Position numbers and translations under genes: made by a program
The notes under the pieces: generated by a model
The model's input: only the letters and a program-made list of their open reading frames with translations
Databases searched by the model: none
What the model was told of the DNA's origin: nothing
Source of the DNA: Polytrichum commune
Taxonomy: Eukaryota; Streptophyta; Polytrichopsida; Polytrichales; Polytrichaceae
NCBI GenBank assembly: GCA_950295325.1
Contig: OX485807.1
Coordinates: 10,071,001-10,135,000, forward strand
Reading direction: 5' to 3'
DNA: 64,000 nucleotides
Shown: positions 1 through 64,000 of the stretch, piece by piece
Layout of the letters: each line of letters opens with the position of its first letter
Position numbering within the stretch: the stretch's first letter is position 1

Positions 1-97
1 AAACTCGTTGTCGCTTTTGCATTTTCAAAAGATTTGAATTCAAGTCAACCTGATCAATGTATCACTTGAACAGAAAAGGTGGCCTGGCGTCAGATAC

Positions 98-3000
98 CTG
101 TAAATCTGCACGATGTATCTGTAGAAGCAAGCCCATATGTGGCAATGAATTCATGAAGTGAATGCACATTAGGAGCACCACGATATATTACAGGGGCATG
201 CTTCCTCTCGGCAGGGTAGAGGACAACAGCAGGATAAGTTTCTCCCTGTGCATGTATTCCAATAAAGTCAGTCAGAGACTGTTGACATATAACCCCTCAA
301 GATGCAATCACAAGTATCCAGTTTCAGTAATCCAGATACCTCCATGACTTTTGTTGACTCTTAAAAGTCTGAGCGGTCCATGCTGGGCCTCAAGGTGACA
401 AACAATAGGGTTTAGAATTACTTTAGAATATGTTTAGCTAGAAGTGTCATGAGTGGCACTGTCCAAACTTGGCCCATTTGTCATATGCATTATCCCAAAC
501 AAAGTGTACATATGTGCTAATTGAATTATAGGGAGATTTGAGCTTGTATAGTGATCTAGACTCAAATACATACCTTATATATCTAATCACCATTGTCACA
601 TTTGACTTTATTTTCACTTTTTTAACGGCTCAGCTAAATATGGATTCAATATCATAGACCAAATATAAATTATTTCACTACTTGTTGGAGATTCGTATAG
701 ATTGTCATTTATCCTATATAAACATACCTCTGGTCCTTTTTAGGGTTAAAGGTGGTCATCACTGAAGCACTACATTTGATCACAGGATTACAGATATAGG
801 TTGAAAGTCTCCTACATGGTAAGGCACTTCAACTACCCTATTCAGTTCTAAAGATGTCATTGCCTTTATGATGAGCACCATGTTGGAAGATTTCAAGTGA
901 AAAGTCATCTGATTAGAGTGGAGCTTGAAGGTGGGTTAAAGGTGGTCATCACTGAAGCACTAGATTTGATCACAGGATTACAGATATAGGTTGAAATTCT
1001 CCTACATGGTGAGGCACTTCAACTACCCTATTCAGTTCTAAAGATGTCATTGCCTTTATTATGAGCACCATGTTGGAAGATTTCAAGTGAAAAGTCATCT
1101 GATTAGAGTGGAGCTTGAAGGAGACAACTTAGACAAGATAAGGAGTGTAGCATGAATTTGTATACATTCAAGATTTTATATCACTTGCTTGAAGTGATTA
1201 ATTCAGTTCATATATTGGATCGTGTAGTACAGGTTCAGTTGCTGACTTCCAAAAATTCAAGAACCGATCAGTAACATGTGTAAGAGCAGCAAGGTAATGT
1301 TGCTTTCTGCTCAACCTGATGAGCATTCAAAATGGAAAGACAGATACCGGTATAAGGAGTTCGTGCAAGAAGAAATCGCAGTCATTCAAGGCGCAATCCA
1401 TTTGCAGAAACACAGGTAGACCGTGTCCTCTATCACTGTCACAATTGCTGGCTTCATTATGTTCCACATTCTCTGCACCCAAAAATAGACACACATATTG
1501 GCTGCTCATCAGTTGTATTCAGGGAAACATTCAATTAGACATGTGGCTACAAACTTGCTGTTGAATACCTTTCAGAATACTGATTCACTTGAAAGTGAAA
1601 TATCTCACACATTGCTCACATTTCTTGAAACCTGCTTACTGTATTCTGCTACAGACTTCTGGCAGGGAGACAATACAGTTGCTGACTGTACCTGGACTAT
1701 CCACAAGAGAATCCGTCACAAGTGCATCCTCCTTATGCTCTGTAGATGATGGACAATATGACTCCTGAAATAAGAGATAAATATCCAACATGAGAAATGC
1801 AGTGTTTGAGCACTAATGTTACACAATTATGTGAGATGCTCTCTGCAAATCAATGAGCTGGGAGTGAGGATGTTACTACAAATATGAATACTTGTAACCC
1901 AAATATTGAATGACTACTGAAAACTTTCTCAAACCATGCGACACATTTCCTGGGAGGCTGCATGACTGAAGTCTATCCACATATGAATGTCTGACTAAGG
2001 TAAGTGGGGCTAAAACTAACACTTTCAGCTCTGGAGACTGCACTCACTTCTCTTAGGATGTTAAACACGTAATTTGTACGAGATGATTAACAAATCCAAA
2101 TTGAAGCTGTAGCCATTTTCCTCATATTTTTTGGAAGTGAAGATCCCCTTTCTTCTTAAATGATCAGATTAGCCCCCCCCAATTATGTTGACTTTTGAAC
2201 CAAGGTAACAAATTTTGAGCAGGTAGTCCAATCTTTAAAATACATGCCTTGTGATGAGCGATATTAGATCCACACATCACTCAAATACAGATGTCTGATT
2301 AAGATCTAACCAAACTAGGCTGCATACATACAGACAGATCTCGGACATTGAGTAATCAGATGTGACTTGTATACAGCCTTGTTAGACCTAGACCATTTGT
2401 GACATGGTTTTTAATTTTGGATGCAGGGCAATGATGCAGGATTTGAACAGCAATGAAGTAACAAGATTGCGATGAGGTGAAAGACCTTGTCATGACAGCT
2501 ACCAGCAGAAGAACCCACATAGGGTTTTAAGGCGCGGTAGACCTCTCGAACAACAAGTTCCATGCGCTTGCAGAACCCACACCATGGTGTTGTGAAGAGC
2601 ACCAGAACATCCTTCTTCCAGGCTGGGCCCATGAGCTGACTCTCTGTTGGTTCGGAAGCTGTGAAGGCAGTTGCATTAGGTGGAAAGCCAAGAACCTTGT
2701 GATGGAAAAGATCGGCAGTAACATGAGGGATGGAATTATGATCATGAAAGTCGAAGTTCGCATAAGGTGGACAAGGGCCTTCCCTCTGAGGTCCCGGTGG
2801 TGGCTCTGACCTGACTGTTTCTCCTAATAGACCAAGGAAAAACTGATCTATAAAGGTTATCAGTGATGACGGAGTTATGCTTTCATTCAACGGAAACACA
2901 AAGTAAGCCTCAGTTTGTGGATTTACTATCACCACTGCAGGTGTCATCACACTCATTGTGAGTTTTTCCTTCAGCAAATCATCGCCATCTCGAAAGAAGA

Positions 3001-6000
3001 ATCTAAGCTGGGGTTTGAAGCTCTTAGATTGGCCTTGTCCTTCAGTATGTTCTGGGTGAGGAACTTGAGAAGCAGCATCCTCATCCTTCCCATCTCCAGG
3101 ACGGTGGCTAACTTTAACATCCTCAGCTTCAACTAACATTTTGGGTTGTTTCTTTCTTATCAGAAACCCTCCACTTTCAGGTCCACTTGTTCTCCACTTT
3201 TCTTCCATACGATCTCTCAAACTTTCAACTAGTTCTGAAAGGTCTACAGAAAGCATTTCCGAATCATCATACTGCACAAGATGCATACCAAAAGCCTCAG
3301 TTGGTGATAGATTCTGTCCTCCACCTTCATAAGAATCTGATGACAAGGCTTTCTCACCTACAATATCAGGACCATCAAACTTCACATCACTCTCTTCTGG
3401 AAATTTTTGATCTTCAACATCAATCCCCACCCCTGAAGTTCCTAAGTCCTCCTCACTGATTTTACTACCTTGTGGTTCTATAACCTCAGAAGCTGCAGTA
3501 GCATCAACAAGTTGGTTCTCCTGGAAGAAATCCTTTGGCGTTGCAGGCTTCTGTGATTCTAAAAACACATCAAGTAAATCAGATTCACTGAGTTTGGTCT
3601 TGTCCTCTTCTTGCTCTGCCAGAAGCTCTTGGCGCAAGATCTTAAAGTCTTGGCCCTGGGCTTTGATCTTCACTCTCAAATTCCTACTCTTCCCTTGCAG
3701 CTGGACAGAATCCACCTTAGCATCCTTTAGAAAAGCCAGAAGGTCTGAGGCATCCAGCACGTGAGATTGTGTGTGTTCTTCGAGCCCCTGCGGGATCCAG
3801 AACTCCAAATCTTCATTAGTAATCATCTCCTTCACTGCCAACCCTGATGATGCTTGCACTGGGAAGCCTTCTTCTATATTACTGCTACTACTACTATTAG
3901 TTGTGGTTACAAAATGCCACGCTGCATCTCGGGTGGCCGTAAGAGCGGCCTGACTGTGCATCCGCACTTCAGAATTGGTCGATGACCTATCAATGAAGAG
4001 AATCAGGGATGGTGTGTCATTCAGAAAGGCAGAAGAAGCAGACCCATGCTGATGGTGCCCCTCCCCTTCCAGCTGCAAAACATTTGAATTATCCCACTAT
4101 TCACAATGTGCAATTTTGATTCTAGAGAAGTATTAGCACAAACAACAGGAGACCAAGTTGAAGAAGGTGATTGAAGCGACCAACTATCATCATAACTTCA
4201 AGACATGTTCAGCTCCCACGATTGCAATGGCGCACTTAGCAGAGCACTGCATTTATAACCATCAATCCAGAAATTGCATTCATTAGCTTTCATAGATATG
4301 TCTACTGTAGTCATTGTGCAATTTTGAATCTAGAGAAGAATTTAGCACAAATATGATCAGTTGAAGAACTCCTCCTTGGAAATCAATAGCACAAGTACCA
4401 GGTCTTGCTGCAGAAGGTGATTCGAGTGACCAACTATTGTCAGAAACTTCAGAACATGTTCAGCTCTGGAGATTGCAACAGCGAAAGAGCGTCACATTCT
4501 AACGTTAATTTCAAAGACATTCATTAGCTGTCATATGCCTACAGAAGTTTGCAACACTCACCTCCAAGACGAGGTGGTGAGAGACACTTGCGACAAAGCA
4601 TTCCACATCCACTTTGCCATCAAAGACATCAGGAGGACGATGGGGTTCGTGAACAAATGCCAACAATTTCCATGGTGCAGGATCGTTGTCATTGACGAGT
4701 CCTGCTTCGACTGCTACTGCTTTACTTGATACATACCCAAACTTGACCCGATGAGGAGACAAAGCGTTTTTTGCCGCCACAATCGTGAAGTTATCATACA
4801 CAACCTTGAAGTGTTTTCTCTCCAACTCACTGCACACTGAGCCACCACCAACATCTCCCAAAATAATCCCTTCCTTCCCTTGTTGAGTTTCGTTCGAGGA
4901 GTTCGCATTGTATCCTCCTCGTTGCACATAAACCTCTTGCCATGATTGCAAGCCCATTGAAACCTGCAAGGAAGAAGTATCCATCCCAGCCTCGTCCACA
5001 TCTTCGACAAGGAGCTCGGAATTTAGGACTTCCGCAGTGAAATTTGCATGCTTATTAGTGGACATGTTATTTCTATCTGATTCAAAATTTGTCGGCCCAT
5101 ATGCAATCCGGTGCTTTGCTTCCTCTCCCTCTTCATTGTCAGTAGTTCCGAACCCACAGAAGTCTAAAAGCAAGAAACTGCGATCGGTGGAATCTGTCAA
5201 CAACTTCGCGTCCTCGGATGTTCCCAGACGTGCAATTGGGAACCCTAGGTTACTGCTGCTGATAATTCCATACTTCAGAGCCTCCAGAACATGAGGCCCT
5301 GTAAGACGCCCTCCATACACATATGGAACACCATGTCGGAAGAGGTAAATGGTTGGCGACCGACCAGTTGCCAAGAATTTCACTGCAGGACGGTCTCTGT
5401 CTATGTACACGTATCTGAGTTGCACAGCGGTGACATCGGTGACTTCCTCCTTGACTAACCTCGACAAATCTCGCATAAGGCTTCGCCCTTCACCACACCC
5501 TGCAAATTAGGGAAACCTAATCGTCAAAGTGATAATCAGAGATTGTGAAAGAAGAACTTTGTCAAAATGATTTTGGATAAAGAGGTATTGTAGATAAATC
5601 CCTATCTCAAAACTTTCCAGAAGCCTTCACACAGACACGGACAGCATGGACTTGATACTGAGATAAACCCTTCTACGATGAACCATTCTCAACTTCTGAC
5701 TTCTCGACTTCGAGAATAACTGTCAGATGCGCTGTTGCATCCTCGTATTCTAATGAAGTGGACGCACTATCTCACCAAACGGCTGAAGAGGTCGAGGACT
5801 TTGTTTCGAAATTCAGGTTGAAGTCACATGTTACAACATACAGAAGGAGGTCCGCAAGCAATCGGAAGATTGGAGTTCGAAGATATGGAAAAGAGATGCA
5901 TGTGGAGTATTATCTTACATGATAGCATGATGATGCATAGAGTGAACTCATCGTCGTGGACGAGGGTGAAGTTTTCCTGCGTGAGTGCCTTCCAATGCTC

Positions 6001-6135
6001 ACTTCCAGAATCATGTGATGCAACAGGTAGCGCTCTGCCACCTTGTTGAAAAAAGCCATCAACCGCAACCAGGCAGCACAGGAAAATTAAGAAACCTGGC
6101 ATTCTGTTTACTGCTGCCCACTTCATCTTCATCAT
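98..6135 (-). CDS. Secretory-pathway protein with two thioredoxin-like domains (3' end outside window)
   Basis: Hand-built model of six exons: 5919-6135, 4562-5499, 2486-4072, 1692-1764, 1348-1472 and 98-245, giving 1029 codons with the reading frame kept across every GT-AG junction; the last exon ends at a donor (GTATCT), so the C-terminus lies beyond position 1. Residues 1-27 have basic residues followed by a hydrophobic stretch (FLIFLCCLVAVDG), as in a signal peptide. A first thioredoxin-like fold carries WCGEGR (about residues 73-78), which lacks the second active-site cysteine. A long acidic, low-complexity middle follows. A second thioredoxin domain near residue 875 has a canonical WCGFC (882-886), followed by an MDC-x4-C segment (963-970) and a YPAVVLYPAER segment. 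This order resembles the plant thioredoxin-domain family that includes Arabidopsis At3g19780, from memory. A role in redox or folding in the ER or secretory pathway is inferred. The start is ATG-ATG ahead of the signal peptide. Confidence 0.85.
743..1122. repeat. Tandem duplication, 190-bp unit x2, in last visible intron of the thioredoxin-domain gene
   Basis: The stretch beginning GGGTTAAAGGTGGTCATC at 743 starts again at 933, and the two 190-bp units differ at only about four positions. It lies in the intron between exons 1348-1472 and 98-245. The near-identity points to a recent unequal-exchange or replication-slippage event. Confidence 0.95.
2055..2310. repeat. Dispersed repeat, intronic copy (family also at 12.87 and 59.88 kb)
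   Basis: A stretch of about 250 bp in the intron between exons 1692-1764 and 2486-4072. It shares an ordered set of blocks with 12870-13160 and 59880-60180: an AATTATGTTGAC-like block, GTAGTCCA, then TAGATCCACAC and CATCACTCAAATA. The copies are strongly diverged. No terminal repeats or coding capacity were seen, so the class is unknown. Confidence 0.6.
4100..4545. repeat. Degenerate tandem duplication in intron 2 of the thioredoxin-domain gene
   Basis: Blocks TGTGCAATTTTGA, TCTAGAGAAG, GAAGGTGATT, GACCAACTAT, ACATGTTCAGCTC and CATTAGCT occur in the same order at 4107-4300 and 4316-4535, with small indels between them. The whole pair sits inside the 489-nt intron between exons 4562-5499 and 2486-4072, so it lengthened the intron without touching coding sequence. 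Confidence 0.8.
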
Positions 6136-7990
6136 GTTATATGGATGGCACTGCGTTATATGGATTCATTCATGACTCATTCTCGAATATCTTCTGTGGA
6201 TTCATGGACCGTGTGCCTGACAACAATACTCCTTGTTGCACCCCACGTTCCATGAACAGGACATTGCTTCCGAACATTCTCACCATCCGAATTTTGAAAC
6301 CCAAACCTAGCACCAGGCCACAAATCACACTCCATCGAGAACATCTCTTCAATTTCCTACTGATGAATCCACTAACGAGCTCATCATTGTTGCAGTGTCA
6401 GCTGGCCGATGGCTGAAAGAGCCATACGATGATGAAGCCGGAGCTCCGAACCCTAATTTGCCAACACACTTCCAGCTGATCGGCAATGACAGAAGAGACT
6501 GTCGACAACTTTACATCTGAATCCTAAGGAGGTGTGACAAGGTATTGCACACTGAGCTTAAAACTTCACTGTCATGGCACAGCTGAAGGTTTCCACAGCA
6601 GGCATGCATTCGGGGAAATGACTCTTCTGCTTCCGCTAACGTCCCAAACACCTTCATAAGTTGCCATATGGACTGATGGCTTTTATGAAAAAGTTGTACA
6701 CGTATGTACAGGCTAGTGACATGTTATTTAACTAATCTTGAATATGACCTAGCAATCTATTAATGATACATATTTACTCCCCAAAAACTCGGCGGCCCAT
6801 GATCCGTAATACCCAAATCTTTAAGCTTACTGTGGCCTGCGTAGTACGGTGGATTCATGGATTCCCTCCTTGTATGTTATGTTCTCTGGAAGGAATCTCA
6901 TCTTATGGTTCAGAGTCTGTGACGAGTGATCCTACGGTGCAAGGGCCAACCACAATGGAAAACCCAATAGGTAAACAGGCGAGTCCGAAATAGGTAGAGA
7001 ACGTCCTTGGAATAGGTAAGTACAATAGTGGCACCGGAGAATTTCAGTCACTTTGACGAGTCACCTGTTGCAAACGGTGATTGGTATAAGTTACATCTGT
7101 TCTGGCTCCGAGTTATCAGGTCATAAATATGATCATGCTGGACATTCCTCAAGCGATTGATCAGTTCGTCAAGTTAATCTACGAAGAATGTTAATGTCGG
7201 CCGTGAGGGTTTAGGAGACAATAATGTGGCTCAAGCTTTGAAAACGAGTGAAGGGTACAGGGTTTGAAGAGAAATAGAGTTTCTTTCCAAGACCTATACC
7301 ACTGTACACGTTGAGTTTCTTGCACCACATTCTGACGGAGCGAAACGTAGTAACAGGCTTGGACTTTTCCAGTTTGATCGTGCTTATCTTCCCTTAAATT
7401 AGGTGGCAATTTCGTGCGGGTGCCCCTTAAACTCCAGATCTAGGTTTGGAGCCTTGAATGTGAGCAGAGTTGCGGTGAAGAAAAGGCATCTTTTGACTTT
7501 GTGAGTGGCTTACTTTCTCTTTGAAGAACAGCTTCAGTTGTAAGAGAAGCATATCTATGAGTTGGAAGACGAACAATTCGAGTTTATGCCTACCCAACTG
7601 ATTTGGTCTGCATTTGTTGTTCGCCAAATTGACAGGTCGAAGGGGTGCTACGCCCCGCAAAGCGCTTTACATTTTCTAAAGCGAATAGTCAAAGAGAAGA
7701 AATATCAGTGCGTGGTTTTACAGGGCTTGTCTCTCCGGCAGGGTTTTAGGACCAAATGGAATTCCCAGCTGCCATGGGTACCTGTACGTTCCGCCTTTCA
7801 CAAGGGGATCGCCTGGGTGATGCACTTAGCACAACATCATCACCAAGCATTGTTCGCTTTGGCGAGGCGCCCAGCGCATGTCCCCATGGCATAAGGATAT
7901 CCAGAACTGATGGCCTCAACAATACTCGTAGTGGACGTGACATTTCTCGCCTTTCAGCCTCCGTTTCAATGATGAGCAGACAGTTCCCAA
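6136..7990. other. Intergenic and 5' flank of the thioredoxin-domain gene
   Basis: This stretch contains the upstream region of the minus-strand gene that starts at 6135. I see no convincing TATA box and no ORF with recognisable conservation. Short open frames here have no codon or family signal. No mobile-element termini were found. Confidence 0.5.
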
Positions 7991-7995
7991 AAAAG

Positions 7996-8490
7996 GTGTG
8001 TTTCCGACCCTATTTCATTGGCTGGCTTTCTGATTTCTCATCTTTGGTCGCTCATCTCATACCCGGTGACACATTCACGAGGTGATGCTTGCAGTCTATA
8101 TGTCAATTTTCTTCGGTGTCGGTTGTGGGTAAAATCAAGATAATTTTGGGCTCCCCGCAGATTAAAGAGAGGGTTTAAAACTGCTACTGCAAATCCATCA
8201 CAGAGCGCAGAGTTATTTTGATTCATGTGTGTCCCCGACCCTGTTCCATTGGCGGATTTACAATACTTTCTCATTTTTCATCCCTGGTTGCTCATTTCTT
8301 GCGAAGTGACATGTTTACGAGGTGATGCTTACAGTGGATCATCTATATGTTAATTTTCATTAGTGTCAGTCGTGTATCTTCCATTGGTTGAATCAAGATG
8401 TTTTTGGTTCCTCACAAATCAAGGAGAGGGCAGAAAGAATGCTGTTATATAAATCATTGGAGTGTGTAGAGTTTTTATGATTCATGGTGT
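7996..8490. repeat. Degenerate tandem duplication, about 231-bp period, beside the DHDPS pseudogene
   Basis: GTGTGTTTCCGACCC at 7996 recurs as GTGTGTCCCCGACCC at 8227. Both are followed in order by ACGAGGTGATGCTT, a TATATGT-AATTTTC block, AATCAAGAT, a TTTTGG-CTCC/TTCC block, GAGAGGG and TGATTCATG. The copies are roughly 75-80% alike by eye. The function is unknown; it may be an old intron or 5' portion of the neighbouring broken gene. Confidence 0.8.
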
Positions 8491-8598
8491 ATTAGTCAGG
8501 TCGAGAAAAAAAGGATGTCCAATTGAGGGGATCATGTCTGTCTGCCTATTACATGAGCTTGAGCTTTCGAAAATGCAGAAATTTTATCATATTTGCAG

Positions 8599-9359
8599 CA
8601 TGGATATCGAAGAAGTGAAGTAACTCCGACTGATGACAGCAATTAAGACTCCATATCTTCCTGATGGACGGTTTGCCTAGATGCATTTGACGACCTTGTC
8701 CAGCAACAAGTTGAACATGGTGTAGAAGGTGTTATTATTGGTGGCCGAACTGTTGAAGGCCAGCTCATGAACTGGGAAGAGCATATTATGCTTGTTCCTC
8801 ACACTGTCCATTACTTTGGCAAGGAGATCGAAGTCCAAGGTAAAGAACTGCCCGGTCACAGTTTTGATGATCCCTTCGTCTTGACAAGAATTCCAGAATT
8901 TTGCAAGTTTCACATATGTACTCAATACTTGCTGTAGCCTTGGGATTAGAACTGTTTTGGGTTTTATGGATTGACTGCATGATAAAGTTGAGAGAAGTCT
9001 CACAAAATTGTTCACATTGCTAGGTAACACTGGAAGCAATTCAACAAGAGAGGCAACTTACGCAACGGAGCAAGGGTTTGCAGTGGGGATGCATGGGTCT
9101 CTTCAGATCAACCCTTATTATGGGAAGACATCAAACACAGGTGTTCTTGCACACTTTGAGAGTGTGTTGCCATTTGGACCTACTATCATTTATAATGTTC
9201 CACCCTGAACTGCTCAGGATATCCAACCTTGTGATATCGAGGAGATTGCAAAAGTCCCCAATTTCACGGGTGTAAAGGAGTGCACAGGGAACGGTTGCAT
9301 CACAGGATATTCTAAGCAAGGGATGGCAATTTGGAGCAGGAATGATGTCACAATGCACG
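8599..9359 (+). pseudogene. Dihydrodipicolinate synthase (plant DHDPS) gene fragment, inactivated
   Basis: Two exons can be read, 8599-8839 and 9024-9359, joined across a retained GT-AG intron with correct phase, so this is a genomic rather than a retro-copied pseudogene. Translated blocks include [50 protein letters not shown] and GVKEC. These match the lysine-pathway enzyme that condenses pyruvate with aspartate semialdehyde in plastids, and include the Schiff-base lysine (GVKEC). The lesions are an in-frame TAA at 8621-8623, a one-base deletion near 8675, and a TGA at 9206-9208 in place of a conserved arginine codon. The GGTTGE-type loop is altered to GGRTVE. The transit-peptide exon and the C-terminal third were not found. 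The exon boundary at 9359 keeps a GTATGT donor. Confidence 0.9.
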
Positions 9360-9898
9360 GTATGTATGCAAGAATACGGCAAATGTGATTTATTTATTGC
9401 TGCTTAACGGGCATTTTACACACAAGAACTCGAGTGGTTGTGGTTCAGGCCCAGTTTCAACCACAAACTACAAAATTCTCATTTACATACGAGGTGTAAT
9501 TGTAGTTGAAGAATTGATTTGACCTCAATTATCATTCCTCATATTGGTGCAATCCATGGAGTGGAGACAAACAGTTTATGAATTCTAGAGTTAAGTTTTG
9601 TCTAAGAGTAATTTCCTCCTACAAATCCTCTCCCATGCTTTAGCCTCGAAGTTCTCTCTCGTTGCTAAATAGTAACAACAAAGAAAAACAGAATCAAAGA
9701 AAGCAAATTACAACCATTGCGAACCACTCCTAATGGCACCTTGTATGGTGTATATATATAAGTATGCTCTCGTGAATGCTCAAACACTTCGTGAGCTTGT
9801 GCGCTGGAAACCAAACCTTCAAAACAAGGCACTGGAATTCACTTCAAATTGAGGATGCCAGTTGCAACCCTTGTCCGTATGTGTTGTCAGCGATTTTA

Positions 9899-9966
9899 AC
9901 AAGAAAACAGTAGAACCGTGAGGCTCTGTTCTTTATTATGAAAGACTACAATTGTAGTTGTCCACT
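9899..9966 (+). repeat. Short dispersed repeat shared with the 46-kb LINE edge
   Basis: About 65 bp containing ACAAGAAAAC, GTAGAACC, GAGGCTCTGT and AAGACTACAATTGTAG. It recurs in reverse orientation at 45966-46033 with about six differences, directly at the end of a LINE fragment. It is not a tRNA-like fold. The rest of 9376-10310 is unassigned non-coding sequence. Confidence 0.75.
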
Positions 9967-10312
9967 TTTAATTGAATTATCCTCATTTGCAACTCATGAA
10001 TGTCATTGTGACCATGGCCATATGAACATGAGCCTCAATGGACACTCCAGTTGCGTTAAAACAATACTCAAGATTTCTTCTTAAATAAGAGCGAGCATGC
10101 CCACTCCGATGGTATACATAACTTGAGCATTGTTGCCAAAATGCGTCGTCATAAAGCTCGTCATGGCTTTGAACAAAAACAGGCATGCACACTCTTTTCC
10201 AAGCAAGGCGGGGCTCTTGCACAAGTGCACCTCGGTCTCAACAAATACTACTGTTAAAATTTTAAAAAAGGTTAGTTTTTTAAATCTCGTTTATTGATCA
10301 CAATGGCATCTA

Positions 10313-11892
10313 CAGTCTAACCTTGATAATGTCACACCATCCGTTTCACCAAAAAGAGTGATATAAACAAGGTGTGACATATTTGATAATGTCACATTTT
10401 GAAGATTTGTGCATAATGTGATATTATCAAAAAAATAGGTAGAAAATCAAAATAAATTTACAATTTAAAAAATAAAATAAAAAATACGAGACTTCAGTGT
10501 TTTTGAATGTAAAATCTAATTCAAAATTGTGAATAACAACAAGAGCACATCATAACATTTCTGTCATTGAGATCAGGTAAAGACCTCTCACTAGAGACAA
10601 AGAAGCTTCTAATGTCACATTGTTTTGTTGATGTTAAATGTGCAACACCAATTCTAATGAGTTTGTCATGGATTTTTTCCATTCCTAACAACTCCATAGT
10701 GTTGAAAATCTGAGAACCTTGGCTAGCCATAAAATTCAAAACATCTTTAGCATATTTTTGTGCATCGCTTAGCTTCACTAATTTAGACTCATCATCACTG
10801 CTATCAACAATCAATGGGTCTACTTCCATGAAATCAAGAACATGTTCGCCATCTTGCATTAATTGCACAAACTCCTCGGTAGAATATTCCACCTCAAAAT
10901 CATCTTCACCTTCCATGTTTATGTACTGCAAAGGACAAAGCTTTTCTACAGGCTTGCCTTCGACATCCAAACCCAAATTCAATGCGGCGATGAGATTGCC
11001 CAATTCCAAAGTTGCTTCCTCCATTTTGGACTTCATACGTTCATCAAAATTGTTGATATTTGCATTCCACTTTGTAGGCAATATGGCGGGCTTTCTCCGA
11101 CAATTTCTAATGGTTTGATCATCTAATTCATGCCATGCCGCCACACACCATAGCATAGCTTGAAATAGATCAACATTCAGTTTCCCCAAATCTTCATTTG
11201 AGTTGTTATCAATTTGTTGCAAAGTCCAAGCAAACAAGCTTGCGCTTATAGCACATTTTGAATGCTGCAATCACTCCTTGATCCAAAGGCTGTACAACTG
11301 AAGTCACATTTGGTGGAAGGAACAAGATAGTGATATGGGAGAGCACAAAAGCATTAAACCCATCTATAACTTTCTTGAGCTCACCATGAATATCATGGCT
11401 TCCTGCATTATCCATAATAATGCAAATCTTTATGTCTTTCAATGCCATCCTTCGGTTCTCACTCTTCACCCAATGCGTAAAAACATCACCATTCATCCAG
11501 GCTAAATTGTTAGAATAATAGTGTACTGTACTATTTGGATCAAAATTCCAAGGAAAGCATATGGGACGCGCTGATTTGTGAATGAAAATAAGCTTCAATC
11601 GCTCCTTCCCTGTATATTAGTGCAAAGCCCCAATGTCACACGACATTTATCACAGGGGCGGCGCATGACCCCTCCGGCTACTACAATCTGTCCATCCAAC
11701 CATCACATACAATCCATCCATACTTGGTATTATCACATTTACACTACGGATTTTGAAAAAATATAGTGACATTACCAAGGGTGATAGGGATAATAACGAG
11801 GGAGTTTTACACTATGAAAATCGGTTTCAAACTTTTAGGTGACAATATCAAGGTGTTCTATTAACAAGGGTGACATTATCAAGGTTAGACTG
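10313..11892 (-). mobile_element. pogo/Tigger-type DNA transposon, 1580 bp, internally deleted
   Basis: The ends are perfect 23-bp inverted repeats: CAGTCTAACCTTGATAATG at 10313, extending to 10335, with its reverse complement ending at 11892. Both flanks carry TA (10311-10312 and 11893-11894), the target duplication of the Tc1/mariner-pogo superfamily. Extra GTGACATTATCAA-like motifs lie just inside both ends (near 10370-10395, 11762-11785 and 11838-11880), as expected for transposase binding sites. The transposase is minus strand and incomplete (see 10521-11598). The N-terminal DNA-binding region and first catalytic aspartate are missing, so this is a non-autonomous relic. Confidence 0.95.
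10521..11598 (-). pseudogene. Truncated pogo/Tigger transposase (CENP-B-like DDE domain)
   Basis: Frame 11598-11209 contains IIMDNAGSH (second catalytic Asp) and LPPNVTSVVQPLDQGVIAAF (third catalytic Asp region), both hallmarks of Tigger/jerky-type DDE transposases. After CYKRKLVCLDFATN it meets a stop, and the family's C-terminal part (AMLWCVAAWHELDDQTI, then an acidic tail) continues in another frame, 11270-10521. The break is therefore a frameshift near 11215-11240. The helix-turn-helix/CENP-B-type N-terminus and first Asp should lie above 11600, but only non-coding sequence remains before the terminal repeat. The product would be inactive. Confidence 0.9.
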
Positions 11893-11894
11893 TA

Positions 11895-14800
11895 TTGAGG
11901 TTAATTAAGAATTTGATGCATTTTATAAATTTAAAATAATATTCATTTAAAAAATATGATTCAAAAGAAGAAGAAAAAAATGGCTAGGCATGGGTGGCAA
12001 AATCTATAATTGGACTATTAAAAAAAATTACAAAAGACTTTATTATGTAAATGAACCTAAAATCACTTGCTTTTCAAAATTGAAAATATTACGAATCCTT
12101 TTTGTCATGGCTCTATCTTTGATGCCAAGACATCCCCCATTATTCTAAGAGTACACACGTTTAATTACTTTCTCAACTGAAGAAGCTCCACTTCCACATA
12201 TTCAATTGAAGCCAACATTTCAAATCATTTTGATGGGGAGGAAACTTCAATCCTATCCCTCAAAACTCTCTCTTGATGCCAAGTTATCTCCCTTGATTTT
12301 ATCCACTAACAAGAACATAACATTTAGCACCTTCTACCCGGGAAACCTCCACACCTCTACATATCTCTAGATATATTAATATCTCAAATGAAGCCACATC
12401 ATTAACCTCAGATCATTTTGAGTACAAACACATTCAGCTTATCAAGAGAAATGGGACAAGTTGCCCAACATACAAACTTGGACGATGATTTTTTAACTTA
12501 CAACATAAAATTTGAGGTTAATAATGTGCACGAGGAATGGTGATATTATATTTATCATAACATTACTCAGCTCATGAGTTGTGTTCAGCTGCTTTGACTT
12601 CAACTTCAAGCTGAAGCGTTGGGATTCCAACATCCACGGGCTTTATTCTCAAATCTACTATGGGGCCCGAGAACGCCACTGAGTAAAATTATGGCACGTT
12701 TACTGTGCAAATAGCTTATTTGAGTGATTCAAGTGATATATCGCAACAGTTTACAATGATTTGAGTGATATAAGTTGACTACACATTGGTAATGGATTTT
12801 GAATGATATCTAAGCTAAGGTAGGCATGTGTTCATTCAGAGATCTTTTCTCTTTGCACCTACTCCTTGCAAGATAAGGAACACACAATTAGTGTGAGGTG
12901 AGTAGAAAATCCAAATCATGGCCACAACTATTTGCTACGTACTTTCTAGACCTCACATGAATCTCTTATTCGTAAACAAAAAATAAGATTCTCATGCTTG
13001 GTAAATGGTCATATAGGTCCTTTCAATTGTGTTGACTATTGAACCCAAAATGGTTAGTATATGTTGAACATGTAGTCCAATTTTTCTTAAACACGTACTT
13101 TATATGGTATCTGATCTTAGATCCACACCTGACCACATATCACTCAAATACATTACCAATGTGTAGTCTATGGAGAGTTGTTACACAACATGAAATTGGT
13201 TAATCTACACCACATAAAACCTCAGTTAAATGTTTGCGGCTTCCAGTTTCTTTATTTTTTCATACTAAAGTTGGAACCTACTCATGCTCTGCCATAGGCA
13301 AGCTACCATTCTACAATTCCAATTTATTGCTATAAATTTATTAGGTGCCTCTACCTCAAGCCTCTCCAATGGTTTTGTTGAACCTTGGTAGCCCAGTGGC
13401 TCCTCCACTGTTTGTTTGTATGCACATCTTCCTACTTAGACATCTGGATCGGAGGGCATGTTTACACGAAGTTCTCAATTCTCTCATTAAATGAGAAATG
13501 AATGATGGTCCCATCTCGTTTTACACAGGATCGTCAAAAATAAGAATGACCGTGTCAAAAATGAATGAGAAAATGACTTGGAAGTGATATGGAATCCTAC
13601 ATGTCCCATAAATCCATATTTTATAGATGATTACCAAGATTTTGCAGTAAGAAGACATTTTGCTGGGGACATCGACGTTTCAAAAGAAGGATGCTCTGCA
13701 TACAACTTGGAACTCTTCATGGGCCCCCAATTGTAATATGTGTGGCTCCATGCTTATCCAGAAGAATCCCGACCTCTCTTGTGTGACTAGACAATTGAAC
13801 TTGTGTAAATGTTACATTGATGAATGTCAAACTCACCAATCTCAGTGTGCATACGACACATGAGATAAATTTTGCCTCATGAATTGTAACTCTCGAGCTT
13901 CAATTACGGTGACAATTGGATCTGAGTAGCTCCCGCCTTTCCACTCTCCACTTTCTTCAACTACATTGTTACATATGTTGGGTAAGACAATAGAGAATAC
14001 CACATAGCAACTTCACCCATTATGTTTTAACAAATGTTTTTAAAATGGGTGCAAGTAGTATAAAACATAGTATACAAGTAAAGTGGTGTTGTAATTGTAG
14101 AATACTAAACCAACCAACAAATCAAACAATTTCTATGCATGGGCATTATGTGGTCACTCCCATAGAGCTGTCATCTATATATTTGAGTCGTATATGGTGT
14201 GACTTGTTCATAAAGAACAGACACTAAAAAGACATGTGGTGTGATGAAATCAGATTATGTGCTTAAAATATAAACATTATCTAACCCTGATAGCAGGTTG
14301 GGGCGAAAATAATTTAAGCCTAATTTTATTGGAAATTCTTGGGCTAGATGGTCTAAATCAAAGCAAAAAATAATGACCAAAATGTCTAAGTTTTAGGAAA
14401 TTTGGTGCATTTGAAAGCTCAATCCAAAGTCATGAATGAATTTTAAAAAGGTTATAGTACATGGACTTAGAATATGCTATGTGCTTAATTGAATAAATAT
14501 ACATATTTGCCTAATTTTTCAAAAATAGTTTACGGATCGCCTGAGCCCTTTTCTTGAAATCATTTAATTATTGGCCGAAATATGCCCAACCTGCTATCAA
14601 CCTATGGTATAAAAGATCCAATTGTTAATGCAAGTGGGAGGCCCTATGCAACCATTTAAAGAGAAAAACAAATCTTCACTATGGCAGATTGAAGTTGATT
14701 TCTAAAGTATTCACAAGGATATGAAAGCTAGATGTCAAATAAAGTCCAAAGATGTCGACACCACACAATCAGCAAAGTAAATAAACAAGGTCCACCCCTT

Positions 14801-14985
14801 ACAGGTTATCCTTGCACTTCTTATGCCTCCAGATATGATAGCAATACTACCAGACAGCCATCCAGCTTCAAGGAAATGCCTCAGCACACTTTTTAACTCA
14901 AGAAATTCTCACCAACAGGGAAGGAGCTGACCAGGAATTTCAACAATAACATTTAAGCTACATAGCACAAGCTTTACTAGATATC
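11895..14985. other. Non-coding, AT-rich intergenic sequence
   Basis: No conserved ORF was found here. One diverged member of the dispersed repeat family is recognisable at 12870-13160, with blocks GTGTTGACTATTGAACC, TGTAGTCCA and TTAGATCCACAC. The 3' flank of the 5MP gene lies at the right end. Confidence 0.5.
12870..13160. repeat. Dispersed repeat (family also at 2.06 and 59.88 kb)
   Basis: Shares ordered blocks with 2055-2310 and 59880-60180, including an AAGATAAGGAACACACAATTAG-like start region, GATTCTCATGCTT, a TTGAC/TGAACC block, GTAGTCCAATTTTT, TTAGATCCACACC and CATATCACTCAAATACA. There are no clear termini and the class is unknown. Confidence 0.6.
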
Positions 14986-17900
14986 TTACTCCTCCTCTTC
15001 AGCTTCTTCCAGCCACTTCACAAAAGGCTCAAGACCTTTCACAAATGTTTGCCTGTCACCACACACAAATATATTAGTCACTGATACTGGAAAGTTGCTG
15101 AAGTGTTTGGATATTGTGCTGTGCTATTCTAGTGGTTTCAGTTGGTCAGTTGGTTTGTCAGTTGGTCCTTCATGATCATCTTGCACTCCCTGACCAAGGT
15201 CAGATCTACCCTCTACAAAAAAAACACTCCCCTCTAAACAATGTTCATAAAACACAACAACAAACTCCTTTTCTAGACCAGAGGCCTTACCGTCCCTTTG
15301 GATTAGAACCCTTCTTGTACCAAGTAAGAACAGTGTCTTCGTCTAATACATCTTGATCATACAGGGCTCTGATGATCTCTGGAAACAGCTTCATAAGCTT
15401 TGCATCCTCATAACAATGGATCTGGATCTTATACATCAAATCCATCTCCAGCTTTGCTGTTGTGCAAAATGCTCCCAGAAGTTTGCCCCATGTCTTCACC
15501 TGGAAACTCCACAAACCATTCCCAATGCCTCACATTCAGTACCATTGGATTGCATCCACTGCACCAACCTCACAGCAACCACCATCTCAAGTCACGTCAA
15601 CTTTTCTTTTGGCCCCCACCATCTTTACAAAACCCAAAAGGACAAACACAATAGCTTGCACCCTCTAGAATCAACAACTTTGGAAATAGACCAGACCTGT
15701 CGCAGAGCAAGGTTGGAGTTTTGCTGCTGGTTCTTGCCAGACCACTGCACAGCATCCATGATGGCATCCCAAATTGTGCGAACCACGTCCATATCAGGCA
15801 AACTGGCTTCCCTGCGTTTCAGCTTCACCATCTCAATCACCTCTCCCACATCTATGTTCTCTGCAACCTGGTCTGTCAAGGTGGTCCTCAGCTCCTTCAG
15901 CTTCACGTCGAACACCTTCTTTGTGTTGTACTCCACCAGTATGCCCAGACCCTCCTTACTGCAATCGTAGTCACCACAAAACCCCTAAATCAGCTCACAC
16001 TATGGGAAACCACTACCAAGACATGGTAATCCTAACTATTCTACCATACCAGCTACCATATCAGTATTTCAAACCACCTTATGAAACTATGTGTCAGCAT
16101 CACACCAAGAACAATGACCATACTAGCTGACGTATGAGGTCAGAAATGTACTTGAAATGCTCCGCAAAAGCTTCGATTGACCGCTTCTGCGCAGGGAACA
16201 GATCCAGAAGCCGATCGTCCATCTTTGCACGCTTTAGAAGACTCACCAGATCATCTAAGCTGTTTTCCACCAGATACTCTTTGAATGCATCCGTCACAAA
16301 GAACAGAACGGTACCCTTTGCAATCAATGTGTCGCTCAGCAGTGCTGAGAATATAGTTTCCGGTGGCAGCCCAGAAAGCTTCTGAGAAAATGTAAGCGCA
16401 GTGAAGATGGCCAACTTCTTACGGTCATCAGGCCCATATAGTTCCTGTCAAATGCCACCATGCCAAATCAGCCACACCACCACAATCCACACCGTCATAC
16501 ATCCGCACCTTCATTTGATAAGCATTTGAACCCATATCTTCATACAACTCAGGAAGATAGACATGTCCATGTCCCATTCTTATTTACACAAAAAAGAAGC
16601 CCGTCCAAGCTTCACAATATCAAACCATCCTGACAACATTGCTGTAGGAAGGCCTGGCAGAGGACTAACCAATGACTGTAGCAGCCTGCGCATCACATTT
16701 TCAAGGTTCTTGATCATAAAAGGCCTGCGCCTGATGATCTTCTGCAAGTAGAGAACATAGGGCAAAATGCTCTCCCGAGTGGCATCGCAGTTCAGAACAG
16801 AGTAAGGATGCCGATCACCTTCCTCTGGTTTTGTGGTGCCCGGCTGATTTCGCCCACCTGTGAAGACAACCTACAAATATTCACAACACACAGGTCAGAC
16901 AACCACCGGATTATAAACTTCACCCTTGCAACTGTTGATAGCCTACCAATTGCAGAGGTACCCAATGTTCTAATATCAAGGCCATGACTTTTTTAGGGAC
17001 AAGCCACATTAAATCAGGACAGTCCCATTGTAGGACTTTAAGAGACTGCCAATCCAAACCATTTACATAATTACACATAATATCAAAAGTTGATAAATAC
17101 CAAATGCAGGGGCACCCATTTTTTGATATCAAGGCCATGGCTTCTCTTAAGATAAGCTCATATCAAATCAGGATAGTTCCAGTTTAAATATTGAGCAGAT
17201 TGACGACCCAAACCATTTACACAGACGTGAATGCCAAAAATATCACCAGATGGCTCACATTCCTAGTTATAGAATTTTTACAAGAGAAAGTAACCTACCT
17301 CAAAGAAGGTGTCACCATATCTTGAGAAGTCAAGGTCTGATGCCTCAACATCCTTGGCAATAAGCTCCTGCACAATCAACCAAATCTATGAGAGATTTGT
17401 ACCCAACTTCATCAGCCATTCCATCTCATTGAATCAATGACATCTACAATAGCTTCCCAGAATTGGAGTATTCTGTCAAAGTTACTAACCAAGTCACCCT
17501 TGTGCTCATTGTAGATTTGCACAACAGCATCGGCAAACGTCCCAGTGTCCAATGGAACGGCTATATTCCGTTTGCGGGTTTTGATCCGCGTGCCACTGAA
17601 ATCAGGGAAACAGGATAAGTTAAGAGAAACTATAAAGATTTTGAAAGGGTCAATAGACCCTACACAGGAAAATACTCACAAACAATGAATGATTATCATC
17701 CAGCTTCATCATAAGCTTACTTTGCTGAGAACAACTGGAAATCAACATTCAATAATAGAATTTGTCGGTAGAGATTCTATTTCAGACTGCCAGATTACAC
17801 ATTCACTAAGTAATTTAGTGCTGACTGTCACAAGTCAGTCCTAAAATTGGCAAACACTGAACCCAACTTGACTTTAGATTCATTGCTGGAATGAATTACT

Positions 17901-18757
17901 ATAGCAGCTCACTTTCATTGATAAGCTCCTACAAAGAAAAGGAAATCAGCCATTTTCACGTACCCAAGGGTCGGTTTCTCCTTCGAGCTGAAAATTAAGG
18001 GCCACACCAACAGTTCAAGGGGTTAGAAAGGACATAAAAGGAAAACATAACCCAAATAGCTTGAGCATAAAACTGGAAGAAAAAAAAGGTCAGCCATTGA
18101 TAGCTGACAAATCTATGTCTTCCAAGGAGTGATCAGAATAAATTGCAGCAACTTGACGTCAGAAACAAATCGAATTTTCCCACTTCCTTTACTTCGGATG
18201 CTATCACTCTAGCAGAAATGGCTATTCCCAATATTAGGAACTCGTCGTAGATTTTGACGCCTCTTTGGCAAATATTCTGGAAACCCAAGATCTAATCAAC
18301 ACAAGGCTACATCTAAGAAGCTTCTTCTGCCTGCAACAACTTATAAGCAAGTGGATTAACGTGCCCAACACACACACATCCTCAGGAAAGACCATGGCAA
18401 ATTCGCCGAAGGCATCGACACGGATGCTTTGAAATTAACCCATAAACACAAGGATGCGCAATCCAATTTGGACAAGGATGATGTGTACAAATGAATATTC
18501 GAAATACGAACACCACCACAATCGTAATTCAGGTCAGGTCACCACCATCCCAATCAATGCCAACCTGTGAAACAAAACCCAGCTGCACAGCAATGACTCA
18601 TAAACCACTAACCAGAAACCAAATCCAGTCCAAGTGCCCAAAACCAGCTGGAAGGCACCCGAAACACACTCAAACGATCCTTGCCAATCCGACCAAACAG
18701 AGACTCACAAACCCTAAAATGCACATAAACAACCAAACCTTGATTTGCGCACCTCAT
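14986..18757 (-). CDS. eIF5-mimic protein (BZW/5MP family), W2-domain translation regulator, 411 aa
   Basis: Nine exons, all with GT-AG splice sites and continuous phase: 18753-18757, 17964-17987, 17490-17595, 17299-17367, 16670-16870, 16152-16444, 15697-15958, 15291-15499 and 14986-15052, totalling 1236 nt including TAA at 14986-14988. The N-terminus (SSKEKPTLGGTRIKTRKRN) and the run of HEAT/MIF4G-like helices (about residues 30-240) match the BZW/5MP family. The C-terminal W2 domain (about 245-411) ends with two aromatic/acidic boxes, DEDTVLTWYKK (372-383) and FVKWLEEAEEEE (400-411). In animals these proteins compete with eIF5 for eIF2 and the ribosomal pre-initiation complex, affecting start-codon choice and stress translation; the same cytosolic role is inferred here. 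From memory, Arabidopsis homologues are of the same length. Exon 1 supplies only ATG plus two bases and exon 2 is 24 nt. No lesions are seen, so it is likely functional. Confidence 0.94.
16935..17245. repeat. Tandem duplication, about 155-bp period, in intron 4 of the 5MP gene
   Basis: TTGATA...CCAA-TGCAG-GG-ACCCA followed by ATATCAAGGCCATG begins at 16935 and again at 17090. Both copies run through AAATCAGGA-AGT and CCAAACCATTTACA. The copies are diverged (roughly 75%) and lie wholly within the intron between exons 17299-17367 and 16670-16870. Confidence 0.85.
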
Positions 18758-18939
18758 AAACCGAAGCGGGCGGACAAGCGGGGTATCTACAAAGGTGAGG
18801 TTGGAAGCAACGTGGTGATTGAGAGAAGAAGGAGCAAATCGAAAGCCGTGGAGCAGGGGTGCGCGATGGAAACGCAATCGGGAACCCTAGCAGGAGAGCA
18901 TGGAGGCGATGGCAATGGTATGCACAACGAGCAATGACG

Positions 18940-18990
18940 AAGACAGAGAGAGGTGAGAGAGAGAAGAGAGAAGAGAGAAGAGAGATGAGC
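18940..18990 (-). promoter_or_regulatory. CT-rich tract in the 5' leader or promoter of the 5MP gene
   Basis: Read on the gene's strand, this is a run of CTCTCTTCTCTC-type sequence about 190 bp upstream of the ATG. Such pyrimidine patches are common in plant core promoters and 5' leaders. No TATA box was seen nearby, which would fit a broadly expressed, TATA-less gene. Confidence 0.45.
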
Positions 18991-19275
18991 GTGAGATTCC
19001 TCTTCCGTTTACAGACCCATATCCTCCGTGCGATGATAATATCGACGGCCAGGATCCCGTCCCCCCTGCTAAGTTAGTTCGGACCCTTTCGCATTGCGAG
19101 GAAGGCAGGAATGAGAAGCCTAACGAGGTGACAGAAGCACTGCGGTCCCTAATCCAGGTCCTGAAGGGATGGGCACATGACCCAAAAATGGGCCGCTTCA
19201 GCTGCATGTAGGCTGGGTTTAGAGCTCATGCCAAACCGCATGGGCCTGGCTCTCCAAGCCATGACCCCATCATAT

Positions 19276-19590
19276 TCGAAAATTGCTGCCCTCTGCATCT
19301 GACTTCTCAAAAAAAAATTATCCATGTATTTTTGAAGGCCTCTTGTTCGCAAAATTCATAATTGAGAGCACTTTCATCTTCAAGGTCTGAAATCCAATAT
19401 ATATGTTCACTTCTCCCTAGTAATAAGCAATTGATTAGGATTTTATTCCCGAAGTGAAACCGTTGATAAAGCATGTCACTAACTTGGAAGTCAAAAATGT
19501 TACAAAATCCTCAGTAGCATTGAGGACCTTATAGTTTACGTGATTTACCATTTGAAAGGATCTTCATTGTTCTTAAATGGAACTGAAATT
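19276..19590 (+). repeat. Decayed half-copy of the fold-back element at 38.6 kb
   Basis: Blocks TTTTTGAAGGC, ATTGAGAGCACTT, CAATATATATGTTCACTT, AATAAGCAATTGA, GTGAAACCGT, AACTTGGAAGTCAAAAA and ACAAAATCCTCA match the left arm of the element at 38562-39931 in order and orientation. Only one arm is present and no end or target duplication is clear, so it is an old truncated relic. Confidence 0.85.
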
Positions 19591-19599
19591 AGTGCACTA

Positions 19600-20985
19600 T
19601 GTGCTCAAATGCGCTTACGTGAACTATTTATGATTTGATTAAGGTCCTCAATGATTCGTTTTTTGAGGAGAGACAAAGTGACAAACTCAAGGCCTCTTTA
19701 CACTAGAGCTTGAGGCCCCTTCACCCATGAGATATAATTTATATGATCGGTTGAGAAGTCGGAGAGGGCCTTATTTTTACTTTACACTAGACCTTGAAGG
19801 CATGAGGGACCAAAGAAATTTGAATGGATGAAAATTTTACATAGCAGTAAGTGGATAATGTTTCATGGTTTATTATGCCCATCAAAAAGAGGTGGGTCTA
19901 ATGCAAAACTAGTGGTTGTGGCAATCAACTAAATTGCCATTGGCTTTATAAATATTATGATGCCATGGTGGGAGCTCAAACTTGAAAATATGTTACAATC
20001 CCTCAACATGGTCCACTTTCACTTGAGTAGCTTGAGAAATCACCAATTGCAAAAATGGAATTCTGATTCCCATGGTACATCCTTTGGATGATTTTAAAGA
20101 GCCCTTAAATTTTCATGGTCACATCTATTGATACTTGTGTAAATTAGCCCTTGATGTCAAATTATGAAAGAAAAAAAATACAAAAATATGGTATGAGATG
20201 AACATGCCTTTCAAATTCAAAAATTCATGTTATTACATTTTGACATGATTTTACAAAGCTTCCAATGATGTAACCCCACAAAATATCTTAAATGACTTCT
20301 AAAATGTTAAATATTCAAACTTGCAAATAGGTATGGTACATTTACTTGTTTTATACCTGGTCAAAAGTGTCATGCACTGCATTAGATCATTGGATAACAT
20401 TATTAGTATTAGTATTATTGAAAACCATCCCCATTTGTAAAGGTAGTCTTGGCATGTCTTGGGGTAAAATGGTCTTAAGGGGGTCCACTTGGAAATCTAC
20501 CGAAAACCCATGAACTCATAATTTTCTCAAAATATGAAGAGAAATGTCGAGATGGTGCATGCAACTTTTGACCAAAAACTTGGATCAATTCAAAAGTTTG
20601 TTAAGGCCCCCGAATGCCACTCCAAGTGAGTGTTTGGGGTCACACATGACCTTGTGAGCATTTGGAGTAATTGTTCATTCATAACCCTGTACTTATTCAC
20701 CATCTTCTAACGTCACTGTCATAAGGCATGGCCTAGGATGTTCTACGAACAGACACTTTATTCACTCCGGCCTCCTCCGGAGACCATAGTTCTTCTTCTT
20801 CTTCTTCTATTCATCATCATTGAAAATATTATTAAATAAAGTTTAATATAAGCAGTTTACATTTTTCTCTCTCTCAATATATATATATATATATATATGT
20901 ATTTGCTTAGGGGTTTTTGTGAACACTTACAACTATTAAAGATTCTAAGATGGTCTTTAATCGCTCCCACACTCCAATAGAAGGG
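19600..20985. other. Non-coding AT-rich sequence with a TA microsatellite
   Basis: No coding signal is visible. A pure TA run lies at about 20877-20898, and a CTT-type run at about 20787-20806. The segment ends at the target duplication of the LTR-type insertion that begins at 20991. Confidence 0.5.
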
Positions 20986-20990
20986 CTAAT

Positions 20991-22878
20991 TGTCAGCCAC
21001 AAACCCCCACCCTTGTGTGTCGTAATCCGGGTGAGAGCCTATGGCTCACATGTACTTGTATGACTTCCCTTAGCCCTTGGAATCAAGCTCCCAATGTTCC
21101 ATCCAATTAAGCATAAAACACACAACTTTTATTCACAACACACAACTCCACAAGTATTCAAAATTACTTTCCTTCTTTGTAGTTATTTGCACTACATCAC
21201 ACTCTAAGCCCTAACCATGCTACAATAACTATGCTAAGTGCTTGTCACATGTGCATCGAGGTCATCCCTTGTGCTAGTCATAATGTGACTTTAATTCAAT
21301 TAATATTTCATGCAACTTCACATGAATCACTCCCACTCTACACATCCTAACCTAACAATGCAACTCCACACAATAGGAGGAACCGGCTTTTCACACCTGT
21401 GTTGCCTCTGCAACCTATGAGCTGACACCACCAGCAAGCCTTCCACCCCACAGGCACACCTCCCATCATCTAACACCCTTGAGCTCACAGTCTACCTTGT
21501 CCCGCAATTAGTCCCAGCAACAGGGTCTCGGTAACCATTGTCTCGGCGAAGGCAAGCCCAACCCCTCACAGACCCAGCCACTTGCACCCTTCACATTTGT
21601 GGCAGCAGTCACCCTCGTGGCTGCATCCCCTCAGACTCCCTCCATTCACCGCTTGAATCCGTCAAGTCCTTCGCGATTAAATTTGCACCGGCACTTACAC
21701 ACCCTCGGAACCTGTGCAGAGCGGCCCAGGCTATGCTTGGCGGCCCATGTCCACACCCAATCTTGGTTCCGAAGTCCTACTTCCAGTGCCCAGATTAAGC
21801 AATCCACTGCATTGCACAAGCCCACCAGTTTCGCCCCTTCTGCAATTTCCCAGTGAGCGATACCACTCCTCACCTTACCCCACAAGTCATCAACTTGCGC
21901 GTGGTTCGCGGCAGCGCAATCCTAACACTCCTCCCTCATTAGCTGAATCCTCATATCCTTCAAGCTTGCGGCTGCAACATTGTTTTTACCACAACCTCGC
22001 AGTCGTTGAGATCTGCCGTATAATCACTGACTGCTCAACCCTTCCAGCTCAATCCACCTCTCCTCTTTCTTGCAACCCAATTCCCCGAAAACAGATGGTA
22101 TCCACCCAGCGCACAGAGTGCAATTCGCGGTTCGCTCCCTTTCGGGGTGTTTTGACAATGTTGCCGGCCATTCCTTAGTTGCGGTTTAAGTGAAGTAGTT
22201 CTACTCTGCGGTGGCCCTCGATTTGTATTAGGCCATGATTTCTCAGCCCAGGTGCACTCCCCTTGTGTCTCCTAGAAGTTTGCTAGTGGTATGTCGATAA
22301 ACTCCGGTTGTCCTGCCCACCTGTGAATGTCGAGCTCCTCCCACACACAGATTCAAAGCCACAAGAAAAATCGATATTCTAGCATCCCTCTACCTGCTTC
22401 CCTCCTCTCGTGTTTCCACGCATCAAGGCACAAGCCGTCTTCCTCAAAACCGAGGCATTGCTGGATACCTCTGATTGCTGGTCAGCAGCCTCCGCCCTGC
22501 ACTTGCAGTTTTTTTTACTCTCTCCGCAACTGCCAACAAGTGAGTGAGAGGGAGGATCCCCCTTCATTCATAGATCCCTGGATTATCCACAAAGCCCTAC
22601 CCCCCCTAAAACGGACAACAAGGGGCCCAATTCAAACGCTAAAACCCTGAATTTGAACTTTTTGCCTTAAGTACTACCTAACCCTCAACTAATTCCTATA
22701 TCAATTAAGCTATGATCCTAAACTCTAATTATCTCAACACATGAGCTTAAAGTAACTCAATTCTAAGCTAATGAACATCACTCTTTTTATCTTTTCAAGA
22801 ATTCAATGCAATCACAAAGTCTAAGTTTTAGAAAAATTAGAAGTTAAGAACACATGTGGGCACAATATTGGGCTCACA
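20991..22878. mobile_element. LTR-type insertion, 1888 bp, probable solo LTR, with 5-bp target duplication
   Basis: The insertion begins TGTCAGCCACAAACCCCCAC and ends GGGCTCACA, so it has the TG...CA ends of LTR elements. It is flanked by CTAAT on both sides (20986-20990 and 22879-22883). The same start (TGTCAGCCAtAAACCCCCACCC) and end (GGCTCACA) bound a second insertion at 28252-31948. The interior is C-rich, with no gag, pol, primer-binding site or polypurine tract recognised. A solo LTR is favoured over a short non-autonomous element, because I found no repeated LTR pair inside it. The strand is unknown. Confidence 0.78.
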
Positions 22879-22883
22879 CTAAT

Positions 22884-24570
22884 CATGAGTCACAACTATG
22901 TATTATTTGCAGTGTTTTGACAATTAGCTACTAGTAAGAAAAAATATGAGTATCTTTTGGTGTTTCATATACCAATTAATATTCAAGATAAACTTCATGG
23001 TCATGTTTGGTTAAGTTGTGCATTGTGCATGCCTCCCCCTACTCTATTGTATATATTAAACAAAACTTTGCTTCAATGCTACCATTTGTGTTGGCAATGT
23101 GGCAATGGTGCATTTAGTTTTTTCAAAGGTTGGCAAAGATTACTCTACTTTTTGCAACGTGGTTGTGTCTTTTTGCAACATGGTTAGAGAATTTGCTTTA
23201 CATTTATGCAATATAACCCATGTGTTGCACTTCATGTATCGCAATTTGCATTGTGGTGAAACCGATAACAAGCACTTGCAACATGTAGACACCTTGTGTA
23301 TGTGGCTATTCAATCTTCGTGATTGTTTGGTTGCATGGGCGCAACTAAGGGTAGCATCCTCTACGAGGTGTAGTGCTCTCATCTTTGAGTGGTATTATAT
23401 TGTATCAATCATGATTTTTTTAATAATTTATTGGTGAAATAAGGTATATTATTTTAAAGTTGTTGTGGATTTGTTGCATTGTTCTTGTGGCAATTTTAAG
23501 TTGTAAGGAGAAAATATGATTTAATGAGGAGTTGCCTCGTTGAGAGGGTGTCCTACTTGCCCACATGTGGGTTGTCTCTCTCTCCATCCATATATAATGT
23601 GCTTTTTGGTCTTCCCAAATGTCATTGTATACATTGTCTTCTAGTAAGCCCGAGGAAATTACACTTCATACTAAAGCTTGAGTGTCCAATTCCCATGAAA
23701 ATCTAAGTTATCTCAGTGATAGAAAATGTGAAGATTGTTATGCTTCACTTTCAACTAATGGTTAAGGGCCTAAGGAACCAAGGAAGTTTGAACAAACAAA
23801 TAACCTTTGTGGAGTCCTACATGGCATCCAAGTAATAACGTTGCATGATGTCCATGATTCTGCATTAATCCATAGAGATGATACCAACTATATGTTGGTG
23901 TGAAAGAAACACTTCAACCTTGATCACAACTGCAAATTCATATGTAACCTTGAGACAGGTTGTGTCAAGGCTCTCAAAGAGGTTGTTCTAACAATGAAAC
24001 TAGGAGCCCATAACACTTCAATATTTCACAACCCTTTATTTATTATAACTTATTGTTTGGAGGGACCCATATAAATAGACTAGTAATAAATAGCATTCAG
24101 TTGAGACTCTAGTTGAGTATTTCTTTACATTGTATTTGAAGACCCGTGATTACATAAATTTGAAATTTGAAATGCAAAGAGAGAGTTGTCTTTTTTCAAA
24201 GTTTTTTTTCAAAGCTTGATCTTCCTCTTTTCCGAGGCCTTTTCCATTTTATTCTTCATCAGAATAAAGCAAGGGTAGGTGGGTGGGATTTTCTCTCATC
24301 ACAAATCTATTACTCACCAAAACATAGTATTTGTCATTGTAGCCATGGATGTAGTGCTATGTTCTACATCATATGAAGTAGTTTGAACTTTTAACAAGGA
24401 GTATGTATTCTCATTAGAGTGGTTAGATATGTTATCATGTTTCCTTGCTTTCAAATCAAAGTTTGATAGCATAAAGTACTAAAATGTAATGATGTGTGTC
24501 ATGCTCACAAAAACACATTACATATGGCAACTAAGTTCAAAACATAATCTAGTATGTCACTACATTGTGC
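22884..24570. other. Unassigned sequence, with a diverged direct repeat
   Basis: No supported gene. A block at about 24165-24400 (TTTTCAAAG-TTT, CTTCCTCT, GGTGGGTGGGA-TTT) recurs in the same orientation at about 25130-25350, on the other side of the MITE at 24579. This suggests an older duplication or two relics of one repeat family. Confidence 0.45.
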
Positions 24571-24578
24571 ATAACATC

Positions 24579-24987
24579 CACGGGGGGCGCACTTCATTGT
24601 CAAGTTGAACACCACGTGCGATAAAACAAAATCTACTTTTTACATAAAGCATCACCAAAATGGTTCAAAATTTTATGATTTTTTTTTCATGAGTAGATAT
24701 ACATAGTATCTATTGCATAGTAAAAATTGGTAACCAAATTTGATGATTTGTTTTTTTATAAAACATACCGTTTCTAACTAGAATGACGCAACATTGAACT
24801 AAAAAGATTACTACAAAAAATGAAGATGACTAAAAATTTCAAAAAAATATACAAAAGATATTATCAATGGTTATGTGTATGTAGAAAAAATATCATAATT
24901 TTAAAAATTATCTATGGCATGTAATATAGGGTAGCAAACTTTTATCGCACGTGGTTATGAAATGTAAGGGGGTGTGATCCCCCCGTG
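24579..24987. mobile_element. hAT-type MITE copy 1, 409 bp
   Basis: The termini are CACGGGGGG...CACTTCATTGTC and GATCCCCCCGTG, with flanking 8-bp near-identical duplications ATAACATC and ATAACAAC. An 8-bp duplication and CA-G-rich ends fit the hAT superfamily. The body is about 85-90% like the copy at 50479-50902 (for example GAGTAGATATACATAGTA and ACATACCGTTTCTAAC). Its right inner terminal repeat is degraded relative to copy 2. It has no coding capacity. Confidence 0.88.
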
Positions 24988-26237
24988 ATAACAACTATTG
25001 TTACAACCAAGTAATAAGTTAAGGATGTAATATGTAAACTTACATACCTCACAGAACATTTATGCTAATTTCAGAAGTATGTGAAGGATTAGGTAGTGGG
25101 TTCCACCCCACCAAAGGATAATCTATAGAGACCTGACTTTTCAAAACTTTTACAAAGTTTGAACTTCCTCTGTTTAGAAGCCAAATCCTTCAATAACTTC
25201 TTCATTGCCATACATGGGTGGGTGGGAATTTCCACGAGACTCTTTCTATTCTCTTGGCATCGTCCTACTTGGTAACACAATAGCATTTTGCATAGTGTAG
25301 TTGTTTGCAATCATGCTCATCTCTATGTTGTATAACATGGATCTTTTGTGTTATAACTCACTTTGCTTTGCAAGACTATGTACCTTACTTAGGGTTTCCG
25401 TAAAAACATGGTAACCAACAACAAATGTTTAAGTTTGACTGCTCCATACCTTTGAGGTTTAATCACCTATCTTCTTGCTTCACTACAAAGTACATATATC
25501 TACTCCACCCCATGTATGGAGTGCTTACAAAGGAAAAGTCCCTAGTAACATCAACCCATAGAAATGCTTAAAATATCATAATCACAATACATCCTCATAT
25601 TGAGAGTGTGAAGGGCCTGCCTCACCTGTGCCCATGCAACCAACCAACAAACATTGGAGGATTAGTTACGTACACGAGGTAAATAACAACATGACCCAGT
25701 TAATATCCATGTCGCGCACATATAAATTAAACACCATCAAAATCATTGCAGTATTTCAAATTATAACACTCATTGCCAAATGACATATGGGTGTTCAAAC
25801 CTGATCCTTGGCCATGATTAAGTAGAATACTCCTCTTGGGGATTCGTCCTTGTTCCTCACTTTCCACACGTATCATCTATTCTAGTCAATATGCACAAAG
25901 TCACTTCACCTTGCGCTTGCATGAATGGTAAAAAAAGGAGGCTTCTTTTAGGGTTAGGGGTTTATATTGGAGTTCTTACATATGGTAAGTTCGTCCAAAC
26001 CCTGTTTTTACCATGGGTTACATACGTGATTCACGGTTGTAATCATGGTTACTATACCTCTTTCATCTACATCCTCGTTACATATCTGGCAAGGAAAGTA
26101 TGACCATTTTCCATGTATGTATATGTAGGATTTCTTGCTTGTATTGTCATCTATTTGTAAAGAAAACAATTTTTAGTTGACTAATGTGAAAGTTTATAAT
26201 CACAAAGTGTTTCATATCATAGCCTTGATCAAGAACT

Positions 26238-28251
26238 AGAGAGAGAGAGACCCTCCACCAATAAATAACCTTGGTATGTACATATTTCCAGATATTAGAT
26301 GCATGTTAGACTTTCTGATTATCCAAGAATGACGAGCATGCATCCACTCTTGGTATGTATACCAACCCTCTTTTGAAATCTCTCTACCCTCATATCTTAT
26401 TATACAATCCAAGATACTATGATATTGGATTGATGTCTCTCTCATATACCAAATATCAGTCAAGCAAAGAATGTATGTAGAACATAGTGAACATACCTTG
26501 AAGCACAGTAATAAGGTCCTTTACCATGAATTTGACTGCCGGATATGTTGTCCTTGAGAGAATCTTAATTACAAGTTGTAAAAGTTTATGTTTCCGGAAT
26601 CTATTGTTGGCAAGTGTAGAAATTAAAGTTTCAATTTCATTTTTTGCTAGAAGAATGTCACTGGACTAATACAATATAAGTACTGTTTGTCAAACAATGA
26701 CATCCTATACTTGTTTAACTGGCCTATTGGAGTTAAACTTGATGTACAATGTATATGTAAAAGGGGGATTTCGCCTTTTATTAAACTTTTGAAGTTTCTA
26801 AACTCCATTGTCTTCGTTGGAAATTGTTATTAGCACATTCATGAAATGTGCTTTGATACCCGAATTAGGATTAACCATAGAGAAATTAGATTCTTCAGTC
26901 TTAATTTCTAGAATGTGTAGAAAATAAATCTAATATGGGTTATCCATGGTTCTAGGTTGTGTGGGATCAAGAAAAAATTGTGCATTTCCGATATTAAGCC
27001 AACACATGTCATCAATGTATTAGAATGCATGATTAAACCTAGTCATAATATATGTTCTTCCAAGTTTAGTCAATCTCTAAATAAACTTGATTTCAAATGA
27101 TATTAAGTATAGGTTACACCATAATAGGGAACATGATAAACACATTCGTATGCCTAATACTTGTTTCCATACTTGATTGCCCAATCTCACGAAGCAGTTT
27201 GTAGTGAGCCATTTGTATAATGTTAGAAATTTTTCCACTGACATGCAGTGCCAGTCCCCATAGTTGGGGCATGTAGATGCCCAAACCGCTTTAGAAGAAG
27301 TTCCAGTAGCGTTAGTCCGATACCAAATATGTGGTTTGGACCTAGGGTGTCTTCGTTTGAAGTTTTTTACCCCTAGTGAGGTTATGAATTTCATTGCCTT
27401 AAATAAGGTATCTTGTCAATTGACAAAATATGTTGAGGACATGTTGAGGTAAATTGAGATAAAATTCATTTATGGAGTTTATAATCTAATAAATGGATGT
27501 GTCCACTTGGAGGAAGTTTTTATATCCGGTGGTAGTGGTTTTAGCCCATTACTTAACTTCATCAAGAAGTGTCATGGTAGCTATGGTGACTAAAGTAGCA
27601 AAGTTAACATACATGGACCCAAATGCATTTGAAATCCACCTATATTTCTTTTTGTGGGATTTATATATAGCCATGATATATGGTAGTTTATGGCTATCTA
27701 TGGATAAGTCAAATATGACTTCCTGAATTTTTGCATGAAGATTAGAAGTGACCTCATCAATAGATAGCCATCTATCATTGTCCAAGCAAGGTAAAAAACC
27801 ATGGTTATTTAGTCTTTGATATGCTTATTTTCTTATGTGATCAACACATATGAAACATGCATTATTAGAGGCCTTGTCTAGTCCATAAATATATACATGG
27901 TTGAGAAGCCATTCTAACTCATTATTGATAGTTTTGTTTGCAAAAATATAAGTTTGAGAGTACTTGAAGCCAAACTTGCTTTGCATGTAAGCTTCAAGTA
28001 ATATCATTCTGCATATGTAGCGTACCTCCTTTATCGTTATTTTCATGTCCACAAGGTGTGTGATGTTCAATAACTCACAAACCTGCAAAAAAAATCATGT
28101 GCCACTTTGGATAGCTTCATGTATTAATGTAGGTCTTAAGGGTATTTGATTAAGGCCCATCTTGAGGGTGTGTCTTAATCCTTTGTGTTGAATGATGGAT
28201 AAATCCATTGTTCTAACATGCCCATTGCTTTCTTTTTCCTCAATTGTACAT
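26238..28251 (-). mobile_element. Penelope-like retroelement copy 1, 3' part (reverse transcriptase)
   Basis: Minus-strand reading gives, in element order, GLDKASNNACFICVDHIRK (28.08-27.83 kb), LPYIMAIYKSHKKKYRWISN (27.79-27.55 kb), KWLTTNCFVRLGNQVWKQ with LLWCNLYLIS (27.39-27.08 kb) and the catalytic YIDDMCWLN (about 27020-26992). The DKA-N and LP-x-KxHK motifs, the C-N-L-YL block after the GxPMG box (here degraded to GIRMC) and YIDD are the order seen in Penelope-like reverse transcriptases. The same blocks occur in copy 2 at 43-45.35 kb. Frameshifts and stops make it inactive. After the thumb I see no GIY-YIG endonuclease. The 3' end is a GA/TC run at 26238-26250. The upstream part continues at 31954, beyond the nested insertion. 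Confidence 0.8.
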
Positions 28252-30059
28252 TGTCAGCCATAAACCCCCACCCTTTTGCGTCAATGGTCATGGTGGAGGG
28301 TTAGGGCTCACATGTCTCTGCCAACTCCTCAGCCTCAACAATCCCTTACCCTTACTTTCACATATCCCCAAATATCAACCATACTCTTTATATTTAATTT
28401 CACAGGGCCTTAGTATTGAAAAATACTTATGCACCCTTGATACATGTTACACCATCACCACACTAGCATCCCCTTTCCCTTCTAAATTCCTGCCTAATCC
28501 CATGTGCTACTACACTAATTACCCCCCCCCCTTACTAGCACCTTGGAGGCAACCACTTCCACATCAAAAGCCACCATAACCCCCTGGACTAGTACCATCC
28601 TCTAACCGGAACCCAGCTCCCCTCGATGCCTCCCCTCTTCTACCCAACCAGTCAGCAATTTCCCACCACCGGTGATCACAGTCCTGGTAAGCCTGGTGGT
28701 GCCACCTCCTTCGGTGACCCTTCTGTACCGAGGCCGTTGGCCTTCCTAGCACCTCTTTCACCTCACCCTCTACCCATTCGGCAGACAACACCACCTTCTC
28801 CACCTTAACTCTGGCTACCTGTCCTCGCCTCCTTCCTCAATGCCACGTTCGGGGCAGGTTGCAATGCGGTGGACGCATTGACCTTGAATCAAAGCCCCCT
28901 CTCACGACTACAATCCCCTTGCCACTACCCTTCGCTCGCTTGCAGAATTCCGCATCCATAGTCACTCGCATATTCAAAACAAAGGACGTATTGATAATGT
29001 GAGATCTAGCTCTCGGGTGGGAATTTTTGTGCGCTACCGCAATCCTGAAGATACCCCCTTCCCCAATATAGCAGCATGCGGTGGTTGCGCCTCCCTCCGC
29101 TGATTCAACCAGTATAATTCCAGTTTTGTTCGCGCCTTGCAGTCCCTCAATCCTCCCCTTTTCGGAGGCTGGCATGTTTCCAACATCCCAGCTGCTCAAC
29201 CCAACCACATACACTTTGTAGAGCTCAACTACCTCCATTTGTTCCTAGGGATGACCGTATCGTAGTGACTTAGAGCGTCGTCCGGATTATGATGACCTAA
29301 CTACCTAATTTCCTCGTTGTGCGTTATTATCGTCTCGCGGTTGTCCTTTCTTTTACATTCGATAAGTAGCCAAGTAGTCGTCTTCAATGAGCCAGGTTAC
29401 TTTTCGTTCCAAAACTTTTCCCTCTCTTGCAAGTCTTATCTTTAGTCTCCTAATTGTTACTTTCCACCACCGGAACTCCCTTCCGTTGAAACATGTGTTG
29501 ATAGTATTTTAACAATAATGAAGTGATTGTTAGATACTCTTTTTCCATGTAAAGGAGATTTCTTCTTCACATGTGTAGTAATGCCTCTACTAATCTTCCA
29601 TTTTCTTATCGGCTCTTGAGGAGGCATCCTTGAGTTTATTAACTCACTTAGTCATTCATCTCATAATAATTTTCTTTCCCTCGTGTGTCCTTTGGTTCCT
29701 CAATGTTTATAAAACACAACCTATTTTTAGAAAAACCTCTTAATATTATTTCTTCGAGTATCCGAATGGTCATAAGTTTCTTCAAGTCGCCAAATACCGA
29801 GTAACAAGTAACTTCCTCTTCAAGTGACAAGTATCCAAGTCACACGTAACTTTCTTCAAGTATCAAAATCATCTTCCTCAAGTGTGTATCAACTTATTCT
29901 CACATGTGTATCAACTCTTAAATTAACTTCCCATTTCCTTATCAACTTTTGATATGACATCTTGCATTTTCTCTCTAAGACTTACTATGTCCCTCAATCT
30001 TCAACTCTTCTCTATAAGTTAGTTTTCCCGTTTTATAATCATCTCTCAATATAATAAGT

Positions 30060-30245
30060 TATATTTTAGTCCCATCTATAAATAAATACATTATATTTTT
30101 AATGCAACTGTTTAGTTGTTTGAAGGTCTCGGTTATAAATAGATACAACCTATTTTTAGTGTATGCTTTTGGTTGTTTGAAGGTCTCAGTTATAAATAGA
30201 TACATGCTATTTTTAATACATCCTTGAGTTGTGTGAAGGTTTCAT
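30060..30245. repeat. 57-bp tandem repeat, about three copies, inside the LTR-type insertion
   Basis: GTTGTTTGAAGGTCTC occurs at 30115 and 30172 and as GTTGTGTGAAGGTTTC at 30228. Each is linked to TATAAATA-ATAC and a TATTTTTA block. The period is 57 then 56 bp, and the repeats are diverged. Confidence 0.85.
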
Positions 30246-30551
30246 ATATGCCAATCAATAATACGATCATGTAGTCATAGATTTAGTGATCATTACGGAA
30301 TGAAATGATAGTAGAATGAAGTAGATATCTATATCTATATATATATATATAAGGATTAATTATGTTTGAGTTATGTTTGAGCAAGTCTACTTAATCAAAT
30401 TTAGACTGTATATAGATATGCGCCATCATGAATTGTCCTTAATGCACTCTTCCTATCATCCTTACTCATAATCATAACTTCATAATTCTCACAAGTTTTC
30501 GGTAACCAACTTCACTCATTTACACAATTGCCTTTCAACACTACAATTGCT

Positions 30552-30716
30552 CTCACCTCATGTGAGTTTCTATAACCTCTCAATCACACAATTTCCTTTC
30601 AACTCTTACAACTATCTCACCTCATGTGAGCTCCTATGATTATTCTTACAACTATCTCACCTCATGTGTGTTTCTATAATAATAAATTTCCTTACAACTA
30701 CCTCACCTCATGTGAG
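30552..30716. repeat. Four near-palindromes CTCACCTCATGTGAG in the LTR-type insertion
   Basis: The 15-bp motif lies at 30552, 30616, 30656 (last bases changed) and 30702, each preceded by a CAACT-like block and followed by a TCCTAT/TTCTATAA-like block. The spacing is irregular (64, 40 and 46 bp), so this is a decayed tandem array. In an LTR, repeated palindromes of this kind could be enhancer sites; that is inference. Confidence 0.7.
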
Positions 30717-31953
30717 TTGCTATAACACTTCTCAAGTCTCATTCACAACCTCTCAACTTAACTATGTCTAAGTTAATATTTTACTTTGCCTCCACCTTGA
30801 ATATCTATGAAGAAGGTTGAGCTTGAAGCTCATATATTCCAAAATGGTAAAGGATACAAAGGACCTAGCTCTTGTGTAGCCTATCGACGTGAATAAGGTA
30901 AGGTGTTCTAATTCTAATCCTAAATCTATATATATTAAGAGGAGGTGTCTAACATGTGCCGTCCTCTTAATTATCATATCTTTAATTATTCTAAGAAAAT
31001 GTAGATAGCTCTTCTGGACATCCTCGGAAAGAGCTTATATAATCCTCATCTTCTTTTACATTCAAAATATGGAAGATTGTAGCCTAAAATCTATATATGT
31101 AATATCTAGGTAAGGGAGGATTCTTAAGGCTAACCAAGAAGTCATTTCTTGGCCCTTAATTACTTCCACCTCCGTTTTCCTCACCTATGTGGCCTAGGCG
31201 AGTGTTTTACACCATGAAGCCCACTAATCCTAAGTGGCTTGCTATGTGGCTTACTAATTTCTCTAATAATGCTACTAATGTTTACTTGCCTCCTACATAA
31301 CCTACTAATCTAATGGCTTACTAATTTTGGCCATTTAACTTTTCGTAGTTACTAATTTAACTATCTTCACTAATTTGGTAACTGGTTCGTTGGCCCTCGT
31401 AACCTCATTACATAATCCTTCTCATGTGGCGATTTTGGTGATTCTCCCCTTTCGTCGTTGAGATTGTGGTGAACACACTTCACCCCTGCCGCCTCATTGC
31501 GTCACTCCCTCAAGCGGTTGTGGACTGTATTGGCTCCTGGCTATCTCTCACCAGCCGCATTCCTCCCTCGTAGTCTATGTGTCCCCCCTCGTCCTCTCCT
31601 GCCACCGCTAGCAATCCCCCTGGAGGCTCTCACCTCCTCCCGCACCAGCACTTGATCCGCGGTTGGAGGGATTTTCCTCCTTCCTTAAACAGCCAAACCC
31701 GAGGCCTTAAACAAACACTAACCCATCCCTAACTAACCCCACACTAAATAACTCAATCCCAACACCACGACTTAATCACACTTCTAGTTGCCTTCCGTAA
31801 TACTAAATTCAAAACCTTAATTCAACTTAAGTCTAACATGAAATCCCTTTTAAACAAGGCAATCAACTAACTCTGTAATTATTAATTTTTATGCTTTTCT
31901 TGCTTTCAAAATGTTAACTTGAATTGTGAGCATGACTTTAGGCTCACATACAT

Positions 31954-32460
31954 ATAGATGTGTCCTCATCAATGAACATACTGAATTGTTTAGAGGAGTT
32001 ACATATACAATTATCCTCTACCATGTTTAATTTTGAAATATCAAATCTCTTGAACACCATGTTTGGTTTGTAGCAAAACTTTGACACATTTGGGTGGTAG
32101 GTCCAAACAAACATTATATTAAGTAGCGCATGTATAAATTGGGGTATGGATAGAAACATGAAAATTTCCGAAAAGATTTATTTCATGTTAATCCATTCCA
32201 GTGCCCTACTGCAATATAACGCATGGACAAAACCGGTGTTGTTCAAAAAAATTCTCTAGTTATGATTTTTCTACCAAGAAAATTGTATTCGAGACGTCTT
32301 TGTTCACCTGTGGTCACATTAAAAGGTAAGACAATATGAATACAAAATCTATATGTTGTATATGTAATTTGCTTGGAACTATTCTATTGCTTGGAATTAT
32401 AAAATTAGCTATGCCTGTATATCCTCAACCCATAACAAAATTCTTCCCTTAAGAGGTGAT
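31954..32460 (-). mobile_element. Penelope-like retroelement copy 1, 5' part
   Basis: The minus-strand frame 32159-31944 contains WTYHPNVSKFCYK and CICNSSKQFSMFID. It matches copy 2's SNVSKYCYK and CLCNKAKRFQKFID, the N-terminal region that precedes the reverse transcriptase. Upstream non-coding sequence up to about 32.4 kb also resembles copy 2 just ahead of its first frame (GTAG...GCACT...TTAACATGA). It is separated from the rest of the element by the LTR-type insertion. The exact 5' end is not determined. Confidence 0.72.
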
Positions 32461-32717
32461 AGAGTACCGTTATTGCTAGCATGCTCACTTCCTGTATTTG
32501 GGGTCGAAACTGTTCCTGGACCTGGTGTGGATTCCCCACTCACCAGGCCAGCTGTGCCTCCCCACAAGCCAAAGGCCCTACCCGGGGACTGGACCCCGAG
32601 GTTAGGGTTTCATGCCGCAGCTCGCCCACCACCGCGTCCTCTATAGGCTTGGCCGCCCTGTGTAGGGTTGGCGCCACGGCCTCTTGGGCTTCCCCTTCCT
32701 CGGCTTCCCTGAGTCAT

Positions 32718-34080
32718 TCAATCTGAGGGAGTCGAATTTAAGTTGAGTTTATGTCTTTTGAAAGGGGACGGTGCCTTGCTGGGTGAACCCGGGTTTGCAA
32801 GGGAGAATTTTGGACCCTTCAATAGTCTTTCAATCTTGCTTGCAATAGGTGATTCAGTGATGTCCGTGAGTAACCTTTGATTTGGATTTTCAAACAATTG
32901 TATTGCTACCTTCATCATTTGCTCTCTCCCCGTGTGAAACACTATTGCTGCCTTGACTGCTACCCTCGCAAATTCTTGTATCCAGATCATGAATGCGGCA
33001 AATCGCGTTACTGTAGTTGGGTAGTTTGGGAAGAAGATGTCTACCTTATTGACCATCGTCCATATTGCATGATCGAACTAGATTATGGATCCTTTACACC
33101 CACTTGTAGCTCTTGGATTACATAGACAACGTATGTAGGGTCTCTGGACATTCCACATTTCTGACAAATGCGAATCTTTGCGATTATGTCCTGTAGGCAG
33201 ATCTTGCTTGGTGTGAAGTTTCACATCCAAGGTTGTGCACTTAGCGTGGTCGAACATTGTAAGAGGGAAAACATGCATTAAATCCATAGGTGCTCTTAAA
33301 ACACCTATGTTGTTCAATGCTTGTTTTTTACAACATTCAACTTCTTGATATGAAAACCCAGCCCATGCTTTCCACATAGGGATTGAGATTGGAGCCATCA
33401 GATTGGTGTTACCTATGGCCCACATCCTATGTTGAAAATTTGTCACCAAAAGTTCCACACTCCGAGGTGGTTTGAGTGGAACTATTGGCCCCTTGTTGGC
33501 CACCATGGTGTTTCTATGTTTCTCTACTTGTGAATATTGGATGCCCTCACTAAAATCTTCTAGGGCGCTTTTATCAGCCGCATAGATATTCATCTTAGCC
33601 AGCAGAGGATGCATGTATGTGGTTTCCAGAGTTTCTGGTCCGAGCACTATCCGTGCCGCATCCACAGTTGATTCATCCTTGTTTGCCAGCTTGAGAATTG
33701 TTTCGATCTTCTGAGCGAGTTGGGCTGATTTGACAGCTTCTAGCTCGTCTTCCAACAGGATGTCGGGGAGTCTGGTATGTGCGCTCTTAAGCCTAGCTAC
33801 CGTCCTGGTTCGGTCTGCTCTGGCTAAAATGAAAAGTGACGTCCAAGCAACAATATCAAGGGAGCAGAGGGATCAAGGGATCAAGATCAAGGTGTCCAGG
33901 AGCAGAGGAGCATGCACACCTTCTTCGTCGACGTCATTGAGTGCCGTCATATTCAACTCTTGCACGCAGCTATGGAACTCCGGCACATCGATTGCTGTTA
34001 AAGTAGTATGGACATCAGGATCTCTTTGGTCATTGGAAACGACTATTTTCAATTGGGGGAAAAGACAAGTGGCATGCTTC
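32718..34080 (-). pseudogene. Broken long ORF of unknown family (possible retroelement protein)
   Basis: Reading the minus strand, an open frame starts near 34080 (TAIDVPEFHSCVQELNMTA), crosses one TGA at about 33876, continues through LEDELEAVKSAQLAQKIE and PISIPMWKAWAGFSYQEVE to a stop near 33078, then resumes in another frame at 33056-32718 (VNKVDIFFPNYPTTVTRF and GREQMMKVAIQLFENPNQRL). Together this is about 450 codons with two lesions. The length and a consistent codon bias suggest a once-functional protein. I do not recognise the family. A gag-like or DIRS-type structural protein is possible but unsupported. There is no signal peptide or membrane segment. Confidence 0.4.
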
Positions 34081-34099
34081 TCTGGCCCGCTCCGAACTT

Positions 34100-37000
34100 T
34101 CCCGCTCCAAGCTCTCCCGCTCCGAGCTCTCTCTCTTGTTGGTGGCTCCTCCTATTTGCTTGTTGGCTATCATTGCTTCTGCTTGGCTTCTAATAATCAT
34201 CTCATCATATTTCTTGATTTATGCTAGAAGCTCCTCGGTGATGCTGCTGTCTGGAGTAAGAATTCCGATGGTCCAAAGTCTTGTAGCAATTCTTGGTATT
34301 AATATGAGAGCGGTCTGAGAGAGGTACTCATTTAAAGTATTATGAGGCTTTTGTTTCGTTAATTACTGCTTGGTTATTAGAGTGTACTCATGAGCTTCGC
34401 AACAGTTGCAGTCGATTTGACTCAAATATGCCATCTTCAAACCAGAGAACTCTCCTCGTACTGGTTCCTCCGTATCTCGCTCCCTTTTGGTGACTCGCTG
34501 CTATCTCTCAGTGACTCTTCTATTTTCTCAACACTCTCTCTTTTCGATCAACTTATGTGTAAGCACTCACCATTGTTCAATACACTCTCTCTCCAATCAG
34601 CTTATGTGTAAGCACTCACCCTGTTGCTAATATGTCTCTCACTTGCTTGGATCAACAGGCAGGGAGTTGAGTTACTGGAGCAGAGGAGGAGACAACTTGG
34701 GGTTCATGTGCTTCTGTGAAGACGGGTGCAAGCATCCTTATTTCTTACTTCAATGCTTCGGACGCTCTTCCGACGATTCCCCCTTGCTGCTTCTCATCAG
34801 TTCTCGATTTATCAAGTTGTAGGACTTATTAGCATGTAGGACTTATCAGCCCACAATTGAGCCCTTCGATGTTTCTTTGAACTTTTTGCCCAGCTCCCAT
34901 GCAAACTGTCCTTCCCATGGTGAGTGGTTTGTGAAGTAAGCACAAAGGCCGACATCGATTAGCGACGAAGGAAGGAAAAAAATAGATAAAAAAAATTCAC
35001 TGGTGCTATGTGGATAATGACTCCTATAAGAGTGTTCATCTCTTTCCGGTGATTCTCTCTACTACTTTTGCTGATCATCGTTTGCTGGTTTGCCTTGCTT
35101 GTGCTGTGTGAATAGATATCTAGACAAAATATTTTATTATTTCTTCTTTGCTTGCCTGACCAAATTTTTTGCTTCCGCTGGAAATCTGGTTCAAGGGCTT
35201 CCCTTGACTACCGCTCCCTGTAGTTAGGTTTTTAGGTTTGGGTTCATACTCTCAAAAAACCCCAGGGAAGACTAAATAAGTGTCAGGTGTAACTTTAGTG
35301 TGTCATAATAAGATTAATTGATAGGTTGAAATGGTTACGAGATGCTTTTGACAGTCAATTAACTTAGGATTCACTTTCTCATCTATACTTAGTGACCACT
35401 TGTGAGGGTTACTTAATTTATAAAGTGTCTAAGTGTTCATAAAATAAATTATCATCTTGTTTTATTTACCAAAAGTCTAGTAACGAGTAACCGGGACCGA
35501 GTCTTAAGCGCCTTAATCGGCCTAAGTCAGTGTCACGAGTCTAGTACCGAGTCAAGCGCCAAGAGTCTAGAGTCTCAAGTAGACAGTATGAGTAGCCTAG
35601 TAACGAGTCTAGTAACCAATAACCAATAGACAGTCTTGTGTCATAAGAAGCGTCTGGACACATTAGCCACTGAGAAAGGATAGGTTATATACCTGCCCTT
35701 ACTGGAACTCCCAACCAATATGGGATAAAGGCGCACTTGACTCCCGCGACTCCTTCTTCATAGCTTCTTCCTCGCGATCGACCACTTCTACGCTTTTCGA
35801 CTCTCCTTCTTCACGGTCGGAAACATGTTCATCACAACACTTCTTCCCTCAAATGCATTTGAACTTAGACACCTCATGATGGGAAGTAATCACTACGCCA
35901 ATTCCATGCATCAAACAAAGTGTTTCAACAGAACAAACCTCGCACCTCCTTCGGCAGCGATCTCAATTACATGCTCCCGAATTCTGTACAGTAAAAGAAA
36001 TCCTCCACGACCGCATCCGATTTTCTCAGGGAAGAATCACCTTCTCCTTGAATATTTGCTGGTTGACTTCTCGATTAATTAAACGGGTTGCTCTCATCCG
36101 AATTCTTTAGGAGAGATTCCTCTCTTCCTCTACATCATTACGCTCGTTATCACTAATCCCTAGATTCCACGATAAAAAGCTTCTCCTTTCTCAGGTATAC
36201 GTTTGCGAGTGAAATCTTAAGGTTATCTATTCCCACTCAAGCAGGTGACTTTTACCAAGCAAAGGGGATGACTTCAGAACCTTCGGCCAGGCTAAGTATT
36301 TCATTTCTTTTCACAAGAACTCCCTGATCCCCTTATCCCTCAATCACACAACACCTGAGAGACTTACTGAATTCTGAAGTTAATCGTGATCCGAATAAGA
36401 TCTCTATTAGTGTTCCTGTTTCATAATTCAAAGTTCAAATACTAAACTCATATCATGGATTCAGGCTCCTCACTGTCCCTACACTTTCTTGCTCTTTCCC
36501 ATGTCCGTCATCATCAAGGTGTGAAAACCTTTCATCACCACAAAGAGACTCAATTTGTCCTTTCACAAGAACAAACCTTCAGAGTTCACAATCATATTAT
36601 ATTTCATTTAGATGTTGACTTCCTACCACTTCAAATTCCCTCAGGAGTAACCCCAAAGACTCTTTCAAGGTATGGACACTACTTTCTCTTTCTTCTCGAG
36701 AGGAATATTAGACTTACACTAGATGATCTCGCATAATTAAACAAGTCTTGTGATCACAATGGAATTTCACATTCCACTTGCAACGTGCAAATATAATTGA
36801 ATACAGGGATCTAAGAGACGCAAACTGTTTCCCACAGTTCACTCTTTATTACTTATATTATCAAGAGACTCTTCAAGATTAAATCGGGAATTCACTTCCC
36901 TGAAAAGACCACCCAAGTAATGGGTATTGCACTGGTTTGTACGAGAGTGTAAATTCTTGGAAGCTTATTATGTGACTGAGAGTTTCTCACTCCCCTATCT

Positions 37001-38540
37001 GTCACTGACTCCTTCACAAGAGTAGGATGAATTAGATTTCCTCTTGACTTACTCCGAATTAGGGACATTCACTGTAGCTTTTTAAAATCTTAAGACACTG
37101 TCCAAGAAGTTTTGGACTAGACGGTTTACAATACAACCATGAAACACATACGAGTTCCTTCAAGAGTTTCACACCCTTGAATAAAAAATTCCACAATAAC
37201 AACAATGCTCACACTTCCCACTTTCACAATGGTAACAACTCCATGACACACTCCAATCCAATCACCAGACTCTCAATTTCACATTCACCACTCACTGAGG
37301 AAGGATTCGATAATTGCACTTTGTATTAATATATTTCGAAAGATGTGGTACAATAAAATTAAGGGCTTCACACCCTGAGAGTTGACAAAAACATTCACTC
37401 TCTTCACGAGAGGAAAAATCAAAAACTTACAATGCCCCCCTTGTCTTCTCCTTCCTTCTTCTTATCTTTCTATCCTCAAAAGGTGGTGATTGTCTGCAGC
37501 TAGGATTCCAAGTGCTACTTCTTATTGTCACATGTGAATTCCATGCCCCCTGATATCCTTCTAAACTCTGGGCAGCAAAGGAAATTCTTCTTTCCTAGTT
37601 TGTTTCCATTTCGGAGTGACTAAGTGTCTAATACTTCACTGTTTTACTAGTCTTGAGTAAAATTTATCATTCATTTACATCTCAAAACTAAAACTTAAGC
37701 ATTCAGACCAAAAAATGGTACCACACTCCCCATTTCAAAACAACAACTATGGCTGCTTTTACAATTAAATTGTCGTGCACTTTGCACACATTGTACCTCT
37801 CAGTGTGCTTGCATAGAAAAACCTACTGTCGCCGGCCCGCAGTCTCGTGTGGGAAGTGGTCCTCAAGCAGGGAGAGACCCCTGATATGAAAGCAGCTCCC
37901 AAGGAGTGTCCGGGGGGGGGGGGGGATTGAGCATAATCGGTCGAGATCCTGGTGTTTCCAAGTTCCATGTAGACTTTTTATTTTTATTTTTATTTTTTTG
38001 GTAGTAATTTGGGGTATATTCGATACATTCCTCTAAAATGGTTGGTAATCTGTAAGTAGTAGTTGCTGCTCCCCGTTCATTGCTCCGAAATGGATTCATC
38101 AGGAAGAGGACGCACATTGAGCATCATCAATCAGCAAGTAAGAAAGAAAAGGGCATCTGAATCGCCCTGCAACAAATTAAAGGATAGGATAATGACTGAG
38201 TCCTATCGGTTAATTTGTAAGTCAGAACTTGTTGTAGATTCTGTTGCCTTTTGTGGCGGAAGTGTGGTGCACATGCTGGTGGGACAGGGGCGCGCATTCT
38301 GTAAGTTGATGCCTGTGGGCCGCGTGGCAGGTAAGTTTAGCACTTTCGATTATTTTATTCCATGCCGCAGTCCTTAAACGCATCCAAATCCAACTCCTGC
38401 TTGAGTCGCTTGGTAAAGTTGCAGCACAATTGGTAAGGCTCCTGGTGACCTTTCAACTCAACTAGGTCCTCTGTTACGAGCTGCCGGTTATGTCACCTCA
38501 ACCGGTTCATCTGTTACCAGCTGCCGGCTGGTTCTCTCCC
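34100..38540. other. Unassigned repeat-like sequence without supported genes
   Basis: It holds a 49-bp direct duplication at 34551-34620 (CTTATGTGTAAGCACTCACC twice), an array-like stretch of CGAGTCTAGTA words at 35470-35620, and a G16 run at about 37910-37925. A segment at 37930-38060 resembles 58040-58160 (GTGTTTCCAAG...GGTATATTC...CCTCTAAAATG). No reverse transcriptase, transposase or conserved host protein was recognised. Much of it may be LTR-retrotransposon non-coding sequence. Confidence 0.4.
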
Positions 38541-38561
38541 CTCAACCAGTTCCATTGCAAC

Positions 38562-39931
38562 GGCTAGGGTGAACCAGCACCTACACTCGTACCTTCGGGG
38601 GATGAAGGCCTCGCGGATGACACTGAAAACGTCATCCTTCTTTATGGGAAAGCCCCCCGACAATTTTTTTGCACCCGACCGAAAATTGCTACCCGCCCGC
38701 CCGATTTCGAAAAAACTAGTGTACTTGCATTTTTGAAGGCTACTTGTCCACAAATCCCATATTGAGTGCACTTCATTTTCAAGGTCTCCAATCCAATATA
38801 TATGTTCACTTCCATTGAGTAATAAGCAATTGACTAGATTTCATTTTCAAAGTGAAACCGTCAATAAAGCATGCAATTAACTTGGAAGTCAAAAACATTA
38901 CAAAATCCTCATTAATACTGAGGTTATAATTTTTGTCACTTACAATTGAAAGGGGCCTTGTCATTCTAAAATGAAACTAAAATTCATGATTTATTTATTT
39001 TATTTTAAATATAATATCATGTATTCTAGTATAATGTATTTTTAATATAGTATATACTATAGTATAATATTTAATATTATACTATATATTTAATACCTTC
39101 TACAATCACAAAGTTTTCATACGCATTTAAACTAGTAAAGTAAGATTGAATGCAACTAAGTCTAATAATTTATGGTTAATCCTAATGAATCGTATTCAAG
39201 CCCAATTAAATCAGAAAATATGCGTACCAAATTAATTAAACCTAATTAATTATAAAATGTACTTACTGGAATTAATCATGATTTAAATGGAATTAACTAA
39301 TTTATGATTAATTAGGCATAATTAATTTGGTAAGCATATTTTCTTATTTAATTGGGTTTAATTAGGATTAATCAAAATATATTAGACTGAGTTGCATTCA
39401 ATCTTACTTAACTACTCTAAATGCATATGGAAACTTTGTGATAGTAGAAGGTATTAACTATATTCTATTAAAATATTAAAATATTAAAAATAAAATAAAT
39501 AAATCATGAATTTTAGTTTCATTTTAGAATGACAAGGCCCCTTTCAATTGTAAGTGACAAAAATTATAACCTCAGTATTAATGAGGATTTTGTAATGTTT
39601 TTGACTTCCAAGTTAATTGCATGCTTTATTGACGGTTTCACTTTGAAAATGAAATCTAGTCAATTGCTTATTACTCAATGGAAGTGAACATATATATTGG
39701 ATTGGAGACCTTGAAAATGAAGTGCACTCAATATGGGATTTGTGGACAAGTAGCCTTCAAAAATGCAAGTACACTAGTTTTTTCGAAATCGGGCGAGCGG
39801 GCAGCAGTTTTCGGTCGGGTGCAGAAAAAATGTCGGGGGGCTTTCCCATAAAGAAGGATGACGTTTTCAGTGTCATCCGCAAGGCCTTCATCCCCCGAAG
39901 GTACGAGTGTAGGTGCTGGTTCACCCTAGCC
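38562..39931. mobile_element. Fold-back (Mutator-like) element, 1370 bp, with near-full-length inverted arms
   Basis: The ends are GGCTAGGGTGAACCAGCACC on the left and its complement GGTTCACCCTAGCC on the right. Both flanks carry CATTGCAAC (38553-38561 and 39932-39940), a 9-bp duplication typical of Mutator-like elements. Each arm is about 660 bp, nearly identical, and the complementarity runs almost to the centre (about 39246), leaving a loop of roughly 45 bp. Both arms can encode the same short peptide (MHSIWDLWTSS...), which is a by-product of arm identity and not evidence for a gene. It has no transposase, so it is non-autonomous. Decayed relatives lie at 19276-19590 and 52375-52765. Confidence 0.88.
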
Positions 39932-40365
39932 CATTGCAACTAGCTGCCGGTGCTCTCAATCTCAACTGGTTCATCTGTAACTAATCTGCGAGTCTCCCCG
40001 ATCAGTGTTGCTGCCGTCGGTGTGTGCTGGTGTCAGTCATCGGAATCCTCTATACCTCTGTAAACCGAACTAACTGCTAACCTATGTTGATTAATGGCTA
40101 ACCTCACTCTGGTTACTACTAATCTAATACTGTTAACTCTAATTTAATCATTGGTTAACTCTAAATCTAACATTGATGAACTGTTAATATGTCCTATTGA
40201 TACTCTTGTTTATGTAAAATGTTTCAGCCCTTGCTAATTTGCTTATCTGCTAACCTCTTTCCTGCTCTGTTTACCTATTTAGTGTCGTCATACTTGACTA
40301 ATGCTAAACATACTTTTGTGGATGTTTAGCATTTCACCCCCCCCCGCATTGAAGAGATATTGCCC

Positions 40366-42920
40366 TCAGGATCTGTAGTTTGATGTTCGTGCAATGCAGG
40401 GGTTGTAATTTGGAAGCATCAAAATAGTGTGTTCTCCATGTGTATAGAAATGATGCCTTTCCAGAGTAGCAGTTGCATACTCCTTTATTCTAAAGGTTTG
40501 AAATTGGGTTGGAAATGAGGTTGGGTGATGTTGGACCAGCCATGTGTGGTTCTCAGCTGCCTCTTGGAAAATACTTGTATCTTCCCTTCTAAACACTGCC
40601 ATTGCTTTGTTGAATTCCTCCTTGTGTTCTTCAATCAACTCTTTGACTCTGTTGAATTCAATCTCTGTATATGGCTTCATATTGGGCAATGGATTTTTGA
40701 AGTTTTGATTTGAATAATTAGCTGATGATGTTCCGACATCCATCTTATTGCCCTTAAACTAAATATGGTTATAAAGAAAGACGGATTTATAGCTATCAAT
40801 TCTGCAACTCCTAAGGGTAATCTAAGATCCCTTAGAGCTCACATAAACATCAATGTGTCCTTCGCAATTGAAGTTGACCTCTGTTATAGTCTAACAAACT
40901 GCTGCTTTGTCATTTGTGTGCCAACTTTGAGATGTGGTAACCCTGAACTCATCAAATTTATTTCCTGGGTAAATTGATAAATTTGTTTAATAGACACTGC
41001 TCGATTTAAGCTGCAGTATACTTCTTTCAGTGCATCTCCCCCTTCGGTTGCCCATTCCTTTGGCAATTGTTATTTTTTCTCCTGATCTACACATTCTTGT
41101 ATCCCTTTAGATTGGAACCTGAATGTCTCATTCTCTTCTGTTAGTTTTTCAATCTCCTTATGTAAGTTCTGGAGTACATGCTTTGTTTTTGCCGACACCT
41201 TTTCTTGAAACTTCTTAAGTTTCACTGCTTCGGAATTTGTATTGGCAGCCCATTGTTCATAAATTGTTGACCTGATCATCATCTGTATGTTGGCTTCTTC
41301 ATCTCTCTGATGTTGTTTTTCTTGATTTTTGAGATCCGTCACCTGATCCTTAAGGGTCTAGATCTGAATTAATTGACTATCCTCATTGGATTTCAACTGG
41401 ATTCTCAGCAAGTTTTGTTTTTGCTCCAATTCCGTCACTATGTTTTGTGGTTTAAGGCATCATTTTGGCTATCTAGCCTTACTTTTGCTAACTCTGCCTC
41501 AGCCTTCTCATACTGTTGTTGTTTGGTATGTAAGTAGTCTTTTAACTATGCTATTTCCTTTCGCAAGGTTTCTTCTTCCTTTCCTTGTATTTATGTTGTC
41601 CGGTCATGTATATTTTTTTTGAGTTGAGATACCTCTTGAACTAAACGGTGGTTCTTATCTTTTTCTAACTCTATTTGTTTGTGCAACTTTGAATTCTGCT
41701 CTTATAAAGTTGTCATCCCCTCATCCATCTTTTTTCCTTCCGGTTGACACCTCTCATCATGCTGTCCTAATTTAATCTCCTCTGTTATGCCTTTCAGCTT
41801 ATCCCACAATTCTGGACCAGCATGCCTTAACATATTTGACAATAAATCTCAGTACGCTTTGATGAAGTACATAGTTGCCCAAAAACTTGACCTAGTTCAC
41901 TCTGGTTGGTCTTCCTACTCACCTTTTCTTGGTCCCGAGGTGGTCGCATTCCATTCTTCAGTTGAACTTGGTTACGTTCACACCTCCCTTCATTTCTTGG
42001 TTGTGTTGCTTGGGTGCATTCTCCTTTGGCTTCTAGTTTTGTTGTTTCAGACATGAGCTGAGTATTTTTTTCCAATTTTTGAACCTTCACAGCGTAAATC
42101 TCAGGCTTCAGATTGGTAACCTCTTCTCCTCTCGAAGTCAAGGTATCATTGGATGCTGCAATACCCTCATCAATCTTCTGGGTCAGAGATGTGCTGCTAC
42201 TATTATCACCATGCTTTCTTTTTACCCCAGTAACAACTTGAACTTCAGAAATGGCGTCTGAGTCAAACAATCCAGCTTCTGCTTCTTGTTTTACAGTAAG
42301 TAACCATCTAGCTGCCATCAAAAGCTTGAGATGGGTACCGATCAGGGACTTCTTCAAATATTTTTTTTCCTGGACAAATCTTTGTCCAAGAGCATCAATT
42401 CTACTCTCATATTATCGTAAAGCATCGTGGGCCAATCTATTAGCTCACCGTTCAGGGCAGCACATATGCGAGTTATAAACTCTACCAAAACTGTAATTGT
42501 ATTCTCTCTCAGTAATAAAAGTGTAACCAATAATTTCAGGGGCTTCTTGAATTCCTTTATGATGCACTCTTCGATGTTCACTACTGTTTTCTTTCCAACA
42601 TTTGGAAACAAATCACTCACTTTCCACACCTGTTCGGAAGCAAGTCTCTCTGATCGTTTAAAAAATATCAAATAAAATATCGTTTTCATATATTTAACCC
42701 AGTCATCGGGGAACAACACCATTTTTTTGTTGTTAAGCCTCGACTCTCTGTATCCGTTGCTCATATTGTCTACTAACTGCACCATTACATCCTGGTGAGC
42801 ACTTTCCCACTCCACACGATTTAAAAATCGGTCTAGTTCTAATTTATGAAGTAACGCCTCTTCTCCCTTTATAAGCTTTGGTTGCACAGCCCTGGCCTCT
42901 ATGCCAAATCTAAGTCTAAC
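40366..42920 (-). pseudogene. Broken long ORF with coiled coils, unknown function, truncated by a Penelope-like element
   Basis: Minus-strand frames follow one another over 2.5 kb. The first (42.9-42.35 kb) has FLNRVEWESAHQDVM and KMVLFPDDWVKYMKTIFYL. The second (42.36-41.83 kb) has HLKLLMAARWLLTVKQEAE and a charged heptad-like stretch. The third (about 41.34-41.07 kb) is a strongly charged coiled coil. The fourth (40.74-40.37 kb) has MKPYTEIEFNRVKELIEEHK. Stops and frameshifts separate them. The frames that join at 42.35 kb overlap by a few bases, as after a single indel. The N-terminus has no ATG and is cut where copy 2 of the Penelope-like element begins (about 42.93 kb). I do not recognise the family. 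A repeated-element protein or a decayed host gene are both possible. Confidence 0.45.
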
Positions 42921-42929
42921 TTAAACTAT

Positions 42930-45323
42930 TCCCAACATACTTATGAGTTGGATGACATTAAGTAGGTCTGAGAATTCTACAACTTGAGTATCTGTATTTA
43001 ACTTATAAGTTTTGTGATTACAGAGGACGACAATATTTTGTCCCGTAATGCATTTGGAAAGAATTTTGAATCAAGAATTAAAAAATCAGATAGCTCTGGC
43101 ATAATTCATATCAAGTACTGTAGCCGAGCACTATAATGAATTAACATGATAATATTATTTTCCAAAGTATTTAGACATTTCTACATACCTTATGTTATAC
43201 TAAACTTACTTAAATTGATGTTTGCTTGGAGCTTCTTTTCAAATGTATCCAAATATTGTTATAAATATGTTGTATTTTTTAAAGAATTTAGTGTAATACT
43301 TCCCATCAATGGATTTTATGCATGCCTATGTAATAAGGCCAAAAGATTTCAAAAATTCATTGATCCCAAAACTATAGATAATACTTTGGTTAATCCAATG
43401 GCACATGTACGTACCATGGACACCAACATTATTCATTATCTTGGACTTAGGAAATTTTTTACATTAGGACTAAACCATGTTTCTTTAAGAAATACTAACA
43501 TTAAAAATTTATTCAAGTGGTGGTGGATATTTTTATGTAAGTGTGTTAGGTAGTGAGGCTAAGAGGGTGTTTGGATATCCATAGTGCTATAAAAATAATA
43601 CGTACAAGATGTAAAGACATCCTCATTTCAGCCTTGAAAACTAATATGTATGGGTTTAGGTACTTTAAATCCTACTTATTCTTTGATAAAGTTGTTGACA
43701 ATGAATTATCATGGATATGATAAACCAACCAATAATGCATGTTTTATTTATATCTATTATATAAGATACCAAACCCTTGCTAGATTGAATGGATAGGATT
43801 TTAAGCCATGTCAAAATAATGACATTTGGGAGTTTATTGAAGTAATCACTAGCAAAATAATATCCGATTTATTAGCAATCATACCTTAACTACCCCTTAT
43901 GTGAGGAATAATTATCTTACATAATGACAATTTATAAGTTCCATAAGAAAAAATAAAGGTGGATATCTAATGTATTTGGATCCATTTATATTAATATAAT
44001 CACTCTCTTAACAATTTTCTACTATGTCAATTCTAGAGGAAATTAAGGAATAGGCCCACACGAATGTTGAAGGCAACAAAAGATTCTTAAAGGTTGATAC
44101 GTCGTTATATTGGATCATTGATTCAATAACTGACTTTATTCTAAATGTGCCACATATGATCGACAATATTTATGTGGTAAATATTACGAAATATTTTGAA
44201 TCCATACCAATACTAGGACGAGACACACTATATGAGGTAATTGAATTTATTACCTCATTAGGTGTTTCTAACATGGAACGTAAATTTCTTAAATCTGAAC
44301 AATTCTTTTGGATCAAAATAAATGACAAATGGGTTACTCTTAAAGCAATATGGATATTTTCTGTTCCGAGGCATGGTAATTGGTTACCTTTGACAATTAC
44401 TAAGTTCTTAATGCTCCATAAGTGGCTTACCACTAATTGTTTTGTACGTCTTGGGGATAGAGTTTTAAAACAAATTCTAGGCATCCCTATGGGTTTTTTT
44501 TGCTCTCCATTATGGTGTAACTTGTATCTTTTATCATAAGAGATAAAGTTCATTCAAAGACTTGCGAGACTTGGAAAATCAGATTTTATGAGCAAGTTCA
44601 AATTTGTTTTTAGATACATTGATGATCTCTGTTGGTTAAATGTAGGGGATGCAAGAATATTCCTTGACCCCACGTAACAAATAATTCCGGATAATTTTTT
44701 TTAGATTTATCCTCTTGACATTATTGAAATTAAACCAGAAGTTTTTCAATTTTCCCAAGTATTACCAAAGTATGGCATTATAGCACATTCCATGAATGTA
44801 TCTATTCATGTATATGAGGAAACTTCCAGACAATGCATCATATGGAAGTTTGACAAAAAACGAGACTTACCTTTTACGTACACGCAATTTATCATGTTTA
44901 AATCAAACAAGCCAGTTAAACAAGCCTATAACGTGGTAATATCTTAAATTGTTTCCATTCTTTATTTATCCAACCATGCATTTGTAGCGGCCCAAGAGGT
45001 GTTTGCTCTATTTACAACATTATGAAGTAATGGATTCCGCATCCAAAAGTTAAAGCAGATCACGATCTTATTCTTGATGAATAACCACTTCCATGCAATC
45101 AAGTTTTGCAAAAATGAACTAATTCTCCTACTCAAAGGTATGTGTATGACAACTATTTCAAAGTTTTAGGGAGAACTTTTGAATCATGTATTACACATGA
45201 TTTACATGAGAGAATGAGTGAAAGAGAATTAACTAGAGGATTGGTATGCAAGCCCGGAGTGGATGCATCACTAGCGTCCACTCTTACAATAGAATTGCTT
45301 ACCATGGGTATATAAGGTGGTGG

Positions 45324-45350
<27 letters not shown>
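42930..45350 (+). mobile_element. Penelope-like retroelement copy 2 (N-terminal region and reverse transcriptase, no endonuclease seen)
   Basis: In element order: CLCNKAKRFQKFID with HVRTMDTNIIHYLGLRKFF (43.3-43.5 kb), a decayed HKKK-RWISN block (about 43.95 kb), KWLTTNCFVRLGDRVLKQ and GIPMGFFCSPLWCNLYLLS (44.4-44.54 kb), FRYIDDLCWLN with both catalytic Asp (44608-44640), and a thumb-like KSNKPVKQAYNVVIS (44.9 kb). These fit Penelope-like reverse transcriptases. About 230 codons remain after YIDD, and no GIY-YIG motif can be read there. Several stops and frameshifts make it inactive. The 3' end is a (CT)n run at 45324-45350. Copy 1 on the minus strand ends at the same kind of run. The 5' end abuts the truncated ORF at about 42.92 kb. 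Confidence 0.8.
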
Positions 45351-45355
<5 letters not shown>

Positions 45356-45965
45356 TCTAGATTTTGCCTTTGAGATATAATTAAATGTAACATTCTTGAA
45401 AAAATGATTAAAACCTTCTACTAAGACTAGGACACTTAGTATAATCTACACCACAGTTCAAACATTAAACTAAACCTAACCATGACTTAACTTACCATGG
45501 TAAAGGAAAGTTACCATGCTCCACGTTTTAGGGTTTTCAATGACCTAAAGCGGCCTCTATACCTTACTAAACCAATACTTAAACCCTAAGCTCCTCCATA
45601 TGAAAACTCTTTTACATGCCTGAAGGAGCAAACTCTTGGCTTAGAATGTAGATACAAGACTAGTGTGGAGGTGCATGTAAAAAAGTTGAATGCATTGAAC
45701 TTTATTATTGTACTTAGTGCCCTAAATCGCACTGAATTTAAACCCTAAGTTTAAGACACTTAGGTGCATGTGAAAGAATTGAATGCATTGAAAGAAATTT
45801 AGTTAACTATAGTTATTTCGGTAGGTTTTTTATTATTCATTTAAAAAAAATTGGGTGACAAATGAGTAGCTTCAATCCTTGACCCGCATTTGAGGAGAAG
45901 GTGCACAAAATCCAATAAAGGTTTGGTATAGTGAATAGCCATGGATTGGCATGAGCAAAGTGGAC
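45351..45965. other. Non-coding sequence between retroelement remnants
   Basis: No conserved ORF. Several CCCTAA/TTAGGG-like words occur (for example near 45600 and 45750), but not as a telomere-type array. Confidence 0.4.
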
Positions 45966-46033
45966 ATCTACAATTGTAGTCTTTCATAGTAAAGGACAGA
46001 GCCTCATGGTTCTACCGTTTTCTTGTTTATTAT
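45966..46033 (-). repeat. Short dispersed repeat at the LINE 3' edge
   Basis: Reverse-orientation counterpart of 9899-9966, with CTACAATTGTAGTCTTTCATA, ACAGAGCCTCATGGTTCTAC and GTTTTCTTGT. It immediately follows the point where similarity between the two LINE copies stops. Confidence 0.75.
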
Positions 46034-46035
46034 TG

Positions 46036-46780
46036 TAAGGGCGTGGTGTTTGGCTATTAATTCTGCCTTGAAAATGTTTTTGTAGGCCTAGTAGTTGTAT
46101 TGCAAGTTTGATATTTTTTTCTTGGTTATATATGCCGTAATCCACTTCTTCCCGTACCAAATATCTCCTACATTTTTTGGAGGGTTGAAGTATCCGTCCA
46201 TGTAGAAGCAATATTGGGGAGAGAATTTGAGGGGTGTTTTGTTCTCGTAGTTATGGATTTGGTGTGCAGTTGGGGAATCCACATGTCTTCTTTTGAATTG
46301 CTAATCCCATTTTCCGATTATGGGTAATGAGTATGGTACTGCATAAAATATGTATGCTATTCTTGCTCTAATTATTGTATCTAGCACACTAGTTTTTTGT
46401 TTGATTGTTGCTGGACAATTTGCTAATTGACTACATTGGCTAATTACCTTAGTGATTGTGGTGTGTATTTGTATTTTCCATTTGAGGGAGGGGACGAATT
46501 GGATACCTAGGTATACATATGGTTTGTTTTGGTGTAGTATTGGGACAATCTGGTCTCTATATGTAACGTTGGCGGTTTGTATTTCTCTTTTGAATGTTAT
46601 TTGGTTCATTTTGGATTTGTTAGGGCACCCTGTGACTACACATTTTGATATTCTAAGGTCCATCCCTGCCCATTCATAGTATTTATATGTTTTGTGACTG
46701 TACTGATGTGAGTTTGTTGGTGTTGGTGGCCAAATTGTCTACTTATGCTATAGAGCTGACTGCGGATTTAGACATGCCGA
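46036..46780 (-). mobile_element. LINE fragment: reverse transcriptase C-terminal part joined to RNase H
   Basis: The minus-strand frame 46663-46301 has YEWAGMDLRISKCVVTGC, PYVYLGIQFVPSLKWK and a thumb-like run ending near IIGKWD, typical of the region after the YADD box in non-LTR reverse transcriptases. Directly after it (46282-46088) comes PTAHQIHNYENKTPLKFSPQ and YMDGYFNPPK, an RNase H start with D-G-x-x-N-P-P. The related copy at 61.3-64 kb has over 1.5 kb between these domains, so this copy carries an internal deletion. Its 3' edge at about 46035 borders a short repeat also present at 9899-9966. Confidence 0.78.
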
Positions 46781-46839
46781 AGGTGTTTCCATAGATTCCT
46801 CTTTGTAGCCACCTTAGTAGTGGTTATAGGAATATGATA

Positions 46840-47131
46840 ACGAGATATGATAACATGATATGAATTCATAGCCATGATCTCTTTATTTTGTGTTAGGCCT
46901 ACCTCCAAGAGATGGCTTTTGAAAATAGTCCACGTGACCATGTAACATGATCCATTCGATGCCATGTAGGAATCCATGTAGACTTTACATCCATCTCGCA
47001 TTCACATAATCCGTCGGTCCCTCAAGCGTAGTGTGAAGCGAACTTGGACCAGCTCCGCCTTTTCCACCAATGAGAGTGCTTGAAATGTAATGGTCACAGG
47101 CTCTCAGTCTCGTGTATGAAGTGACCCTAAT
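46840..47131 (-). repeat. Truncated relative of the terminal-inverted-repeat element at 58.4 kb
   Basis: Reverse complement blocks CTCAAGCGTAGTGTGAAGCG, TTGGACCAGCTCCGCCTTTT, CCACCAATGAGAGTGCTTGA and CTCAGTCTCGTGTATGAAGTG match 58418-58690 in inverted order. Its outer end at 47131 corresponds to the left end of that element. The opposite terminal repeat is missing. Confidence 0.7.
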
Positions 47132-50100
47132 ACCCCACTCACACATGGGCAAATGTCAAACATTTTGTCATTTGAAAAAATAGCCTCACGTGTGTGAGTG
47201 CAGAGAAGCTTTCAAGACACCCAACATTTGGGTAAAGTGTTATGGTAGAAAGTCATGACTCATACACAAGAATGAGAAACCGGTATAATTGTCACCAATT
47301 GCAAGCCAAGATTTGTGATGAAGATGGTAACTTGGTCTTTCATATTTTGATGTTTTAAGAGTTGTCAAATGTTTTGGTAGTTGAACGTTCTTGTTTGTCC
47401 AACATTGGAGTGCACAAGGTGGTTCCTCAACTTGTGGGAGGGTCCTTTAACATTAGACAATTGCCATGTGCGAGTAGGTTGTAAACTAGGTGCATATAAT
47501 TAGGTTTGTAACCCACTTTGGAGATCTAAAACTAAGGACACAGTAGACACAGAGGATACTATGTTACATGGTATGCCTTTCAATAAAAAACCAAGTGGAG
47601 ACATAGCATAACCTATGTGCACGAACGGCAAGTATTATAGTTTAGTACACCATGACATAAATAATTGAATGGAGACCACGGGTAGATCACTTAGTGCATT
47701 TTAAAAACGACGTGCAGCATAATATAGAGAGGATTAAAATCATTTGAAATAAAAATTATAAAGGAATTCCAAATAATGAAGGGGCCATTAAACGTAGACA
47801 ATCCCATTATAAGTAAGTTAGATGGACATAAAACGTGGGCCATTATTTTTTTGTAAAATTAATATAGGGGTTGAAGATAAGGATCCTAGAAGGTATGTTT
47901 AGTATGGTATGTAAATGGGTTTAGGACTCACGGGGATGGATGATAATTGGGATTTCCGTCTGTCCAAAATTACTTAAAAGGAATATAGAGTACAAAAAAT
48001 TGCAGTGACTTGGACAATATAAGTAATGGAAGGGTGCAAACAAATGGGCCATTTTTTAAATTTAAGTAATTATAGGGAGGCTTTAATTCAGCCCTTGAAG
48101 GTAAATAGCCCCAAAACAAAAAACCCCCAGCCGCACGTGGTGCACAAAAATGCCTTAGAGTGATCTACCCGTGATGGAGACTCCAACATAGATAAGGTTT
48201 TGGATACTATATAATTGAATCTCTTGTTTGTTCTCCACATGTGGGGAGCCTTCAAAGGATGTGAAGCAAGTGAATTGATCCACCTACACAATATAGCTCT
48301 TACAATTACGACACATGTGCACATTGAAACAAATCGTTATGTATTTACCGCTCGTAAGTCTTCTTGCTACTCTTGGGAGGTTTATTTGCTAACAAAATAT
48401 AAGGATTGAGAGTTGTATGAGATTGTATTAGGTAGATGGTAGGGATGCCGTCGATATCAAAATTGAGTGAGATGATGCCTAATTTTATTTATGAAGTTGA
48501 TGACTATTGTATATAAAACGTCCAATCATACAAATTTGTCAATCGACTTCGTGTCAACAATTTTGCTTCATGAATGTTTCATAAAGCAAGGTTGCAAATC
48601 TCATTTTATAACCCATCTTGAAAATACAAAAACTCATAGGGATAATAAGGGTTATGGGTATGTTCATTGATATCAAATTGTGCTAAATGATATGTAGGCC
48701 GACCCCCTACCGTGAGTGGGCTCAGGGGACCCATTATTAGAATCAAAACACATTCACCTCTCTTATTCCATCAAGAAAGAAGAAGAATCACAACATTGCC
48801 ATGGACTCCACTACATATTGTATTTAGTGCCACCAATTCTACGTGTTTTGCTTATTACCAATTGTAAAGAACCCATGGGGTGTCCACCAACACTAAAAGT
48901 AAACCTAGCATTATTTGTTATTCCTTGTTAAAAAAGTTGGGCATTCTATATTTACGATATTGCAACTATTTTCACTTCCTAAGTGAATTTTCACTCATCT
49001 TTCAATCATCCATGAAATTTTTTCAATACATGCATGTTAGGATGCTAAATAAAAGTTGTTTCAATAATTGGCAATGATTTCATCCATGACAAAACTTGTA
49101 AACTTATCTGGTGACTTTAAACACAACATTTAGTGTAGTAAAACAAAGCATACAGAAATAGCAATACTAAAAAAAATTAGGGTCTCATCCCAAAGCATGT
49201 AGAATTATCTGCAAACATCATGTGAAGAAACACGTGAAGGTATGTGGGTCTTAATGCATAGTCACTCCTCTTAAGGGGACACTAATATATTTAAGTGGTA
49301 TATGGATACATACCAAAAATGACATATGTTATGATGGAGTGTGTGCTTGAAACATAGACATTGTTTTAAATTCATCGATTAACACATTTGGATAAACGTA
49401 TATGATCAATAAAAGAGAGTGAGATTCTTCACTATGGCATTTCAAATTTGATTGTAGAATTTGAAACGACGATCTTTATGACTCACAATTGCTAACATGA
49501 CAAGACACTTCTTAGTCTAAATCAACCGTTGACTTTTTGTGTGGAATGGGAAGTGCCCACAATAAGACCATATAGTTCATGTTCATATACTTTCAATACG
49601 TTCATGCTAATTATGTACATGTTCTTTATATTGGATGATATGAAATATTTGTCAAACTCTTTCCGAGTTACTTCGCATGTCAAGAAGAATAGATAATCTT
49701 GCAAAACAACAAACTCTTATTGTATCTACGAGAACCCGAATCGGACTTTTAAAAATGTGTTGGGGTTATTCGATGATAGGTTAAACCAAGAAAGAGCCAC
49801 GATCGCATACAAGTCGGGCAATGCTTTAAACTGTCAATTACAGCCAATTTCATCTCCTAGTGATGTGGCAAAAAGCAGGCCTCACCTCGTTACAAACACT
49901 TAACTTAGGGCCGGTTTACACTACGAACCATGAAGTTGGACCACGAGTTGGACTAGGGCATTGTAAGAGCATTGATTGGCTGTTGAACTCATCCCGACAC
50001 CACTTCGGTTTACACTTAGGAAAAAATGGCATAGGGACCATGAAGATCGAGGTCCCCAAAATACAATTTCCAAGGTCTAATAAATGCATTGACATGGTCC

Positions 50101-50470
50101 AATGGGTTTTGCGGTGAGAGAGGTAAGAGAGATGGTTTGCTAGGAAAAGGCAAGGGCCCAAGGTAGAGAAATGTCGTTTTAATATGTTTTAAATGAAACT
50201 TTTTTGGGGGCATGTTTACAACTCTTCCCACTAGGCAAGGCTCACACTTTTTAGCATATGTATGATGTAATAAATCTTGAAAAGCAAGTCCGCCCTCTAT
50301 GTGCCTAGATCATATCATAGGCCATGAGACATACCATTTTTTCCATGCCCTACCCCTTGAACTTGCTCCCACATGTTTCATCAAATAATGTGGGACATCT
50401 AGAACTCAAGAATTTGAGTGCAGATTTGTTTTTTTTTTTTCTACCAACTGAAATGATTGGGATTTGGGGA
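47132..50470. other. Unassigned non-coding sequence
   Basis: No supported gene. Short phrases such as a CGGGTAGATCACT block at 47690 and its complement at 48160 recur. A GGCCGGTTTACACTACGAAC block at 49910 looks like the end of a small inverted-repeat element related to 51644-51790. Confidence 0.4.
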
Positions 50471-50478
50471 CTTGTAAT

Positions 50479-50902
50479 CACGGGGGGGGGGGGGGGGGGG
50501 GTTCACTTCATTGTCAAGTTGAACACCACGTGCGACCAAAAAACATATTCTTTTGGTAAGTTGCACCACCAAAATGGGTCAAAATTTTATCAATTTTTTT
50601 TCATGAGTAGATATACATAGTACCTATGACATACTTAAAAGTGGTAACTAAATTTGATGATTTGTTTTTTTCATAAAACATACCGTTTCTAACTAGAATG
50701 ACACATAATTGAACTAAAACAATTACTAAAAAAAATAAAGGTGACTAAAAATTTCAAAAAAATATACAAGAGATACTATCAATGGTTATGTATATGTAGA
50801 AAAAATATCATAAATTTTAAAATTATATATGGCATGTAATATAGGGGTAGCAAACTTTGTCCGCACGTGGTGTCAACTTGACAATGAAGTGACCTCCCCG
50901 TG
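50479..50902. mobile_element. hAT-type MITE copy 2, 424 bp, with perfect 8-bp duplication
   Basis: It starts CACGGGG with the G run expanded to about 20, and ends GACCTCCCCGTG. Both flanks carry CTTGTAAT (50471-50478 and 50903-50910). The inner terminal repeats TCACTTCATTGTCAAGTTG...ACCACGTGCG are preserved on both sides over about 40 bp. The body matches 24579-24987. There is no ORF. The perfect target duplication suggests a more recent insertion than copy 1. Confidence 0.92.
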
Positions 50903-50905
50903 CTT

Positions 50906-50957
50906 GTAATATACTGTTGAAAAGGTTTTGAAAATACCTTTTCAACGGTATATTACA
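50906..50957. repeat. Short hairpin next to the hAT MITE
   Basis: GTAATATACTGTTGAAAAGG and its near-complement CCTTTTCAACGGTATATTAC form 21-bp arms with one mismatch around a loop of about 9 nt. The left arm overlaps the right copy of the MITE's target duplication. Confidence 0.8.
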
Positions 50958-51643
50958 CGCCCCAAAACTTTAAAAAACTACAGTTGCAAAACAAAAAGAA
51001 GAATTTGTAGTCGTCTAGCGACTATAGATCAAGGTGAACAAAAGAATTGCAATGGGAAAACAATTATGGTTTTTTTTGCATAGTTTTCTACTACACTAAA
51101 TAGGACGTTTTGTTTTTTATACACAAAATAAGAATGCATACACTAAATATGAATAGCCCTATGAAAGCAAGTAACATTAAACATGAACTATGGTAATATG
51201 TGGAAGTTACATGTCTTAATTTAGTGTTAGTAAGGATATGAAAAGAGAAGAAAAGAAAAATGATAAAAGGAGATTTCCAACATATCTTCTAACACTAATT
51301 ATCAAAGAATTGAAAATTAGTGTTGAGAGCAAGATATGGCGGTAACAACATTAAATTCAAACGAACACTAAATATCTTATTTAGTGTACTGACAACACAA
51401 GGTACATGTCACATGTAAATTACATTGAACGTGTACAAATTAAATCGCTCATTTTTTGTAAAAAAATATTGTGAGAAGATTTGGAAGCCACATCTTTGAC
51501 ACATTTAACAAGAATTGAAGCCCAAGAGAAGACAAGAGAATGGTCAAACTTGAATTTATATCAACACTGCCCTGTTTGGGCATGTATTAAAAAAAACTAG
51601 CACGTTCATTTTTTGGTGCATAGTCATTCTTCTTGTCCACATT

Positions 51644-51790
51644 CGGTTTACACCTACTAAGGGGCCCAAGGCTTTCAAAACTATTTTTTCAAGAAGTTGG
51701 ACCATGAAAGTCAGACCATGAACTCGGACCTATGACAAAGGCCCTCTTCCATGGTCTGACTTCATGGTCCATAATGTAAACCAACCTTAG
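51644..51790. repeat. Small palindromic MITE-like element
   Basis: It starts CGGTTTACACC and ends ATGTAAACCAACC. Inside, GGACCATGAAAGTCAGACCATG pairs with CATGGTCTGACTTCATGGTCC. A related end occurs at 49904-49945. No target duplication could be assigned. Confidence 0.5.
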
Positions 51791-51824
51791 ATATATTAAC
51801 ATCCCACAAATTCATCATTGACTA

Positions 51825-51850
51825 GAGTAGAGTAGAGTAGAGTAGAGTAA
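51825..51850. repeat. AGAGT pentanucleotide microsatellite
   Basis: About five consecutive AGAGT units. Confidence 0.9.
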
Positions 51851-52374
51851 ACATGTGTTTCGGCTTAATCAAAATTGAGTCCCACCTTGATTGAAATGCA
51901 TGTACCATGTAGATTGTTGATGGGAACCAGAGCAGGAATAGGCGCATCTAATATACACTAATAGTGCCATGACAAATGTCCCTAGTTGCCAGTGCTAAAG
52001 CTCCTCACGGAATGAGCGGTTATGGCAAACTCTAGACATTGGTAATATGTTCAGGCCAACTTATGACTTAGAAAATTCATAGTGATCTCAATTTAAAGAA
52101 TGAAATTACCAACAAAAAATTGCAATCCTCATGAATATTATATTCCCACATGGGAAATATTTGCGTTCCCTTATACCTCTCTAGATCCGGCACATAATCT
52201 CTTCAATGATCAATTATGAACGCCTCTACTATAGTGTGGGTTACCGTTTGGAGTTACATAGTGCTATAACTTTTTATCAACATTTTTTTTACCAAGTAAG
52301 TTACATCATGTTCTTTGATGTGCATCACCCGTTAATCTCATAAACATACTTCATGAATTAATTGGCTTTATTTG

Positions 52375-52765
52375 TATTAATTAGGATTATTTAGACTTAA
52401 TTAAATTTAATCACACTTAATTAGTTTTAGTGTGTATGAATACTTTGTGAAAGCATAAAGTATTAACTAAAATATTATAAAATGAACACACTAGAAATAA
52501 ATCACTCATTTTAGTCCCACTTTAGAATAACCCTTTGATTGGTTAGTCACAAAATTTATAACCTCAATGCTAATGAGGATTTTGCAATGTTTTTGACTTC
52601 CAAATTAATTACATGCTTTATTGACGGTTTCACTTCGAAAAGGAAATCCCAATCAACCATTTACTTACTCACTGGAAGTGAACATATATATATCAGATTT
52701 TGAACCTTAAAAATGAAGTGCAGTCAATATGGGTGATATGGACAAGCGGCCTTCAAGAATGCAAG
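52375..52765. repeat. Decayed half-copy of the fold-back element at 38.6 kb (right-arm side)
   Basis: Blocks TTAATTAGGATTA, AAGTATTAACTA, CACTTTAGAATAACC, ATAACCTCAATGCTAATGAGG, TTTTTGACTTCCAA, GACGGTTTCACTT and GGAAGTGAACATATATAT follow the order of the element's centre and right arm. One arm only; the ends are lost. Confidence 0.85.
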
Positions 52766-53269
52766 GGTCAAGCCATGGTCCATGGGTCGACGCTTTGGCT
52801 TTTTCGGTGCTGCCCCCGCCCGCCGTCCTAATGCATGCAACGCGCATTGGAGGTATTTAGAAAGACCCCGGAATTGGGAGCCCTGATGCCCTTTACGAAA
52901 ACCTTATGGGCAACTAAGAGCGTGCCCACCAACCCGGGCATGGGGCATGCCAACGCCAAAAATGGGGCATCCCGGGTTCTTAGGTGGTGGTACCGGCATA
53001 AATTGAGCCCCACCAATGTCCGGTCTCCCATAATTTAGAACCGGCCCGGGTATAGTGAAGACCTCCCCAGCCATAAACGGTTCATCTAACGGCTCGCCAA
53101 GAGATTACTTTAATATCAGATACTTCAATATCCTACTTTATCACATGTCCGATAATAGGTGTCGTTGTCTTATTGATTGCTTCCTAATTATACCGGGGGT
53201 ATGCTTAGGTTTTGGTGGGCTTTGACTTAAGACGAGCTACCCCGTCCAAGATGGAGGGCTCCCCAAAGG

Positions 53270-53278
53270 TATAAAATA
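53270..53278 (+). promoter_or_regulatory. Possible TATA box upstream of the membrane-protein gene
   Basis: TATAAAATA about 700 bp upstream of the ATG at 53975. If used, it implies a long 5' leader or an unseen leader intron. This is weak evidence from sequence alone. Confidence 0.3.
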
Positions 53279-53974
53279 CTATATACTCTATTTGGTGTAT
53301 ACCCGATCTGGTGGGGATGCTCTAAGGAACCAGGATTGTTCTAAGAAAGTCATGTCCACGTTCACCAACTTGTCTCCGGGTTGACACACAGCCGTAGGAT
53401 GTAGATACGATGGACGGATGAGATACTCCACCCCTCCCGTGGCTCCATCGGCTGTTAGTGAAGGCTCCGTGCTCTGAAGCAGACGGCCTGCAACCTTTCC
53501 ATAGCCGACCCTCGGATAGCTGCAGTGCATTTGTTTCCATTGAACTCATGGTATTGTGTTCGTGCCAGTGTTGGAAGAGTTGTTCACTATAAGTTGGGGG
53601 TGGAGATGATGTTGGGCATGATGGCGTGAAGAAGGATGCATGGCATAATGATCCGGGGTTTCAGTTTATACCACATTGGCAAGAGCTTGTTGGAAATCGG
53701 TCCAGTGTGACTTTTGTTTCTCAACATTCACAAACATTCTGGCATCGAAGAGCTGTAACCGGAGGAGTACTCTCTCGTTCGAGTGAGGTAGATCGTGGTT
53801 TCTACATCGTCGGAACCAAGAGTGCATGGGCGAAGGCAATTGCAAGGCAGCAAAAAGATCAGTGGCACTAACATGTGAAGCATTGACGGATGCTACTGCC
53901 AACAGAATCTTGACGAGGTCCAAAGGAAAGAACCCATTCTCATTTCAAAGTGAAGTAACGTCGGTGGGGTAGAA

Positions 53975-55228
53975 ATGAAGGTGGGTTTGGAATGGCCGCG
54001 CATGTTGCGTTGGTGTGCACAGTTGGATCCTCTGATTTTTTCGGCCATAGTCATCAGTTTGTGGTCCGTTGTGTCTGCTGCTCAAACGTCGGGGACATGC
54101 GAGTGTGATCAACAATGCCCTAAGACAAGGGAGTTGGTGACAACTATTTGGGGTGGTGCCGTCACTCTCTTTGTGCTCTCCTTTGATGTCCGGAGGGAAA
54201 TGAAGTCATTTATTGATGATGATGATTATGGGGAAAAATTCAGTGAAGTTGTGGACATGTTCTTAATGGCATTTTGGATCATGATAAATCCGGTTTTTGT
54301 GCTTTTTGCGATTGTTCACAAGGTGGCGTGGAGATATCACTTGAGGCGGAGAATGCCTAGGTTTATAGTTTTGTCCTTGTTGTCACCATGGACAAAAGAT
54401 CTTGCAAAGATCGTAATCAGTTGTGAAGTTGTCATCACTGTGCCTACGGTGATTTCTATTCCTCGGAGGTTTATTGCTTCGGGCATGCCGAGCCTTTCAG
54501 AAGCAGTGGTGATTGGTCGTGGACCAGAAGAATCACGGGAGACCAAAAACATTCTCCTTGGTTACGAGGGAAAAGAAGTTTTGTTGCAAATGGGTGTTCT
54601 TCCTCCATACGATCAACTCAAGGTCTTGCAAGGACGTTCTGGGTGGGCCTCAATTATATCCTCAGTGCAGAGTATGGGATATATATATGGTGTTGTGATT
54701 CGGACTATACAAGGACTCCCGATGAGTCCAGTTGAAGTTGTTGCGTTAACGTTGAGCATACAAATCTTGATCAAGGCTCTCCTACACAATATTGTAAGTT
54801 TATGTTATATGCCCCTTCATGTTTATTTGACACATGACCAAGCACAAAATTTTGTAGATAAGTGCGGAGAATACATTGCACATGAAGTTCCTAAGAATTG
54901 GGTTGCGGGCCCATCCGTGGTTATAGTCTTGTTGGTTTCAAGTGTCGTGATTTATTACGTCATACATGTGTGGCAAACCACAAGGAGAATCATGGTTGTC
55001 CCAATAATGCTAGCACTTGTTGGATCATATTTACAATTAATCACCGCATGGGCAATTCCATATGTGCATTCAACAATTGGAGCATCATGTTTAATCATGT
55101 GCACCATGGTAAATGTAACATCGTACATTTTTGCATTAGTTGTTACAATTAAATATTGGAAGGTTGATAGGTTGAATGCGAAATCTTCTAGCATGCTAGC
55201 TCAAATATTTCCATACATTGGTCAATAA
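53975..55228 (+). CDS. Uncharacterised multi-pass membrane protein, 417 aa, single exon
   Basis: An uninterrupted ATG-to-TAA frame of 417 codons. Hydrophobic segments at about residues 18-36, 55-71, 95-115, 144-162, 225-245, 252-280, 312-332, 338-361 and 367-392 suggest eight or nine membrane spans. The first may be a signal anchor, followed by a cysteine cluster C-x-C-x3-C (42-48). An acidic DDDD (81-84) and a basic RYHLRRRMPRF (120-130) lie in soluble loops. A loop of about 60 residues (163-222) separates two hydrophobic halves. GWASIISSVQSMGYIYGVV and YLTHDQAQNFVDKCGEYI are distinctive, but I cannot assign a family or function. No lesions are seen. No host gene is adjacent; repeats lie on both sides. 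The full-length open frame amid decayed repeats argues for recent selection or recent arrival. Confidence 0.7.
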   Translation: MKVGLEWPRMLRWCAQLDPLIFSAIVISLWSVVSAAQTSGTCECDQQCPKTRELVTTIWGGAVTLFVLSFDVRREMKSFIDDDDYGEKFSEVVDMFLMAFWIMINPVFVLFAIVHKVAWRYHLRRRMPRFIVLSLLSPWTKDLAKIVISCEVVITVPTVISIPRRFIASGMPSLSEAVVIGRGPEESRETKNILLGYEGKEVLLQMGVLPPYDQLKVLQGRSGWASIISSVQSMGYIYGVVIRTIQGLPMSPVEVVALTLSIQILIKALLHNIVSLCYMPLHVYLTHDQAQNFVDKCGEYIAHEVPKNWVAGPSVVIVLLVSSVVIYYVIHVWQTTRRIMVVPIMLALVGSYLQLITAWAIPYVHSTIGASCLIMCTMVNVTSYIFALVVTIKYWKVDRLNAKSSSMLAQIFPYIGQ

Positions 55229-55272
55229 AAATATTTTCAATATGATTTGCACATGTAGTGTACTTTTATTGG

Positions 55273-55278
55273 AATAAA
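55273..55278 (+). terminator. Likely poly(A) signal of the membrane-protein gene
   Basis: AATAAA 45 bp after the stop codon. A second AATAAA at 55224-55229 overlaps the stop codon itself. Confidence 0.5.
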
Positions 55279-55759
55279 TTTCATTTCCATTTGTACTAGG
55301 TTGGTCACTATAATAATCTCTCTATTTAGAAAAACAAAAAAATCTAATGGAATGATTGTTGTCCAATTTATGTACATCAAATAAGAATTTGATGGTCATT
55401 CCAAGTTGGGTTTGATGGTGAATCTTGTCAAAATATTGTTCTACATTCTCAAAATATATTGTAATTGGTGGACCCACCACGTGGTGTCATTGAGCCCATA
55501 ATTGGTAGCATGTTCTTTGCACATACAATCTCACCTCGATATATAACGACGCCTCGGTTATTTGACGTATTTCCCGTCAACCAAACTCTCCAAAGTTAAT
55601 TTATCCCCATATTACGATTACGATGCTTGTAATATGACATGTTTTAGGCCAATTTGTCATGTTATAGAGGTAATTAATGTGTACACGTGGTGTACCCACA
55701 CTAAGATAATGCTATGGGATCGAGGAGTTGTTCCGAGTACGACATTGGTTGGTTGGGGA

Positions 55760-56118
55760 TAACATTACCCAACCCAATACTCTTAACTCCGGCGCGGAGT
55801 TCGATGCGGCTCCGATGCGGCTCCGGGGAGGTTCGGATGCCAGCTCCGGTGGGTTCGGGTGGGTTGGGGCAAAAATTGCCCCCTATTTTTTTGATTGGGT
55901 GGGGCCTTACTTGATCTCATAAGGGGCCTCCTAGAGTAATTTGGGGCCGTAGAACCCAAATTTAGCAAAAAAAAACCAAAAAAAGTCATCAAGGGGCCAA
56001 AACGGGGAGGGCCAAAAAAATGGACCCACCGGAGCTGGCATCCGAACCTCCCCGGAGCCGCATCGGAGCCGCATCGAACTCCGCGCCGGAGTTAAGAGTA
56101 TTGGGTTGGGTAATGTTA
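55760..56118. repeat. Perfect 94-bp inverted repeat, GC-rich, 171-bp spacer
   Basis: Left arm 55760-55853 begins TAACATTACCCAACCCAATA. The right arm 56025-56118 is its exact reverse complement. Arms are GC-rich (CTCCGGCGCGGAGTTCGATG and a doubled GATGCGGCTCC) in an AT-rich setting. No clear target duplication. Best read as a young MITE-like hairpin. Confidence 0.9.
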
Positions 56119-58410
56119 GGGGTTTGTTGGTGGGTTAACTTAACTTAATTCAAGTTAATTGTTTAATCTTGGTTCCAAAACAAACGTTGCACTTTTGGGT
56201 GGAGGTTAAAGAATTTGAGGATTGTAAAAGTTGAGATGAATCTTTGGATCCGGGATGTTGTGAGCATTGTAATTGAGTGAATCAATATGAGGTGAGAGTC
56301 ATACAAGTTGTTCATGAGTGTTGTTGCCACCCTTGCCTCCTCATGAAGTAGAAAATAAATAATGTATTATTTTAGGTTCAACGTTACGCTAGTGGTGCAA
56401 CCAACATATTTGAAGCTGACAACTTTGAAACGAGGTTTCTTGGAGATCCAAGGAAGGGCCATATCATACAACAAAGTTGTTCCATGGATGTCACATGGGA
56501 GCTTTTAATAATGCATCGCCTTTGAAGGTCATGTGTAACTTGGCATAACCCACATTTGAATCTTTTGAATCATGGAATCCTTTGAACCTTTGAATCTTGG
56601 AAGTGAAGAATATGTGTAGTTGATAGACAACCTATCAAAGAATATTTGCAATTGGGAGGGGAGTATTGTTGATGCAAAATACAACATAGTGTAGTTGATG
56701 AATTTGGGATGAGGTAGAGAAACCCTTTGGATTTTGATTTGAAGGAACAACCAATGAACATGACTGATGTGGATGACCAACCAACACCAACAGTCAATCT
56801 TACTCAAGCACCTGAGTGTGCCCAATTAGTATCAAGTTTTGCAATGGGGCGTTCTTTGGAAATAACAATTGTAGATGTGATGAACATGTAAATTTCTACG
56901 GATAAATTGAACAGGACATCAAATTCCAACATCAAAAAGCATTATTGGATGACTATAGATTTTTACTTTTGTAGTGTGTGATATGGTGAAGACATCATCA
57001 TGGGACTATAATACTTTTAACTCCATATTGTGTGATGTTGGAAGCATATTTCTTTAATAGAAATGTTTGATCAAACTTATGTATCTTCATTGCGTATACC
57101 AACTAACTTTTGAAATTGAAATAGGCCATTTTCTTGAGAAAACTTGACAGTACAACATTTGAGATTAAAATGTCATAATGTTGAGAATACAGCATATGGA
57201 AGATGCGATACTTTCTTGCACGACCAAACATATCATCTCAAAGAAGCATAAGAATAGTCAACCTTGTCAAAGAAATACTCCCTTTAACCCTAAGAAATGA
57301 AAGTATCTTTATCGACCTTTTAGTCTTCCCTCTACCCCATTAAGTTACCGATTATTCTATGACGGTTAGATTACTAAATTCTATTGGTCACGTGACTAGT
57401 AGATCCACCACTATTATAACTGCCAATATCTATCTTTGGAAGCTCACTAGTTAGGGTCCCTATACCAACTTGCCACTAGTCTAACTATACTATCAATATT
57501 CTCAAGTACTTCCTTATACACTATGACTACCAGTCGGCTCGCTCTTTCCTCACCTATTAAGTCTTTTGGTTACCCATAACCCATGAGAATACCTAACTAG
57601 CTATTCCCAATTTCGAGTATTGGTAGCCCCTTTCCTATTGTTACTAATACCATCCCTATTACCAGAATATAGTTTCCACATTGACCACCTATCACCTAGG
57701 AATCCCAATTGCCCAAATGTGTCCATACTCGTGTTCATGATTTGGTGCTACCACCTATTATTAACATATAAACATGCTACGTTCTCTACCCCCGTTTGTA
57801 TCCCAAACCTCTGTTCTTGTGGACACAGTGACACTTTGTTAGCAATAATGATCTTGTAGCTAGCTTAAGATCCATGATAGGGCCAACTCAACACAATTAT
57901 CAGCACACTACCTCCAACCATGCACCAAGTATGGAAGATGTTGTATGCAAAACAACCAATTCCCGACCAAAACTTCCATTGAGTTAAAGAATACCTCTAT
58001 TGAGCAAGGTTCAAGAGAATATATGAGTCAGTGTTTGAAGAGGATTTTGGACATAATTAGTCAAAGTCCTAGTGTTTCCAAGTCCAATTGGTTACATGCT
58101 GCACTCTGTGACTTTCCTTCATCAATTTGAGGTATATTCTGTAGATGCCTCTAAAATGATCATATGTTACTTGTATGAAAAGTGATATTGTCAGTAAAAA
58201 GTTATAACAATGTATAACTCCAAATACTAACCCACACTAATAGGACAATTTAGTGTAGTAGGAGAATCATTGGATTAAAACACTAACACCACTCCCAATC
58301 TTTGCAACCGTCCTCCATGGGCATCTTAAAATTGGACTATCTTACCATATGGGCCTACTGTGCCCAACATCAACCTACATTGTGGATCAGTGCCCAGGAA
58401 GTTTTTGGGC
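56119..58410. other. Unassigned non-coding sequence
   Basis: No conserved ORF or RNA gene was recognised. The part at 58040-58160 resembles 37930-38060. Pyrimidine-rich stretches at 57280-57870 have no coding signal. Confidence 0.4.
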
Positions 58411-58417
58411 ATGCCTT

Positions 58418-58920
58418 AGGGCCACTTCATACACAAGTACTGAGAGCCCGTGACCATCACACTTCAAGCACTCTCATTGGTGGAAAAGGCGGAGCCGGTC
58501 CAAGTTCGCTTCACACTATGCTTGAGGGACGAACAGAGTATGTGAATGCAAGATGGATGTCAAGTCTACACGGATTCCTACATGGCATCAGATGGATCGT
58601 ATTAACTGGTCACTTGGACTATTTTCAAAAACCACCTCTTGGAGGTAGGCCTAATACAAAACCAGGAGATCATGGCATTCCAAACGCTCACAACCGTCAA
58701 TTTGTTTTATTTTATCATATGTGAGGACCCGCATGAATATAATTTCATTGGAATAGCATTTTGATTGAGGGCATGGTTGCATATGACTTCACACTGCACT
58801 TGAGGGTCCGTGACCACACTATATGATTTGGGAGGTGTCTTGGGACGGCCTTTCGACACTTTCTTTTAGGCTCTCACAATTTCATGGTCATGGCTCTTGG
58901 CTCGTGTGTGAAGTGGCCCT
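58418..58920. mobile_element. Small terminal-inverted-repeat element, about 503 bp
   Basis: The ends are AGGGCCACTTCATACACAAG and the complement of AGGGCCACTTCACACACGAG. Similarity continues for about 45 bp (GAGAGCCCGTGACCAT versus AAGAGCCATGACCAT). Flanking duplications are not clear. A truncated inverted relative is at 46840-47131. Non-coding. Confidence 0.65.
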
Positions 58921-59879
58921 TAGTGTAACATGTCATAATTTACTGACCCGCAATAATCCACAAGAATCCACGTTCAAGATAAATCACGGGTCCACAATGA
59001 TCACACACTAGCGAGATCATTGACAATAATAACATAGACATAATATTATTGATCTGGATATTGGAGCCCTTGAAATACAATGTAAGATTACGACTTATAA
59101 AAGCAAGATAAAAAAAATTAACATACTCCAACATACTAATTGGTTTAAATAATGGAGATCATTAATTAAATGTGAAAGTTAATGTAGATATCATTCTTTT
59201 GGGTTAATATGAAGAAATTGTCCACGGCATCATTTCAAGTATATCATGCATGCATATTTTGTTGCGAGCTTATGTGAGGGTGTTGACTCCATTCAATGGT
59301 TGCCACTCCAATGTAAACTTTCCATGGACATAAACATGTTTATTTTGGTAAAAGTGGTATTTTGTGATGCTCATGCAAGAACGACATGTGTGCTCACATC
59401 AATTGTTTAATTTAATGTTTTAACATTCTTTGATTTTTAAGGAATTATTTGCATATGGGACGATTTACATACTTCTAATGCAACGCAACTAGCCTATTAT
59501 GGTTTGCAAATTTTTGGCAAGAGAAATCGTGGAGGTGGTCAACTATTGAAGTTAACCATGTAGCATTCCACTCCCTTTTCATGTGAAATGGATTGGACAA
59601 AGGTCTTTTATGAGGGATAAAACATGACATTTTCTTGTGCATCCCTACCTTCAATTGTTATAATCTAAAAATAAAAACAATTATTCATGTCCATTCCACC
59701 TATAAATAGCTCGTTTCCCACATTTCAAGAACCTACATAAATTCCAATATAAGCTCATAACTTGTCCATGAAAATTCCACGATCAACATAGAATGAAATG
59801 CTCCCAAAATACCCTACCCCCATAGGCTTGGGATGTTAGGGGTTAAATATACATCTTTTACTCTCTGCATTCATTTCTT

Positions 59880-60180
59880 GTAAAATATGAAACACGCAAT
59901 TAGTGCGAGATGATCAACAATTCGGACTCATGTCCTTAGCAACTTTTTTGTAATTGTAGGAGCTCATATATACATCTTATTCATTGTCAAAGTGAAGATT
60001 CTCATGCTCACTGGATGATCGTATAGGCTCCCATCCCCCAATTATGTTGCTTATTTCTTGGTCAATAGATTTACGCAAGTAGTCCATTATTTTCTCAACA
60101 CATATCTTTTTGGTGTTTGTTCTTAGATTCACACCCAACCATACATCACTCAAAATATAGGTGTTTGTTTATGAACGAGC
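59880..60180. repeat. Dispersed repeat (family also at 2.06 and 12.87 kb)
   Basis: Shares ordered blocks: ACACGCAATTAGTGCGAGATGA, AAGTGAAGATTCTCATGCTC, CCCCCAATTATGTTG, AAGTAGTCCAT, CTTAGATTCACACC and CATCACTCAAAATA. This and the intronic copy keep an AGATGATcAACAA start block. Confidence 0.65.
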
Positions 60181-61289
60181 ACCATGTTAGGCACGTCTAC
60201 CTTATTCTTCATTGTGAGCAAAGAAGATTACCATAACACAACATCAGAGAATGTATAAGACTCTTGTTTTGTTGGGCTTGTAACCCAAAACTCACACATA
60301 ACATAGAGCCAACATTGTGTATCAATGTTATACACTTGAAACCATTAAATGTATGATTGTGGTACATAGTGTTGGTTTTGGACTTCGCATTCTATTCATC
60401 TTCTCCAACTTCCACATGTATAATTTGGCCCTCTGTTTTTTTGACAGTGAGTACAACATATGTTCAATGTACACCAATGTAGTTGTTGCCCATGACATTG
60501 CAATAATTGGTGTGACCTTTGACCACAACTTTGAAGTCTTTGGTATAGTCTTTGGCATCCACTAAATTGTATTCCATGGTACCATGGCGAGCCATACATG
60601 TTATGTTCACCAACGTTGGAGTGTAATGTGTATGTGAGATTCAATGCCTAAAGGTTTGCAAAGCCCAAATTTTGGTTGTAAATTTTGTGTAAATTTAGGG
60701 TGTTGGACAATGGAAATTAGATTTGGGACTCAAACGTAGGAAATGTGGGTGTAAGTACCACATGTCCTCCCAACATTCAAGGAAATTTGATAATTCGTTA
60801 CCCAACTTTTAGGCTTTCTATAACATAGTGTTTTACGCATGAAACCATATTACAATTGGCTTGGGGTTCGTGGCGTCTATCTAACTCACTCATGATGGAC
60901 AAGAAGATTCCAATATAAACAAGCCCCATTCAATTTGAGGGTTGATTCATTCCAACTAAAACCCATTAGACTAATTGAGGGTCTTTGATGTTATTAATGA
61001 AGTGAAAACATTTAAAAAAAATGTGCATGCTTAGACATAATACCTCACTACGATGTCACCTTCCTAATGATGAGTTTACGCAAAAACAATGTATCCATAA
61101 CCAATTAGTTTCTATTCATTATCATTTTATTTAAACATGTGAATCATTGAGGGGGGGGGGGGGAATGACATCTGTAAGGGAACAAGTTGAACTCACACAT
61201 AGATAGTTGCCCATAACAAGTATGGGAAATGACTCCTAGGCATGTTAGTTATTGCAGGATTTAGATGCTTGTCAATGGTGAAGCATTTT
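60181..61289. other. Unassigned non-coding sequence with a G13 run
   Basis: No supported gene. A run of about 13 G lies near 61151-61164. The LINE copy begins at the right end. Confidence 0.4.
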
Positions 61290-64000
61290 CACTAAAAAAT
61301 GCCTACCTTAGATGTATCAGGGAACAACTCATAAATGCACTAAATGATAAAGGCAAACTTGGAACAATCTACAAGGGTCTTACACACTATATACTTGCTA
61401 AACATTAAGGTGCAAAAAACATACCTAGAATGAAACGCCACGACTGTAACCAATCACCCACCACTAGAACAATATACCTTATAAAAGCAGCAGGTGGAGC
61501 CCATCTCAGAAGTCAAATAGAAATTTTCCCTTTGGAAGCAACGCCAATTGAAAAAAAAAAACATAAACTATGCATAACACCACCACCCAAAAAAATCTTT
61601 ATTCAAAATCTAAAACACATACACAAACTACTCTTAGAAAACATATATGATATAAAACAACTCACTCTAAGGAATGACATACACTTGATGTCCTATACTA
61701 AATATATAAACTTCTACAAAAAACCAACACACGTGATAAAAACAAGCACTAAAAATAGAAGAACAATTATTTTGCCACCCAGGATGCAATGAAAATTGTC
61801 AAGAGCCATGCCAAAATCATAACCCACCAGTCACACTAGAACTAGAATACATTATAACAAGACATAATATAGAACCTCTAAATAGTGATACCCACACACA
61901 ACCACCAACCCTAACACCCTAACACATCTAATACACCCACCCACACCACACACATAATAAACAACCCAATAAAATACCCTATATACTCAATAATAGATCA
62001 TTATACGAAACCAATCAAAGACAATCATAAAATTATAAAAAAAGCAGTACACATACCTATGCCATTGGATACTACCCGATGATACAACTTATAACAAAAA
62101 ACTCCCACTAAGAAAATTGTTCCCCTATAACATCCCAAAAGTCATACAACACAATACAAATATAATACTCACATACTTTACCAAGAAACAACATACACTA
62201 TATGAAAATATCATACAAGAAAATGATTTTTCTACCCAAAACAAAGACCCAAGGCACAATCCCCGCCCCTAAACATCCCTCTCGTAAAAATTTCAACACA
62301 TGAATGCAACCCCGAAAAAGATATCAATACTAACACAAACAAAATTCAAGTACAAGATGACATTGCCCACATATATGACGAAACAAGCAAACATCGTATA
62401 ACCATTCCTTATAATAGACTTGCATGGCTTTGGACCCAATACAACCAAATGCCACACCAACCACACGACCTAATACCCCCCACCCAAACATTCGAAATAG
62501 AATTAACTTGGCTATATCAAAGATATAAACATAGAATCAAAAAATGACCCACTCAAAAACTCACACCACCTCCTACCCAAAGTACTATTAGACTACATCA
62601 CAACATCCTTTAACATTACCCATTCCTACTTCTCCTCACTAGTTACATGCTCCACTCAACTAACAAAATCCTTCTCGCCATTTCCCAAACACACATGTAA
62701 TCCCTCATATATCGGCAAATACCACTAAATACGAGGAACCAACTAAACCTCCAGAACTCAGCGAGCCACGTATAGAACCATTTGCTATTAGAATCCTTTG
62801 CATACACCACCAAAATAACAACATCGGTACCATAGAACAAATGGACACAATCAAAAATATATGTGATGACCTTAACATAAACCGTACAACCACACAAATT
62901 GCTCCTCCTAGCTTGCAAAATATAAAAGTTAACAAAAGCAAAACATGGAATGCCCTCACTTACTCAAGTCCATACACACACAATCGTAACACAATCCCAC
63001 CAATCCCAAACTACGAGAACAAAACACCCCTCAAATTCTCTCCCCAATATTGCCTCTACACAGACGGATCCTTCAACCCTCCAAAATAGGATATACATGG
63101 CTACGGGAAGAAGTTGGTTACGGCATATATAACCAAGAAAAAAAAATATCAAACTTGCAATACGACTACCAGGCCTACAAAACATTTTAAGAGCATAATT
63201 AATGGCCATACACCACACCCTTACAATAATATATACAAACTTCCCAAATGAACCCGCACATATCTTCACAGACTGCCTCAATGGCCTATATGTGATACAA
63301 AACCAAATAAAACACCCCACACCTCATAACAACCACCCAAATAAAACTATTTTAGAATAAATAATTAACTTCCTTATACAAAGGATTCAACCCACAACAC
63401 TATATAAAGTAAGAGCATATGCAAACATCATGGGATTGAATTATTGCCTTAAGTATTAGATTAGACTAGGATTATTTAGAACTACTAAAGCTTTATATTT
63501 TTGAAACCTTTGAGACAAGTAGCCGATGACATAAGGTAATGTCTAAAGTGGTTCATCTCATCCATAAAGATGACTGAACTCTTATTACTGAGAATACATG
63601 AGTGCCACGAATCCCCGGCCCGGAGGGCCCCGACACATGCCTACACGTACTTCTAATGTGCAAACAACACCACATACATGCCCTCCGAACCAAAAGCCAT
63701 AATAAGGCAATATGAGAATTAAAAAAAAAAAAAACTTATAGTGGCATCAAAAAAGTCAAAATGTTATATTCTCATGAATGCATGCACATTCAATAATAAC
63801 CCACCATAAAACACAATCCCCCATGGCTACTACCTTGCACGTGTGGTCAACAAAGATGTCATTGCAATGCCAAATTCAATCCAGACATCTTATGTGTGAA
63901 AGGACTACCATATCAATCCCCACCACCAACATAACCAAATGGGAACCTAACAATACAATTCATGGAATTCACATATCGTAATGATAGAATACCAGATGAT
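61290..64000 (+). mobile_element. Decayed LINE: linker, RNase H, zinc-finger-like and nuclease-like C-terminal regions (runs off window)
   Basis: In order: a post-thumb linker (NAYLRCIREQLINALNDKGK and IYLIKAAGGAHLRSQIEIF, 61.29-61.55 kb); an RNase H domain starting PNYENKTPLKFSPQYCLYTD-GSFNPPK (63.0-63.09 kb) and reading through AIHHTLTIIYTNFP, HIFTDCLNGLYVIQ and LYKVRAYANIMG (to about 63.44 kb); a segment DTCLHVLLMCKQHHIHALRT with SHNKA (63.63-63.7 kb), like the zinc-finger and RHN motif after the reverse transcriptase in some non-LTR elements; then FNPDILCVKGLPYQSPPPT and IQFMEFTYRNDR (63.86-64.0 kb), which fits a PD-(D/E)XK-type nuclease core. Many stops and frameshifts interrupt it. The sense strand is strikingly rich in A and C. 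The reverse transcriptase core is missing upstream. The RNase H part is clear; the nuclease assignment is inference. Confidence 0.7.
61800..62980 (+). pseudogene. Degenerate inter-domain coding region of the LINE
   Basis: Between the linker and RNase H, the A/C-rich sense strand carries short open pieces in changing frames (for example HRITIPYNRLAWLWTQYNQM near 62.39-62.46 kb and IEPFAIRILCIHHQN near 62.77-62.82 kb). It looks like a long decayed coding stretch of more than 350 codons. No domain was recognised. Confidence 0.45.

Follow-up and report, generated by a model that had tools for sequence, protein, structure and literature searches.

The 64,000-nucleotide stretch of Polytrichum commune DNA that we analysed (the window) holds two dead retroelement copies. 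From their sequence we think it reasonably probable that they are Penelope-like elements (PLEs) of the C-x-C (Naiad/Chlamys) type, that they represent two diverged families, and that both are 5'-truncated. They probably belong to a known PLE branch rather than to a new kind. If this placement is true, it would be a new host record for PLEs with an N-terminal endonuclease, in which two old families would share a 3' junction with TC repeats. The lack of a GIY-YIG domain after the thumb does not by itself make a PLE endonuclease-deficient.

Copy 1 (minus strand, 26238-28251 plus 31954 to about 32279) is homologous to copy 2 (plus strand, about 43050-45351; Table 1). The first-pass annotation of this DNA had described two related copies, and frame comparison confirms the relationship: reverse transcriptase (RT) stretches read through stops share 147 of 303 residues in a gap-free BLASTP alignment. 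Frame readings of either copy, with X placed at stops, recovered the other when compared with the window (E=6e-86 for the RT and E=4e-20 for the C-x-C region), and the middle region between the two is likewise homologous. The annotation had located both copies and their 3' ends correctly, whereas detectable homology starts at about 32279 and 43050 and not at 32460 and 42930 as it had proposed. DNA identity over the aligned RT stretch is 57.5%. Differences at the first, second and third codon positions number 115, 91 and 180 over 303 codons, with synonymous distance saturated. Because they concentrate at third positions, the copies are probably members of two families that diverged mostly under protein selection while functional, before decay, and not daughters of one recent element. 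Within the 303 RT codons, copy 1 now has seven in-frame stops and copy 2 has five.

Table 1. Features of the two copies and of the insert that splits copy 1 (window positions)
Feature	Positions	Strand	Basis
Copy 1, 3' part: begins just past C-x-C, spans the RT and ends at the TC junction; contains many stops	26251..28251	-	Frame comparison, RT identity
Copy 1, 5' part: the C-x-C domain plus the roughly 90 codons that precede it	31954..32279	-	Homologous to copy 2 at 43050-43373 (E=4e-20)
Copy 2 as far as the TC junction, with N-terminal region, C-x-C and RT; interrupted by stops and frame shifts	43050..45323	+	Frame comparison
RT stretch of copy 2, five in-frame stops	44054..45139	+	Alignment to copy 1; RVT_1 below cut-off
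C-x-C motif (CIC), copy 1	32001..32009	-	Position checked; homologous place to copy 2
C-x-C motif (CLC), copy 2	43323..43331	+	Position checked; homologous place to copy 1
DKASNN block, copy 1	27861..27878	-	Position checked
YIDD motif, copy 1	27008..27019	-	Position checked
YIDD motif, copy 2	44615..44626	+	Position checked
Conserved block near 3' end, copy 1	26339..26363	-	25-base pattern
Conserved block near 3' end, copy 2	45243..45267	+	25-base pattern
TC run, 13 nt, 3' end of copy 1	26238..26250	-	TC/GA run scan
TC run, 28 nt, 3' end of copy 2	45324..45351	+	TC/GA run scan
LTR-like insert, 3,697 bp, termini TGTCAGCC...GGCTCACA, TACAT on both sides	28252..31948		Window sequence

The two copies share one order of blocks, namely C-x-C, HVRTMD-II-LR, DKxxNN, HKKK and RT. 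All the shared blocks read at first pass (C-x-C, DKA-N/HKKK, WCNLYL and YIDD-CWLN) were located in both copies. The counterpart in copy 2 of the DKASNN block reads DKPTNN (from 43719, plus strand), HKKK is present in each copy, and the motif pairs LLWCNLYL/SPLWCNLYL and YIDDMCWLN/YIDDLCWLN were found. This motif set favours the earlier assignment to a Penelope-like RT; approximate PLE protein sequences matched as a lead only, and Pfam support is thin. The RVT_1 model scored 17.9 bits (E=0.0027) on a 335-residue piece of copy 2, below its cut-off of 29.6; neither copy 1 nor a shorter copy 2 piece matched it. An unrelated model, W2, equalled that score on another, C-terminal piece of copy 2 (18.7 bits, E=0.0018, cut-off 30), which we took as a chance match. 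An AlphaFold2 prediction from the two-row alignment of copies 1 and 2 had a mean pLDDT of 34.7, too low to use. Rfam models at gathering thresholds and a tRNA scan, applied to the whole window, gave no match.

A PLE branch in which an N-terminal GIY-YIG endonuclease is joined to the RT by a C-x-C domain was reportedly described by Craig and colleagues in 2021. It is said in that work to comprise Naiad, from animals, and Chlamys, from green algae, spike mosses and slime moulds. We take a C-x-C domain before the RT to be a mark of this branch; copies 1 and 2 each have one. As comparators we used a Naiad-like protein (639 residues) and a Poseidon-like protein (295 residues, without the N-terminal part), both approximate sequences. 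The Naiad-like protein matched the RT of copy 2 at E=3e-20 and that of copy 1 at E=2e-13 (BLASTP, lead only). In copy 1 it also matched the middle region (E=0.001) and the C-x-C region (E=1.7e-4, C-x-C on C-x-C), with scores that none of 1000 shuffles reached in either region. Its match to the C-x-C region of copy 2 had E=0.033, in an alignment that does not cover C-x-C itself, and 21 of 1000 shuffles reached the score. The Poseidon-like protein gave E=0.003 with copy 2 and at best 5.0 with copy 1, a contrast that is partly a length effect because the two comparators are unequal. Judged by motifs and approximate sequences rather than by a tree, both copies would probably fall into the Naiad/Chlamys branch.

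The space downstream of the RT bears on where an endonuclease could lie. From the end of the aligned RT stretch to the 3' junction common to both, copy 1 has 80 codons and copy 2 has 61. A C-terminal GIY-YIG is unlikely because the 3' ends coincide at this junction and leave so few codons. The first-pass annotation had read no GIY-YIG after the thumb, and a Pfam search of the C-terminal region (six pieces in all, with three frames for each copy) agrees with it in finding none, in copies that are decayed. Since Pfam barely detects even the RT of these copies, this negative has low weight, and the geometry of the 3' ends carries more weight than it does as an argument against a C-terminal domain. 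We therefore find it very improbable that these are canonical PLEs with a C-terminal GIY-YIG (Penelope/Poseidon, Neptune, Nematis or Dryad). Dryad EN(+) elements are indeed known in conifers, according to PMC9033089, and Dryad is mentioned for loblolly pine in PMC9370799, but the codons that follow the aligned RT stretch hold no GIY-YIG match and the approximate canonical RT fits far worse than the Naiad-like one. The copies resemble Dryad, of the Penelope/Poseidon branch, in being Penelope-like elements in plants; unlike Dryad, which is reported EN(+), they show no C-terminal endonuclease, and their RT blocks appear to differ.

Both copies end at TC repeats. The scan found seven perfect TC/GA runs of at least 9 nt in the 64 kb. 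The longest (28 nt) forms the 3' end of copy 2 and the second longest (13 nt) that of copy 1, and both of these read TC on the sense strand of the element. On that strand the junction is GGTGGAGGG(TC)n in copy 1 and GGTGGTGG(CT)n in copy 2, and the GGTGG-GG junction followed by a TC run, pointed out at first reading, is thus present at both 3' ends. A conserved block precedes the run by 88 nt in copy 1 and by 56 nt in copy 2. Across the window its 25-base pattern, which was derived from the same two copies, occurs twice, once near each of the 3' ends, where 0.01 matches would be expected. Immediately before TC the copies resemble each other modestly (score 23; 15 of 500 shuffles did as well), and the flanks past the runs have no clear likeness (score 43, reached by 21 of 500 shuffles). 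Neither copy has a TC run of at least 9 nt on its 5' side in the window scan.

Insertions of the N-terminal-endonuclease branch are reportedly biased to microsatellites, according to the 2021 work of Craig and colleagues. We infer that an intact element would encode one protein, with an N-terminal GIY-YIG endonuclease, a C-x-C linker, a telomerase-like RT and a thumb. At a TC microsatellite or beside one, the element would nick the DNA, and the 3' end of its RNA would be reverse-transcribed from the primer at the nick, which would place the 3' junction at TC. DNA synthesis would then halt before the endonuclease part and leave 5'-truncated copies. We favour the Naiad/Chlamys type because the block order is the same in both copies, the 3' ends lie at TC, and 61-80 codons are little for a C-terminal endonuclease with a linker. 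Against it, neither copy shows a GIY-YIG, and the C-x-C region of copy 2 fits the Naiad-like comparator weakly. Against TC-targeted insertion, there is no TC run of 9 nt or more on the 5' side, as insertion inside TC with a target duplication could leave. The TC run may instead be a templated 3' tail of the element rather than its target. This question is separate from that of the branch, so the two probabilities are not additive, and we hold the tail to be a serious possibility that falls somewhat short of an even chance. The GGTGG-GG sequence directly before TC in two diverged families and the 5' sides free of a long TC run favour a tail, whereas the unequal run lengths (13 and 28 nt) and the microsatellite bias reported for the related branch speak against it, and two copies are insufficient to separate tail from target. 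Literature searches, which were not aimed at TC ends, returned no paper on a TC-ended PLE as judged by title or start of abstract.

At the 5' side, detectable homology between the copies begins 90-91 codons upstream of C-x-C. The next 120-130 nt upstream are shuffle-like (score 24, reached by 92 of 500 shuffles), and for the 400 nt farther upstream the score was reached by 361 of 500. Comparing the upstream 2 kb of each copy gave a score of 40, which 13 of 500 shuffles reached, yet it is below the 44 of the antisense comparison; with 2 kb against 6 kb, 80 of 500 shuffles reached the score. A common 5' end near 32402 and 42941 was dropped as a candidate, its upstream part not being significant against shuffles. 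The neighbours of the two copies are unrelated. Upstream of copy 1, at 32412-33998 (minus), one frame can be read over 529 codons with four stops; its longest open part has 264 codons (33078-33872), and it is RG-rich near its end. We rejected this stretch as part of the copy 1 element, given four stops in 529 codons against seven in 303 and a GC content of 48% against 34%; it has no Pfam match and no counterpart elsewhere in the window. Beside copy 2, an open frame on the opposite strand has its upper end at 42920, 43 codons from the copy. It is one of two overlapping frames (194 and 188 codons; 41827-42920, minus) that adjoin the 5' side of copy 2 and have no Pfam match.

With neighbours that differ between the copies, hardly any space is left next to either of them for an endonuclease domain. 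A Pfam search of six N-terminal pieces, which covered three frames of each copy, returned no match of any kind up to E=10, and hence no GIY-YIG. The copies stop being detectably homologous some 90 codons before C-x-C, where unrelated sequence adjoins each of them, so 5' truncation of both can explain the missing domain. The earlier proposal that the elements are endonuclease-deficient is not established: no GIY-YIG was found, but the N-terminal place is not recognisable in either copy. Its further suggestion, attachment to telomeric ends, finds no support in the window: the TTTAGGG dimer, with up to one mismatch, has 0 matches in the 64 kb, though this count does not tell where on the chromosome the locus lies. 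Both parts of that proposal, endonuclease deficiency and telomeric attachment, draw solely on the absence of a domain at the place where the copies give out.

A truly endonuclease-deficient PLE, either Coprina/Athena-like or from the C-x-C lineage minus its endonuclease, would start at exposed ends or breaks, with a TC end on the RNA aiding annealing. We regard this as rather unlikely. Pfam found GIY-YIG in neither copy and homology is lost at a similar point in both, but the Pfam negative has low power and a C-x-C linker is taken as a mark of the N-terminal-endonuclease branch. As they stand, the copies do resemble Athena and Coprina in having an RT with no recognisable GIY-YIG; they differ in that the window lacks the telomeric repeat and in that the C-x-C domain would point elsewhere. 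In favour of such an element, PMC9033089 records EN(-) PLEs from Selaginella, Pinus and Picea. According to PMC3846280, endonuclease-deficient PLEs use exposed ends as primers and occur mostly at the ends of chromosomes, which stands against such an element in a window with no TTTAGGG dimer; telomeric PLEs are reviewed in PMC12477314. A more specific form would be a plant lineage with a C-x-C RT that has wholly lost its endonuclease. Two or more old families of it would have kept a TC-ending RNA 3' end, and this end would anneal to TC microsatellites, or to breaks in them, for insertion in the interior of chromosomes; we judge this improbable.

The Naiad/Chlamys type, which we prefer, agrees with the copies in several features: C-x-C before the RT, the RT motif set, no C-terminal endonuclease and a 3' end at a microsatellite. 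It differs in that the copies show no N-terminal GIY-YIG and that the repeat here is TC, and the likeness is not tree-based. PMC12477816 reports Chlamys PLEs in Ectocarpus. Searches for relatives confirmed none in the collections scanned: the RT of copy 2 gave 7 pattern matches in viral and 46 in genome contigs, and the two-copy alignment gave 104 in viral contigs. Pieces of both copies compared with 10 loci gave two matches only (E=0.77 and 0.86). Two motif scans built on motifs attributed to Naiad yielded no match in the same collections. The RYIDDLCW-type scan returned nine viral contigs and one genome contig, all SYIDDLCW in stop-broken frames, which arose because the degenerate pattern also admits serine; the MGF-C-P-W scan returned one viral contig, in a broken frame. 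We also dismissed two glycerophosphodiesterase sequences from a PDB sequence search (E=0.2).

The gap in copy 1 is a single insertion. TACAT stands on both sides of the insert (28247-28251 and 31949-31953), and this 5-bp duplication together with TG...CA ends gives it the look of an LTR. Self-comparison of the window revealed no direct repeat at the termini of the insert, which is therefore perhaps a solo LTR. The left end of the insert (28250-28315) has a 77% match at 20989-21053.

Other repeats and frames lie elsewhere in the window. A dispersed repeat family occupies 19277-19594, 38680-39813 and 52332-52766, about 70-81% alike and in both orientations. At 743-1121 a 190-bp unit occurs in two head-to-tail copies that are 97% matching, and a perfect 95-bp inverted repeat (55760-55854 and 56024-56118) encloses a spacer of 169 bases. 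A DDE_1 transposase fragment lies at 11212-11616 (minus; Pfam E=7e-22). An uninterrupted 424-codon frame at 53954-55228 (plus) has membrane-like stretches by eye, with TraE (E=0.44) as its only match. At 2411-5506 (minus) there are open frames that may belong to a host gene with a thioredoxin domain; Thioredoxin scores 22.9 bits in 2414-4096 against a cut-off of 23.5.
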